Positions 1 through 53,965 of a stretch of DNA of 53,965 nucleotides are shown piece after piece; the first letter of the stretch is position 1; every line of letters starts with the position of its first letter. The notes beneath the pieces are model-generated. The model saw nothing but the letters and a program-made list of their open reading frames with translations, ran no database searches and was not told where the DNA came from. The translations under genes were made by a program, and so were the position numbers. Source of the DNA: an uncultured Saprospiraceae bacterium (GTDB lineage Bacteria > Bacteroidota > Bacteroidia > Chitinophagales > Saprospiraceae); NCBI GenBank assembly GCA_938016265.1, contig CALLWB010000057.1, forward strand, positions 1-53,965. The letters run 5' to 3'.

Positions 1-84
1 TCTTCCCATTCCGAACAGAGAAGTTAAGCTCTTTAGCGCTGATGGTACTGCCCGAAAGGGTGGGAGAGTAGGTCGCTGCCAGCA
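1..84 (+). rRNA. rrf: 5S ribosomal RNA, 3' part (5' end outside window)
   Basis: The window opens inside a 5S rRNA. The loop-C stretch CCCATTCCGAACAGAGAAG and the later GATGGTACTGC and GGGAGAGTAGGTCGCTGCC blocks are the standard 5S consensus in the right order and spacing. Only about 84 nt of the roughly 110 nt molecule are present. The exact 3' end is uncertain by a few bases because the 5' partner strand of helix I is not in the window. It implies that an rRNA operon lies to the left, transcribed rightwards. Confidence 0.95.
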
Positions 85-91
85 CCTTATT

Positions 92-127
92 AAGCCTTGT
101 AATCGTAAGATTGCAAGGCTTTTTTTG
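92..127 (+). terminator. Intrinsic terminator of the rRNA operon
   Basis: A hairpin with a 13-bp stem (AAGCCTTG at its base, a T-G wobble inside) closed by a GTAA tetraloop is followed directly by seven T residues. It starts a few bases after the 5S 3' end, so it ends the rRNA operon. Confidence 0.93.
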
Positions 128-507
128 TTTTAGGAATGTAGGGGACTCGCTTTGCGCAGAAATCTGGTGGTAGAGAGCAGAGGAACAGAGCATTCTTGCA
201 TTTTTGAAAGATATGGGCTACATCCACTTTGCACTCTATCTTACTGCTAATTCATGCCCTGCCCGATCTTAAACAACCAATATTAACTTGTGTCTTACTT
301 TTAAAAGATCCTATTAGTATCTACAATTACGAAGAACTTAATAAGAAATCACGGGTTCTGTATTTGGAACTGTAGTATTGGGTGGGTGTATAGTACTGGA
401 TTTACCGCTGCGGCGGTTCTCTATTATACTGTCGTTCAATACGCTTACGAGATTGGAAGAGGAGTATTGGGCTGTTTTACAGGATTTTACGGGATTGGGG
501 AGGCGTC
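128..507. other. Gene-free stretch after the rRNA operon
   Basis: No convincing gene, RNA or repeat is seen. A 75-codon open frame starts at 386 on the plus strand but runs into the 3' end of the minus-strand lipoprotein gene and encodes a low-complexity, non-family-like product, so it is not called. Confidence 0.6.
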
Positions 508-1056
508 TTATTTAAAAGTGGAGTGTATTTGTGATGCAGTTGGTTCAAATAGAAAAACCTTTTGCTTGCTAACAATAGAATACCCTTTGTTTGAATTATA
601 TGTTAATTCTTGATCAGAACTGTAAATAAGACTTTCTGATTTTTTGAGGATATCTATTTGCTCAATTCCATTAGGAGATTTGGTGATTTTTATAGATTGG
701 ACCTTCAATTCTTCTTCTTTTGCAGTATAGTTGATCAGACTTATGTTCGATTGTATGGTTGTATCAACAGTATATTTTCCAGTAAGGGCAGATTGGCTGA
801 TACTGCTGCTTAGGAAAGGAGCGAATTCTATCTCAAAATCAATGGAATCGAGTAGTAGGGTTTGGTTCAGGCTATTTAGGATTACTGTTTTTTCAATTTT
901 CCTGTCTTCTAATTTTTTTATTTCTTCTTTAAAGAAACCCGTTACATCAAAATAGCTGTTTGTAGTATTACCTTTTGTACCCTGATTTTGCTCAGAAGTG
1001 CAATTAAAAGAAAAACAAGATATTAGAATGGAGAATATTAAAATTCGGTACTTCAT
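508..1056 (-). CDS. Hypothetical lipoprotein (182 aa)
   Basis: The N-terminus has a short positive start, a hydrophobic stretch and a lipobox-like SFNC ending in Cys19, so the product is predicted to be a lipoprotein. The mature part is Asn/Ser/Ile-rich with alternating polar and hydrophobic residues, consistent with a beta-rich fold. No family is recognised. The gene starts 11 bp after the stop of gpmI on the same strand and is probably co-transcribed with it. Nothing in the sequence links its function to glycolysis. Confidence 0.75.
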   Translation of the reverse strand: MKYRILIFSILISCFSFNCTSEQNQGTKGNTTNSYFDVTGFFKEEIKKLEDRKIEKTVILNSLNQTLLLDSIDFEIEFAPFLSSSISQSALTGKYTVDTTIQSNISLINYTAKEEELKVQSIKITKSPNGIEQIDILKKSESLIYSSDQELTYNSNKGYSIVSKQKVFLFEPTASQIHSTFK

Positions 1057-1067
1057 ACAAATAGAGA

Positions 1068-2603
1068 TCAGCCTGTAGTTATTAGATTATTCCCTGTCAT
1101 TTCTGCAGGCTTTTCGATTCCAAGTATAGACAAAATAGTTGGTGCAATATCGCCCAATTTACCATCTACTAGCTGTACGTCTTCTAATTTATTTGCCAAG
1201 AGAAAACAAGGAACTAAGTTGGTGGTGTGTGCTGTATTTGGAGAACCGTCGGGGTTGATCATCATGTCAGAATTCCCGTGATCTGCAATAACCAGTATAG
1301 CATAGTCCTGCTGGAGAGCAGTCGCTACCAATTGCTCCAAGCAAGTATCCACCTTTTCAGCCGCCAGTATTGCGGCTTCAAAAATACCCGTGTGGCCAAC
1401 CATATCGGTATTCGCATAATTCAGGCAAATGAAATTCGGTAGATCAGTATCAATTTTTTTTATAATCGAGTCTGTCACTTCCTGAGCACTCATTTCTGGC
1501 TGTAAATCATAAGTAGCAACTTTAGGCGAAGCGACCATGATCCGGTCCTCCCCCTCAAATTTGTCCTCTTGGCCTCCTGAAAAGAAATAAGTAACATGAG
1601 GATACTTTTCTGTTTCCGCTATTCGGACTTGAGTTTTACCAGCTTTTGCGATTACTTCTCCTAGTGTTTCTGTCAAGTTTTCTTTAGTGAACAAGACTTC
1701 GATTCCCTTATATTTTTCATCATAACTTGTCATTGTCAAATAATGTAGATTTAGTTTTTTCATTCCAAATTCTGGGAAATCCTCTTGGGTAAGGACGGTA
1801 GAAATCTGTCGTGGGCGATCTGTTCTAAAATTAAAACAAATTAACAAGTCGTTTTCGGTGATGGTGGCGAGTGGTTGCTGTTGTTGATCTACAGCGATGA
1901 TTGGTTTGATGAATTCGTCAGTTATTTCATTATTGTAGGAAGTTTGAATGGCGGTTTCCAGGTCGGTGGTTGGTGTGCCGATTCCATTTACAAGCGCATC
2001 ATAGGCTAACTTGATTCGTTCCCAGCGCTTATCTCTATCCATGGCATAATATCGACCTGTAATCGAGGCAATTGATGTTTGTTTGTTTTCCAGGAAAAGA
2101 TTCAAATCACGAATAAAATCTATCCCACTTTTAGGATCAACATCCCGACCATCAGTAAATGCGTGGATAAAGGAGCGCGCTGGACCGTGTTCCTCTGCCA
2201 TCTCACACAGAGCTTTGAGGTGATTAATATGAGAATGAACCCCTCCATCAGAAACTAAGCCCATAAAATGAACTGCACGATTTTCCGCCTTTGCTTTTTT
2301 TAGAGCAGCCACTAAACCTGCATGTTGGTGCAATGTTTTGTCCCGGATTGCTTTGTTTATCCGTGCTAACTCCTGATATACCACTCGTCCAGCACCAATA
2401 TTCATATGTCCAACCTCAGAATTGCCCATCTGTCCGTCTGGTAGACCAACTTCCTCTCCAAATGTGATTAATTCAGAATTGGGGTACTTTTTATAAAGAC
2501 TATCTACAAAGGGGGTGTTGGCTTTTTCTAACGCACTAGTCTCTGGGTTTTTCCCATGTCCCCAGCCATCCAGAATTACTAGTAATACATTCTCTTTTCT
2601 CAT
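1068..2603 (-). CDS. gpmI: 2,3-bisphosphoglycerate-independent phosphoglycerate mutase
   Basis: Interconverts 3- and 2-phosphoglycerate in cytoplasmic glycolysis using two Mn ions and a phosphoserine intermediate. The 511-aa length fits the family. Visible hallmarks are VILDGWGHG at the N-terminus (metal Asp12), GQMGNSEVGHMNIGAG with the catalytic Ser62, the DGRDVDPKSG block, and C-terminal ADHGNSD and HTTNLVPC metal-binding motifs. The ATG at 2603 is preferred over an in-frame TTG three codons upstream, because homologues begin with a few charged residues and then the beta strand. A small lipoprotein gene follows 11 bp downstream. With pfkA and gapA near 27-29 kb, the window carries three glycolytic genes. 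Confidence 0.97.
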   Translation of the reverse strand: MRKENVLLVILDGWGHGKNPETSALEKANTPFVDSLYKKYPNSELITFGEEVGLPDGQMGNSEVGHMNIGAGRVVYQELARINKAIRDKTLHQHAGLVAALKKAKAENRAVHFMGLVSDGGVHSHINHLKALCEMAEEHGPARSFIHAFTDGRDVDPKSGIDFIRDLNLFLENKQTSIASITGRYYAMDRDKRWERIKLAYDALVNGIGTPTTDLETAIQTSYNNEITDEFIKPIIAVDQQQQPLATITENDLLICFNFRTDRPRQISTVLTQEDFPEFGMKKLNLHYLTMTSYDEKYKGIEVLFTKENLTETLGEVIAKAGKTQVRIAETEKYPHVTYFFSGGQEDKFEGEDRIMVASPKVATYDLQPEMSAQEVTDSIIKKIDTDLPNFICLNYANTDMVGHTGIFEAAILAAEKVDTCLEQLVATALQQDYAILVIADHGNSDMMINPDGSPNTAHTTNLVPCFLLANKLEDVQLVDGKLGDIAPTILSILGIEKPAEMTGNNLITTG

Positions 2604-2789
2604 AGGAAGCAAAAATAGAGATTATTTATCGAAGTTGTTAAAAATTACCATTTGCATGGAAAATTCTTCTAATGATGGTAACAGATTCTTTGACATATAG
2701 TTCTTGTTTTTTTTGAAATACCCAACCTTATAGGTGTTCTCTGCTGTCTAGTAAAGTAAAGGTGTTATTAAGAATAAAAAACCATCGAA

Positions 2790-3275
2790 ATGAAATTATT
2801 AAAGTTGTGTATTTGTCTGATTTTGGGAATATCGATCATTTCTTACTCATCGTGTTGCAAAGATGCTGGCATATTAGTAGCGCCTTTAGAGGGAAATCGT
2901 CTAATTTTTGGCCATTATTTTGGAGAATGTCTTGGAGAAACTTGTATAGAGACTTTTGCATTAACGGATGACAAACTTTATGAAGATACTGATGACATCT
3001 ATAATGCAACTGATTTTAATTTTATTGAATTGGGAAATGACAAGTTCGAATTGGCAAAAGATCTTGTAGATATCTTCCCTAGTCAATTGCTAAGCGAAAC
3101 GCAAACGACTTTTGGATGTCCTGATTGTGATGACGGTGGTGGTTATTATGTACGATTTACTAAAAATGGGGTGTCCCAAAGTTGGAGAATAAACAAATAT
3201 TCACCTGAAACCCCACAGTATCTGCGTGATTTTGTGCAAGCTATCGCTGACCGAATTACGCTAATTAATGACTAA
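2790..3275 (+). CDS. Hypothetical secreted lipoprotein (161 aa)
   Basis: MKLLK start, hydrophobic segment of about 15 residues, then an SSCC lipobox-like end near residue 22. The mature domain has a GECLGETC pair and a later CPDCDD pair, which suggests disulfides in the periplasm or at the surface. The last 50 residues (YYVRFTKNG, then SWRINKYSPETPQYL) look like a compact lipocalin-like beta domain. No family is recognised. The gene stands alone, with gpmI on the opposite strand to its left. Confidence 0.7.
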   Translation: MKLLKLCICLILGISIISYSSCCKDAGILVAPLEGNRLIFGHYFGECLGETCIETFALTDDKLYEDTDDIYNATDFNFIELGNDKFELAKDLVDIFPSQLLSETQTTFGCPDCDDGGGYYVRFTKNGVSQSWRINKYSPETPQYLRDFVQAIADRITLIND

Positions 3276-3346
3276 ATTAGAAAGTGAATAGCCTTTGGAC
3301 TCGCAACACTAAATATTTTGTGATCTACCTCGATAAGTACTGTTTT

Positions 3347-3625
3347 TCAATCGGAAAGAAAACGACGATATACTGTCCAGCCTAAAGCTCCACCAACGAT
3401 CAATGACAATAACGACATTAGAAGGTAACGAATATTGGGCGCTGGATGATGATTATTACCTGAATTTGTAGTGTAGAAAAGGTCAATCCAAAATGTGGTT
3501 TCATTAGTATGGTAATAACAAGGATCGTTACCTATCAAACAGCCTAATACTACGAGATTAATTAATAAAGCTAAAATTCCCCCGATCAAGATAGATAACC
3601 ACTTTAAAGAATTATTTCTTTTCAT
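3347..3625 (-). CDS. Small two-helix membrane protein (92 aa)
   Basis: Two hydrophobic segments (about residues 9-32 and 67-85) flank a polar, presumably periplasmic loop containing Cys, His and Asn residues; the C-terminus is basic (YRRF). The ATG at 3625 is preferred over one six codons upstream because it gives the MKRNNSLK basic start before the first helix. No family is recognised. Confidence 0.6.
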   Translation of the reverse strand: MKRNNSLKWLSILIGGILALLINLVVLGCLIGNDPCYYHTNETTFWIDLFYTTNSGNNHHPAPNIRYLLMSLLSLIVGGALGWTVYRRFLSD

Positions 3626-3733
3626 TTGATGTACATACGTCATAATTCTGGTAAACTAGTCTTCAATATACCACTTTCACAAGCATATTATATAAACAAG
3701 TAAAGAACCATTTCTTTGTTTGCTTTTGTAATT

Positions 3734-3751
3734 TAATGGAGCGCTCCATTA
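3734..3751. promoter_or_regulatory. Perfect 18-bp palindrome in the GH13 operon upstream region
   Basis: TAATGGAGCGCTCCATTA reads identically on both strands with no spacer. It lies in the intergenic region between the divergent small membrane protein and the GH13 operon, 233 bp upstream of the first amylase ATG. There is no T-run, so it is not an intrinsic terminator; an operator is the simplest reading, but no regulator is assigned. Confidence 0.5.
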
Positions 3752-3824
3752 TTCTTACCTTCTACTATTCCCCACAAATCAATAGACAAAAAAAACATAA
3801 ATATTTACCGATTTCAAAATAGAT

Positions 3825-3841
3825 AGTGTAACTTGTACATT
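3825..3841. promoter_or_regulatory. Putative alpha-glucan operator, site C (AGTGT-N7-ACATT)
   Basis: This site matches the AGTGT-N7-ACACT palindrome found upstream of susC and of the T9SS starch-binding gene, with one arm mismatch. It is embedded in a longer imperfect inverted repeat, 3821-3845, whose outer arms AGATA and TATCT pair. It lies about 140 bp upstream of the first GH13 gene of the maltodextrin operon. Confidence 0.5.
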
Positions 3842-3983
3842 ATCTCGCATTATTATGTGGTGAAACTGCTTTAAACATTAGTTTTCTATTCTACTCGGGG
3901 TCTTCAAATCCGATAATTTCAGTAGGAAATATAAAAAGTTTATATAATTTGTGCAGAAGTAATTGTCCGCAACGTTGTAACCT

Positions 3984-6371
3984 ATGAAACATTTTTTTCT
4001 AATAATCTCCCTTGCCACTTTTATCCTTTCAGGATGTAAAACAGATTCGAAAAACGGGCATGCCGTCTCCACAAATACCTTCGGCTTGGCAACCCCTATC
4101 AATCTAACAGAAGGACAAACGACTATCTTTCTGGAGGATTACTTCAAAGACATTTCAAAAATCGATTCCCTAACTTCAAATGTGCTCCTCCTCAAACGAA
4201 GTGCAGATGGCAAACAATTATCCCTCACGCCCAATAACAAATTACCCTACTTAAGTGAATTGAAAATCTGGGAAAACGGTAATTATCAATCCATTCTCGT
4301 AAAAAAATCCCTAAAAAGAAAAACGAGACTCTCCATCAAATTTGACAGCAAAACACCTAAACTTGTGCAGCTAGTAGGCGACCTCAATAACTGGAATCCT
4401 GCCAATAGCCCAATGACCAAAAACGGCAACGAATGGTACACCGACTTAAAACTCAATCCTGGACAATATCCTTACCAATTCATAGTAGACGGCAAGTGGC
4501 AATTGGATCCTGGAAATCCAAAGAAAATGAGCAATGGTATGGGGGGATTCAACTCCTCGCTTATTGTCAAAAAACCTGCCCTGTCTGATCTACCTTATCT
4601 AAGTACCTTTAAAACCGATAAGAATAAAATCATCATTCACAGCAGTATACCTCCTAAGGAAATATTCGCATTTTGGCAAAACCATCGATTGGTGACGACT
4701 AGTGTAAAAGGAAGCCCCGCACAAATTGCGTTGCACCTCCCGGAAAATTGTGGAATGATCGACCGCTCGGTTGTCCGTGTTTGGGCCTACAACAATTATG
4801 GAAATTCAAACGATTTATTTATCCCCTTAGATAAGGGAAAGGTGGTGAAAGATACAGATTTGCTCGAAAGGAGTGACAAGCGGACTAATATCATGTATTT
4901 TACATTGATTGATCGTTTTTTTAATGGGAATAAGGACAATGACGAACCAGTAAAAGACAACAAACTTACCGACCGCGAAAATTACCAGGGCGGAGATATA
5001 GCAGGGATCACAGCAAAAATAAAAAACGGGTATTTCAAGGAGTTAGGGATGAATACCCTTTGGCTTTCACCAATCACCCAAAACCCAGAGACGGCTTATC
5101 AGGAATGGCCAGAACCCAAGCGCTGGTATTCTGGATATCACGGCTATTGGCCAATTTCCAGTTCAAAAGTTGACCACAGATTTGGTACAGATAAAGAACT
5201 AACGGAGCTTGTCACTATAGCACACGATAATGGAATGAATGTACTCCTTGATTACGTTTGTAACCACGTGCATGAAGAACACCCTATCTACAAAAATCAC
5301 AAAGAATGGGCCACCCAGTTAAAACTGCCAGATGGCTCTTTGAATATTAGAATTTGGGATGAGCAACGTTTGACGACTTGGTTTGATACCTTTCTCCCAA
5401 CGCTTGATTTGTCCAATCCTGAAGTCATCGATGTGCAAACAGACTCCGCGATATATTGGATTAAAAAGTTTGATTTAGATGGATTTCGTCATGATGCTAC
5501 TAAGCATATCCCAGAAGAATTTTGGCGGACGCTTACTAGGAAATTGAAGGAAGAAGTGATGGTGCCTGACAATAAACCGCTTTATCAAATCGGGGAGACG
5601 TTTGGCAGCAGAGAACTGATCGCCAGCTACATTAGCTCCGGGCAATTGGACGCTCAATTCGATTTTGGGTTGTATTTTGATGCGAGAGATGTCTTCGCTA
5701 AAGATGACGAGTCGTTTGACCGATTGGCGAACTCTATGCGAGAATCGTTTGATTATTTCGGACACCATTCTACCATGGGCAATATTACTGGAAACCATGA
5801 CTTAACCCGATTTATGGGACTAGCAAGTGGCGCAGTAAAATTTGACGAAGATCCGAAGGAAGCAGGATACACACGTGATGTTCAAGTGAAAGACCCGATT
5901 GGCTATCAGAAATTAACAAACATGATTGCCTTTTTGATGACTGTTCCTGGAATACCTGTTGTCTATTATGGCGATGAAATTGGAATGGTCGGCGCAGGCG
6001 ATCCAGACAACAGACGCCTTATGAAATTTGACAACCTCGGCCGTCAAGAAGGACGTGTTAAGTTTTTAACTGGAGAGTTGGCTAAACTGAGAAGAAGCCA
6101 CATGAGTCTGATGTATGGTGATCTGCAATTAGTAAATGTAGAAAAGGATATACTTGTTTTCGCTAGGACTTATTTTGGAGAAGTGACGGTTGTGGCGATT
6201 AACAAAAATAAAGAAGGACAGACGTTTAAGATAGGGCGAGGATTCCTTCCATGGCAGGCCCCTATTGACGATTTGAAACCGAAATTTAATTTTGGGAAAC
6301 TAGCGTCTGAGGGGGAACTAGTAAAAATGAATGTGCCTGGTATGTCGTTTGAAATTTGGTCGAATCATTGA
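3984..6371 (+). CDS. GH13 alpha-amylase-family lipoprotein with N-terminal CBM48-like domain
   Basis: Predicted alpha-glucan hydrolase (neopullulanase/cyclomaltodextrinase or SusA type) anchored as a lipoprotein: lipobox ILSGC with Cys18. A glycogen-binding-like domain spans about residues 112-195 (VGDLNNWNP, then YPYQFIVDGKW). The TIM barrel follows from about 300. The four GH13 regions are intact: DYVCNH (423-428), GFRHD with nucleophile Asp504, GETF with acid/base Glu538, and GNHD with Asp606. The 795-aa length is long for the family because of the extra N-terminal beta domains. It is the first gene of a three-gene plus-strand unit with a second GH13 lipoprotein and a sugar permease. Exact substrate specificity cannot be read from sequence. 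Confidence 0.93.
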   Translation: MKHFFLIISLATFILSGCKTDSKNGHAVSTNTFGLATPINLTEGQTTIFLEDYFKDISKIDSLTSNVLLLKRSADGKQLSLTPNNKLPYLSELKIWENGNYQSILVKKSLKRKTRLSIKFDSKTPKLVQLVGDLNNWNPANSPMTKNGNEWYTDLKLNPGQYPYQFIVDGKWQLDPGNPKKMSNGMGGFNSSLIVKKPALSDLPYLSTFKTDKNKIIIHSSIPPKEIFAFWQNHRLVTTSVKGSPAQIALHLPENCGMIDRSVVRVWAYNNYGNSNDLFIPLDKGKVVKDTDLLERSDKRTNIMYFTLIDRFFNGNKDNDEPVKDNKLTDRENYQGGDIAGITAKIKNGYFKELGMNTLWLSPITQNPETAYQEWPEPKRWYSGYHGYWPISSSKVDHRFGTDKELTELVTIAHDNGMNVLLDYVCNHVHEEHPIYKNHKEWATQLKLPDGSLNIRIWDEQRLTTWFDTFLPTLDLSNPEVIDVQTDSAIYWIKKFDLDGFRHDATKHIPEEFWRTLTRKLKEEVMVPDNKPLYQIGETFGSRELIASYISSGQLDAQFDFGLYFDARDVFAKDDESFDRLANSMRESFDYFGHHSTMGNITGNHDLTRFMGLASGAVKFDEDPKEAGYTRDVQVKDPIGYQKLTNMIAFLMTVPGIPVVYYGDEIGMVGAGDPDNRRLMKFDNLGRQEGRVKFLTGELAKLRRSHMSLMYGDLQLVNVEKDILVFARTYFGEVTVVAINKNKEGQTFKIGRGFLPWQAPIDDLKPKFNFGKLASEGELVKMNVPGMSFEIWSNH

Positions 6372-6488
6372 TTTGTCATTGATTAATGGAAAAATTGGTT
6401 GATAGGGATTGGTTTGGGCTAGGAGAGGAGGATTCGCCGTAAGGTTTAAAAAAAACGGAAAATATAAAACTGAAATAACGAACAATAG

Positions 6489-7904
6489 ATGAAATATACT
6501 TCGATAATAGGATTGGGTTTGGTGCTGTGTTTACTGCTGGCTTGTACTGATAAAACAGTGCCCACCACCAATACAAATACCCTCGAGAATACACCGAATA
6601 TGAGTGACTATGGATTGAAAACGCCGGATTGGGTGAAAAATGCAAATATGTATGAAGTCAATCTTCGCCAATACACCAAGGAAGGAACCATAAAAGCATT
6701 TGAAGCTCACTTACCCAGATTGAAAGAAATGGGCGTCGATATCTTGTGGTTTATGCCGATTCACCCAATTGGTGTAAAGAAACGAAAAGGGACCTTAGGA
6801 AGTTACTATTCGATACAGGATTATAAGGGAGTGAATCCTGACCATGGAACTCTGGCAGATTTCAAATCATTAGTCAAAAAGTGTCATCAAATGGGAATGT
6901 ACGTCATGCTGGATTGGGTGGCCAATCACTCTGCCTGGGATAATGCCTGGGTGACTGAACATCCCGATTGGTATACTTATGACAATGATACCATCACCCA
7001 TCCGCTCAACGAAAAAGGAGAGCCAACAGGATGGACAGACGTTGCCGATCTTAACTACAACAACAAAGCCATGCGAGCAGCAATGATCGATGCGCTAAAA
7101 TACTGGGTGAAGGAATGTGATATCGATGGCTACCGATGCGACGTCGCCGGTTTTGTTCCTACCGATTTTTGGAACGATGCCCGCGCAGCACTCAACAAGG
7201 AGAAAACCGTATTTATGCTAGCAGAATGGGAGGATCCAGTCCTTCACGAAAAAGCATTTGAAATGACTTATGGTTGGGAATACCACCATTTGATCAACGA
7301 TATAGCAAAAGGAAAGAAAGGAGTAAAGGAACTGATGGAGTACTATGAGAAAGACAAAGGTCGATTTCCTGAAGGTGCCATCCGCTTATATTTTACTTCC
7401 AATCACGATGAAAACTCCTGGAATGGTTCCACGACAGAACGCATGGGAGACGCTAGAAATGCACTAGCTGTCCTCTCTGCCACCTTCGACGGCATGCCTT
7501 TAGTATACAGTGGACAAGAATCTGATAACGCACAACGACTGGAGTTCTTCGAGAAAGACGAAATAGCATGGGGCGATTTCAAAATGCAGGAATTTTACAA
7601 AAAACTGCTGACTCTAAAACGCTACAACAAAGCCCTTTGGAATGGAAGTCATGGTGGCCGATTGCTGCGTATCGATAATGCAATGACGGAAAGTGCTCCG
7701 ATACTTGGTTTCCTAAGAGAGAAAGAGGGCGATCAGGTCGTCGTATTTGTCAATTTGTCGGAGCATAAAACACGGACATTCTCTCAAAAATCATTTGTTG
7801 GAATGCAAGATATTTTTACCCAGAAGTCTATGGACATAACCGTGAAAACACCAATTGAACTTGGTCCCTGGGAGTATTTAGTGTTATCAAATCAAGTGGA
7901 ATAA
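6489..7904 (+). CDS. GH13 alpha-amylase-family lipoprotein (471 aa)
   Basis: A compact GH13 enzyme with lipobox LLLAC (Cys19) and a barrel that begins almost at once (WVKNANMYEVNLRQYT). Catalytic regions are complete: DWVANH (142-147), GYRCD with nucleophile Asp218, LAEWE with Glu246, and SNHDE with Asp307. A short C-terminal beta domain ends the protein. There is no CBM. It lies 117 bp after the larger GH13 gene and 52 bp before the permease. A role in trimming maltodextrins in the periplasm is inferred from the pairing and the anchor. Confidence 0.93.
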   Translation: MKYTSIIGLGLVLCLLLACTDKTVPTTNTNTLENTPNMSDYGLKTPDWVKNANMYEVNLRQYTKEGTIKAFEAHLPRLKEMGVDILWFMPIHPIGVKKRKGTLGSYYSIQDYKGVNPDHGTLADFKSLVKKCHQMGMYVMLDWVANHSAWDNAWVTEHPDWYTYDNDTITHPLNEKGEPTGWTDVADLNYNNKAMRAAMIDALKYWVKECDIDGYRCDVAGFVPTDFWNDARAALNKEKTVFMLAEWEDPVLHEKAFEMTYGWEYHHLINDIAKGKKGVKELMEYYEKDKGRFPEGAIRLYFTSNHDENSWNGSTTERMGDARNALAVLSATFDGMPLVYSGQESDNAQRLEFFEKDEIAWGDFKMQEFYKKLLTLKRYNKALWNGSHGGRLLRIDNAMTESAPILGFLREKEGDQVVVFVNLSEHKTRTFSQKSFVGMQDIFTQKSMDITVKTPIELGPWEYLVLSNQVE

Positions 7905-7956
7905 TTGGTTGTAAGTTTTTGATTGTATTGAGTTATTAAGTAGTATAAGAAACATT

Positions 7957-9528
7957 ATGGCAGATCAAATTTTGGACAAAGGAAACAATAGTGGAGCAAA
8001 AAAGAAAAAACCACTTTTAAATTTTTGGGATATTTGGAACATGAGTTTCGGATTTCTGGGGATACAAATGGGGTTTGGTCTGCAGATTGGTAACACGAGT
8101 CGGATTTTTGAAACGCTGGGTGCAGACGTCAGTGATTTAGCAATTTATTGGTTGGCAGGGCCGGTCACTGGTCTGATTGTACAACCCATCATTGGTTATT
8201 TTAGTGATCGTACCTGGAGTCCCAGATGGGGAAGACGACGGCCCTATTTTATGATTGGTGCTTTGTTGGCTATGATTGCGATGCTGTTTATGCCCAATTC
8301 CCCAGTGTTGTGGATTTCGATTGGGATGTTGTGGATTATGGATTCCTCTTTTAATATCGCGATGGAACCGTTTCGCGCTTTTGTGGGGGACAATCTGCCG
8401 TCGGAGCAGCGCACAATGGGATTTGCCATGCAGAGCTTTTTTATTGGCCTAGGGGCGGTAATAGCGTCCTTGCTGCCCTACATGTTGGATAACTGGTTTG
8501 GGGTTTCAAATACAGCGGATGCAGGGGTAATTCCTGATACCGTTAAGTATTCATTTTACTTTGGAGCGATTGCCTTTTTTCTTGCAGTTGCCTGGACCGT
8601 TTTTAAATCCTTTGAATATCCTCCGGAAGAACTGCACAACTTCGAAGGATACGGAGACGAAGAGTCCGTCGAAGCAAAACTAACCTCTGATGTCGAATAT
8701 ATAAGTAACGGCAACAAACATATTTTTGGTGGTGGAATTGCCTTGATCATAGGAGCAATTTTTGCTTTTTTGGTGTACAGTAATAGTTGGAGTCGAGATT
8801 TGTATGTGCTTTCTATTGGTGTATTAATGGGAGGTGGCGCATTGAGTATTTTATCTGGTTTGTTGTCGAAGGGGGGCAGTTACAACAACTTCTTTGTTAC
8901 GATGGTGAATGATATTCAATTTATGCCAAAAACAATGAAACAATTGGCGATCGTTCAGTTTTTCTCCTGGTTTGCTTTGTTTGCGATGTGGATTTACACC
9001 AACTCTGCGGTGACTGAATACATGTTTGGTACTACAGATCCGCAGTCAGATGCCTACAATGAAGGGGCAAACTGGGCCTCCTTAAGCTTTGGAGTCTACA
9101 ATGGAGTAGCAGCTCTTGTGGCTTTTCTATTACCCGTTCTAGCAAGAAAAACTTCCAGGAAATTTACCCATATGATCTGCCTGTTTATTGGTGGGGTAGG
9201 GCTTGCATCTATTTATTTTCTTCAAAGTAAAACTGGACTGATGGTCGCTATGGTAGGTGTCGGTTTTGCCTGGTCTAGTATTATCTCCATGCCCTATGCG
9301 ATTTTAGCAGGGGCATTGCCCGCGAAAAAGATGGGCTACTACATGGGCGTTTTCAATTTTTTCATTGTCATCCCGCAAATTGTAGCGGCTTCTATCCTTG
9401 GCTTTATCCTGTCCCAATTTTTTAGCGGATCTTCCATTCATGCATTGCTTGTAGGGGGAGTGGCGATGATTGTAGCAGGTGTACTGACAATGCTTGTAAA
9501 TGACAAAGACGAAGTTGTTAACTTGTAG
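7957..9528 (+). CDS. MFS/GPH-type sugar permease, probable maltose or maltodextrin importer
   Basis: A 523-aa protein with about 12 hydrophobic segments. The loop RTWSPRWGRRRPYF after the second helix and the nearby MEPFRAFVGD block are typical of the SLC45/GPH-like sugar:cation symporters. A hydrophilic loop at about residues 220-260 separates the halves. In flavobacterial maltose operons a permease of this type accompanies GH13 enzymes, and here it is the third gene of such a unit, so inner-membrane uptake of maltose or short maltodextrins is the likely job. The sugar itself is inferred from context. Confidence 0.88.
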   Translation: MADQILDKGNNSGAKKKKPLLNFWDIWNMSFGFLGIQMGFGLQIGNTSRIFETLGADVSDLAIYWLAGPVTGLIVQPIIGYFSDRTWSPRWGRRRPYFMIGALLAMIAMLFMPNSPVLWISIGMLWIMDSSFNIAMEPFRAFVGDNLPSEQRTMGFAMQSFFIGLGAVIASLLPYMLDNWFGVSNTADAGVIPDTVKYSFYFGAIAFFLAVAWTVFKSFEYPPEELHNFEGYGDEESVEAKLTSDVEYISNGNKHIFGGGIALIIGAIFAFLVYSNSWSRDLYVLSIGVLMGGGALSILSGLLSKGGSYNNFFVTMVNDIQFMPKTMKQLAIVQFFSWFALFAMWIYTNSAVTEYMFGTTDPQSDAYNEGANWASLSFGVYNGVAALVAFLLPVLARKTSRKFTHMICLFIGGVGLASIYFLQSKTGLMVAMVGVGFAWSSIISMPYAILAGALPAKKMGYYMGVFNFFIVIPQIVAASILGFILSQFFSGSSIHALLVGGVAMIVAGVLTMLVNDKDEVVNL

Positions 9529-9616
9529 ATTGGCTAATGGGTAATTGGTCATCTGTGGACTATTTTACCAATAGGAAACGTCCCTCCAGGACTTTAACTT
9601 TCTGCTCTTTTTTACT

Positions 9617-9651
9617 AAAAAAAGCCCCTCTGCAATAAATTACAGAAGGGC
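9617..9651 (-). terminator. Strong minus-strand intrinsic terminator
   Basis: On the minus strand GCCCTTCTGTAA and TTGCAGAGGGGC form a 12-bp stem with a 4-nt loop, followed by seven T residues. It lacks a T-run in the plus direction, so it does not serve the permease. The nearest minus-strand gene (MBL hydrolase) ends 330 bp before it. Confidence 0.85.
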
Positions 9652-9978
9652 ATGGAAGGAGTGTTGGTCGAACACACAGTCCATATTCTACATATGGTGT
9701 CGAATTTTTTTCGAAGTTCTATTCGCCAGTTTCTAATATAGACGAGTAGAATAGTCGTTTCATTGCATAGTGTACGGCACAAATGAGCAAGTGTTTCGTA
9801 CTGTTGTTTAAACGTGGTGTTGATGAACGGGAGCGAGTACCCTTTTGAAGTAAATAGAAGGTGTTTATCTGGTGCGGATGGCTGAGAAGAACGATTTACG
9901 AATTAATAACTAATATTCGAGTGCGGCATTTCGCTTCAAAATGCTAGCGGCTAGTTGCTATTTTATCCTCCCTAGGGT
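9652..9978 (-). other. Gene-free stretch upstream of a terminator; possible ncRNA or long 3' UTR
   Basis: No coding frame is convincing. On the minus strand the stretch contains several local inverted repeats (for example CTATTC paired with GAATAG, and TCGAA around a T-run near 9700) and ends at the strong terminator at 9617-9651. It may be a long 3' UTR of the MBL gene or a separate small RNA. I could not assign it to a known RNA family by eye. Confidence 0.3.
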
Positions 9979-11034
9979 TTAGCTAGCTGAAAGACTACAA
10001 ACAATAGATTTCCCTTCTTCAGGAACAATAAATTTAGCCGGATCAATTTGTGCATTAGCCAGTGCTTCTGCTAATTCTTTTATTGGACGGAATGGGCCGT
10101 CGTCTGCTAGGGCGAAGGTGCCAAAATGCATAGCAATACTCTGTTTTGAGTTAACATCAATATGTACTTGTACCGCTTCTTTTGGAGAGATGTGAATTGG
10201 AGACATAAACCAAACCGGCAAATAAGCTCCGATAGGAATCAAGGATACGTCAATTGTACCTACCTGTTTGCCAATTTGAGGAAATACATCACTATAGCCA
10301 CTGTCTCCTGCAAAATAGAGTTTGTGGTTGTTTTTCGTAAGAAGAAATCCACACCACAGGGTTTGGTCTCTGTCGAAAATCCCCCTGCTAGAGAAATGAT
10401 TGCAAGGAGTTGCTTTGATGGAGAGGTCGCCAAAACTGGTTTCCTGCCACCAATCGAGTTCGTCCTGAACGGTGCAGCCCCAGCGTTCCAGCGTAGCTTT
10501 GTTGCCAAGAGAAGTAACAAAAGTGGGATTCCATTTTTTTGTCAGACGCTGGATGGTGAGTTTGTCCATATGGTCGTAGTGATTATGGCTGACTAGAACA
10601 AGGTCTATTTTGGGAAGGTCTTCAAATCGGATACCTGGTGGTCGCATTCTTGCGGGGCCCATAAACTGAAATGGGCTACACCGTTTGGACCAAATGGGAT
10701 CTGTCAGAATATTCACGCCCTGATATTGAATCAGGAAGGTGCTGTGATTGATAAAGGTGATTTGGACCGTTTCTTTTGTTGGAATAGGAATGGCTTCGCT
10801 TCTGACAAAGGTCTCGTAGTTTCGTTGCCATTTGTCCGGTTTTCGGCTGCCCATAAATTTGAAGACCTCTTTTATATCATTGGCCGGTTTTCCGCTTGGA
10901 TTTTTGAATTGTTTGCCATCGAAATGATCAGACATCTGACCAGAATAACCCGTTTCAGAGAGCATCCAACCAAATAAAATTACCAACAAAACAAATAAGG
11001 AGATAAAAGAAAGGACTACTAATGTATAATACAT
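9979..11034 (-). CDS. MBL-fold metallohydrolase (NAPE-PLD/RomA-like), membrane-anchored
   Basis: A metallo-beta-lactamase-fold hydrolase. The zinc motif SHNHYDHMD (HxHxDH) is clear, followed by conserved FAGDSGY and a C-terminal MHFGTF. LTDPIWSKRCSPF before the zinc motif resembles the NAPE-PLD-like branch. An N-terminal hydrophobic helix (about residues 5-25) suggests membrane anchoring with the domain in the periplasm. Substrate is unknown; phospholipid diesterase activity is a family-based possibility only. The gene is monocistronic and divergent from the DUF4783 gene. Confidence 0.85.
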   Translation of the reverse strand: MYYTLVVLSFISLFVLLVILFGWMLSETGYSGQMSDHFDGKQFKNPSGKPANDIKEVFKFMGSRKPDKWQRNYETFVRSEAIPIPTKETVQITFINHSTFLIQYQGVNILTDPIWSKRCSPFQFMGPARMRPPGIRFEDLPKIDLVLVSHNHYDHMDKLTIQRLTKKWNPTFVTSLGNKATLERWGCTVQDELDWWQETSFGDLSIKATPCNHFSSRGIFDRDQTLWCGFLLTKNNHKLYFAGDSGYSDVFPQIGKQVGTIDVSLIPIGAYLPVWFMSPIHISPKEAVQVHIDVNSKQSIAMHFGTFALADDGPFRPIKELAEALANAQIDPAKFIVPEEGKSIVCSLSAS

Positions 11035-11283
11035 TAAGAATTGTTTTTATTTAGCATTTTCAAAGCATTATTCGAAAGATACTAACATTTATGAATAGCA
11101 AAGGTTTATAAAAAAATGCTTAATTTAAAGTAACAACCACCTTTAATTTACTGTTAAACATTAAGTTTTAAAAAAAAGAAGGCTTCATAAGAAACTGAAA
11201 ACAAGTATTTAACGTAAACGAAAGAACAGAAAAGCCGAATTGGCATAATATTAGTCTATACTATAGCAAAAAACGATTCAATT

Positions 11284-11664
11284 ATGAAACAACTACTAAT
11301 CATTCTCGCTTTATTACCCATCACGCTATTCGCAGGGCCAGACTTTTCGGCTATCGCAAAAGCGATCGATGCAGGTGATGTAGAGAAAATAGCTAGTTTC
11401 TTTGATGAAAATGTAGAATTAACGCTGTTGGATGACGACGGCCTATTCGGCAAAGAGCAAGCCACGCAATTGGTCAAACGATTTTTTGATAAAAATGCAC
11501 CAAAATCATTTAAACTCGTTCATCAAGGAACAAACAACAAAGGATTGCACTATTGTATCGGTGATATGGTCACTACCAATGGAGAGACTTTCCGTGTTTG
11601 TTACTACCTAAAAGAAATTGATGGCAAATATGTCATTCAAGAATTTGGAATAGAAGAAGAATAA
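11284..11664 (+). CDS. DUF4783 (NTF2-like) secreted protein
   Basis: A 126-aa protein with a cleavable-looking signal peptide (MKQLLIILALLPITLFAGP) and a single small alpha+beta domain: a helix with FSAIAKAIDAGDVEKIASFFD, then beta strands ending in YVIQEFGIEEE. This matches the DUF4783 pattern, an NTF2-like fold. The family is frequent next to nadC in Bacteroidota, as here. No catalytic residues are evident, so a binding or structural role in the periplasm is more likely than enzymatic activity. It has its own terminator. Confidence 0.85.
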   Translation: MKQLLIILALLPITLFAGPDFSAIAKAIDAGDVEKIASFFDENVELTLLDDDGLFGKEQATQLVKRFFDKNAPKSFKLVHQGTNNKGLHYCIGDMVTTNGETFRVCYYLKEIDGKYVIQEFGIEEE

Positions 11665-11689
11665 AATTTTTCTCGAAATAAACGTTATC

Positions 11690-11722
11690 AAAGCGCTTCT
11701 CGTAATGGGGAGCGCTTTTTTT
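11690..11722 (+). terminator. Intrinsic terminator after the DUF4783 gene
   Basis: AAAGCGCT and AGCGCTTT form the stem, followed by a run of seven T residues 26 bp after the DUF4783 stop codon. Confidence 0.85.
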
Positions 11723-11968
11723 GTTTTGGGTAGAACGACTAGAAAGAATTTTGGTCGAAAGTAGTTGAACCGTTACATCTCTTGGTTGACTTCTGCAGAA
11801 AATACAAGACTCCAAGAACCAATACCCAACACCAATTTGGACTGGAAAGTAGCCTAACTAGTAACCTTTCATAAATGGGGAAAGGGATCGCTCCTTGGAA
11901 GCAATTTGCAAAACCAGCCTATTCATAACAAAATTCAATCAGCTCTGCTTCAGGTATTTCTACCATTC

Positions 11969-12011
11969 TTTGAGAAAATCAAGGAAAAAACTGCCAAAAC
12001 TTGTACCTTTG
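11969..12011 (+). promoter_or_regulatory. Candidate nadC promoter
   Basis: TACCTTTG at 12004-12011 is an exact match to the Bacteroidota -7 consensus TAnnTTTG, 57 bp before the nadC ATG. The only TTTG upstream (11969-11972) is 31 bp away, longer than usual, so the -33 element is weak or absent. Confidence 0.5.
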
Positions 12012-12068
12012 CACGCTCAACAAGTAAAACAGATTGAAAATATTCGAATCAATCCATAATCAAAAAAA

Positions 12069-12935
12069 ATGTCAGTAGAACAACCATCCAAAGATCAATT
12101 GCTCCAATTTATAAAAGATGCCTTACATGAAGACGTTAGGGATGGAGACCATACTTCCTTGTCCACTATCCCACCAGACGCCAGAAACAAGGCGAAACTC
12201 CTAGTAAAAGATACTGGAATATTGGCTGGTGTCGAGTTGGCAAAACATGTTTTTGAAATGGTGGACCCGACTGCTACAGTTGAAGTACTTATCGAAGACG
12301 GCGCTGATATCGATTATGGAGATATCGCTTTTATCGTTGAGTGTAACTCTCAAGCTTTGCTCAAAGCCGAACGTCTTGTTTTGAACGCTATGCAACGAAT
12401 GAGTGGAATTGCAACGATGACCGACCGATTTATGGTAGAACTAGGTGATTTGTCGAAACATGTGAAGCTGCTGGATACTAGAAAAACTACGCCGTTACTT
12501 CGTTTTCTGGAGAAATGGGCGGTACGCATCGGTGGTGGGACCAACTATCGGGACGGGTTGTATGACTGGATCATGATAAAAGATAACCATGTAGATGCTT
12601 GTGGAGGAGTGAAAAAGGCAATCCTCAGAGCCAATGAGTATCTAAAAGAAAACAACATGGATCTCAACATTACCGTTGAGGTCAGAAATTTGGTTGAATT
12701 GTATGAAGTATTAGAGGTTGGTCAGGTGACCAGAATCATGCTTGACAATTTTGAACTCCCACTTTTACAAGAAGCTGTTGAAATCATTGGCGATCAATTT
12801 GAAAAAGAAGCTTCTGGTGGTGTCAATCTATTTACGGTAAAAGATATCGCAAAAACAGGCGTCGATTTTATATCTGTCGGTGCACTTACGCACTCCTTCG
12901 AAAGTCTGGACATGAGTCTTAAGGTGATCAAATAG
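12069..12935 (+). CDS. nadC: Nicotinate-nucleotide pyrophosphorylase (carboxylating)
   Basis: Quinolinate phosphoribosyltransferase, which turns quinolinate and PRPP into nicotinate mononucleotide in de novo NAD synthesis. The 288-aa length is normal. Family signatures are LHEDVRDGDHTS at the N-terminus, LNAMQRMSGIAT, LDTRKTTPLLR, the IGGGTNYRDGLYDWIMIKDNH block with substrate-binding residues, and ISVGALTHS near the C-terminus. It follows the DUF4783 gene but has its own promoter-like -7 box. Confidence 0.97.
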   Translation: MSVEQPSKDQLLQFIKDALHEDVRDGDHTSLSTIPPDARNKAKLLVKDTGILAGVELAKHVFEMVDPTATVEVLIEDGADIDYGDIAFIVECNSQALLKAERLVLNAMQRMSGIATMTDRFMVELGDLSKHVKLLDTRKTTPLLRFLEKWAVRIGGGTNYRDGLYDWIMIKDNHVDACGGVKKAILRANEYLKENNMDLNITVEVRNLVELYEVLEVGQVTRIMLDNFELPLLQEAVEIIGDQFEKEASGGVNLFTVKDIAKTGVDFISVGALTHSFESLDMSLKVIK

Positions 12936-12994
12936 TAGTTGTTTAGTAGTTGGTATAGCTGGGCCTGCTTCCGGTAGAAAGTATCAACGTGTCC

Positions 12995-13020
12995 AAATTG
13001 CAAAGGGCAATTTTCTCTTT
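12995..13020 (+). terminator. Weak intrinsic terminator after nadC
   Basis: AAATTGC and GCAATTT make a 7-bp AT-rich stem with a 5-nt loop, followed by TCTCTTT. It lies 60 bp after the nadC stop. Confidence 0.45.
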
Positions 13021-13098
13021 AGGAGCAAAAAATAGGTTAATACGATCTATTGGCTTAGCTGGGGAGATAGGCCAATCAAAATCCTTAAAAATACAACT

Positions 13099-13536
13099 AT
13101 GGATGTTGCGTTAGTATTCAAAATTGCTAATCTGGCCGTCTTATTGCCATGGGCATTGTTGATTTGTGCACCTAAGTGGAACTGGACAAAGCGGCTTTTG
13201 TTCACGCCTATTTTCCCCATCCTGTTATCAATTTTATACCTGACTTGTTTTATTTGGTTTTGGGGAATCGCTGGAGGCGAAGCAGGTTTTGGAAGCCTGG
13301 AAGCTGTGGCAACCTTTTTCAGTTACAAAGAATTGGTCTTGGTTGGCTGGGTACATTATCTGGCGGTCGATTTGTTTGTTGGAACCTGGATAACGGCAGA
13401 TAGTCAACAAAAGGAAATCCCCCATTTGCTTGTTGTACCTTGTCTAATAGTCGCATTGCTTGCCTGTCCAATAGGAATTCTATTGTACGCATTGCTACGT
13501 GGCATTCTAAGTAAAGAGGTAAACTTTTTCGGCTAA
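13099..13536 (+). CDS. ABA4-like (DUF4281) membrane protein
   Basis: A 145-aa protein with four hydrophobic segments. The order of residues, a first helix with NLAVLLPWALL, the FGSLEAV loop and the GWVHYLAVDLFVGTW motif in the third helix, is that of the ABA4-like/DUF4281 family. Plant ABA4 acts in neoxanthin formation, but bacterial members have no established reaction, so a carotenoid role is only a possibility. It has no close operon partner. Confidence 0.8.
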   Translation: MDVALVFKIANLAVLLPWALLICAPKWNWTKRLLFTPIFPILLSILYLTCFIWFWGIAGGEAGFGSLEAVATFFSYKELVLVGWVHYLAVDLFVGTWITADSQQKEIPHLLVVPCLIVALLACPIGILLYALLRGILSKEVNFFG

Positions 13537-13632
13537 TTAAAAGGGTTATTTTCTAACTGTATTTATAACGCAGAAGTTACATGGCGAATAGGATTCGCAG
13601 GTGTGCTCAAGGCTCAAAGGGAGGTGTGTTTG

Positions 13633-13794
13633 CTAGTTTGCGTACGTGCTTGCTGTAAGAGTAAGCAAGAAGATAATAGAGATAAATGTCATCCAAAATC
13701 TTCCGTCTTTGTAAAAGTTGATTCCATCTTCGGTCAGAACATGTAGTAAGTTCATTCCGAACAGCAAGTAGAGGATAGTTAAAACGACCATCAT
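13633..13794 (-). CDS. Small membrane protein (53 aa), short and easily missed
   Basis: On the minus strand an ATG-ATG start at 13794 opens a 53-codon frame ending in TAG. The product has one hydrophobic segment at residues 3-20 (VVLTILYLLFGMNLLHVL), a polar turn TEDGINFYKDGRF, and a second hydrophobic segment (MTFISIIFLLTLTAS). This clean two-helix hairpin with a basic/acidic loop is unlikely in random sequence. No family is recognised. It stands alone in a gap of about 800 bp. Confidence 0.55.
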   Translation of the reverse strand: MMVVLTILYLLFGMNLLHVLTEDGINFYKDGRFWMTFISIIFLLTLTASTYAN

Positions 13795-14274
13795 TCTTGG
13801 TTTTAAATAGTTATTAAATATTGTTTTCTTTCGGTTCTCATATACTCTAACGCCAATAACCCTGCCAAAGTTCCATTTCCGAATAAAATTTGTTAAGAAA
13901 ATTTTAACTTTTTATGAAAGCCCAGTAAAATGGTAGGTTTAGTGTGGTAGTGCCTGATTATGAACTAGTTTGCAATGGGTAGAGTAATTTTTATAATGAG
14001 TAACTTAACTTATGTGACCGGGTAAATTTACTGTTTATCTACTTGTAAATAGCCTGATTTCCCTATTTGCCTAATATAATTTGGAGTATTCGCCAAGCGC
14101 CACCAAATTATTATTTATATCAACTATTTTTCCTTTATAAATTATAGTTAATAGCCAACAGGTATAAGCATTTCAGTACCTATTCCTTAATCATGAGCAT
14201 AAAGTTAATAGAAAAGAATTGGATAGGCTAACCAAAGAATTTGTCTACCTCTAATTTCCAAAGGTCCGTACACT
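13795..14274. other. Gene-free AT-rich stretch
   Basis: No coding frame, RNA gene or repeat is supported between the 53-aa membrane protein gene and the terminator of the M43 protease gene. Confidence 0.6.
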
Positions 14275-14313
14275 AAAAAATCCCCAAAATACAGGTATTT
14301 GTATTTGGGGATT
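14275..14313 (-). terminator. Intrinsic terminator of the M43 protease gene
   Basis: On the minus strand AATCCCCAAATAC pairs with GTATTTTGGGGATT across an 8-nt loop, followed by six T residues. It lies about 30 bp after the protease stop codon. Confidence 0.88.
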
Positions 14314-14341
14314 CTATTATTTAGCTACCGATTTATACGGT

Positions 14342-16354
14342 TTATTGTTTAATGAATTTTTTAATAACTCTTTGTAATCCATCATTGATTTCGATAAAAT
14401 AAACACCATTCGATAAACCAGCTAAGTTTATTTGACCATCATTTAATTGTTCTTCCTTGACCAATTTTCCGTGAGTAGAAAAAATCTTTATCCTTGAAGA
14501 ACTTGCCATATTTCCATCTACCTGAATGAAGGAGTTGGCTGGATTGGGATAGATGTGTACGGGCTCTGTAAAACCAAAAGGAACTCTTCCTCCAGCACAT
14601 GCTCCTAAGTTGGTCCATCCACCAGCGCCGTTACTTTCATACAAAATGCCATTATTCACTACCAGTGTTCCCGCAGGGTAAGATGTACCGGATTGGTATG
14701 GCTGAGCATTTTCGCATGATGGCGTTCCTCCAGTAGTACCCGTATTCGTGCAAGCGCCTAGATTGATCCATCCACCAGTTGCAGAACTTTGGTATAAGGT
14801 ACCATTGTTTATTACATAAGTTCCTGCCGGGTAGCTTTGCCCACCTTGATATTGTTGCGCATTATCGCATGGGTTGGTACCACCTGTCGTGCCTCCGCCA
14901 GTAGTAGTGGTCGTACATGCTCCTAGGTTGGTCCATCCACCAGCGCCATTACTTTCATATAGTGTTCCATTGTTGACTACTTGAGTGCCTGCCGAATAGT
15001 TTTGTCCACCTTGGTAAGCTTGCACCCCATCACAATTGCCAGAACCGCCTCCAGTTTCATTTCCTTCTGTGCCACCAGAAGAACCGCATGCTCCTAGGTT
15101 GGTCCATCCTCCTGCACCATTACTTTGATACAGCGTACCATTATTTACCACCTGTTCACCAGCTGCGTAAAATTGTCCACTCTGAAAGGCCTGAATGCCG
15201 CTACAATTGTCAGTGCCAGTGTTGGTCTCCCCACCTGATCCACTAGTCGTGCAGGTTCCGAGATTTGTCCATCCGCCTGCACCATTGCTTTGATACAAAA
15301 CCCCATTGTTTATCACTTGTTGTCCTGCGCCATAAAATTGGCCTCCAACAAAGGCGGGTACGCCATCGCACGGATCATTAGTGGCAACGGGGGGATTGCA
15401 CTTGTCTGATTTGCCTAGAGAAACACGTAGTCCTCCTGATTCAAACTGCGCTCTCATTCGATCTGCCTGGCCTTGGGTAAATAAGTTTAAGCAGTTGTCA
15501 TTGGTATAGTCCATGTAGTTTTGAAACATGTCTGGTGATCCGCAGGAAGTATGGCTCCCAGGGCAGCCAGTGTTCTCTTCATCTGACGGGGGCGTATCAT
15601 TTACCAAGTCATCTACTCCACAAGCTCCGTCTCCCCAAATGTGGATTAGATTCAAATAATGACCTACTTCATGGGTTGCTGTTCGCCCACCGTCGTAAGG
15701 AGGGGATACATACCCAATTCTTCCAAATACATCCGTCTTGACCACAACGCCATCCATGGCAGGATAAGCACCTGGATAATAGGCATAACCAAGTAGCGTT
15801 TCATTGTCTGAATTGAGCGGATTGGGAACCAACCAAATATTCAGGTATAGGTTTTGATCCCAAGGGTCGACCCCTCCGGTATTGGTTCTTTTCATGTAGT
15901 TTTTATCTGCATTCCAATTGGCGACGTTGGTTTGTTTTCTGGTGATCCCATTTGTTAGTGTGCCGTCTGGAGCTGTTTTAGCGAGGCAAAACTCAATTTG
16001 CGTGTCAGCGGCAGCGCTCCATTGATTGGTTTGGTCAGGGTTTTGTCTTCTGAAATCTTCATTTAGTACATCAATTTGCGACTGAATTTGCGCATCGCTG
16101 ATATTCTCATTGCTGTTGGTATAAAGCACGTGTACGACTACTGGAATTGTGATAATGCTACCACCAAAGGATCTGTTTTCTGAAATGGCTGTAATCTTGT
16201 TTTTTGTGAATATTTCGTTTTGGCGAAGTCTTTCCGCTGCATCTGGATCTATAGATTTTGCATGCTCGATGACTTCTACCAGGCCACAATTCCTTTGAGA
16301 AAATATGGAGAGGTAACTCATCATTAGCATTAAAAATAGGGTAGATTTTTTCAT
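14342..16354 (-). CDS. T9SS-exported M43-type zinc metalloprotease with five carbohydrate-binding-like repeats
   Basis: A 670-aa secreted protease. It has a signal peptide (MKKSTLFLMLMMSYLSIFS), then a cytophagalysin/pappalysin-type domain with zinc motif HEVGHYLNLIHIWGD and Met-turn NYMDYTND. Next come five tandem modules of about 55 residues, each with the pattern Y-x-A-G-x-x-V-x-N-N-G-x-L-Y, then GGWxNLGxC; this resembles the chitin-binding CBM5/12 (ChtBD3) pattern. Gly/Thr/Ser-rich linkers join them. The C-terminus has a T9SS type A sorting domain (YPNPANSF, then VYFIEINDG, ending KKFIKQ). The start at 16354 places the signal peptide correctly; an earlier ATG adds 23 residues with no signal character. 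Likely substrate: protein in polysaccharide-rich matrix. Confidence 0.92.
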   Translation of the reverse strand: MKKSTLFLMLMMSYLSIFSQRNCGLVEVIEHAKSIDPDAAERLRQNEIFTKNKITAISENRSFGGSIITIPVVVHVLYTNSNENISDAQIQSQIDVLNEDFRRQNPDQTNQWSAAADTQIEFCLAKTAPDGTLTNGITRKQTNVANWNADKNYMKRTNTGGVDPWDQNLYLNIWLVPNPLNSDNETLLGYAYYPGAYPAMDGVVVKTDVFGRIGYVSPPYDGGRTATHEVGHYLNLIHIWGDGACGVDDLVNDTPPSDEENTGCPGSHTSCGSPDMFQNYMDYTNDNCLNLFTQGQADRMRAQFESGGLRVSLGKSDKCNPPVATNDPCDGVPAFVGGQFYGAGQQVINNGVLYQSNGAGGWTNLGTCTTSGSGGETNTGTDNCSGIQAFQSGQFYAAGEQVVNNGTLYQSNGAGGWTNLGACGSSGGTEGNETGGGSGNCDGVQAYQGGQNYSAGTQVVNNGTLYESNGAGGWTNLGACTTTTTGGGTTGGTNPCDNAQQYQGGQSYPAGTYVINNGTLYQSSATGGWINLGACTNTGTTGGTPSCENAQPYQSGTSYPAGTLVVNNGILYESNGAGGWTNLGACAGGRVPFGFTEPVHIYPNPANSFIQVDGNMASSSRIKIFSTHGKLVKEEQLNDGQINLAGLSNGVYFIEINDGLQRVIKKFIKQ
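14605..15405 (-). repeat. Five tandem in-gene repeats (carbohydrate-binding-like modules)
   Basis: Five diverged direct repeats of about 150-165 bp in the protease gene, each encoding the GGWTNLGAC-type module. At DNA level the GGTTGGTCCATCC/CACCAGCGCC-type segment recurs. Copies 1-3 and 5 are closest; copy 4 has diverged (SSATGGWINLG). Confidence 0.85.
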
Positions 16355-16639
16355 AGCTTGGGTGTTTTGTGTTTGTAGTGTTTGTTTGGTTATTGTTTGA
16401 TTAAAATTGCAGATAGGTATCAATGAAATATAAAATAATTTATTTGAAGATCATGAATGTTTTAGTGTTTTAATTAATAAATTTTATGTTGTTTGAGTAA
16501 GCAAGTATCTTTATTACATTGCAGGGAATGAGTTGCTTTTTGGTTTTGGCAGGAGAGGAGTAGTTGATGTTTGATATTTTAATAAAAGGCAAACAAGCAA
16601 GGCTATATTTAGCTTTTCCTGCAGGAAAAATAGCGATTA

Positions 16640-17251
16640 CTATTTTACATCAAAGTGTTTTATCATTTCTTCAAAGTCAATATTGTTCACATGTTGGACA
16701 TTTAGACTAAAGGTTCTGTATTTTGTTGAAACTAGGTAGCTAGTAATAAACATCGGGCCATTAGTATTGCTTAGTCTATATTTTATTTTAATGATTTTAG
16801 AGTTTGGTGCTTGTAGGAATTTGTTTTCCAATCGTTTAAATTGAATACCTTTTCTAATTTGTATCTGCTTACGTTCGGTTTCCACTAATCGTAAATATTG
16901 AGAAGCTTGGTGTTTGTCTAATTCAATGAATGGTCCATACATCATCCAAATGGAGTTTTGAAAGTTGGTCGAGTCACAAAAAATTCTAAATTCATCGGAT
17001 AAAACCTCCATCTTTTTAAAACCCTTAAGACGAATTTCCAATTCCAAAGAATCTGAAAAAAGGTTGGCTGTATTATCTCTGAAATCCGCCATTGTGACTT
17101 CCTTGTAATAGTTGGGAATGAGAATCGTGCTATTCTTAAATCCAACATCCATCTTTTTGTAGGCAGAATAATTGAATGGCTCACCTGCAGGTTCCTGAGA
17201 AGTAGAACAAGAAAAAATAGGAAGTAAGAAAAACCAAAAGAGATGTTTCAT
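16640..17251 (-). CDS. Hypothetical lipoprotein (203 aa)
   Basis: Signal MKHLFWFFLLPIFSC with lipobox PIFSC (Cys15). The mature protein is rich in Lys, Phe and Asn with an alternating pattern (LELEIRLKGFKKMEVL, then KIIKIKYRLSNTNG) that suggests a mixed alpha/beta domain. No family is recognised. It lies between pyrD and the M43 protease on the same strand, with more than 100 bp on either side, so operon membership is doubtful. Confidence 0.72.
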   Translation of the reverse strand: MKHLFWFFLLPIFSCSTSQEPAGEPFNYSAYKKMDVGFKNSTILIPNYYKEVTMADFRDNTANLFSDSLELEIRLKGFKKMEVLSDEFRIFCDSTNFQNSIWMMYGPFIELDKHQASQYLRLVETERKQIQIRKGIQFKRLENKFLQAPNSKIIKIKYRLSNTNGPMFITSYLVSTKYRTFSLNVQHVNNIDFEEMIKHFDVK

Positions 17252-17356
17252 GATTAAATTCTTCAGTTTTCGAAACAGAAAGTACCCAAATTCACCAATT
17301 ACAAAAACAAATGCTAACGAAATCTGAGCCCTGTATCCAGTTTTTAACCATGGATT

Positions 17357-18388
17357 TTACTTGGTAAGTCCCTCGCAAATCCGCCTCACCAATCCAGGCC
17401 CTTCATAAACCAACCCGGTATAAATCTGCACCAACGAAGCTCCTGCGTCCAATTTTTCCTGAGCATCCTTAGCAGAAGCAATACCGCCAACCGCAATAAT
17501 TGGCAATTGTCCATCCGACTTCTGCGATAAGTATTGAATGACTTCAGTCGCTCGAGATTTGACAGGTTGTCCGCTAAGGCCGCCATTACCGATTTTTTCG
17601 ATTTTGGTGCTGGAAGTTTGAAGGCTGGAGCGGTCAATAGTGGTGTTTGTTGCAATGATGCCTGCGATGTTGGTTTGCGCAACGATCTCGATAATGTCAT
17701 CCAATTGTTCGTCGGTCAAATCAGGCGCAATTTTAAGTAGGATAGGCTTTGGTGCAGCGGTAGAAATATTTAAAACTTGCAACATGCCAAGTAGCTTAGT
17801 TAAGGGCTCTTTTTCCTGCAATTCTCGAAGGCCTGGTGTGTTTGGAGAGCTGACATTCACCACAAAATAATCGACATACGGGAACAACGCATTGAAGCAA
17901 TACGCGTAATCTTGCGTCGCTTGTTCGTTGGGGGTGACTTTGTTTTTGCCGATATTGCCGCCGATGATGACATTTTCTGGTTTTCCTTTTTTTAGCCGTT
18001 CGACTAACGCTTCGACGCCTTCATTGTTGAAGCCCATTCTGTTGATTAATGCTTCGTCTTTTGGTAGACGGAATAGGCGGGGCTGCGGATTTCCAACTTG
18101 AGGTTTTGGGGTCACCGTTCCTATCTCGATAAATCCAAAACCGAGGTGCGACATGGCTTGGAAGTGTTTCCCGTCCTTGTCGAAGCCAGCAGCCAGGCCA
18201 ACTGGATTTTTGAAGGAGAGTCCAAACAATTCTTTTGATAAGTGATCGCCTTTCGGTTGGTAGAGCATTCGGAAAACGGATTTCTTTCCAGGAATAGCCA
18301 GTATGATTTTAAGGAGACTTAAGGTGATGTGGTGTGCCTTTTCAGGAGAAAATAGAAACAGAAAAGGTTTGATGAAGAATTTGTACAT
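17357..18388 (-). CDS. pyrD: Dihydroorotate dehydrogenase (quinone), class 2
   Basis: Oxidises dihydroorotate to orotate with quinone, using FMN, at the inner membrane in pyrimidine synthesis. The N-terminal extension ([20 protein letters not shown]) is the membrane-associating helix pair of class 2 enzymes. [16 protein letters not shown] binds FMN and substrate. [14 protein letters not shown] carries the class-2 catalytic serine. [10 protein letters not shown] and [12 protein letters not shown] are also standard, and [12 protein letters not shown] closes the FMN site. Length 343 aa is typical. An 86-aa membrane protein gene lies 8 bp upstream on the same strand. Confidence 0.97.
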
Positions 18389-18396
18389 AGGATACG

Positions 18397-18657
18397 TTAT
18401 GCAGATTTTTGTTTTAACCGATTTCCAATCATAAAAGCATCAAGACCAAATGCAAAACTCATCAGCAAATTGGCTCCTGTCAACCAGGTATCGTGCACAT
18501 GAAAAACACCGTCTTGAATTTTGAAAAAGGCAACAACCATAACAATGCAGGAAAGGATCATTAATAAACTGATCTTCCGTTTTACTCCAAGGAAAAGGTA
18601 GCCAGCTCCCCAAAGCACAAAATTCAAAATAAATGCGACAATACTCTTAATACTCAT
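18397..18657 (-). CDS. Small membrane protein (86 aa), upstream of pyrD
   Basis: Three hydrophobic segments (about residues 5-23, 29-46 and 59-78) separated by short charged turns (GVKRKIS, then HVHDTW). No family is certain. Its stop lies 8 bp before the pyrD start, so the two are probably co-transcribed; a functional link to pyrimidine synthesis is not evident. Confidence 0.68.
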
Positions 18658-18877
18658 GTTCGAAAATTGATCAACGAAAATAGAGAATAATCCTGCATTA
18701 TTCTAATCGAAAACCTCAATGAAGAACACCGGATTAGTGATTTGAGTGGCTTAAATTTGATTTCTGAAATTTTTTTTTAGAAAATGACCCAATTTTTTAT
18801 GTAAAAATGCGCTTTTCCTACACTACTATATAGAGACTTTGCTTTCTCTGATTTTTTGATAACCACAAGCGCAGGTA

Positions 18878-19729
18878 ATGGCAAAAAAGAACAAAAATGA
18901 ACGTGGAGAGGGAAATTTGTATGATAAAATTTTTAAGGAGAATATCGTCCCGCTATTTTTACCGTTGTTGGATGAGTTTTTAGGGATAAAAATTCTGAAG
19001 ACTGAGGTGCTGGATGCCAAGCTTCAGAAAACGATAGAACGGGAGGTTGATTTTGCTCGGATTGTAACGACTAAAAATTGTGGACGGTTTATTCTGCATT
19101 TGGAGTTTCAGGTGACGAATGATTCGAGCATGGTTTATCGGTTCAATACTTATAATAGTTTGCTGGTAGAGAAATACCGGTTGCCGATTAAGCATGTATT
19201 GATCTATCTAGGCTCCCCAAAAATGACGATGATTCAAAAGCTTCCGAAAGAGCTGGTATTTACTGGTTATACCTCTATTATATTCAACGAAATTGACTTC
19301 CGACGATTGTTGGAATTTGATGTACCGGAGGCTATTTTGCTTGCCCTACTTGGAGATGGTAAGGGACGTAGTGGAGAGGATCGCATTATGGAAATTCTTG
19401 CCAGTTTAAAACAATTAGATCTTCCAATTGCAGAACTTAAAAAATATACTAGCCAATTGCAAGTCTTATCACAATTGCGTAACTTAGATGAAGATATAGA
19501 CAAAATAATAGAAACCATGCCTGTATTATTAGACATCACAAAAAATGCCGGATTCAAAAGACACTTTGAAGCAGCTGAAAACCGAGGTATTGAAAAAGCA
19601 ACCCTAAAAGTGGTAATTAACATGCTAACCCTAGGTAAATTGACATTAAGAGAAATAGCAAAATGCGCAGGGATTTCCCTTCAAAAAGTCAAACAAATAG
19701 CAAAACAGCTAGAAGACAATAAGAAATAA
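18878..19729 (+). CDS. Rpn/YhgA-type PD-(D/E)XK nuclease-like protein
   Basis: The 283-aa protein begins YDKIFKENIVPLFLPLLDE, then has EVDFARIV and RFILHLEFQ. This places Asp, then Glu-x-Gln at the spacing of the PD-(D/E)XK core of Rpn (recombination-promoting nuclease, PDDEXK_2) proteins. A C-terminal segment, TLREIAKCAGISLQKVKQIAKQL, looks like a helix-turn-helix. Family members are often mobile and multicopy. It faces the SusE/F-position gene, whose stop is only 4 bp away, with no terminator between the two genes. Function in this genome is unknown. Confidence 0.8.
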   Translation: MAKKNKNERGEGNLYDKIFKENIVPLFLPLLDEFLGIKILKTEVLDAKLQKTIEREVDFARIVTTKNCGRFILHLEFQVTNDSSMVYRFNTYNSLLVEKYRLPIKHVLIYLGSPKMTMIQKLPKELVFTGYTSIIFNEIDFRRLLEFDVPEAILLALLGDGKGRSGEDRIMEILASLKQLDLPIAELKKYTSQLQVLSQLRNLDEDIDKIIETMPVLLDITKNAGFKRHFEAAENRGIEKATLKVVINMLTLGKLTLREIAKCAGISLQKVKQIAKQLEDNKK

Positions 19730-19733
19730 ACGA

Positions 19734-20615
19734 TCAATCACATTTAAAATTAAAAAAGTGGTCCCCATCCACTTGACAATCGCTCCCACAGATCACCCCG
19801 TTTACCAAGGACACAAACTGGAAACGCATCTTGGCAATCGTAACACCAGCTGGCAAAGCAGAAGCATAAAATTCCTCAGGAATAATAGTCAAAGAAAACT
19901 TCCCACCGCCTTCATCTGTCATTTTTAAATCAGGATTGTTCGCTATTTGAGAAGGAGGTGTTACGATGTGATACAAACCATCACTTCCAAATACACGCGC
20001 GTAAACCCACACTTCAGATAGATTTTGCATCGTCGGTTTTTCCTCCAAATAGTTTTTATAATACAACGTAAACACATCGTCCGTTTGCGTAAACAGCGTA
20101 TCCGATTCTCCGAAATCAGGGAAGCCATATATTTTTCGCTCCAAAGAGAAGGGCGCAGGAATCTCTATTTCGATATCGCTTGTCTTATATTCGTCTCCGT
20201 CTACTGAACAATCGCCACCGGAACCTCCATCTTTTTCCTTGGCCAAAAACTTCAGACCATCCGTATAAATGGTCTCGGCATCCGTTCCATAATAATCAGT
20301 AGCCAACATCGTGTAAGACCAAACATCTGGTCCCAAATCTGTACGGTGCATCATTTCCTGATCATCCGCAGAAACTCCCCAGTTTCCATTTCCTCCTACA
20401 GGGTCGTTTGGTCCCCAGGTCCAGATATAGATCGGCCCAGCACTTCCAACTAGTTTATTGCAGTTAGGGTCTTGCGCCAAATCTACAAAAACAGTAATGG
20501 AGTCAGCAACGTCAGGCACTGGTGGATCCACCCAGGCAAACTGCGCATTCGCAGAGAAAAACAAGCTTAAAGCGATTCCAGTAATTATATATCTTAAAGA
20601 ATTCATAGTCTTCAT
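19734..20615 (-). CDS. Secreted SusE/SusF-position protein with two related beta domains
   Basis: Signal peptide with FFSANAQ cleavage region. The mature protein has two similar domains, each starting with a DSITVFVDL or DVFTLYYKN strand and ending in a conserved C-S/Q-VDGD motif (GDCSVDGDEY and SDCQVDGDHF). Such tandem domains are seen in alpha-glucan-binding surface proteins downstream of susCD. Binding of starch-like polymer is inferred from position and the domain pattern. There is no lipobox. The ATG at 20615 is preferred over one seven codons upstream; a further ATG at 20606 also gives a good signal. Last gene of the susC operon. Confidence 0.75.
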   Translation of the reverse strand: MKTMNSLRYIITGIALSLFFSANAQFAWVDPPVPDVADSITVFVDLAQDPNCNKLVGSAGPIYIWTWGPNDPVGGNGNWGVSADDQEMMHRTDLGPDVWSYTMLATDYYGTDAETIYTDGLKFLAKEKDGGSGGDCSVDGDEYKTSDIEIEIPAPFSLERKIYGFPDFGESDTLFTQTDDVFTLYYKNYLEEKPTMQNLSEVWVYARVFGSDGLYHIVTPPSQIANNPDLKMTDEGGGKFSLTIIPEEFYASALPAGVTIAKMRFQFVSLVNGVICGSDCQVDGDHFFNFKCD

Positions 20616-20658
20616 TTTTTGTGATGATCTATTCACAATTAATACTTCATTTTTTAAA

Positions 20659-21162
20659 TTAAATACGCTCGAAGTAATATTCGTAGCTTACTGCGCCTCG
20701 TTTCCCTTCCAGGTCGGCACAACCGTTTATTGGGCGGATGTATTTCACTTCTAGTCTGTTGTCTACCTTCTCACGTACGGGGGACAACATGTCAAGGACA
20801 GTTTCTCCATTGCTGTCGGTAAGGATGATTTGAGAAGGGTAGTCCTCATCGTCAAATGCCCAGCTGCCGTCTACTGGTAGAAAGTTGCGCATCGTACCAG
20901 GATTGAGGGTGAAGGTTTTGTCTGGGTTGAAGGTGATTTCCGCAGGTGTAGCGCCCATTATTATGGTAGAAACATCTATGAAATTGTCCGATTTATCATT
21001 CAACTCGTCTACCTGATTCACATGGTACAATTTCCAGGTATCTGCAATCCCATTTACTTGACTAAGTGGGTCGCCGATTGGTTTGATATCTTCTTTGCAA
21101 CTGCTTAGGGCTAGCAGAACAACTACAAGAGCTAGCAGGATATTCAATTGATTTATTTTCAT
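20659..21162 (-). CDS. SusE-position lipoprotein (DUF5004-like)
   Basis: Lipobox ALSSC (Cys22) after a clear hydrophobic stretch. The mature domain contains IADTWKLYHV, ITFNPDKTFTLNPG and GSWAFDDEDYPSQIIL, a pattern of small lipocalin-like beta barrels found in SusE-position genes (DUF5004-like, tentative). It lies between susD and the two-domain surface protein and is probably outer-membrane anchored, facing the surface. Confidence 0.72.
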   Translation of the reverse strand: MKINQLNILLALVVVLLALSSCKEDIKPIGDPLSQVNGIADTWKLYHVNQVDELNDKSDNFIDVSTIIMGATPAEITFNPDKTFTLNPGTMRNFLPVDGSWAFDDEDYPSQIILTDSNGETVLDMLSPVREKVDNRLEVKYIRPINGCADLEGKRGAVSYEYYFERI

Positions 21163-21221
21163 GTTGACTTTCTTTTTCGAGTTAAGATTATTGGTCTAAC
21201 AATAAATTTTTGTAGATGGTT

Positions 21222-22664
21222 TTATTGACATGGAATGCCGTTTGGATCACTGTTCGTTGGGTTGGCTTCCAAATCCAGATTACCACTCAATTCGCTATCA
21301 GGAAATTGACAGATCATCCCATTACAGTTCCACGGTACACCACGTATCTCTAAGTTGGTGACGGGAAGGACGGTTAGCCCTCTTTCAGTGGCCGCACCTA
21401 TTCGTTTCAATTCATGTAGACGATTACCTTCTGCTACTAGTTCTCTTCTCCGTTCGAGGCGGAAAGAATTGACCACCTGGATCGGATCTGAATTTGCAAA
21501 ATTCGGCATGCCTGCTCTTCCACGAATGTCATTTAAATCTTCTAGGGCTAGTGGAATGTTATTGTTGATTTCTGCTGCGCTTTCGCCGCGAATCAATTTA
21601 AGTTCGGTGATATGGATGATTGGCACTTGCATCCAGCTGCTATTGTCACTGACAAATTTGTTTAGAGTAATCGCACCACTAGAATTTGGAGCATACCAGA
21701 TTTTAAATCGGGTAGTATCTACTGCAGCATTATTATACATGTTTTCAGAAATGTAAGTCTGCGCCGTTCCATCTCCGCCAACTCTGAAGTACCCAGAAAG
21801 TGCTCCACCAGAATTATTGTTTTGACCAGTGCTTACAATATCGAATACGGATTCGCTTGTCCCCATTTCTGAGAATCGAGCAAAAATATTTGGATCGAAT
21901 TGGAGACCACTATTTTCAATCACATCATTCGCCATTGCAAATGCCTGTTGATAATCATTCATTTGGAAGTAGACCTTTGCTAGATAGCCTTTTGCTGCCC
22001 AAGAGGTAGCGTATCGATTGTTGTTGGCTGGTAATACATTCATTGCTTCCTCTAGATCCGTAATTACTTGCGCAAATACTTCTCCAACTGTGGCGCGTGG
22101 TGCCTTTTCTTTGCTATAGGAGGTGCGGATTGCTATTCCAGGATGGGAGTTATCTGCTGTAAAACCGTAGGGCTGGGCAAACATTCGGACTAACTCGAAA
22201 TGGATGATAGCTCGGAGGAATTTGCACTCTGCTGTTATTCGTTCTCGCTCGGCAGCAGTAAGGCCGACTGCCAAATCAAGATGGTCTATTACAAAGTTGG
22301 CTCTTCCATAGACCAGCGCACCCTTTTCCATCAACGTTCTCGTCGTTCCAAGGAAAATGTCTGTATTCCAATTATAATGCGACAGCCAATCGCCATTGGT
22401 TATTCTGGTGCCATCAATATTATCTGCCATTACTTCTGCAAGTAACCAACTTAATCCTCCAATAGAACTACCGTCTCCTAATACCCGATAGGCTCCGTTC
22501 AAGGCTTCCTGAGCAGCGGCAGGGGTTCCCATAAATTCTTCGATAGTTATTTGACCATCTGGTGGAGAAGCAAGGAAGTCTTCTCCACACCCGTTTGAAA
22601 TCAATAAGATGATTGAGATGCCTAGCAGGTGAAAACTGTTTTTTATTTGATTAATATAATTCAT
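21222..22664 (-). CDS. SusD/RagB-family nutrient-binding lipoprotein
   Basis: A 480-aa glycan-capture lipoprotein with lipobox ISNGC. The N-terminal motif CGEDFLASPPDGQITIEEF and the TPR-like helices (AAAQEALNGAYRVLG, LRAIIHFELVRMFAQPYG, AAKGYLAKVYFQMNDYQQA) are characteristic. The C-terminal FRLERRRELVAEGNRLHELKR block is the usual SusD signature. It follows susC by 28 bp and sits on the lid of the SusC barrel in the outer membrane. Confidence 0.95.
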   Translation of the reverse strand: MNYINQIKNSFHLLGISIILLISNGCGEDFLASPPDGQITIEEFMGTPAAAQEALNGAYRVLGDGSSIGGLSWLLAEVMADNIDGTRITNGDWLSHYNWNTDIFLGTTRTLMEKGALVYGRANFVIDHLDLAVGLTAAERERITAECKFLRAIIHFELVRMFAQPYGFTADNSHPGIAIRTSYSKEKAPRATVGEVFAQVITDLEEAMNVLPANNNRYATSWAAKGYLAKVYFQMNDYQQAFAMANDVIENSGLQFDPNIFARFSEMGTSESVFDIVSTGQNNNSGGALSGYFRVGGDGTAQTYISENMYNNAAVDTTRFKIWYAPNSSGAITLNKFVSDNSSWMQVPIIHITELKLIRGESAAEINNNIPLALEDLNDIRGRAGMPNFANSDPIQVVNSFRLERRRELVAEGNRLHELKRIGAATERGLTVLPVTNLEIRGVPWNCNGMICQFPDSELSGNLDLEANPTNSDPNGIPCQ

Positions 22665-22692
22665 GACTGTGAATTTAAAGGTTTGGAAACGG

Positions 22693-25600
22693 TTACTGGA
22701 AAGTAAAATTTACGCCTAAATTAAACGTCCTTTCCTGTGGAGGTGTCAGATAGGTTACTCCAACGCCGCCTACATTTCTTTCTTGTGCGTTATCTCGATC
22801 TCTGGAGATTTCAGGATCCCATCCTGGGTATTTTGTAATTGTCCAAAGGTTGGTTGAATTGACAAAAATTCGATAACTTTTGATTGGTGAATTCTCTGCT
22901 TTTATTTTTTTCGTGTAGCCAATAGTTATGTTCTTAAGTCGAGCATAGGTAGCATCGTATAACCATAAAGAGTGGTTGTTTTGCCAGAAGTTGGAGTTCC
23001 CTCCCCAGTTGGTCATATCCATCGTCAATTTAGGATAAGTAGCATCATCTCCTGGTTCTCTCCATCTGTCGAATACCCCTTTTTGCATGTTCCAATCAGT
23101 TACAACACCAAGAGAGCGTTTTGCGGCATCATCATAAATAGTACCTCCAATACTAAATGTCCAAAGAAAGCTTAAGTCAACATTTTTATAATTAAAGGTA
23201 TTCGTAATCCCGCCCGTTACTTTTGGGAAGATATCACCAGTAGTCCGTCTATTGTTTACGACATCATAAATAAAGGTTTCATTGCCATCCTGATCTAAAT
23301 AAACAGGCGCGCCTGTCTCTGCATCGATATGCGAAAATGGAATCAAGTAGTTTACGCCAATCGGCTCACCAACGACAACTCTGGTATCTCCAAACCCACC
23401 AGCTAATGCATCTGGAGTGGCACTGGCAACACTTAATATTTTGTTGGTGTTTCTAGCCAGGTTTAGATCTGTTTTCCACTTGAATTTTTTGACCAGGTTT
23501 CTAGTGGTTAACTCAATCTCAAATCCTTTATTTTCTAGAGAAGCGACATTCTCCCAGAAAAAGAGATCTTCTATTCCTGTGGAGGCTTGCAATCTATTTT
23601 GAATGACAGCCTCTGTAGTTTTTTTATAATAATAAGAAAATGCTGCGGTAATTCTATCCTCGAAAAGTCCGATCTCTATGCCTCCATCATAAGTAGTAAC
23701 TACCTCCCATTGTAAGTACGGATTTTCAAGTTTCCTTTCAAAGCGAATAGGTTCATTGTTGTAGTAGTCGTTTGGTCCAATACGATCACCGTATAAGCGA
23801 TCATGATATTGTTCATTTGAGGGAATATCTGCATTTCCTGTTTTTCCCCAACTTGCCTTAATTTTTAGGAAATTGATGGTGTTGCTTTCTTTTAAGAAAG
23901 GCTCCTCGGAAAGGATATAACCCAACCCTACAGAAGGGAAACCACCAACACGACGCTTGGGGCCAAATTTTGAAGAGGCGTCACTTCGATAAACCGCTTG
24001 GGCAAGAAACTTATCTTTATAGGAATAATTTAATCTGCCAAATAAACTGAAAAATCGGGAGGAATTTACAATCCCATAAGTTTCATACCGCAGTGTATCG
24101 TAGGTCATTTGTTGCTCGGGGTTTCTAAACAGATGGTCTGTCAATCCCTGATATTCTTCGTTAGTCCCATTTTGAAAGGATCTTTGGTATTCCGTACCAA
24201 TCATTGCCTTGAAGGTATGATCAGGGTTAGGCATCTTTACATCATAGGTCGCAGTTCCATAGGTTGACCAGTTATGGACTTTACTAGTAAAACCTTTAGC
24301 AATATTTTGATTGTCTGTCCAGACGGCATCTTCAAAAAAGTAGTCGCCGATATTCATATAGTCATAACTTCCAGTCACGTTTAATGCCAGTCTTTTTATC
24401 GGAGAATAAGTTAGGCTTACATTGTTAATACTTCTCCATTCTCTTGTTTTGTTGCTGGTCAACTCTCGCTGTGCAACAGGATTCCCGTAAAGGTTAAAAT
24501 AAGTACTATCGGTATCCATAATCGGGTAGATCGGTAGCGCACTTGTCTGCGCAGTACCCAATCCACCTGCCCACGCTTGAGGTATACGATTGTTCAACCC
24601 TCGAGTGATCGATGTAGAGATCGAACTCGTAAATTTTTCAGAAAACCGGTAGTCAATATTCCCTCTTAGAGACGCTCTTTTGTAGCTATTGCCAACAAGA
24701 TAACTTTGCGCATCCGAGTACGAACCGCCAATGTAGCTGCTTAATTTTTTGCCTCCCTGATTCATAGAAAGGTTGTATTCTTGCTTGAAACCAGTTTGTA
24801 TTACTTCATCAATCCAATCGGTATTGATCCCTTCAATTGATTCATAAGTGTAGCCATTGTCAGCAAGTACGCCTGGCAATGGTGCACGGCCTACGTTGCC
24901 ATCATTTTCCCAGGCTTCTTGTCGGATTTGCAGCCATTCCTCTGAATCTAAAAATTCCACCCTGTTGGCAGGCTGAGAAAGTCCCCATCTAGTGCTAAAA
25001 TTGAACGTTGGTTTTGCGCCTGATTGACCACGTTTGGTGGTGATAAGAATAACGCCATTCGCACCCCGCGATCCGTAAATCGCAGCAGCCGAAGCATCCT
25101 TTAAAACTTCAACAGACTCAATATCATTTGGATTTAGAGAAGACAGCGGGTTGTTGTTTTGTCCGTTGCTGCTCCCTGTCAAAAAGTTGTCTTGAGTAAT
25201 AGGTATGCCATCCACTACATACAAAGGCTCTCCTCCAGAACTTATCGTACTCACTCCTCTTAGTCGGACCATTGATCCTGCACCTGCTATCCCACTGGAT
25301 TGAGTGATCTGTGCTCCAGCAACTTTCCCTTGTAATACATTTTCGAAACTACCGCCTACTACATCGAGCAGTTCTTTTGATTCTACCTTGGATATGGATC
25401 CAACAACGTCTCTTTTTCTTTGTGTTCCGTAGCCGACGACGACGACTTCGTTGAGCAGTTCAGTATTTTCTCCTAGTTTGAAATCTATGGTTGCGGTGCC
25501 ACCTTCGCCTACGGTGACTTGTTTTCTGGCGTCTTCGTAGCCGATGTAGGAGACGACGACGGTATGTGTGCCTGCTGGAACATTGAGGATGGTAAATTCT

Positions 25601-25776
25601 CCGTTCATATCTGTTGCCGCTCCTCGCTCTGTGCCTTCTATCAAAACAGTACCACCGATGACTTCAAAATTGTCTTGGTCGATTACTTTTCCTTTGACGG
25701 TCCCTTGTGCAAAGGCCTGCAAACAAAGCATAATAGAAAGCAAACACCAAATTAATTGTTGTACGGGCAATTTCAT
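22693..25776 (-). CDS. SusC/RagA-family TonB-dependent outer-membrane transporter
   Basis: A 1027-aa porin-like receptor. After the signal peptide, a CarboxypepD_reg-like domain spans residues 27-110 (GKVIDQDNFEVIGGTVLIEG). The plug follows, with the family markers LNEVVVVGYGTQ, ALQGKVAGAQI-like VLQGKVAGAQI, VRLRGVSTI and VLKDASAAAIYGSRGANGV. A large beta barrel ends with an aromatic residue (NFTFQ). First gene of the operon susC-susD-lipoprotein-surface protein. A promoter and a palindrome lie just upstream. Substrate is likely an alpha-glucan, inferred from operators shared with GH13 genes. Confidence 0.96.
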   Translation of the reverse strand: MKLPVQQLIWCLLSIMLCLQAFAQGTVKGKVIDQDNFEVIGGTVLIEGTERGAATDMNGEFTILNVPAGTHTVVVSYIGYEDARKQVTVGEGGTATIDFKLGENTELLNEVVVVGYGTQRKRDVVGSISKVESKELLDVVGGSFENVLQGKVAGAQITQSSGIAGAGSMVRLRGVSTISSGGEPLYVVDGIPITQDNFLTGSSNGQNNNPLSSLNPNDIESVEVLKDASAAAIYGSRGANGVILITTKRGQSGAKPTFNFSTRWGLSQPANRVEFLDSEEWLQIRQEAWENDGNVGRAPLPGVLADNGYTYESIEGINTDWIDEVIQTGFKQEYNLSMNQGGKKLSSYIGGSYSDAQSYLVGNSYKRASLRGNIDYRFSEKFTSSISTSITRGLNNRIPQAWAGGLGTAQTSALPIYPIMDTDSTYFNLYGNPVAQRELTSNKTREWRSINNVSLTYSPIKRLALNVTGSYDYMNIGDYFFEDAVWTDNQNIAKGFTSKVHNWSTYGTATYDVKMPNPDHTFKAMIGTEYQRSFQNGTNEEYQGLTDHLFRNPEQQMTYDTLRYETYGIVNSSRFFSLFGRLNYSYKDKFLAQAVYRSDASSKFGPKRRVGGFPSVGLGYILSEEPFLKESNTINFLKIKASWGKTGNADIPSNEQYHDRLYGDRIGPNDYYNNEPIRFERKLENPYLQWEVVTTYDGGIEIGLFEDRITAAFSYYYKKTTEAVIQNRLQASTGIEDLFFWENVASLENKGFEIELTTRNLVKKFKWKTDLNLARNTNKILSVASATPDALAGGFGDTRVVVGEPIGVNYLIPFSHIDAETGAPVYLDQDGNETFIYDVVNNRRTTGDIFPKVTGGITNTFNYKNVDLSFLWTFSIGGTIYDDAAKRSLGVVTDWNMQKGVFDRWREPGDDATYPKLTMDMTNWGGNSNFWQNNHSLWLYDATYARLKNITIGYTKKIKAENSPIKSYRIFVNSTNLWTITKYPGWDPEISRDRDNAQERNVGGVGVTYLTPPQERTFNLGVNFTFQ

Positions 25777-25809
25777 AGGTTGAGATTTAGAATTTTGGGT
25801 ATAACCGTA

Positions 25810-25826
25810 AGTGTAAATTTAACACT
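25810..25826. promoter_or_regulatory. Putative alpha-glucan operator, site A (AGTGT-N7-ACACT)
   Basis: A 17-bp inverted repeat with perfect 5-bp arms, just downstream of the inferred susC -7 box, where a bound repressor would block transcription. On the minus strand it agrees with site B (50863-50879) at 15 of 17 positions. Confidence 0.6.
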
Positions 25827-25830
25827 ATGG

Positions 25831-25857
25831 TAAAGATAGGGATTTCTTACTTAACAA
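25831..25857 (-). promoter_or_regulatory. Candidate susC promoter
   Basis: On the minus strand TTG (25857-25855), a 16-bp spacer and TATCTTTA (25838-25831) fit the Bacteroidota -33/-7 pattern with one mismatch and a slightly short spacer. Site A follows about 4 bp downstream. Confidence 0.5.
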
Positions 25858-26071
25858 AAAATTAACTTAATGATAATTCTAATATTTTTTGATTGACAGA
25901 ATATTAGGTGGGAATAACTCCGTTTTCAGAATTTGTAATGGAGATTGGAAAGTAGGAACGTTCTGTTTTTTCTAAAAATACGCACTTCATTTCTGACAAA
26001 GGTATGCGTAAAAACAAGGAGATTTCAGATTTAACTTAATACCTAATCAACCTTATAACTTAACTTCCAAT

Positions 26072-26794
26072 TTACAATTCAAAACTAAAACCTTCGGACT
26101 CCAGCTTCTTGTATTTTTCCTCGTCAAACTTATACAGTTTGGCAGGGCGGTGGGCCACTTCCTTTTGAGTTTCTTTGAGGTCGACCAGCAGATTCATGCT
26201 GATTATTTTCTTACGGAAATTTCGTTTGTCGAGTTTTTCTCCTAGTACTGCCTCATACAAAGATTGCAGTTGGGTAAGTGTAAATTTATGCGGCAACAAA
26301 TCAAAACCGATTGGCCGTTCGCGCACTCGCCGACGTAAGCGTTGGATACAAGCCACCAAAATTTCGTTATGGTCAAATCCCATTTTGCCTAGTTCATCAA
26401 TACTCTTCCAAACAGCGGTACTGTTTTCCGTAGTACTCGAGTCGTAATCCGACAGTTTTACCAACGAATAGTAAGCAATAGTGATCACTCTTCCCAAAGG
26501 ATGTCGGTCTGCATTCCCAAATGCTTCTACTTGCTCCAGATAAACAGCGTCTCCCATTCCCGAATGTTTGTTCAACACCCGTTTAGCGGCATCATGGAGA
26601 TGCTCAGAGGGGTGAATAAGATCTCCTAGTAGTGTCCACATTCCAATAAATGGATCTACTTGACTTTTTATGACTAGTACTTTCAACCCATTCGCATCAA
26701 ATCCAAGAATAACACAATCTACTGAAATTGCTGATTTGAAATAATCATCGATTTGAGTCATTTCAGTATTAATGTTCTTAGCAGGCATATTCAT
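26072..26794 (-). CDS. Nudix-type transcriptional regulator (AraR/NrtR-like)
   Basis: A 240-aa protein with an N-terminal Nudix domain (about residues 20-150) and a C-terminal winged-helix-like part (FTLTQLQSLYEAVLG, then KRNFRKKIISMNLLVD). The Nudix box region GDLIHPSEHLHDAAKRVLNKH lacks the catalytic R-E-U-x-E-E residues (RV and KH instead), so the domain probably senses a ligand rather than hydrolysing one. This is the architecture of NrtR and of the Bacteroides AraR regulator. It lies 296 bp upstream of susC on the same strand and is divergent from pfkA, which makes it the likely local sugar regulator. Ligand unknown. Confidence 0.85.
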   Translation of the reverse strand: MNMPAKNINTEMTQIDDYFKSAISVDCVILGFDANGLKVLVIKSQVDPFIGMWTLLGDLIHPSEHLHDAAKRVLNKHSGMGDAVYLEQVEAFGNADRHPLGRVITIAYYSLVKLSDYDSSTTENSTAVWKSIDELGKMGFDHNEILVACIQRLRRRVRERPIGFDLLPHKFTLTQLQSLYEAVLGEKLDKRNFRKKIISMNLLVDLKETQKEVAHRPAKLYKFDEEKYKKLESEGFSFEL

Positions 26795-26856
26795 TTATTT
26801 CATGATTTCGGTTACCTTCCTATCGAGGTTGTAAGTAGTGTAGGGAACTTCACAAG

Positions 26857-26888
26857 TAAAGGTAAAAAATTCAAAACTATTTGTACAA
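26857..26888 (-). promoter_or_regulatory. Candidate promoter of the Nudix regulator gene
   Basis: On the minus strand TTG (26888-26886), a 21-bp spacer, then TACCTTTA (26864-26857), seven of eight to the TAnnTTTG pattern, 63 bp before the ATG. A weaker GTG...CAC element follows at 26838-26853 with a 10-bp spacer, which does not match the 17-bp operator. Confidence 0.5.
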
Positions 26889-26975
26889 AACAACTGTTTT
26901 CAAATCGGCAATGCAGAAGTCTTTCTCCATATTTTGTCGTTATTCAAAAAAACAAGAATAAAAACAAGCATTTAA

Positions 26976-27006
26976 TTGTACCACATTCAAAATTCATTTA
27001 ACTTAC
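26976..27006 (+). promoter_or_regulatory. Candidate pfkA promoter
   Basis: TTG at 26976-26978, a 20-bp spacer and TAACTTAC at 26999-27006 give an acceptable -33/-7 pair (two mismatches in the -7 box), 33 bp before the ATG. Confidence 0.4.
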
Positions 27007-27014
27007 GCAAACTT

Positions 27015-27031
27015 AGTGTAAAAAACACACA
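27015..27031. promoter_or_regulatory. Putative alpha-glucan operator, site D (AGTGT-N7-ACACA)
   Basis: It shares the arms and spacing of sites A and B with one arm mismatch. It sits between the inferred -7 box and the pfkA start codon, 8 bp before the ATG. Confidence 0.45.
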
Positions 27032-27038
27032 TTCTTAA

Positions 27039-28019
27039 ATGAGAGCGATAAAAAAAATAGCAGTTTTGACTTCCGGTGGGGATGCTCCAGGTATGAATGC
27101 AGCGATTAGAGCAGTTGTACGTTCCTGTATTTACTACGAAACAGCCGTTTATGCCATACGTGGTGGATATCAGGGGTTGATAGAAGGAAACGTCAAAGAA
27201 TTAAATGTCCGATCAGTTAGCAAAATACTAGGAAGAGGTGGCACCATCCTAAAGTCAAGCAGAAGTGAGGAGTTCAGAACATTTGAAGGTCGTCAGAAGG
27301 CCTTTGATGTACTAAAGAAACACAATATAGATGCCTTGGTCGCAATTGGCGGAGATGGTACCTTTGCCGGCGCACACCAGTTTTATCAAGACTTCAATAT
27401 TCCAATAATAGGTATACCAGGCACGATTGATAATGACCTGCCGAATACAGATTATACGATTGGCTTTGATACCGCCACCAATACTGTTACGGAATGTATT
27501 GACAAGATCAGAGATACTGCAAATTCCCACAATCGATTGTTTTTTGTAGAAGTTATGGGGAGGGATTCTGGTTATATTGCTTTGAAAACTTGCATTTCTT
27601 CGGGAGCGATAGCGGTCATGCTTCCTGAACGGAAGTTAGAGATCAAAGAACTGATCCAAATACTCAGGAAAGGTTATCAAAACAAAAAGACATCCAGCGT
27701 AGTTGTAGTAGCAGAAGGCAATCCAAACGGAGGAGCCTACGAAGTAGCGCAAAAAGTAAAGGAGCACACTACTGATTATGATACAAAATATACCATCCTA
27801 GGCCACTTGCAACGAGGAGGAGATCCTTCTTGCTTCGATCGCATTTTAGCGAGTCAAATGGGTGTCGCCGCTGTAGAAGGCCTGCTTGATAATCGCAAAG
27901 ATGTCATGGTCGGGGTGATAAATAATAACATAGAATACACGCCACTCATTGAGTGTGTTGGCGTGCATAATCCTATAGATGAAGAATTATTAAGAATTTC
28001 TAAAATATTATCGATATAA
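27039..28019 (+). CDS. pfkA: ATP-dependent 6-phosphofructokinase
   Basis: Phosphorylates fructose-6-phosphate, the committed step of glycolysis, in the cytoplasm. The 326-aa length is standard for the short bacterial enzyme. TSGGDAPGMNAAIRAVVR opens the ATP site, GGDGTFAGA follows, and PGTIDNDLPNTDYTIGFDTA carries the catalytic Asp of the GTIDND motif. GRDSGYIAL binds F6P and LGHLQRGGDPSCFDRI is the C-terminal signature. The GGDGT glycines indicate ATP rather than pyrophosphate as donor. Divergent from the Nudix regulator and 151 bp upstream of gapA. Confidence 0.97.
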   Translation: MRAIKKIAVLTSGGDAPGMNAAIRAVVRSCIYYETAVYAIRGGYQGLIEGNVKELNVRSVSKILGRGGTILKSSRSEEFRTFEGRQKAFDVLKKHNIDALVAIGGDGTFAGAHQFYQDFNIPIIGIPGTIDNDLPNTDYTIGFDTATNTVTECIDKIRDTANSHNRLFFVEVMGRDSGYIALKTCISSGAIAVMLPERKLEIKELIQILRKGYQNKKTSSVVVVAEGNPNGGAYEVAQKVKEHTTDYDTKYTILGHLQRGGDPSCFDRILASQMGVAAVEGLLDNRKDVMVGVINNNIEYTPLIECVGVHNPIDEELLRISKILSI

Positions 28020-28038
28020 CTTAAAGAGTAGAGGCTAG

Positions 28039-29169
<1,131 letters not shown>

Positions 29170-29272
29170 TCGAATTGGGAAAACAGGGGGCGCTCGAAAG
29201 TAAGGTGAGCGTAAAATAATTGTCAAACTGATGGTAGCTGGTTGATTCTTTATTGGGATTTGTATCGATTCA

Positions 29273-29449
29273 ATGAAAACCTTGACACAGCAGGTTTTTA
29301 CAATTGATTCTAACTATTTTCCAGCCCAAAATAGTGCTCCTAGTCTTGAAGAGTCTTTGGTTTCTGTATCCCATTTGCCTGCAGGAATCTATTGGCTGAA
29401 CGTCTCTACAGAAAAGGAAATTGGCACTACTAAATTTATTAAGCTATAA
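29273..29449 (+). pseudogene. Orphan T9SS C-terminal sorting-domain fragment
   Basis: A 58-codon frame whose last part, VSHLPAGIYWLNVS then GTTKFIKL and stop, has the strand-turn-strand and final Lys-rich strand of a T9SS type A sorting domain. The first part (MKTLTQQVFTIDSNYF) has no signal peptide and no cargo domain. It looks like the 3' remnant of a larger exported protein gene. It could be a translated short frame, but without a signal peptide it could not be exported. Confidence 0.6.
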
Positions 29450-29518
29450 TGATGAATTAGTTGACCGTATAGGAGTATTCTATTTCCAGTTTTTGTATAT
29501 TGTCTAATTAATTGAATA

Positions 29519-29533
29519 CGCTAATTTTTAGCG
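29519..29533. promoter_or_regulatory. Inverted repeat upstream of the methylglyoxal-synthase-like gene
   Basis: CGCTAA and TTAGCG arms around a TTT spacer, 25 bp before the start codon. It may be an operator or a weak 5' UTR hairpin. Confidence 0.35.
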
Positions 29534-29558
29534 AACATAATCTGACAATTAAATACCG

Positions 29559-29954
29559 ATGAAGAAGAATATAGTCGTCATGGCGCACAATTCGAAAAAA
29601 GCCGTTTTGTCTCAATTCCTTAAAGAGCGCGAAGAGTTTCTATGGAATAGAAAGCTAGTCGCTACTGGCCGTTCAGCGGAATTCCTGGAAAAAGAAAAAT
29701 TTAAAATACCACTTACACACTTGAGTCAGGGGAAGTATGGTGGGTACAATCAGATTACCGAAATGGTAGAAAAAGATGAGGTCGATATGGTCATCTTTTT
29801 TCAGGCGCTGGAGGTGAAAGAACACCATGATGATATCCGTAAGTTATTGGATGCTTGTAATACGCATAATGTACCGATTGCGACCAATCCTGCAGGGGCA
29901 GAGTTGATGGTTATTGGTATTATTCATAAGCAGTATAGTGAGCGGAAGGTATAG
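29559..29954 (+). CDS. mgsA: Methylglyoxal synthase-like protein
   Basis: 131 aa with the MGS-like fold: VVMAHNSKK opening, ATGRSAEFLE phosphate-binding loop, VDMVIFF strand, EHHDDIRKLLDACN helix and NVPIATNPAGAELMV. Methylglyoxal synthase converts dihydroxyacetone phosphate to methylglyoxal. Compared from memory with the E. coli enzyme, His19, His98 and Asp101 positions are kept, but the catalytic Asp71 of the GGDQQ motif is Tyr here (GGYNQ), and Asp20 is Asn. So activity is uncertain; it may be an altered enzyme or a phosphate-sugar sensor. It follows pfkA and gapA on the same strand. Confidence 0.8.
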   Translation: MKKNIVVMAHNSKKAVLSQFLKEREEFLWNRKLVATGRSAEFLEKEKFKIPLTHLSQGKYGGYNQITEMVEKDEVDMVIFFQALEVKEHHDDIRKLLDACNTHNVPIATNPAGAELMVIGIIHKQYSERKV

Positions 29955-30006
29955 CAATTGATGTGTATATCAAATGCATAGCCAGTTTGTCGTTTTTCTA
30001 AATGTA

Positions 30007-31179
30007 TTAATTAGTCAAGATTGGTGGGGAAATTTCTGTTCGGACAAAGAGAAGGTGCGCAACCTCTTTATTAGGATGTTCTAAGGTATATTCAAATTTT
30101 GAAAGAATTATTTTTTTGATAAAATCAGCAATCCCTATTGCTAGCTTATCGTCCACCGATTTGTTGTCATACGACAGGGCAAGGTGATACAAAACACCGT
30201 TTACTGTTTTGACTTTTCCTCCCGAAATATTTAGTCCCTTACTTGTTTTAAATACGTTGATGTTGGATGGAGTTAACGTCTTGTGGTCGTGTATCGTATT
30301 GATTTTTGAGGAAGCGAGGTACTGCTTGACAAAGTTCGCAATTTCTTCAAAGTGCTCTGGTGACGTAACCTTGTAACTAGCAAAGTGTTTAGGAATTACT
30401 ACTCTCAGGATTAAAACCATTGGAACTAATGCAGCAGCAACAATAAAGTGCCAGCCATGAAAAGGAATCCAACCATTCCATTCACTAATCAATAAAAAGA
30501 CAATCAGAAATCCAGTCGTCCATTGAGCTTCTGACAATCTGAACAAAGTAGGCCGACCACCATCCCAACGCAAAAACTCAATCAGTATCCGATAAGCGCC
30601 ATACAAAATGGTATACAAACCAAGTGCCGTGCCGGCAGGAGCACCAGTCAGCAATAAACAAGCCCCCGAAACAACAACCGTAGCAACCCAAGCCGACTCT
30701 AATAACTGGACTGGCAGCAAGGGTATGTTTTCTAAATGATCAGGAAATCCAGCCGCTTTATGCGCATGATTATAACAAACACCAATAGCGCTTGGAATAC
30801 CATAACAACAGCCAACAGAAAAACAGCCGATCCGCCCAAAGGCAAGAAATGCACCTATCCCAAGCAGATTAATCTCCAGATAAGGAAGTACTGGATACCC
30901 GAATAATTGGAGTAGGAGTACCGAAAAAACTAAAATCCCAATTTCATGACGATAATAAACCAAAGTCTCTTCACCAGTAAAAATTTTGGTAGCCATTGCC
31001 TGAAAGAAAAACATAAAGATGCCGCCCGCTCCCAACAGCAAGATCACCAACGGAGCAAGTTGCAACTGGGCAGCCAACCAAACTCCTCCTAGCAAACCTA
31101 CCAAATACCCCAGCACTCCAAAGAAATGAAAAGCGTAAATCCGTTTCCCAAAAAAAGGAATGTAGATTGGCGGCGTCAT
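30007..31179 (-). CDS. Lgt-like integral membrane protein with cysteine-rich motif and C-terminal soluble domain
   Basis: 390 aa with about seven hydrophobic segments in the first 265 residues, then a soluble domain of about 120. GRIGCFSVGCCYG, PVQLLESAW and YRILIEFLRWDGG sit where prolipoprotein diacylglyceryl transferase has GRIGNFINGELYG, PSQLYE and its second Arg-containing motif. The Glu of GELYG is Cys here and the HGG motif is absent, so the canonical Lgt reaction is doubtful. It is a divergent Lgt-superfamily member. Its start overlaps the stop of the upstream lipoprotein gene by 4 bp (ATGA), which shows translational coupling. Confidence 0.78.
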   Translation of the reverse strand: MTPPIYIPFFGKRIYAFHFFGVLGYLVGLLGGVWLAAQLQLAPLVILLLGAGGIFMFFFQAMATKIFTGEETLVYYRHEIGILVFSVLLLQLFGYPVLPYLEINLLGIGAFLAFGRIGCFSVGCCYGIPSAIGVCYNHAHKAAGFPDHLENIPLLPVQLLESAWVATVVVSGACLLLTGAPAGTALGLYTILYGAYRILIEFLRWDGGRPTLFRLSEAQWTTGFLIVFLLISEWNGWIPFHGWHFIVAAALVPMVLILRVVIPKHFASYKVTSPEHFEEIANFVKQYLASSKINTIHDHKTLTPSNINVFKTSKGLNISGGKVKTVNGVLYHLALSYDNKSVDDKLAIGIADFIKKIILSKFEYTLEHPNKEVAHLLFVRTEISPPILTN

Positions 31180-31787
31180 TTTCGATCTATTGGGATACGA
31201 CGCTTAGATTCTTTGGCCATTGGAGAGTCGATAAAGGTCCCGGCTTCCATTTTTGGATAGGCGTATATTCGTAATACCTCATTGGTAAGTTCACTGATGT
31301 GAAACGTGAGACCCCGGTTTGCATACACCCATTGTTCGTGAAATGCCATAATCAAAGATGGAATTTTTGTTTCTGGTTCTCCTAGCTGCTGCATCAATAT
31401 TTCTGTTTTTATAGCAGGAGAATTTACTTGTAAAGCGAGTATTTTATCCTCCTCCTTCCAGACTTTCAAACCATAGGGATACGTTTTGGTATCCGGGTAA
31501 ACTCTGAATTTGGTAAGTGTGCCTCCTAATGAGGCGATCCCATCTTCGCCCGGACCGCTTGGCCCAAAAGCCAGTTCTACCTCTGCTGTACTCAAATTGG
31601 AAGGGAGCCCAACCCAGGAGGCATAATCGCCAGATGCGAAAGCTTCCAGAAGTTGGATCGTTTCGTTTTTCATAGTTTTTTTGTTTATGCTTTTCTTGTC
31701 TTGTTTTGACTGTTCTCTGTTGTTTAGTTCAGGTTGACAACCGAAGGTGCAACACAGTGCAAAAGTTAATAAGATCAATCGATCCAT
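31176..31787 (-). CDS. Hypothetical lipoprotein between eCIS-core and Lgt-like genes
   Basis: Signal MDRLILLTFALCCTFGC with lipobox TFGC (Cys17). The mature protein has a Lys/Gln-rich linker, then a compact domain with SWVGLPSNLSTAEVELAFG, YPYGLKVWKEEDKILALQV and HEQWVYANRGLTFHIS. This suggests an alpha/beta domain of the kind found in small immunity or accessory lipoproteins, but I recognise no family. It starts 3 bp after the eCIS-core gene and overlaps the Lgt-like gene by 4 bp, so all three are one transcript. Confidence 0.75.
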   Translation of the reverse strand: MDRLILLTFALCCTFGCQPELNNREQSKQDKKSINKKTMKNETIQLLEAFASGDYASWVGLPSNLSTAEVELAFGPSGPGEDGIASLGGTLTKFRVYPDTKTYPYGLKVWKEEDKILALQVNSPAIKTEILMQQLGEPETKIPSLIMAFHEQWVYANRGLTFHISELTNEVLRIYAYPKMEAGTFIDSPMAKESKRRIPIDRK

Positions 31788-31790
31788 AGG

Positions 31791-34544
31791 TTAATGTTTT
31801 GGTATAAGTAGGCGCTGTCCTGCAGTAAGTGATGACCAGGTTACAGAAGGGTTTGCCGCTCGTAGTTCGGCTTCCAGTACCCCATTTTGCTTTGCGATCT
31901 GGTCTATGGTCTCTACGACAGAAGTAGTACCATCCCCTGCTTCCACGACCAAATGCTCCCTGCAACCTGGCAGATTTAATTTGGAAGGTAAGGAACTTCC
32001 TGTCAAAGAAGGGTTGGCTGCACGAATTTCTGCTTCCGTCAGGCCAGAAGCCGAAGCAAGAGCTGTAAGGGTAGATATACCACTAGGAATTGTAAACTCG
32101 TTTTCCTTGCCAATAGCCACCGGCGTGGTGATAAACGTCCCATCCGGGTTTAATCCGATGTACTCGACATGGCCTTGGAAGAATGCTGCTTTAACTGCTC
32201 GTTTTCCTTCAGCACCACCAATGATATTATCTCTAATTTTTTCTGCATGGGTAACATACCTTGCATATTCACCGGAACTGTAAGGCCCGATCATGGCTGC
32301 AGTCGGAGGGGAATAATCTCCACCTTCTACTTTTTTACACAAAGCCTTGTCTGATGGTATATTCGGTATTAAGGGAGCTAAAATTTCTTTGGTAAACATT
32401 TCACAAAATCCTTCAAACATGACTCTTGAATCTACATGGCCTGCATCTCTTGCTTTTAAAAATGCAGGATGTTCCAGTTTGTGCATATACTCGTGAACTA
32501 GCGTTTTAAATGTTTGCCATTTAGCAGATCGTTCTGCTGGAGAAGGTTCACCTCCGGTACTCGTATCTGACAAGGAGTCATTAATGCTGGTAGGAACAAC
32601 AACACCATTTCCTGATATAGCAAATCCAAACAAGTCATATTTTTCGAGATTAACCCGATTAGCTGCAACAAAGGGAGTTAAAACTTCAGTCAGGTAAAAG
32701 TTTTTTTCATCGCCCCTACTATTTTGATTGAAGTGATGTCGTTGCTGGACAGCTTGAGCTGCATTATCCGTATTAGAAATCCAGCCTGCTAGGTCTGCAG
32801 GATCCAGAGGAAAACCAGCTCTTGTCCTTTCAGCAGGATCATAGGCATCGAATAGAGTTTGCCCAGTCCCAGAACCATTAAACGTAAATCCGGCCAAGTG
32901 GCTACTTTGACTAGGAGTAAATGCTGCTGTCGATGTAAAATCTCCAAAGGCAGTATCTACCTTTTCTTTTGCGGCATTGCCTGCGCCAGCCAATTCTGTT
33001 ACAGGTAGTCTCCGTATAGAAGCGGTGGCGTTGATGCGGGGCATTTCACTGTTTAAGTGAGCCTGCATTGCTGCGGTCAGATCGTTCTTCAACTGCAGCC
33101 TTTTGGCTCGTATCGCTGGAGTGATGCCTGTTGCAGGAATAATTCCATCCCAGGAGTGATGCGTTACGGTCGGAGGTGCTGTCGGTGCTGGAGAAGGACC
33201 ACTTGGTGTTGGTGCTGGGGTGACAGTAACAGAGCCAGGTGCCAGCTCGTTTTGCAGATTTGGCTGGTCCGCAGCATTTGGTAGCTCTAGACCTTCATGT
33301 TGGTCGGCATGTCTTACTGGGGTAGGAGTAGGAGTTTTCTTTTTCTTTTCACACCGTTGCAGTTGCAAGCCAGATTTCATGCCTGCGGTAGTTTTGCCTC
33401 CTAGTTTGCTTGCAAACTCCTTTGATTTTCCCCAAATTTGGGCGACTACACCCACTGCTCGTTCGTCCGCATCAACTTCTAAATCATTGTAAGCCGCCTC
33501 ATTTCCTTTTTGTTGAAGCGCTTGAGTTGCCCCTCCTTTTTGTTGCTCGACATGTGCGAGTTCGTGGGCGATCAGTGCATCTCCAACCAGAGTGCCGGGT
33601 TGGTATTCAGCAGAATTAAAAACAATATCTTTTCCTATCGTGAATGCTTTTGCATTTTGCTGCTCTGCTAGCTTTGCCGAATTACTGTCTTGGTGGATCC
33701 GCACATCAGAAAAGGAAGTACCGAAGGCAGTTTCAAATTTTTTGAGGGAGCTACCTGCGATAGCCTGTCCACTTCCAATCTGGCTTTGGACATCAGCTAC
33801 GGAGGACTCGCCGTCTTCAACCGATGAACTATTGTTTTCTTTTCGTTGAATACCATTAGCCGTGTTTTCTTGTGGTTCGTTGGTTGCCGTTGCTTGTTCG
33901 GCAGCCTCTTCTTGTTCTTCTTCCTGGTTGGTGGCCCATTCTTTTATTGAGGCACCAACTTTCGCTGTGATGATTGGAATATATTCTTGAGCAGAACTGA
34001 CTCTGCCTGGGCCTATTCCGAATCGTTGGATGGCGCGTTCGATGTGGGCGGCACTTTTGTTTTCGTAGTGGTTGAACCAGTGCTGTAGCCAGGGGCAACC
34101 GACGACGGACCAGATAGTACCAGCTAACACTTGGTCAGAAACGGCAGTAACTTCCTTCTTGAGTTGGGCAAGGAAGTTCGATTTGGTCATTTGACCAGGC
34201 AGTAACTCTTGCATGCCATCACTAACAAGATAATTGACTTGATTGTTAGTTGGGGAAGTCGGCGTACCCTCCTCTTCTTTCTTTTGAATTTGTTGATTAT
34301 GCGAACCGAATTGGTAGGGGCTTATTTCATTTTTTGGAGTTGTATCAGATTTCGTTTTAGCTTGGACGAATTGATAAGGCTCTGGCGGCTTAGGAGACTC
34401 CTCCCCATCAGCACCACTGCTAGTAATTTTGGAGGGTGGCAGCATACCTGCTCTTTTATCTTCATTTTCCCCTTCCACTACGTTTGCATTCGCCTGGGCT
34501 TTTTTCTGAAGACTATCGTCTTTTTTATGAGATTTCATAACCAT
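31791..34544 (-). CDS. eCIS-core (DUF4157) protein with second HExxH domain and two LysM modules
   Basis: 917 aa, no signal peptide. Domains in order: disordered Gln/Lys-rich N-terminus (1-110); a conserved helical block with GCPWLQHWFNHYENKSAAHIE (about 135-200); a DUF4157/eCIS-core domain (about 255-345) with HELAHVEQQ at 327-335; a Pro/Thr linker (402-460); a second domain with HEYMH at 684-688 and FEGFCEMF at 710-717, a zinc-peptidase-like arrangement; and two LysM-like repeats (about 815-915, each with AEIRAANPS or AELRAANPS). DUF4157 marks proteins linked to extracellular contractile injection systems and other toxins. No injection-system structural genes are seen in this window. First gene of a three-gene unit. 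Confidence 0.85.
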   Translation of the reverse strand: MVMKSHKKDDSLQKKAQANANVVEGENEDKRAGMLPPSKITSSGADGEESPKPPEPYQFVQAKTKSDTTPKNEISPYQFGSHNQQIQKKEEEGTPTSPTNNQVNYLVSDGMQELLPGQMTKSNFLAQLKKEVTAVSDQVLAGTIWSVVGCPWLQHWFNHYENKSAAHIERAIQRFGIGPGRVSSAQEYIPIITAKVGASIKEWATNQEEEQEEAAEQATATNEPQENTANGIQRKENNSSSVEDGESSVADVQSQIGSGQAIAGSSLKKFETAFGTSFSDVRIHQDSNSAKLAEQQNAKAFTIGKDIVFNSAEYQPGTLVGDALIAHELAHVEQQKGGATQALQQKGNEAAYNDLEVDADERAVGVVAQIWGKSKEFASKLGGKTTAGMKSGLQLQRCEKKKKTPTPTPVRHADQHEGLELPNAADQPNLQNELAPGSVTVTPAPTPSGPSPAPTAPPTVTHHSWDGIIPATGITPAIRAKRLQLKNDLTAAMQAHLNSEMPRINATASIRRLPVTELAGAGNAAKEKVDTAFGDFTSTAAFTPSQSSHLAGFTFNGSGTGQTLFDAYDPAERTRAGFPLDPADLAGWISNTDNAAQAVQQRHHFNQNSRGDEKNFYLTEVLTPFVAANRVNLEKYDLFGFAISGNGVVVPTSINDSLSDTSTGGEPSPAERSAKWQTFKTLVHEYMHKLEHPAFLKARDAGHVDSRVMFEGFCEMFTKEILAPLIPNIPSDKALCKKVEGGDYSPPTAAMIGPYSSGEYARYVTHAEKIRDNIIGGAEGKRAVKAAFFQGHVEYIGLNPDGTFITTPVAIGKENEFTIPSGISTLTALASASGLTEAEIRAANPSLTGSSLPSKLNLPGCREHLVVEAGDGTTSVVETIDQIAKQNGVLEAELRAANPSVTWSSLTAGQRLLIPKH

Positions 34545-35095
34545 TTAGATTTATCAAATAGAATCATGCCTTACAACATTTGTTATAAGCAAAAGGGTGT
34601 TTTGTGTACATTGATTGTACTAATTTAGAAGGGAAATGCTACTTCACAGTATTGATCTACTTAGTTTAGCAAAAGGTTCAAGGAAAGGCAGCATTTATGT
34701 CATTCAGGGCGGAATGAACATCTACCTACTACAAGGAACTTTCAATAGAACGTATAAAATGCATTGTCCTATTTAGAATCCTGAGACAAACAAATATACG
34801 AAATATTTTTGATGTATAAGGCTCAGGTTTTTACTGAATTAATAAAAGATCCTGTTCTATAGAAACTTCTATGTTCTAAATTGTCAATACTTACTAATCT
34901 GAAGAAATAGATATTTGTTACAAGAAGGAAAGAGATTTATAATAAATAAGTGATTTCTCTCTAAGTTACACTACTAAAACAAAATGCAAGCCATCTGTAT
35001 GTTCTATATTGACAAATTCATTCGACCTTTAAAGGCGTTGCTCGGTCTTCCGGGGCGTAGTTGATAACACACAACAAACTAAAAGATAATTAAGC
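34545..35095. other. Gene-free stretch between the two minus-strand operons
   Basis: AT-rich, no convincing coding frame in any direction and no obvious hairpin. It must contain the promoter of the eCIS-core unit and the 3' end of the five-paralogue operon; no terminator was recognised. Confidence 0.5.
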
Positions 35096-36232
35096 TTACC
35101 CCAACGGTTCCAACTGTTTTTTACTAATCAAAAAGGCCAATCCACTTACTCCCAGAAATGTGATAGGAAGGACGGCAATAATCGCCGATAGTTCGAAATC
35201 ACTGACGGTGGAGTAGTAGAAGAAGAAAAATACGGTGGCTAGAGGGATAAAAGGCAATGCTCCCCAAGACAAGATCCGAGACCAGGATTTGCGGAACGGG
35301 AAAGCCACTAGTAAGATAACAGAAACAACAGTAGCCATCAAATAAAACGGGGTAACTCCTTGAGGGTAGATGGAGTTGTACTCTAGGGAGGTAACCGTCA
35401 CGGCGATGCAAAGAATGAAGTGCAAAAAACCAAGTATAAATACCTTTGCATAGCCAATTTGGGCAATCATGAATAGGAGTGCTGGAAGAAACAGGAGTCC
35501 AAAAAACAATAGGTAGCCTAATGCTCCTTGCATCTGAGAAAACCCATTGTATGTTGATTTGAATGGGGTATTGTTTACGTAATAATTTGCTTTTTTGATG
35601 GAGCGCATCCGATCATTTACCAAATCGCTGTCGAATTCCAGTTTTATGGTTTCCTTTTTTGAGTAGGCTCCGGGTACTGCAATTGCTGGGGCTACGTGAT
35701 AAAAGTCTAAGACTTCGTTGATTTCTTCCAGACCAGAGGCGTCTTTTTTATAGATGGAAGAATTGTAACCTTTACCATATAAGACACCGTGTTTTGCAAG
35801 GATTCTTTCGTGTACTTCTATTTGTTCTACGCTAGCATGAGCGGCTATTTGGCTGGTGGTGCTACTGTTTAGCGTGTATAAGTTGGTCGCCAAAGAGAAA
35901 ATGCAAAAACCATACAAGGCAAAGGTGGCCAGTGTTGCTGCAAATGAGGTGCTTCTTACTTTGAATTTTTGCTGGTCATAACTCCAGGCGAGCAGCACAA
36001 AAACGGCCAGTGCGGTTGTTATTACAAAATTTAGCGAAATGCGTTCCTGTATGGGCAGTGCCCCTAATAATCCCGCAATTTTCGGTAAAACAAAGGCCGT
36101 AATATTCCCGATAAGGAAAGAAAAAAACAGAAAATAGTGCGCCCGCGTTCTCCATATCAATGGATAGTTGGTCAGCAAATAGTGGTCTGCAGTTTTGAAA
36201 AAAATCGGGATCAGTCGTTGCAAATAGTTCAT
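35096..36232 (-). CDS. Tandem polytopic membrane protein, paralogue 5 of 5
   Basis: 378 aa. It starts MNYLQRLIPIFFKTADHYLL with the shared PLIWRTRAHYFLFFSFLIGN segment leading into the first membrane helix. Two further helices follow, then a loop of about 110 residues and five C-terminal helices. It is the most divergent copy together with paralogue 4. The gene is 9 bp after paralogue 4. No family name is known to me; a permease-like partner of the ABC ATPase at 40.7-42.0 kb is inferred from operon structure. Confidence 0.8.
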   Translation of the reverse strand: MNYLQRLIPIFFKTADHYLLTNYPLIWRTRAHYFLFFSFLIGNITAFVLPKIAGLLGALPIQERISLNFVITTALAVFVLLAWSYDQQKFKVRSTSFAATLATFALYGFCIFSLATNLYTLNSSTTSQIAAHASVEQIEVHERILAKHGVLYGKGYNSSIYKKDASGLEEINEVLDFYHVAPAIAVPGAYSKKETIKLEFDSDLVNDRMRSIKKANYYVNNTPFKSTYNGFSQMQGALGYLLFFGLLFLPALLFMIAQIGYAKVFILGFLHFILCIAVTVTSLEYNSIYPQGVTPFYLMATVVSVILLVAFPFRKSWSRILSWGALPFIPLATVFFFFYYSTVSDFELSAIIAVLPITFLGVSGLAFLISKKQLEPLG

Positions 36233-36241
36233 AGGTACGAG

Positions 36242-37384
36242 TTAAACTGTTTCAGGTAATCTATCTTTAAACAGATTGAAATAAGTAAATGTTGTACACA
36301 AAGCCATGATAAGTATCAAAACCAAGAGCAGCAACCCATTATTGAGCGCATCAAATTCGAGCATGGCAAAGCCAATACTGATCGTAGGCAATAGTAACGT
36401 CGCTATGCCCGTCACCAGTGCATTGATGGTGGTTTTTCTTTTGAGAAAGAAGGGGAGTACTGTAATAATTGGTAAGGTAATATAGCAAGTGCTTTCAAAA
36501 CTCAACCCTACCCGACTGCCTATAAACATAAACGTAACCAGACTCAAGAAACCACCAAACACCAACTTCACAACCATCAAACTACTCGTCTGCGCCAATA
36601 AGAAAATCAAGGTGGATCCAAGTGCAATAAAAAATATAGAAAACCGCCAGAAACCTTTGAGATGAGAAGAATAGATGGCTGTTGGGTTGTAATAGCAGTC
36701 GGAAGCGTAGGAGCTGTCTCCTAGAAAATTGCTGCCATCAAAATGTTTGACATAATACTTCGCGGAGTTAAGGGAGTGCATTTTGTTGGATAGCTCGTTG
36801 ATCAAATCCATATTTTGCTTAGGATTGTATCTGTCGTAGCTGTATTGAATTTGCGGATAGCCATATTTGGCAGACATCTCTCTGAGGTATTTGTTGTTGA
36901 GGTTGTATTGGGTATAGTTGTCCACCTCAAAAGTGTAGGTGCGAATTTGCTCAAGTATTGGTTCGTCTTGTTGGTATTCTTGATCGTCTACCATCGTGGC
37001 AATCTTTGAAACTAACGTACTTTGGAATAGGCCGGCATTGATCACAAACGAGGACAAACAAAGAATAATCAACGGTATGAAAAGCACTTTTCGAATGGGA
37101 CTGACGGCTTGCAATGGAAATTTGCGTTGCTCAAAAGCATACCACAGCCCTGCAAATCCACATAAAATACAGGCGATGGTAAATAGGGTATACACCGTTG
37201 CCGTACCAGGGATATTTGTGATCGACATCGGATACGCACTTGCCAATCCATAAGCCCCAAGATTCCCCAAAATCAAGGAATAAAACGCGACATAATGGAT
37301 TTTCGATTTCCACAAAACCGGGTAACGAGTCAGCAAATAGTGGTCTGCTTTTTTCAAGAATCCGGGGACAAGTTTGTCAAGCAT
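36242..37384 (-). CDS. Tandem polytopic membrane protein, paralogue 4 of 5
   Basis: 380 aa. MLDKLVPGFLKKADHYLLTRYPVLWKSKIHYVAFYSLILGN keeps the family N-terminus. The loop between helices 3 and 4 is Tyr- and Asn-rich (YTQYNLNNKYLREMSAKYG). The membrane pattern of three plus five helices is the same as in the other copies. It lies 60 bp after paralogue 3 and 9 bp before paralogue 5. Confidence 0.82.
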   Translation of the reverse strand: MLDKLVPGFLKKADHYLLTRYPVLWKSKIHYVAFYSLILGNLGAYGLASAYPMSITNIPGTATVYTLFTIACILCGFAGLWYAFEQRKFPLQAVSPIRKVLFIPLIILCLSSFVINAGLFQSTLVSKIATMVDDQEYQQDEPILEQIRTYTFEVDNYTQYNLNNKYLREMSAKYGYPQIQYSYDRYNPKQNMDLINELSNKMHSLNSAKYYVKHFDGSNFLGDSSYASDCYYNPTAIYSSHLKGFWRFSIFFIALGSTLIFLLAQTSSLMVVKLVFGGFLSLVTFMFIGSRVGLSFESTCYITLPIITVLPFFLKRKTTINALVTGIATLLLPTISIGFAMLEFDALNNGLLLLVLILIMALCTTFTYFNLFKDRLPETV

Positions 37385-37444
37385 AAGGTGTTTATTTTTA
37401 ATGATGTTGTTAATGGTTGTATGGTGCGATTGTTATAGGATGCA

Positions 37445-38536
37445 TTAATTAATTTTTGGTTTGATGATGCGCCGGTGCATAAAATAAAGTATAGAAGAAG
37501 ATAGTAAAACACTAGAAATCCCTAGTACAACCATAGTTGTCAAATACATAGAATGTCGGTAAGTAGATTGATCCATGTAGCTAATAAATAAGGTGATCCC
37601 CAACATTGTAGCCATCATGCTAAACAAATAGATGGTCCATTTATGGTTTCCTTTTGTCAACAAACCTACCAATATCAAGCAAACGGAAAGGAAACTATAA
37701 GAGGAGGCAGGCTCGAAACGGACTAATTCTGAAGCAAAAATTGCTCCTATTAAAACGAGCACCTGATGGAATATTGTATGCAGCAATGCAGAAAATTTTA
37801 CCCTGGATATTAGCAGTAAACAAAACGGTATTGCCAGGAATCCGATTAGGCTGAATATATAAAAAAGATGGTAGGTGCTATTGTAGTAATTGACAAATTC
37901 ATTGTAATGATTTTCGAGGGCGTTGTTTGGGTAACTTTCCAGCTGACCTTTTGCCTTATAGATTTTCCATAGTTTTGCATTAAGTGCGGAGAAGGATATT
38001 GGAATGTTTTTAGGTTTTTTAACTTGATATCTTTCAAACATATGCTCTTCTTGGAACAGGACTTCTACTCCTCGAAACAGAATTTCCTGATTTTCTTTAG
38101 AATCCACATAACCTATATCCTTCTTAAATTGTACATCATTTACCAAGTTTGCAATCTGGTATTGGACAGCCGTATTAAAGTTCAACACATTAAACCATAT
38201 AGAAATCGTCCCAGCAAAATAGAGAAACCCTGTCAGCAGATATGCTGCAAAACTACTAGCACGTAGTTTTACTTTATATGTGGAATAGCTCCACCAAATC
38301 AACCCAAAAGCCGCTATGATGGTAGATAAAAAAAATAGCATTTCCAGCGTGTCATTGCTCGGTATTTCCTCCATACTCACCGGATACAACAACCCCAAAC
38401 CAACCGCCACAACATTCCCCACGATCAATGAATAAAACGCCACAAAATGGATCTTTGTCCTCCAAATCACTGGATGATTTTTGAGCAGAAACTGGTCTGC
38501 GCGTTTTAAAAATCGAGGGACAAGTTTTTGTAGCAT
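37445..38536 (-). CDS. Tandem polytopic membrane protein, paralogue 3 of 5
   Basis: 363 aa. The ATG at 38536 is chosen because it restores the family start MLQKLVPRFLKRADQFLL; the longer frame adds 22 residues, MLQLLFFIYLENV and onward, and overlaps paralogue 2. It shares IWRTKIHFVAFYSLIVGN and YFAGTISIWFNVLNFNTAVQYQIANL with paralogue 1. The order is three helices, a loop of about 110 residues, then five helices. Confidence 0.83.
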   Translation of the reverse strand: MLQKLVPRFLKRADQFLLKNHPVIWRTKIHFVAFYSLIVGNVVAVGLGLLYPVSMEEIPSNDTLEMLFFLSTIIAAFGLIWWSYSTYKVKLRASSFAAYLLTGFLYFAGTISIWFNVLNFNTAVQYQIANLVNDVQFKKDIGYVDSKENQEILFRGVEVLFQEEHMFERYQVKKPKNIPISFSALNAKLWKIYKAKGQLESYPNNALENHYNEFVNYYNSTYHLFYIFSLIGFLAIPFCLLLISRVKFSALLHTIFHQVLVLIGAIFASELVRFEPASSYSFLSVCLILVGLLTKGNHKWTIYLFSMMATMLGITLFISYMDQSTYRHSMYLTTMVVLGISSVLLSSSILYFMHRRIIKPKIN

Positions 38537-38540
38537 ATTT

Positions 38541-39626
38541 TTAGTTGATTTTTGGGGTAATAGCACGTTTTCCAAATAGATAAAGAACAACAGTTGCAGC
38601 AACTATACTCGCAAATCCGTACAAAAGCATCGTGGAAAAATACATCGTCATCGGATACTGCATTTGCTCCATATAAATAACAAACAACGTAATACCAAGC
38701 ATCGAAGCCAGCATGGAAAGGGCAATAGGTGTCCATTTACGATTGCCTTTAGTCATCAATATCGCTAAGCCTAAACAAGCAGAGAGTAAACTGTAGTAAG
38801 ATATCGGTTCCAACCACCTTAGCTCTTCTGTGAACCAGATGGCTCCAAATAAAACTAGTACTTGGCAAAATATAGTTAAGAATAAAACGGAAAGTCGGGC
38901 AGTCGATATCAAAAGCAAGCAAAACGGGATTGTCATAAATCCAACCAAGCTAAACATATAGAAAAGTTGATAGGTAGAATCATAGGAAATCCAGGTGGAC
39001 TGGTTATTAAATTCTGGATTGTAATTTGGATAGTTAGCAATAAAATGTTGAGCGAACAAGATTTTTTGAAACTTCCTTTCCAATTTGTAATTGTAATGTT
39101 TTAGGTCAGGCGTTTGGACGTATGTGTTTATTTTGTACTTTGAAAAAATGGAAGTGGGGTAATACAAATCTTTCGATTTTGAGAAATCATAAGTCCCTGA
39201 ATTCATATCTACTTCAAGTTGATTTTCCTCTTCTAAGTGGGCTATCTGTATCTGAATAGCGGAGTTCAAATTAAGCACATTAAACCAAATAGAAATCGTT
39301 CCAAACAAATACAATAAGCCGGTAATCACATAGGTTTTAAAACTACCTGATCTCAATGGCACCTTATATTGCGAATAGCCCCACCAAATCAATCCAAAGG
39401 CTGCCAATGCACAAGAAACAAGCATTAGCATTTCAAGCAGGTCACTGTTAGGAACTTCCTTCATACTTACCGGATACAACAATCCCAAACCAACTACTCC
39501 AATAGTCCCCAATATCAACGAATAAAACACCACAAAATGGATCTTCGTTCTCCAAATCAAAGGATGATTTTTGAGCAGAAATTGGTCTGCACGTTTTAAA
39601 AATCGAGGGACAAATTTTTCAAGCAT
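38541..39626 (-). CDS. Tandem polytopic membrane protein, paralogue 2 of 5
   Basis: 361 aa. MLEKFVPRFLKRADQFLLKNHPLIWRTKIHFVVFYSLILG is almost identical to paralogue 3 over the N-terminus, as is the DNA. The central loop is different and charged (HLEEENQLEVDMNSG). Its ATG directly follows the stop of paralogue 1 (no spacer), so translation is probably coupled. Confidence 0.84.
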   Translation of the reverse strand: MLEKFVPRFLKRADQFLLKNHPLIWRTKIHFVVFYSLILGTIGVVGLGLLYPVSMKEVPNSDLLEMLMLVSCALAAFGLIWWGYSQYKVPLRSGSFKTYVITGLLYLFGTISIWFNVLNLNSAIQIQIAHLEEENQLEVDMNSGTYDFSKSKDLYYPTSIFSKYKINTYVQTPDLKHYNYKLERKFQKILFAQHFIANYPNYNPEFNNQSTWISYDSTYQLFYMFSLVGFMTIPFCLLLISTARLSVLFLTIFCQVLVLFGAIWFTEELRWLEPISYYSLLSACLGLAILMTKGNRKWTPIALSMLASMLGITLFVIYMEQMQYPMTMYFSTMLLYGFASIVAATVVLYLFGKRAITPKIN

Positions 39627-40712
39627 CTAAGCGGGTTTTAAAGTTAATCGATTTAGAAAAAAGAGAACGATGGATGCGCAGGCAGAGCTGGTTAATCCTA
39701 GCATCACCATTTTTGTGAAATGCATTTGAGCAGGGTAGTAATACCCGGAAGAAATATTAACAATAAACAATCCAATAGGTACTGTAGACGCAATCAGGGT
39801 ATATATATAAATTGACCGCCTCCTGTTTCTAAAAGTGAGCAACGCGGCTAGCATAAGAACTAAAAGTTGCCAAAAATAAAACGTGGGCAACTCGGTTCCG
39901 AACCATTCCATAGACATCAATGCGCCAATGAATAAAATTACCTGGAAAAAGATAGTCAACAACAAGTCCGAAAACTTGATTTTTGAAAGTAGCAATAAGG
40001 TCATCGGCAGCGCCATAAAGCCAAGCAATGCCATGTAGTAAAACTCAAGTATGGGGCCCATTCGTCTTGAATGGTAGCGATGGGGCCTTCCTACAAAATT
40101 AGGATACTGTTTGACTTGGATCTTTGCACATTGGATTACTGGAAAAATTTTCTTTAGTCTATTCCTTTTGACTATCCATTGTTCGATAGGCTTAAGAACT
40201 TCTATTTTTTTAGGGATGTTATACCTTGCATAAACCAAATCCATCCGATTAACTAAAGCCAATTCCCCACTAAAACCTGAAGTTATTTTTTCATCTCGTT
40301 CCAATTGTGCATCGTCCACCAAATTTGCGATTTTATATTTGACAGCGGTATTAAAATTCAATACATTAAACCATATAGAAACCGTCCCAGCAAAATAGAG
40401 CAAACCAGTAAGCAAATAGACACGAAATTTTCTCGATTGAAGTTTCATTTTATACTGAGAATATCCCCAGAAAATCATAGCAAAACCAGCTAACGTGCTA
40501 CTAGCAATCAATAATAAATCAAACGTGTCACCAGGAGGCAAATCCAAAACATCAATCGGATACAACAAGCCCAAACCAATCGCCCCAACATTCCCCAAAA
40601 CCAATGAATAAAATACCACAAAATGGATCTTCGTTCGCCAAATCAATGGATGGTTTTTGAGCAGAAATTGGTCTGCACGTTTTAAGAAATTGGGAATTAA
40701 TTTATCAAGCAT
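39627..40712 (-). CDS. Tandem polytopic membrane protein, paralogue 1 of 5
   Basis: 361 aa. The N-terminal amphipathic stretch (IPNFLKRADQFLLKNHPLIWRTK) precedes helix 1, as interface helices do in ABC-2-type permeases. Helices 2 and 3 (FDLLLIASSTLAGFAMIFWG; VYLLTGLLYFAGTVSIWF) are followed by a loop of about 100 basic residues (about 120-220), then five helices. No signal peptide. It lies 20 bp after the ABC ATPase gene. The permease role is an inference. Confidence 0.83.
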   Translation of the reverse strand: MLDKLIPNFLKRADQFLLKNHPLIWRTKIHFVVFYSLVLGNVGAIGLGLLYPIDVLDLPPGDTFDLLLIASSTLAGFAMIFWGYSQYKMKLQSRKFRVYLLTGLLYFAGTVSIWFNVLNFNTAVKYKIANLVDDAQLERDEKITSGFSGELALVNRMDLVYARYNIPKKIEVLKPIEQWIVKRNRLKKIFPVIQCAKIQVKQYPNFVGRPHRYHSRRMGPILEFYYMALLGFMALPMTLLLLSKIKFSDLLLTIFFQVILFIGALMSMEWFGTELPTFYFWQLLVLMLAALLTFRNRRRSIYIYTLIASTVPIGLFIVNISSGYYYPAQMHFTKMVMLGLTSSACASIVLFFLNRLTLKPA

Positions 40713-40732
40713 TATGCTATTTTACAAAAGGT

Positions 40733-41953
40733 TTAAACAAACAGCTTCTTAGTAGACTGACTGATATTTCTAAAATATTCGATCTCAATACCTGCCGCCA
40801 GAAATTTAGCCAACAGCTCATTGTAAGTAACGTGCAAAGGGGTAGAAATGATATATTCCTGACCCGTATTTTCTATATGATAATACTCCAACCCTGCTAG
40901 CCGTTTTTCAATTTCTTCCAGGGAAAGCATCGTCTTAAACTCAAAGGTGTTATCGTCGCGCTCCTTGCCTAGTTCATTCGTTTTGCCATAATACACCACT
41001 TCTCCATTTCGCATGAAAATAATGTTGTCGCTCACATTCTCGATCTCATGCAAATGCTGTGAACTAATCACAATGCTCAGCGGATACCGATAACTATTGG
41101 CCAGGTCCCGCAAATCATTCAAAATGACCAATTGTGCCTTGATGTCTAGATTGGCTAAGGGCTCGTCGATGACCAGAAATTTGGGTTTCCAGACCAGCGC
41201 CCGCGCCAAAGCAAACCGCAACTTATACCCACCCGACAGCTGACTCCAGCTCTTATTCTGATGCTCCTCCAGCCCCAGTCGATAAATGATATAATCCACC
41301 TCATCATCATTCTCCTGTCCCTTTATACCATGAATTGCCAATTCGTAATGCAGATTATCCCGCACGGAGCCAAACCACTTAGGAATGTCTTGCGAAATAA
41401 ACGCAATTTCCTGCTTGATCGCTCCCCAGTCAAACTCCTGATTTGGTAAATCCTGCTGGATATATGGATAGCGGATCTGCCCTTCATCCGAAGCCAGTTC
41501 GCCTACTAATATTCTAAATAAGGTGGTCTTTCCATTCCCATTCTCTCCTACAACGCCGGTTATTTCTCCTAGGCTAAACGAGACATCAATGTTTGCCAGA
41601 TTGAACCCGCTTTTTCTAAACGTTTTCGATATTCCTTCTGTTTGGCAGACGATTTTAGGTGTGGCGACTACACTTTGGTTTGGTGCTTCCTCCTCGATGT
41701 GTACAGGCAGTTCTGCTTCTGGCAGATCGCTGATGGATTGCACGAGGCCTTCCATTTCCTTCACCAATTGTTGTCGGTGTCTGGGGTCGGTGGCGCTGCT
41801 GTAGTTCAGTTTTAGCACCAGTGCTCTGTGCAATTGATGATTATCGCTGGCGTATTCCATCGCAAACTCCACAAAACCTGCCGTTGCGCTTGCCGGATCT
41901 GCTTGTAGTAGTCTGGTTACTTCGGCCGCTTGTATTCGCACATTATTCTCCAT
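40733..41953 (-). CDS. ABC transporter ATPase with extra N-terminal helical domain
   Basis: 406 aa with one nucleotide-binding domain. Walker A GENGNGKTT (136-144), signature LSGGY (239-243), Walker B FLVIDEP (259-265) and H-loop His300 are complete, so ATP hydrolysis is expected. The C-terminal 60 residues resemble those of ABC-2 exporter ATPases. Unusually, residues 1-85 are a separate helical domain, and an acidic/Pro linker (about 78-100) joins it to the NBD. That domain resembles the 89-aa protein encoded just upstream. Single NBD and the operon partners argue for a membrane exporter rather than ABC-F. Confidence 0.88.
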   Translation of the reverse strand: MENNVRIQAAEVTRLLQADPASATAGFVEFAMEYASDNHQLHRALVLKLNYSSATDPRHRQQLVKEMEGLVQSISDLPEAELPVHIEEEAPNQSVVATPKIVCQTEGISKTFRKSGFNLANIDVSFSLGEITGVVGENGNGKTTLFRILVGELASDEGQIRYPYIQQDLPNQEFDWGAIKQEIAFISQDIPKWFGSVRDNLHYELAIHGIKGQENDDEVDYIIYRLGLEEHQNKSWSQLSGGYKLRFALARALVWKPKFLVIDEPLANLDIKAQLVILNDLRDLANSYRYPLSIVISSQHLHEIENVSDNIIFMRNGEVVYYGKTNELGKERDDNTFEFKTMLSLEEIEKRLAGLEYYHIENTGQEYIISTPLHVTYNELLAKFLAAGIEIEYFRNISQSTKKLFV

Positions 41954-42009
41954 GTCTTTTTTTTAGTAGTAGGTATTCATACATTTAAAATATTCACTCA
42001 TTCTAGCAT

Positions 42010-42279
42010 TCAAGCATTATTCAAAGAGACATCATCAATCAACTCTAACAGCTGAAAAACAAGCGGATTTTTCTTCGTATTGTCCATAGTAGTTGCTCCA
42101 TCTTGGAACGCTCTGCTTAATTCGATGGCTCTGCGCATGGGCGTACGGTCGGCAGCGAAATCGCGAACAAAATCCATGGTTCGCTTGGCTGCTTTATTGA
42201 GATTGTTTGATGCGATGAGCAACTGTATTTCTTCCTTTCGTGTTTCGATATCCATTCTTGGTATGGTTACAATATTCAT
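42010..42279 (-). CDS. Small helical protein related to the ABC ATPase N-terminal domain
   Basis: 89 aa, fully helical-looking. ETRKEEIQLLIASNNLNKAAKRT and DFVRDFAADRTPMRRAIELS are amphipathic. By eye DFAADRTPMRRAIEL aligns with EYASDNHQLHRALVL of the ATPase N-terminus, with matching spacing to an upstream E-x-x-x-L-L block, so the two may share one fold. Its look recalls the effector-associated helical domains of bacterial conflict NTPases, but this is only resemblance. First gene of the seven-gene operon. Confidence 0.7.
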   Translation of the reverse strand: MNIVTIPRMDIETRKEEIQLLIASNNLNKAAKRTMDFVRDFAADRTPMRRAIELSRAFQDGATTMDNTKKNPLVFQLLELIDDVSLNNA

Positions 42280-42548
42280 AAAAATGAATCCTTTCTAGTA
42301 TAGATGCCTTTTCGGCAAAAAATGGTGTGTTCAATGACAGACTAAAAGTAAGGACCTATTTCCTTAAATTTTCTTAAATACAAGTTAATGTTATCTTAAG
42401 TATAATGCAATAGAGCAGCTATTAAGTAGGCGTACAACTTGGAAAGTAAAGAAATTTTCAAAGACTAGGTACTAAAAATTGATTTTACAATTCAACTAGG
42501 AAATCCAAGGAAAGTGATATATGTCATTTATATGGATTCGTGTCTTTA

Positions 42549-42573
42549 TTGAACATATTGTATATTTGTTCAA
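42549..42573 (+). promoter_or_regulatory. Inverted repeat overlapping the promoter of the S74 gene
   Basis: Perfect 7-bp arms TTGAACA and TGTTCAA with an 11-bp spacer overlap TATATTTG (42561-42568), an exact TAnnTTTG -7 box. The -33 position shows TTCG instead of TTTG. The start codon is 35 bp downstream of the repeat. A repressor site is the natural reading. Confidence 0.5.
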
Positions 42574-42607
42574 TGTGTATTAATTGATTACCAAAACCAC
42601 TTACCCC

Positions 42608-44467
42608 ATGAAAAACTTAATGTATGCGCTGATTTGCTGTTTGTTTGCTTCCAGTGCGCTATTTGCCCAACAAAATGTAGGGATTGGAACGACAACGCCA
42701 CATCCTAGCGCAGCCCTGCATGTCGATGCCCCAAACAAGGGATTGCTGATCCCTTCGGTCAATCTTACCTCAGCCGTTTTCCCTGCACCCGGGCCCGCAC
42801 AAGGTCTATTGGTTTTAAACAGTAACGCTACGTTTGCTGACGGAGCAGGGATTTACATCAACTCTGGAACCCCAGCAGCCCCAAATTGGGTTATCCTGAC
42901 CAACGCGTCTAGTACCACCGATGGGGACTGGACAATTGTAGGTAACAATCAATATTCAGCGGTATCAGGAAATGTAGGTATTGGCACAACCACTCCTCCT
43001 TTTAAACTCACCGTAAATTCTGACACCTCAGATGTGATCGTAGGTATTGGTAGAAATAATTTTAATTTATCAGAATCCGGCAGGTTGCGTTTTCAGGAAG
43101 ATCTTACTTACAATAATCTTTGTGGATTCGAATTCAATCATAATGGTGCGTTTGATTACCTCTATTTAGAAGCAGGGTGCCCTACAAGAGATACTCTTGT
43201 CCGATTTACCAGGTATAGTGGCATTCAGTTTCCCAGACGAGTAACTTTTGGCTCATTTACTGGTCCTACAGCGAGTGTTGATATTGATGGAACGTTACGA
43301 TATAGAAATAATCCAAGCCAGGATTTTGTACTCACTTCAGATACTAATGGGAATGCGACCTGGACAAACCCTGATTCCCTAAAAATTTCTACTGCTACCA
43401 ACGATGGAGACTGGACAATTTCGGGAACGGATCAATATTCCGCAGTAGCTGGTAATGTAGGCATCGGAACAACCACTCCAAGTTCAAAGCTTCATGTTCA
43501 ATCCTCAGCGGCAGGAGATGAAGTATTGTATGCGTACAATACCAACAGTTTAAATACTACAAATGGTGGTTCCTGGAGTGTTAAAGCAGAAGGAACGCTT
43601 GGGCCAACCCGTGCCTATCTCGGTGTACAAGGTTCTAATACGGATGAATTTGATAATGTACCCGGTTTTATTTTGGATTCCCCTTTTAATGGAGTAGAGG
43701 TAGGTGGTGTTTTTGTTTCTTCAGGAGGTTCTCCAACAGACAATTATGCGGTGTACACCCATACAAATGGATGGGGATTGGCTATGGACCATGCTGCAAA
43801 CGGTCTTGTGAAAATCGGAGGTCCGGGGACGGCCGGCTCTGCCATTGCAGACTCTTTAGAGATCATGCAAATTACAAGTAATGACTTTGGATACCAGACG
43901 CGTATCGCCTATGACGATAGAGGAACACTTGCCGGAGCAAGCGGGCATGATTTTAATAATTATAACGGTACAGATAATGCAACAGGACTCTTGATAGAAA
44001 GTATCAATGGAGAAGGAAGCGGATGGTATTCTGATGGAGATCTAGTTGTCTTATATAGCCCGGGAGATCAGGAACTAACGAACTTTGTAGATGAAGATGG
44101 AATGGTACGAAAGGCTTATGTTGATGGTGTGGGTGGTGCCTATATGGCAGTTTCTGATGTGCGAAAAAAAGAGAACATTGTCCCTCTCACCAACTCACTT
44201 GAAAAGCTCACTCAACTAAATGGGTATGCTTATGATATGAAATTGCACGAAGAGGAAGTAGCCAAGGTCGCATCGGGAGAGTACCAACCTAAGCGGAGAA
44301 TGGGGGTTATGGCACAAGAAGTGGAGACGTTATTTCCTTATGCTGTGGATACAGACAAGGATGGCAATAAATATATGAATTATGATGGTTTGATTCCTGT
44401 ATTAATTGAGGCAATTAAGGAGCAACAACTGCAAATTGAAGAACTGAAAAAGCAGATTGGTCAGTAG
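42608..44467 (+). CDS. Exported surface protein with C-terminal S74 intramolecular chaperone
   Basis: 619 aa. Signal MKNLMYALICCLFASSALFAQ, then a beta-rich body with three VGIGTTTP-type repeats and two copies of DGDWTI-x-G-x-x-QYSAV, typical of Bacteroidota surface proteins. The C-terminus has SDVRKKENIVPL (the Ser-Asp motif of peptidase S74), AYDMKLHEEE and MGVMAQEVETLFP, then a coiled coil (EAIKEQQLQIEELKKQIGQ) that would trimerise. The S74 domain likely cleaves itself off after helping the body fold. Not a prophage gene by context. ATG at 42608 gives the signal peptide. Confidence 0.88.
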   Translation: MKNLMYALICCLFASSALFAQQNVGIGTTTPHPSAALHVDAPNKGLLIPSVNLTSAVFPAPGPAQGLLVLNSNATFADGAGIYINSGTPAAPNWVILTNASSTTDGDWTIVGNNQYSAVSGNVGIGTTTPPFKLTVNSDTSDVIVGIGRNNFNLSESGRLRFQEDLTYNNLCGFEFNHNGAFDYLYLEAGCPTRDTLVRFTRYSGIQFPRRVTFGSFTGPTASVDIDGTLRYRNNPSQDFVLTSDTNGNATWTNPDSLKISTATNDGDWTISGTDQYSAVAGNVGIGTTTPSSKLHVQSSAAGDEVLYAYNTNSLNTTNGGSWSVKAEGTLGPTRAYLGVQGSNTDEFDNVPGFILDSPFNGVEVGGVFVSSGGSPTDNYAVYTHTNGWGLAMDHAANGLVKIGGPGTAGSAIADSLEIMQITSNDFGYQTRIAYDDRGTLAGASGHDFNNYNGTDNATGLLIESINGEGSGWYSDGDLVVLYSPGDQELTNFVDEDGMVRKAYVDGVGGAYMAVSDVRKKENIVPLTNSLEKLTQLNGYAYDMKLHEEEVAKVASGEYQPKRRMGVMAQEVETLFPYAVDTDKDGNKYMNYDGLIPVLIEAIKEQQLQIEELKKQIGQ

Positions 44468-44634
44468 AGCCTCCAGCTACTTTGCTGTTGTGGATTATTG
44501 CGGGTACCTGAAACGTTGACAAAATTACTTGACTACCATTAAGTTAAGTAGCTGATAAACGATTGATGCGATCAATTTATTTTGATTTTTTTAATTGAAA
44601 ATTTTATTATTTTTAATGAAGAAAAAAATCAACT

Positions 44635-45606
44635 ATGAAAATTTCCGATACTTATCATGTCTTATTTGCAATTGTTGTCACGTGTTTATGCTTTTCTTCC
44701 TGCAATAAACAAGCACTTGATGAAGAACTAATCATCGACAATCAAAAAGCAAACTACAACCAGGAACTGGTATACGACATACAAGCAACCAACGATTCAA
44801 GATCTAACATTCCGGTGGATGTTTATTTGATAATGGGACAATCTAATGGTGTTGGTGCGGGGACAGTTAGTTCCATCGATAATTATGACCAATCGTTGGC
44901 TTCTCCCTTTAGCAATGTTCTTTTCGCAGGCAGAACCTCACAGCAAAATTGGTCAACAAATCCCACCTTTTTGGGCTGGGGACCTCTCCGAGCAAGAGTC
45001 CCAAACACCAATGATGGATTTGGCTGCGAATTGTCCTTCGGAAGAAGACTATACAACCATACTCCAATCTACAGAAACAACCATCGAAAATTGGCCATTA
45101 TCAAATCAGCAGTGGGAAGCACCACGCTATTGCCTCGTCCCGGCAAACAAAGTTGGGATCAGGTACTTAGCACGCATTCCATTAACTACATAAATGGCAG
45201 AATCAATCATCTAAAAAACATTGGATATACCAACATTCAGATTAAAGGATTGATTTGGATCCAGGGAGAATCTGATGTAGTCAATCATCCACATTTGCTG
45301 AACCAGTATCCAACAAAAATGGTTCAACTGGTCAACAAAATTCACAACAGGATGCAAGGAACCCAAGATATGCAGGTGGTGATGGTCGGATTAAATCAAT
45401 CTGCTGGTGCGTGGAAATCTAATGCTACCAAACTCGCAAACCTCAAAAAATTCAACCGAAAATTATACGACCTGGCCAATTCAAAACCCAACTATCATTA
45501 TGTCTCCGCCAACAAACTTGAAATGATAAACAACACTAATGTACATTACAATGGAGACGGACAAATCTTACTTGGGTTCCGCGTCTCCCGTGAATTTATT
45601 GATTAG
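44635..45606 (+). CDS. SGNH/CE6-like (SASA domain) carbohydrate esterase lipoprotein
   Basis: 323 aa. Lipobox CFSSC (Cys23). IPVDVYLIMGQSNGVGAG holds the nucleophile Ser of the CE6/sialate O-acetylesterase family, and LIWIQGESDVV holds the conserved Gly-Glu-Ser-Asp block. Near the C-terminus VHYNGDGQILLG supplies the His. Deacetylation of a carbohydrate is the family-based expectation; substrate unknown. Stands alone on the plus strand. Confidence 0.85.
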   Translation: MKISDTYHVLFAIVVTCLCFSSCNKQALDEELIIDNQKANYNQELVYDIQATNDSRSNIPVDVYLIMGQSNGVGAGTVSSIDNYDQSLASPFSNVLFAGRTSQQNWSTNPTFLGWGPLRARVPNTNDGFGCELSFGRRLYNHTPIYRNNHRKLAIIKSAVGSTTLLPRPGKQSWDQVLSTHSINYINGRINHLKNIGYTNIQIKGLIWIQGESDVVNHPHLLNQYPTKMVQLVNKIHNRMQGTQDMQVVMVGLNQSAGAWKSNATKLANLKKFNRKLYDLANSKPNYHYVSANKLEMINNTNVHYNGDGQILLGFRVSREFID

Positions 45607-45816
45607 AGACAACCTTCACAACATTCTATTTATTTGACTTCTGCCAATTGAATTTGTTGATTAATGGGTAACAGTGGATTGGTGAAAATACTCGAGTCTG
45701 CATTCGTCCTTCTACCGTATGTCGGCCCAGCTTAAACTATAAGTTTTGTGCCAGCATAACGAGTCCCTTTCAGTACAAACCTTTTACTTACTGCCAATTA
45801 CCCAATACTATAAATA
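45607..45816. other. Gene-free stretch
   Basis: Nothing is recognised between the esterase stop and the minus-strand terminator. Confidence 0.6.
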
Positions 45817-45852
45817 AAAAAAAACCTGTTCGATGCCGAAATCGAACAGGTT
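45817..45852 (-). terminator. Minus-strand intrinsic terminator
   Basis: AACCTGTTCGAT and ATCGAACAGGTT make a perfect 12-bp stem with a 6-nt loop, and an A-run on the plus side gives the U-tract on the minus strand. It lies 150 bp after the decayed gene at 46005-46486, as if it once ended that gene. Confidence 0.85.
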
Positions 45853-46004
45853 TGGTAGTAGATAACCGATTAATATGATAAACCGTACTTTAAAAAGCTA
45901 TTGGTTCAAGTAGAATAAACTACGGGGCATCGATTGATTATCTACCGTAATTTGAACAAAGTAGTGACTTAAAAATTTACTATGTATCGGTGTCCAATTC
46001 TTAG

Positions 46005-46486
46005 TTATTCTCCTCTTGGTTGTGGTTGATTTACTAGCGTAATTAGCTCGGTCCCAGTTATATCATATGTTTTAAGTTGAACGTTTGCATCGCGTTTGAG
46101 CAAATAATAAAATTCAACTTTGTCTTTAGACGGATTTTTAAATCGAAAGTCAACTAAATCGAAAAATTTTTATTAAAAAAGTTCTTCGTTTGAAACTGAT
46201 AATCTCTGTCCCTTAGCAATCATCAGTATTTGGTCAGATAAATTATTTTCCATTTTTTTTTATCAACCCAACTTTTCAAGTTTAAAGTAAACTTATCCCC
46301 CTCTTGTATTTTCTTGGTCTGCAAATAATTAATACCTGCCTGTGCCTCAATTCTAGTGACTATCTTGTCTTTACCTTGACCCGTTACTACTAATAACAGT
46401 TTTCTAGCAAAAAAGTTGATCCAATCATTAGAACCTATCTTGCCAACATACTAGTCTCCAACATGGTAGTATGCATTAGCAAAGGA
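46005..46486 (-). pseudogene. Decayed gene with remnant of a T9SS-like sorting domain
   Basis: Directly after the amylase stop, in the same frame, codons read AYYHVGD, stop, then YVGKIGSNDWINFF and about 60 more coding-like residues to WKIIYLTKY, followed by two stops (TGA TGA) and then RDYQFQTKNFFNKNF. A frame change then gives KVEFYYLLKRDANVQLKTYD and ITGTELITLVN before the last stop. The tail resembles the start of a T9SS C-terminal domain. At least three in-frame stops and one frameshift show decay. Could also be a sequencing problem, but several lesions make this less likely. Confidence 0.62.
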
Positions 46487-49315
46487 TTATTGAATAATTA
46501 ATTTTTCAACTAATAACGAATGTTCTGTTTCTACAGAAATAAAATAAACACCAGCATCCAACAGGTCAGCTTCAAAAGAAATCCTTCGATCTCCTGATGC
46601 CTGATAGTTAGTTAGCAAGTTAGCAACTTTCTGCCCCATCAAATTTAACAAACTTATTTTAACTGTCCCTGCCTCAGAAAGCATATAATTTAGGAACACT
46701 TTGTCCGTAGCAGGATTTGGGTAAACCGTTAGATTTTCCAGTACTTCAGCAGACAGATTTTCGTTGCCCACCATAGTAGAAGACAGAACGGGAACAGGCA
46801 AAGGCTGGTCGGTATATATATGGTATTCACCAGGATCCAGACTAATCTGATCATTTACATTATTGACTTGAATACTTGCTCCAGTAAAATAATTGTACCA
46901 GGTGCCAGTATGCTGAAAATTAGGATCAATACTATTAGGAACAACATTGAAGTTACCAATAACGGTAGCATTCATGGCGGAATGATTTAGGTTGATCCGC
47001 TTAGTTGCACTACCTACATCCATACTATAGTTGGTGGTTCGGAAAGTATCATAATCCTTCAAATCAATCAACGCCTTGTAAACATGGTACAACCGATTGC
47101 GGTCGTTTTCCTGCAAATATTCCCAATGCAAAGGTTTCTCGTCCAACCGACAGTTAGGATCTATTGTCACCCCATCAGAGCAAAGGTTGATGCTTTCATC
47201 ATACCCCAATTCACCAAACTGCCAAATCATTTTTGGCCCCGGAATCGTAAAGAAAAAAGAACCGACCAATTCCTGACGAGCCAAAGCAGTCGTCAAATCT
47301 TTTACATTATAATTGCCATTATTGTTTCCAAACTCCAGGTTTTTATACATCAGTCTTTCTTCATCATGGCTTTCCATAAAAGTGACTAGATGCGGGTCAG
47401 ACCAACCTCTACTTTGATAAGAATACCAATTTAGATTGGAATTGTATCCCATACTTCCTTCATTGTAGTCATGATTGCCATTCCCCCAAATCAAAATTCC
47501 ATAGTTGGACAAATCTTGCTCTTCACTATTATCCGTAAAATGTTCAAGGATCATATACGAGTCAGGAGACGCCGCCCACATGACATCCGCCATCCTTTTT
47601 ATCAAGGCAACTCTGGAAGCATCGTAAGCTGCCCAGCCGCCGATATCACAATTCCCGCCTGTATTGTCACAAGTCTGATTTTGCGTAAACCCTTTCGCCA
47701 AATCAAAGCGAAATCCATCTAGCCGAAATTCAGTCAACCAATATTTCATCACTCGATCAACAAAGTCCTTAGTAGCTTGCGCCTCATGGTTGAAGTCAGA
47801 TCCTACATTAAAACCGTGCTTTGGATATTCGTTCAGCCAAGGATTGTCTGCTGCAGGTACAAAGTCCGCAGAATTCCAGTACAACTGGGCAAAAGGACTT
47901 TGGCTAAAAGCATGGTTGTATACAACATCTGCCACAACAGCAATCCCTCGGCTATGCGCCGCATCAATAAACGCTTTGAAGTCATCCGCCGTACCATAAT
48001 ACTTGTCCAACGCCATGTGAAAGGAAGGATTGTAACCCCAACTATTGTTGCCTTCAAACTCGTTGATCGGCATCAATTCGATGACATTCACGCCAAGTGT
48101 TTCTAAGTAATCCAAACTATCCATCAATGTCTGGTAATTCTGATTCCCTACGAAATCACGAATAAGCAATTCATAAACAACCATATCCGTTTTTTCCGGG
48201 CGTTGGAAGTTAGTGGTTTGCCAATTGTAAGGTGTTTTTCCTGGTTGTAATAAGGACACAATTCCGGTAGTTAGGCCATCTGGATAGGGGTGAAGGTTTG
48301 GATACGTACTGCTTGGTATCCATTGGTCATTGTTTGGATCAAGAATGACTTCGCTATACGGATCTGCAATCTTCAAATCGCCGTCTACCAAGTATTGGAA
48401 TGCATATTCCTGTCCAGGAGTCAGTCCCGTCAGTTCAATCCACCAAGTGGCATTGTCCGTGCCTCTGTTCATAAAATAATTGACATCCGGTTCCCAGTTG
48501 TTAAAATCACCGATTACATAAACATTGTTTTTATTCGGTGCATACAGTTGTAAACGTACAGAGGAAGGGGAGAGGTAGTTGATACCCAGTTCCGTACCTG
48601 CAGGAGGATTTTGAGTGAGGATCGTTGGGTTGATTACATAAGTAAAGGTGTCTGATACGGTCATTCCACTTGCTTCTGCAGTCATAGTTACGGTGTGATT
48701 TCCTGTACCATTGACCGTAAGGTTATGCATCAATTCTGTCCCTGTTCCTTGAGCAATCTGTGTCCCATTATCAAAAATAGTCAGGGTCGAGTTGATCGAA
48801 GAAACAGCCGTGATTGGAATGACATCAGAGGTGCTGACAATCAATAGATCATCCCCAGGAGTACTAAAATTACCAAGCAACTGGCTGGAATTGCTAAAAA
48901 CAGGAATGAAAATATCACCTTCTGTCGCTGTTTTCCCAACCTTACTACCATCCGAATTTCTAAAAACAAACGCGAGCTCTAAAATGGTCTCACTCATCGG
49001 CACTCCATAAAAATTGCGAACATGGAAGGAAATCTCGTGCTTGTTATTTCCGATGTCGGTCATTAGTGTATTGGCGGAATTGACTCCCCACGGCGTATCA
49101 TAAAACCATTGGCCTGGCGCACTAAGATTGGTAATAACCCCAGTGTGCATATAGACAGGAGATTCTCCTAGAAGAGCGGCATTACCCTGAGTAGCATCGT
49201 AGGTGATAGTGATAATATCGGTATCTGTTGGGAATGCTGGAGAATAACTCACAATTTGGGCATTCACTGAAAAACAAACAAAAAAGAAGAATAAAAGATG
49301 GGAAAATTTAGACAT
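46487..49315 (-). CDS. T9SS-exported GH13 alpha-amylase with CBM-like domains
   Basis: 942 aa. Signal MSKFSHLLFFFFVCFSVNAQ; an N-terminal beta domain with PVYMHTGVITNLS (about 20-130); an Ig-like spacer; a CBM48-like domain (about 250-335, VYVIGDFNNWEP then YAFQYLVDGD); a GH13 barrel with DVVYNH (463-468), GFRFD with nucleophile Asp538, LEHF with Glu591, and ESHDEE with Asp651; and a C-terminal T9SS type A sorting domain (VYPNPATDKVF, ending VEKLIIQ). It should be exported and surface-attached or released, cutting long alpha-glucans outside the cell. The start at 49315 gives the signal peptide. Downstream of the starch-binding-like gene, with a terminator between. Confidence 0.94.
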   Translation of the reverse strand: MSKFSHLLFFFFVCFSVNAQIVSYSPAFPTDTDIITITYDATQGNAALLGESPVYMHTGVITNLSAPGQWFYDTPWGVNSANTLMTDIGNNKHEISFHVRNFYGVPMSETILELAFVFRNSDGSKVGKTATEGDIFIPVFSNSSQLLGNFSTPGDDLLIVSTSDVIPITAVSSINSTLTIFDNGTQIAQGTGTELMHNLTVNGTGNHTVTMTAEASGMTVSDTFTYVINPTILTQNPPAGTELGINYLSPSSVRLQLYAPNKNNVYVIGDFNNWEPDVNYFMNRGTDNATWWIELTGLTPGQEYAFQYLVDGDLKIADPYSEVILDPNNDQWIPSSTYPNLHPYPDGLTTGIVSLLQPGKTPYNWQTTNFQRPEKTDMVVYELLIRDFVGNQNYQTLMDSLDYLETLGVNVIELMPINEFEGNNSWGYNPSFHMALDKYYGTADDFKAFIDAAHSRGIAVVADVVYNHAFSQSPFAQLYWNSADFVPAADNPWLNEYPKHGFNVGSDFNHEAQATKDFVDRVMKYWLTEFRLDGFRFDLAKGFTQNQTCDNTGGNCDIGGWAAYDASRVALIKRMADVMWAASPDSYMILEHFTDNSEEQDLSNYGILIWGNGNHDYNEGSMGYNSNLNWYSYQSRGWSDPHLVTFMESHDEERLMYKNLEFGNNNGNYNVKDLTTALARQELVGSFFFTIPGPKMIWQFGELGYDESINLCSDGVTIDPNCRLDEKPLHWEYLQENDRNRLYHVYKALIDLKDYDTFRTTNYSMDVGSATKRINLNHSAMNATVIGNFNVVPNSIDPNFQHTGTWYNYFTGASIQVNNVNDQISLDPGEYHIYTDQPLPVPVLSSTMVGNENLSAEVLENLTVYPNPATDKVFLNYMLSEAGTVKISLLNLMGQKVANLLTNYQASGDRRISFEADLLDAGVYFISVETEHSLLVEKLIIQ

Positions 49316-49331
49316 AAAAAGGAGTTTGCAC

Positions 49332-49359
49332 AAAAAAAGCAACTATGGTTAATAGTTGC
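49332..49359 (-). terminator. Minus-strand terminator/attenuator between two alpha-glucan genes
   Basis: GCAACTAT and ATAGTTGC form an 8-bp stem with a 5-nt loop followed by seven T residues on the minus strand. It sits between the starch-binding-like gene and the amylase start only 17 bp further, so it either ends the first gene or lowers readthrough into the amylase. Confidence 0.75.
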
Positions 49360-49390
49360 TTCTTCTGCAATTTATAATTTTAAATTGATC

Positions 49391-50704
49391 TTACTGGATC
49401 ATAATTTTACTAGTGTGGAATTTGCCTTCTTCGTTTTTAAGCGTTGCAAAGTACAAGCCTGAAGACAATTCGTCTCTTGATATTCTTACTTGAGTACCTG
49501 TTAGGCCGGAAAGAGATTGAACAACTTTTCCGGTCAAGGAAGTAATGGTCAATTCATAGACATCATTGTTGGTATTTTCAAATTCGATAACTGCATCTGT
49601 GGAGAACGGATTTGGTGTTACTGAGAATGCAGCTAGTGAATTCAAGTCTTTAGTTCCTGAAACAGAACAAGCCGAAGAAACGACACAAGAATTGTAGATG
49701 ACTGCATCAAGCACCATATCTCCAGTCAATCCGCTTAAATCAATATCTCTGTTTGATCCTCCAAAACCATTATCAGAACCACAAGATTCTGTAATGAAAA
49801 TTGGATCTTGTCCTTCAGCATCCGCATCTCCTTGATCGCCATTGAAAAATTTGAATTGGTACGTTCCTGCAGCTACAGGAGCAGTAAACTGATAGCAAGA
49901 AGTGGTACCAGGAACTAGCGTCATTTCCATTTGCGTTTTGCTCCAGGGACATTCTTGGAAGTTACCTGCCACAAAAAGTCCATTGCTGCTTATAATCTCA
50001 TTAGTCATATCGACTCTAAACGTAACGTTGTAGGTAGTACTTTTTAATGGGATTTCGTAGTTGGTAGTACCTGTAATTACTTGTGCATTATCTATCGAGA
50101 AAGAAGGGTTAGATCCTTGTATGACCCAAGAAGGGTCAGGACAATCCAAACGCTCAGCACCCCACTCATAGGTGTTGTTGGAAGTAGCGGATACCAATAA
50201 TGACCATACTCCATCGCCAGCAGTTACATCTCCGTTGGTCCCATCATCATACGCATTTTGAGACGACCAGCCTCCATAGCTACCTTTGAAAGAAATACTA
50301 TCAATGTCCATGTTGAGATCCGTTACGGTAAGTAAAACATCCGTCGGTACACCTACAGGGATCACATATTCTGTAGTGCCAGTTACTCCACCCGCCGCAT
50401 CGACGGTGAAAGAAGGGTTTGGCCCAGTAAGCAACCATGCAGCAGTAGTTGCATCTTCTGCTCCCCACTCGTACATGCCTGGTTGAGCCATAATTGTTAA
50501 AGACCAGATGTTGTCTCCTGCGGTGACATCTCCATTTGTACCATCATCCACAGCGGCTTCATTCATCCACCCATTGTAAGAACCACGGATATTCACTGCG
50601 GTTTGTGTCTGGGGGCCATCTGCAAGAGTTAACACAACAGGGAATTGTGCAAACACAGATGGAGCTAAAAGGATAAGGAAAAATAAAAATATAAAGTTTC
50701 TCAT
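49391..50704 (-). CDS. T9SS-exported protein with repeated starch-binding-like beta domains
   Basis: 437 aa. Signal MRNFIFLFFLILLAPSVFAQ. Two related beta domains (about 20-120 and 130-225) share GSYNGW or GSYGGW, DDGTNGDVTAGD, YEWGAE and PSFTVD or PSFSID. A third, different beta domain (VTFRVDMTNEIIS, then FVAGNFQECPW, then YQFKFFNGDQGD) looks like a starch-binding CBM20-type or related fold. A T9SS sorting domain closes the protein (VTPNPFSTDAVIEF, ending HTSKIMIQ). No catalytic residues are evident. Probably a surface glucan-binding protein; operator B lies upstream. Confidence 0.82.
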   Translation of the reverse strand: MRNFIFLFFLILLAPSVFAQFPVVLTLADGPQTQTAVNIRGSYNGWMNEAAVDDGTNGDVTAGDNIWSLTIMAQPGMYEWGAEDATTAAWLLTGPNPSFTVDAAGGVTGTTEYVIPVGVPTDVLLTVTDLNMDIDSISFKGSYGGWSSQNAYDDGTNGDVTAGDGVWSLLVSATSNNTYEWGAERLDCPDPSWVIQGSNPSFSIDNAQVITGTTNYEIPLKSTTYNVTFRVDMTNEIISSNGLFVAGNFQECPWSKTQMEMTLVPGTTSCYQFTAPVAAGTYQFKFFNGDQGDADAEGQDPIFITESCGSDNGFGGSNRDIDLSGLTGDMVLDAVIYNSCVVSSACSVSGTKDLNSLAAFSVTPNPFSTDAVIEFENTNNDVYELTITSLTGKVVQSLSGLTGTQVRISRDELSSGLYFATLKNEEGKFHTSKIMIQ

Positions 50705-51153
50705 TTTGTAAATGTTTGTAGTTATATAACAAGTTATTTAATGCAGCCAAGGCTTTACCATTGACTTTTAAGGAAATAGGGCTGGATGGCCAATTCCGCC
50801 AATCCAAAAAATGAGTAAATTCTTTGGATGTATTGGAATTCACAACATAAATATAAAAAGAAAGTGTCAAGTTTACACTTTCTATTTACCTTTTTTACTT
50901 TAATATGACAAATGCCTATTATTTGACTGGAAAAGCACTATTGGCAGGTGGAAAATTGAAGTTCATAGAAGATGTCCTTACTAAAGGAACAGGATTTTAT
51001 TATACCAAATACAACGATAACAGCAATGGTTCAGGTCCTTCTCCCTCTTATGGTTACAATTCAAGTAAAGGAATTAGTTCCAATACTACGGAGTGTAAGC
51101 CTATCTAGCGGTATTGACTTTTATTGGGCTACCCACATTTAAGATATACCGAT
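50705..51153. other. Intergenic region with operator B
   Basis: Contains the 50860-50882 palindrome. A 67-codon frame starting at 50905 on the plus strand has no ribosome binding site or family-like sequence and is not called. Nothing else is recognised. Confidence 0.5.
50860..50882. promoter_or_regulatory. Putative alpha-glucan operator, site B (best palindrome)
   Basis: A 23-bp inverted repeat with perfect 8-bp arms (GAAAGTGT and ACACTTTC); its core 50863-50879 is AGTGT-N7-ACACT. It overlaps the likely -33 region of the T9SS starch-binding gene (minus strand TTG at about 50873). On one strand it agrees with site A at 15 of 17 positions. Confidence 0.65.
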
Positions 51154-52275
51154 TCATTTGCCAAACAAAAATACAATCGGTCGCCAAACTCGGTTTGCCC
51201 AAGCCATTTCATTATGTTCCGCCCCATCATCAAGAAACCATTCTCTGGAATAACCTTTTCGAGGAAGAATGTCCAACATTAGATCTATCCCAGGTTGCAA
51301 TTGCTGCTCGAGACCAAGCGTACCATTATCAATATATACCTGAAAATCTTTTTTAGGCCCCCGATATTGATTTACCGTTCTGGTAAAATCAATATCCCGG
51401 AATTTGAAGGCAGGAGACAGGCAAGCCGCCTTGCTAAAAATTGTCCCTCGTTCCCATATCAACATAAAAGAGATCAGTCCGCCCATAGAAGAACCCATAG
51501 TCATTGTGTTTGCTCTATCCGACTTTGTGTTATACAAACTGTCAATATAGGGTTTGAGTTGATAGCACAAAAAGTCCATGTACAATTCTCCTTTTTCACC
51601 AGGAGCATATTCCGCACTTCTGTCCCCTGTATTTTCGATGCCTACAACGATAAACTCCTCGACAGTGCCAGCCTTGCTTAAGCTGTCTGCTACTTCATCT
51701 ATTTGCCAGTCGTGGCCAAGATAGGAGGTAGTCGGGTCAAAAATATTTTGAGCATCATGGGCATAAAGTACGGGATATCGTTTGGTTGAGCTAGTATCAT
51801 AGGAAGGAGGAAGCCAGACTATCACATTTCTCGTCTGCAATCCCTTTGGAGTGATGTCCTTATGGTAATTTACGTTCCCTGTAATTTTGCCAGTTGTTGT
51901 ATGTTTATTGTCTTTCCATTCTTCGATTTGAAAATGGATCGTTTCCTTTTTGGTGACCTTGTGCTGGTGGTTGGAAGGGACAATTCCATTTGCATCAACC
52001 GCCTCATTCATCCAAGTTCCTTTTGTAAACTTAAATTCTAATGCGGTCCCTTGCGGGAAGGAAAGCTCCTTGGTCCATTTGCCATCTGCTTGGAGTTCAA
52101 GTTTGGTTTTGCTTGGATTCCATGCACCTAATATTTCCTGATTGCCAGTAAGGTAGACGTGCTGTCCTTCTGCAATTGGCTCTTTGCATTCAACGGAAAA
52201 GGTGATTGGTACTGGATCATTACAACCAGCAAAAATCAAAAGGGCGAACAGCAGAAAATATAAACGTGTAGTCAT
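51154..52275 (-). CDS. Lipoprotein fusion of CBM20-like starch-binding domain and esterase
   Basis: 373 aa from the ATG at 52275 (lipobox FAGC after a hydrophobic start; the longer frame adds 51 residues with no signal character). Residues about 22-118 form a CBM20-like domain (GQHVYLTGNQEILGAWNPSK, then FKFTKGTW). Residues about 140-370 form an alpha/beta-hydrolase: NVIVWLPPSYDT, LYAHDAQNIFDPT, nucleophile Ser in GSSMGGL, and His in AEHNEMAW. This is the esterase-D-like (Fes/trehalose-mycolate type) branch. It would act on acylated alpha-glucans or glucan-bound esters at the surface; the reaction is inferred. Confidence 0.85.
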   Translation of the reverse strand: MTTRLYFLLFALLIFAGCNDPVPITFSVECKEPIAEGQHVYLTGNQEILGAWNPSKTKLELQADGKWTKELSFPQGTALEFKFTKGTWMNEAVDANGIVPSNHQHKVTKKETIHFQIEEWKDNKHTTTGKITGNVNYHKDITPKGLQTRNVIVWLPPSYDTSSTKRYPVLYAHDAQNIFDPTTSYLGHDWQIDEVADSLSKAGTVEEFIVVGIENTGDRSAEYAPGEKGELYMDFLCYQLKPYIDSLYNTKSDRANTMTMGSSMGGLISFMLIWERGTIFSKAACLSPAFKFRDIDFTRTVNQYRGPKKDFQVYIDNGTLGLEQQLQPGIDLMLDILPRKGYSREWFLDDGAEHNEMAWANRVWRPIVFLFGK

Positions 52276-52558
52276 TATCGTATCAATATTATTTTTAGAG
52301 AAGAGTACGTTTTTTTCACTTTCGTGTAATATTTTATTAATCGTATACAAAGTATGTTCTGGAAATAAAGGTAGCATTCCAATAATAAACAAAGAAAACA
52401 GGATACGCAATCTAAAATTAGATATCAATTCCTAAATGAAGAATTTAGTCGTAATTATGGATAATATCCAAACCAAAATTTTCAAACGTAGATTCGTTGA
52501 TTTTGAAAAATTGTCTTTTACTGTTGGTAAAACCAAATAGCTAATTGGGAAATTGAAT

Positions 52559-52589
52559 TTGAGCTGATTTCCCTTTTTAAGTATATTTG
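52559..52589 (+). promoter_or_regulatory. Candidate promoter of the GH18 gene
   Basis: TTG at 52559-52561, a 20-bp spacer and TATATTTG at 52582-52589 match the Bacteroidota -33/-7 pattern exactly. The start codon lies 71 bp downstream. Confidence 0.65.
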
Positions 52590-52659
52590 AAAGGTAATTA
52601 ATTGTTAGTCAATAATAATTACTTGATTTAAAACAGTATAGTGATTAAAACTCCATTCT

Positions 52660-53965
52660 ATGAAAAAGATTGCCTATTTGCTCGCTGCAACTTTCCTTTT
52701 TTGCTTTTCCAGCCCTATATTCAGCCAATCGAATTATGACGTCGAGGTGATATCTTGGGTGCCGCCTTATGCAGTCTCAACTTGTCAAACACGGGTTCAA
52801 CAAAACTATGGACCTTGCGGTCCGGCGGATGCCCTTACAAGAATCGGATTGCAATTTTGGGTGCCTAACTCCAATGGAACAATCAAATATGCCGACCACG
52901 AAGCCTATATCCCATCAGATACCGACGTCACCTGGTGGAAAAATTGGGGCGCAGCAAATGATGTCGACCTTCTATTATGCATCTACAATAATATCGGTAA
53001 CTGGGATTGGAATCTTGCAGTCTCCGCTTTTGATACCAATCGAACGGCTTTTGTAAATGCATTAATCGCTGAGGTGGATCGCCTTGGTCTTGATGGAATT
53101 GATTTAGACCTGGAAGGAGTCGGTAGTTATGACACTAACCGAGTCGCGTTTAATTTATTTGTCCAAGAACTTTCTATTCAATTGAAAGCAAGAGGCAAAA
53201 TTTTGACAATCGATTCATTCCATTATATCTGGAATGCTCCAAATCAAACTTGGTGGTCAGACTGGGTGGGCGTAGTAGACAATATACACTCGATGGGCTA
53301 TAGCGATTTGTATGAAGGGGCAACTACTCCTTATGGCCCCTATAGTTATCAGCAAAATACAGGTATTGCTGCAGGGCATGACGCTTCAACGGTCTCCATG
53401 GGAATGCCTTCTTGGCTCTCCTCCTGGGGAACGTCTTCGGGGTATGGCACTTCTGCTCAAGCCCATGTACAAGAATTACGATTAGGGTTACCTGCGCAAA
53501 CAGGTATGGCTATTTGGGATTTACAACTTCAAGGATGGAGTGACTCCAACTTATGGTGTGAAATTGTAGGCTTGAAAACAGATTCGACTAGTATGACTTG
53601 TGATGTGAATGGCCCAAATCATGACATTGATCAAGACGGAATTTGCGCAAACATAGACAACTGCCCTCATGTTACAAACGCAGATCAACTTGATAGTGAT
53701 AGCGATGGTGTTGGAGATGTCTGCGACAATTGTCCATCAGATTGGAATTCCACCCAGGACAATAGTGATTTAGATAACCTGGGCGACGCCTGCGACAACT
53801 GCCCTCATGTTACAAACGCAGATCAACTTGATAGTGATAGCGATGGTGTTGGAGATGTCTGCGACAATTGTCCATCAGATTCGAATTCCACCCAGGACAA
53901 TAGTGATTTAGATAACCTGGGCGACGCTTGCGACAACTGCCCTCATGTTACAAACGCAGATCAAC
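52660..53965 (+). CDS. Exported GH18 glycoside hydrolase with calcium-binding repeats (3' end outside window)
   Basis: At least 435 codons, open to the window end. Signal MKKIAYLLAATFLFCFSSPIFSQ, then a GH18 domain with the catalytic motif DGIDLDLEG (D-x-x-D-x-D-x-E). VISWVPPYAV, LLLCIYNN, IDSFHYIW and MGYSDLY mark the other barrel strands, and a Trp-containing MAIWDLQLQGW closes it. From about residue 320 thrombospondin type-3-like Ca repeats (DNCPHVTNADQLDSDSDGVG) begin in tandem. Chitin or related polymer is the likely substrate; endo-beta-N-acetylglucosaminidase is also possible. C-terminal T9SS tail is expected but not in the window. Confidence 0.9.
   Translation, partial: MKKIAYLLAATFLFCFSSPIFSQSNYDVEVISWVPPYAVSTCQTRVQQNYGPCGPADALTRIGLQFWVPNSNGTIKYADHEAYIPSDTDVTWWKNWGAANDVDLLLCIYNNIGNWDWNLAVSAFDTNRTAFVNALIAEVDRLGLDGIDLDLEGVGSYDTNRVAFNLFVQELSIQLKARGKILTIDSFHYIWNAPNQTWWSDWVGVVDNIHSMGYSDLYEGATTPYGPYSYQQNTGIAAGHDASTVSMGMPSWLSSWGTSSGYGTSAQAHVQELRLGLPAQTGMAIWDLQLQGWSDSNLWCEIVGLKTDSTSMTCDVNGPNHDIDQDGICANIDNCPHVTNADQLDSDSDGVGDVCDNCPSDWNSTQDNSDLDNLGDACDNCPHVTNADQLDSDSDGVGDVCDNCPSDSNSTQDNSDLDNLGDACDNCPHVTNADQ
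53656..53965 (+). repeat. 138-bp tandem repeat in the GH18 gene
   Basis: The unit starts at 53656, 53794 and 53932, so the period is 138 bp (46 codons, frame-keeping). The first two full units differ only at single bases (TGG/TCG, giving Trp to Ser; GCC/GCT). The window ends inside the third copy, so the copy number is not known. Confidence 0.93.

Follow-up and report, generated by a model that had tools for sequence, protein, structure and literature searches.

A minus-strand operon of an uncultured Saprospiraceae bacterium combines one ABC ATPase, five paralogous membrane proteins and an EAD11-like small gene

Organization of the operon

Seven genes lie on the minus strand at 35096..42279 of the window, the 53,965-nucleotide stretch of contig CALLWB010000057.1 from an uncultured Saprospiraceae bacterium that was analysed here. 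A sequence-only reading had described them as one compact ABC operon, and its coordinates were confirmed throughout; the intergenic gaps of 0–60 bp are, in order of transcription (small gene, ABC ATPase, M1 to M5), 56, 20, 0, 4, 60 and 9 bp. The features are as follows.

42010..42279, minus strand: small EAD11-like gene, 89 aa, the operon's first gene
40733..41953, minus strand: ABC ATPase of 406 aa, with a single nucleotide-binding domain (NBD) and a C-terminal tail (ABC_tran, 1.5e-25)
41699..41953, minus strand: residues 1-85 of the ATPase, an N-terminal helical domain with a degenerate likeness to EAD11
41057..41059, minus strand: Gln299 codon; in ABCA3 and OpuCA the aligned residue is the H-loop (switch) histidine
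39627..40712, minus strand: membrane protein M1, 361 aa, 8 predicted TM
38541..39626, minus strand: membrane protein M2, 361 aa, 8 predicted TM
37445..38536, minus strand: membrane protein M3, 363 aa, 8 predicted TM
36242..37384, minus strand: membrane protein M4, 380 aa, 8 predicted TM
35096..36232, minus strand: membrane protein M5, 378 aa, 8 predicted TM

The ATG start of M3 was picked by alignment; the ORF list opens at an upstream TTG. Promoter-like and terminator-like sites are fewer than in shuffled sequence. The ten window neighbours that were scanned include starch enzymes and cell-surface proteins, with no defence genes among them.

The membrane proteins

The five membrane proteins are paralogous, as had been proposed: a search with M1 retrieves M2-M5 with E-values from 1.4e-90 to 9.8e-21. 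Hydropathy, computed with a simple script and not a trained predictor, gives eight TM helices in each of M1-M5, and loop charges from the same kind of script place both termini inside and the 103-129 residues between TM3 and TM4 outside. Eight helices are not universal in the 17 membrane modules scanned, as the Tolypothrix protein gave seven. The earlier description of similar helices joined by differing loops is accurate for M1-M3, where identity is 56-67% in TM1-3, 34-56% in TM4-8 and 21-30% in the loop, but fails for pairs with M4 or M5, where TM4-8 (13-21% identity) are no more alike than the loop (16-25%). Across all ten M1-M5 pairs, similarity is retained over the first 31 residues (55-90% identity).

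No convincing match to the membrane family was found in Pfam, NCBIfam, PADLOC or PHROGs. PHROGs gave nothing for the small gene, M1 or M5, and PADLOC nothing for the small gene or the three membrane proteins scanned. The shared ABC-2-like fold that had been expected of these proteins finds no support in the sequences, with one of 36 members matching ABC2_membrane_5 (E 0.042). An hhalign comparison of the membrane profile to the same genome's ABC-2 permeases gave 0.2-0.4%, against 0.2-0.3% for a reversed control, in a weak test built on 3 and 2 sequences. One of the 36 relatives weakly matched the receptor family 7TMR-DISM_7TM (E 6.8e-4). Nine weak matches of the membrane profile to solved structures, the best to a potassium channel (4.5e-4) and one to NosY (0.012), were taken as hydrophobic chance.

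Lineage-specific tandem copies with divergent outside loops would suit a Bce- or Lan-like module that senses or sheds envelope poisons such as antimicrobial peptides, in which each 8-TM copy binds a different compound outside and the ATPase releases it or signals; the 25 generic matches listed include an NBD model for lantibiotic protection. This explanation is considered unlikely, as the FtsX/MacB family is absent from the 20 Pfam families matched by the 36 membrane members at E 0.1 (the FtsX-family domain of FtsX/MacB-type complexes has four TM, against eight by hydropathy here), and no regulator or resistance gene recurs nearby in the neighbour clusters.

The ABC ATPase

The window ATPase is the sole match at E 1e-70 within its genome and belongs to the family alignment A3 of 23 sequences. 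The Walker A pattern is present in 41/41 family ATPases and the Walker B glutamate in 55/55 aligned family sequences. At the place of the H-loop histidine, glutamine was found in all 41 ATPases (39 by pattern, two read by eye) and in 55/55 sequences of the alignment column, a count that includes overlapping fragments. The family ATPases therefore lack the canonical NBD motif set, H-loop His included, of an ABC-2 type exporter. This family-wide loss of the switch histidine makes it more likely that ATP binding or slow turnover acts as a switch than that it drives a fast pump. The PADLOC model mad3 was the best match for all four ATPases scanned (4.8e-24 for the window's) and was taken as generic ABC similarity.

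The main rival to the interpretation developed below is an ABC transporter, for export or import, whose alternative membrane subunits would handle different substrates much as in group II ECF systems; the N-terminal helical domain would merely dimerise or regulate the ATPase, and its EAD11 likeness would be ancestral. The best solved NBD matches are indeed transporters such as ABCA3, and the tail of one family member weakly matches DrrA1-3_C (E 0.023). In ABC-2/DrrA-NatA-GldA exporters a single NBD with a C-terminal tail adjoins a membrane gene, and the same arrangement is seen here. Unlike those exporters, this family has Gln at the H-loop His, eight TM with an outside domain between the third and the fourth, and no ABC-2 homology detectable by sequence. 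The transporter explanation is quite possible, although we place the odds somewhat against it: no convincing transporter membrane family was matched, the H-loop substitution runs through the family, and eight TM with a single large outside domain is unlike the layout of either ECF or ABC-2 systems.

Conservation and copy number of the module

The gene order is conserved, which the sequence-only reading had named as a check: a membrane gene follows the ATPase at -104 to +85 bp in 38 of 39 other ATPase loci (L022, L106, L110 and L114, with membrane genes but no family ATPase, were left out of the 39). A search from the ATPase side, with the ATPase profile, found an adjoining membrane gene in 4/4 loci, and 12/12 further small loci hold the pair. 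At E 0.001 the module occurs in 24/396 genomes of the order and 43/395 of the class, and the two same-genus genomes gave no match. Among the 42 other class genomes, the pair was seen in 17 (fetched stretch), in G673 and in 12 (small loci), the remaining 12 lying outside the count. L105 was dropped as the same DNA as L020. Also dropped were G044 (E 6.6e-4, internal stops) and G199, G121 and G125 (E 2.9e-4 to 4.9e-4); the flanks of G199 and G125 lack a family ATPase. Four class matches and one order match (G189) carry one in-frame stop each.

Viral contigs searched with the membrane profile yielded none. The pair is present on a mobilizable plasmid of another phylum (Tolypothrix), whose membrane protein retrieved three plasmid records with the same 100%-identical gene; the window ATPase matched at least 5000 records in the plasmid search. 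Besides the ATPase and membrane genes, neighbour clustering recovered surface-protein-like genes in 7 loci, a few other clusters spanning 3-4 loci, and three further neighbours conserved in L020, L111 and L121 only, all of family f23. No third gene, EcfT-like or other, recurred across the loci beyond family f23 in this clustering.

The number of membrane modules per genome ranges from 1 to 7, the counts being lower bounds (at least that many, from at most 10 candidates scored per genome). Eight of the nine genomes with 2-7 modules have one family ATPase; in the ninth, G005, two accompany seven modules. G005, G409 and G705 carry extra membrane genes (L022, L106 and L110) on fetched stretches that lack a family ATPase. 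In the tree, L106_2 and L110_2, from two genomes of one genus, pair with support 99/98, and duplicated copies group in separate clades (window M1-M3, L021_1-3, L055_2-3, L023_m1-m2 and L107_1-2). The suggestion that the five proteins are alternative subunits, permeases or receptors, of a single ATPase is thus supported by the conserved core pair, the 1-7 modules and the single ATPase in 8/9 genomes; the ABC-2-like fold expected with it is without sequence support. The EAD11 link and the altered H-loop were not part of that reading.

Some membrane subunits of group II ECF transporters are encoded away from the ATP-driven module. By gene count, the family likewise has several membrane subunits per ATPase module, some encoded away from their one motor. 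That one ATP-driven module can serve several membrane subunits is described for group II ECF systems in the available text of PMC5997447, and this precedent favours the transporter. In place of the EcfT coupler and two EcfA ATPases of group II ECF, the family has one ATPase in 8/9 multi-copy genomes, subunits of eight predicted TM with a large outside domain, and an extra EAD11 gene.

A cell-envelope housekeeping complex with neutral duplications would agree with the mostly single copy of the membrane gene, with the tendency of membrane proteins of one genome family to cluster in the tree, and with the conserved neighbours in the three f23 genomes. It is nevertheless very improbable, given the patchy distribution (including the same-genus pair without a match), the occurrence on the Tolypothrix plasmid and a copy number that is not randomly scattered.

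EAD11 domains

EAD11 is known as an adaptor domain from predicted bacterial conflict systems of immunity and cell death. The small-gene family belongs to EAD11: the window's small gene alone falls under the Pfam cut-off (E 0.035) and reaches E 6.9e-4 against a profile built on 20 EAD11 domains of other proteins, but the small-gene group (window, L021, L055 and L056) matches the 20 domains at 98.2% and four other EAD11 domains at 96.0% (20 column shuffles, at most 0.96%). The separate genes just upstream in L021, L055 and L056 exceed Pfam's cut-off. EAD11 over that cut-off also occurs on the ATPase itself in L023 (7.6e-14) and L059 (2.3e-11), and the signal is weaker in the window and L062. No single-sequence test detected EAD11 in the window ATPase N-terminus (E 4.6). 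Seven sub-threshold ATPase N-termini, among them the window's, score 97.2% against the small genes (no more than 1.7% in 20 shuffles), 79.6% against the 20 EAD11 domains and 40% against the four.

EAD11-bearing effectors also occur. In the genome of the window, a protein encoded away from the operon (L015) fuses EAD11 (1.6e-17) to CHAT (2.5e-8), with a sub-cut-off TIR_2 match (0.002). An EAD11-trypsin gene adjoins the pair on the Tolypothrix plasmid, and in G037 the adjoining gene is a TIR gene running into an EAD11 fragment; effector genes of this kind adjoin the module in 2/17 loci only.

Across the 66 genomes with the module, several membrane copies were found in 8/15 EAD11-bearing genomes and 1/51 others (p 9e-6), and among genomes of at least 4.7 Mb in 8/15 with EAD11 and 0/11 without (p 0.007). 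The EAD11-bearing genomes are larger and belong to four families, the multi-copy ones to two of those plus G596, so that both tests rest on few events. With the 20-domain profile (E 0.01), which was drawn from EAD11 domains of these same genomes, the ATPase or small gene is EAD11 in 13/17 loci of EAD11-bearing genomes (Tolypothrix plasmid included) and 1/23 of others; L113 (at a contig edge), L120 and L124, with short ATPase N-termini, were kept as misses. The separation was less clean with another EAD profile, which includes three ATPase N-termini and matched ATPases in 5/23 EAD11-negative and 11/17 other loci at E 0.01.

The transporter explanation draws support from the EAD11-like ATPase N-termini in some genomes lacking EAD11 (L064, 8.3e-4; the five loci with the other profile); as a group, the EAD11-negative N-termini match the 20 EAD11 domains at 46%. 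It is also favoured by the many Bacteroidia genomes (51 of 66) that have the core pair but show no EAD11, and in which the core must do something without this domain. It leaves unexplained the separate EAD11 gene and the tie between copy number and EAD11.

Possible function

The interpretation we favour, tentatively and with a probability of about 0.4, is a membrane ABC hub with interchangeable membrane sensors, into which EAD11 effectors have been wired in some lineages. From its sequences, the operon may be a device in which many sensors feed one motor. The single ATPase, probably a dimer, would dock on the conserved N-terminal segment of the interchangeable 8-TM subunits. Each subunit would expose a different outside domain of 100-130 residues and thus a different input. 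In EAD11-bearing lineages, the switch state of the ATPase would be relayed by EAD11 on its N-terminus or, as here, in the adjacent small gene, which would pair with the EAD11 of effectors elsewhere in the cell, e.g. the EAD11-CHAT protein, and lead to effector release. More doubtful is the specific case of an innate-immune or programmed-death relay from diversified membrane receptors through one non-canonical ABC ATPase to many EAD11 effectors, the ABC equivalent, if real, of Death-fold signalling from receptor through adaptor to effector.

If the sensor hub is correct, an ABC ATPase joins the cores that use effector-associated domains, conflict systems lacking known inputs gain a membrane-facing sensor, and a many-to-one receptor layout has grown by tandem duplication. 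Even a mere transporter would bring a membrane family without known assignment, a family-wide H-loop substitution and one motor common to several subunits.

The EAD-linked NTP-dependent conflict systems described in the available text of PMC7159879 and PMC8195603 have MoxR-vWA, STAND or GTPase based cores, and neither main text contains the word ABC; the core here differs in comprising an ABC ATPase and polytopic subunits. The operon and its relatives resemble those systems in a small helical EAD on the NTP-driven core component (above Pfam's cut-off in L023 and L059, by group profile in the window ATPase), a second EAD copy in the adjacent gene, and EAD-fused TIR, CHAT or trypsin proteins nearby or elsewhere in the genome, of which L015 is the example in the genome of the window.

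Operon structure and membrane proteins

The window is contig C57 of an assembly of 146 contigs totalling 7.44 Mb. Its minus strand carries an operon of seven genes with intergenic gaps of 56, 20, 0, 4, 60 and 9 bp:

Minus strand, small helical protein (89 aa)
Minus strand, ABC ATPase (406 aa)
Minus strand, five paralogous membrane proteins (M1–M5)

The ATPase is the sole operon product recognised by Pfam and NCBIfam, above the curated cut-off in Pfam only. M1–M5 each have eight predicted transmembrane (TM) helices, with both termini inside as judged from loop charge, and are predicted to place 103–129 residues outside, between TM3 and TM4. Their pairwise identity is 23–67% over TM1–3, 13–56% over TM4–8 and 16–30% in the loop. 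The first 31 residues are 55–90% identical across all ten pairs, and this conserved N-terminal segment would be a plausible contact site for a shared ATPase. M1–M3 form a close triplet in the tree (support 100/99), with M4 and M5 on deeper branches. Eight TM helices were also predicted in 10 of 12 relatives, the others being a Tolypothrix protein with seven and the L023 protein with 16, a count that reflects two fused modules; outside domains in this set reach 285 residues. The L023 protein (1158 aa, 7689–11165) is a tandem pair of complete 8-TM modules and adjoins an ATPase bearing EAD11, an adaptor domain of predicted conflict systems.

A conserved ATPase–membrane gene pair

Membrane modules were sought with a profile (A2) covering the first 140 residues of 14 of them; at E 0.001 it matched 24 of 396 genomes searched in the order and 43 of 395 in the class, the window's genome being included in both counts. 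In 38 of the 39 loci outside the window, taking longest reading frames, the start of the membrane gene lies −104 to +85 bp past the family ATPase; the sole exception is L121, at 990 bp. The same arrangement was seen in 12/12 additional class loci with ~1.5 kb of flank each, including L087, whose contig holds just the ATPase end. Searching from the ATPase side (296 phylum genomes, six candidates scored per genome) identified at least five genomes with a family ATPase, namely that of the window, three not seen before and the previously known G673, and the membrane gene adjoins the ATPase in all four non-window genomes. Tolypothrix sp. PCC 7601, a cyanobacterium, also has the pair on a plasmid, where the genes overlap by 4 bp and the ATPase is 48.7% identical to that of the window, covering 76% of the latter.

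Nine genomes have at least two membrane modules. Counting the family ATPase at E 1e-70, all candidates scored, gave one copy in eight of them and two in G005.

Membrane modules found per genome (lower bounds)
G000 (window genome): 5
G005: 7
G374: 3
G409: 3
G705: 3
G778: 3
G523: 2
G610: 3
G596: 2

Additional membrane genes lie without a family ATPase within the 15.3–18.0 kb fetched in G005, G409 and G705 (L022, L106, L110); the extra membrane pair of G778 occupies a whole 4.3-kb contig, leaving no flank to judge. At five or more points of the tree, membrane duplicates group with others of their own genome.

The Walker A pattern is present in 41/41 family ATPases and the Walker B glutamate in 55/55 family sequences. 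The switch histidine of ABC ATPases is normally required for fast turnover. At this position the family has glutamine in 41/41 ATPases (39 by pattern, two from the printed sequence), in 55/55 sequences at the alignment column with fragments included, and invariantly in a 23-member ATPase alignment. ABCA3 and OpuCA have histidine, as do eight of nine other ABC sequences of the fetched loci with a residue in that column, two of the eight being a single gene fetched twice and the ninth sequence a weak partial match.

EAD11-like domains in the small gene and the ATPase

EAD11 (PF19964) exceeds the curated cut-off in three small genes (L021, L055 and L056) and at the N-terminus of two ATPases (L023 and L059), and reaches E 0.1 or better in 5 of 23 ATPases. 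The window small gene alone is below the cut-off (E 0.035), and gives E 6.9e-4 against a profile built on 20 EAD11 domains of other proteins; grouped with the three small genes above, it scores 98.2% against those domains. The window ATPase N-terminus is degenerate (E 4.6 alone). Grouped ATPase N-termini, the window's among them, score 97.2% to the small genes, 79.6% to the 20 EAD11 domains and 40% to four EAD11 domains, with a maximum of 1.7% in column-shuffle controls (three comparisons, 20 shuffles each). A degenerate ATPase domain is accompanied by a separate EAD11 gene ahead of the ATPase in the window, L021, L055 and L056; no such gene was seen before the strongly EAD11-bearing ATPases of L023 and L059, and L062 has weak versions of both. 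At E 0.01 the 20-domain profile found neither an EAD11 ATPase nor an EAD11 small gene in L057, L107 and L111; a second EAD profile, which included three ATPase N-termini, matches their ATPases (9e-13, 6e-4 and 7e-4).

EAD11 was above cut-off in 15 of 66 genomes with the module (10/21, 5/21 and 0/24 in three sets). Multiple modules were found in 8 of these 15 against 1 of 51 others (G596; p 9e-6) and, among genomes of at least 4.7 Mb, in 8/15 against 0/11 (p 0.007), in non-independent genomes, the 15 falling in families f1, f2, f12 and f23 and the multi-copy ones in f1 and f23 only. The ATPase or small gene is recognisable as EAD11 at E 0.01 in 13/17 loci of EAD11-bearing genomes against 1/23 loci of the others; the second EAD profile, with the ATPase alone, gives 11/17 against 5/23.

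We tentatively favour, at a probability of about 0.43, a hub in which interchangeable 8-TM subunits with differing outside domains would share one ATPase acting as a switch, with an adaptor toward effectors in EAD11-bearing lineages. A transporter with alternative membrane subunits is a possibility close behind, because EAD11 is absent from most pair-bearing genomes. As five EAD11-negative loci are matched too by one of the EAD profiles, of which there were two, our estimate for the hub was lowered from 0.45 and that for the transporter raised slightly. The same matches marginally lowered a more doubtful proposal, an immune or death relay from diversified membrane receptors through one ABC ATPase to EAD11 effectors. 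An EAD11 effector adjoins the module in 2 of 17 loci: an EAD11-trypsin gene beside the pair on the Tolypothrix plasmid, and, in G037, a reading frame for TIR with a fragment of EAD11 after it in a different frame. The window genome encodes further EAD11 proteins outside the operon, among them L015, which has a CHAT domain and matches TIR partially and below threshold.

An ABC-based EAD core was found neither in the literature searched, subscription journals, supplements and bioRxiv preprints aside, nor in the matched passages of two EAD papers (PMC7159879, PMC8195603); EAD11 as a word appears in three papers, whose titles point to other subjects, and PF19964 in no paper.

The EAD11-trypsin gene occupies 8810–9895 of L075 (NZ_CP064890.1), a mobilizable cyanobacterial plasmid. 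Another genome, G211, has a large EAD11 network, with 52 matches at E 1 or better and open frames of 95 to 1488 aa among the matches listed.

Genomic neighbourhood

Adjoining the ABC operon is a possible three-gene unit, whose 203-aa gene has no Pfam match:

30007–34544, minus strand, eCIS_core (7.8e-27) and LysM protein of 917 aa, then a 203-aa gene, then an LGT-family gene (Pfam)

The regions to either side of the operon (3984–9528 and 46487–52428) are a starch-use neighbourhood, with three Alpha-amylase genes and MFS and starch-binding esterase genes. In three f23 genomes (L020, L111, L121) the module lies amid three common neighbour genes, located in L020 as follows:

6264–7751, common neighbour gene
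10518–12305, common neighbour gene
12406–13443, common neighbour gene

By eye, one may resemble an HtrA-type protease and another an outer-membrane surface antigen.
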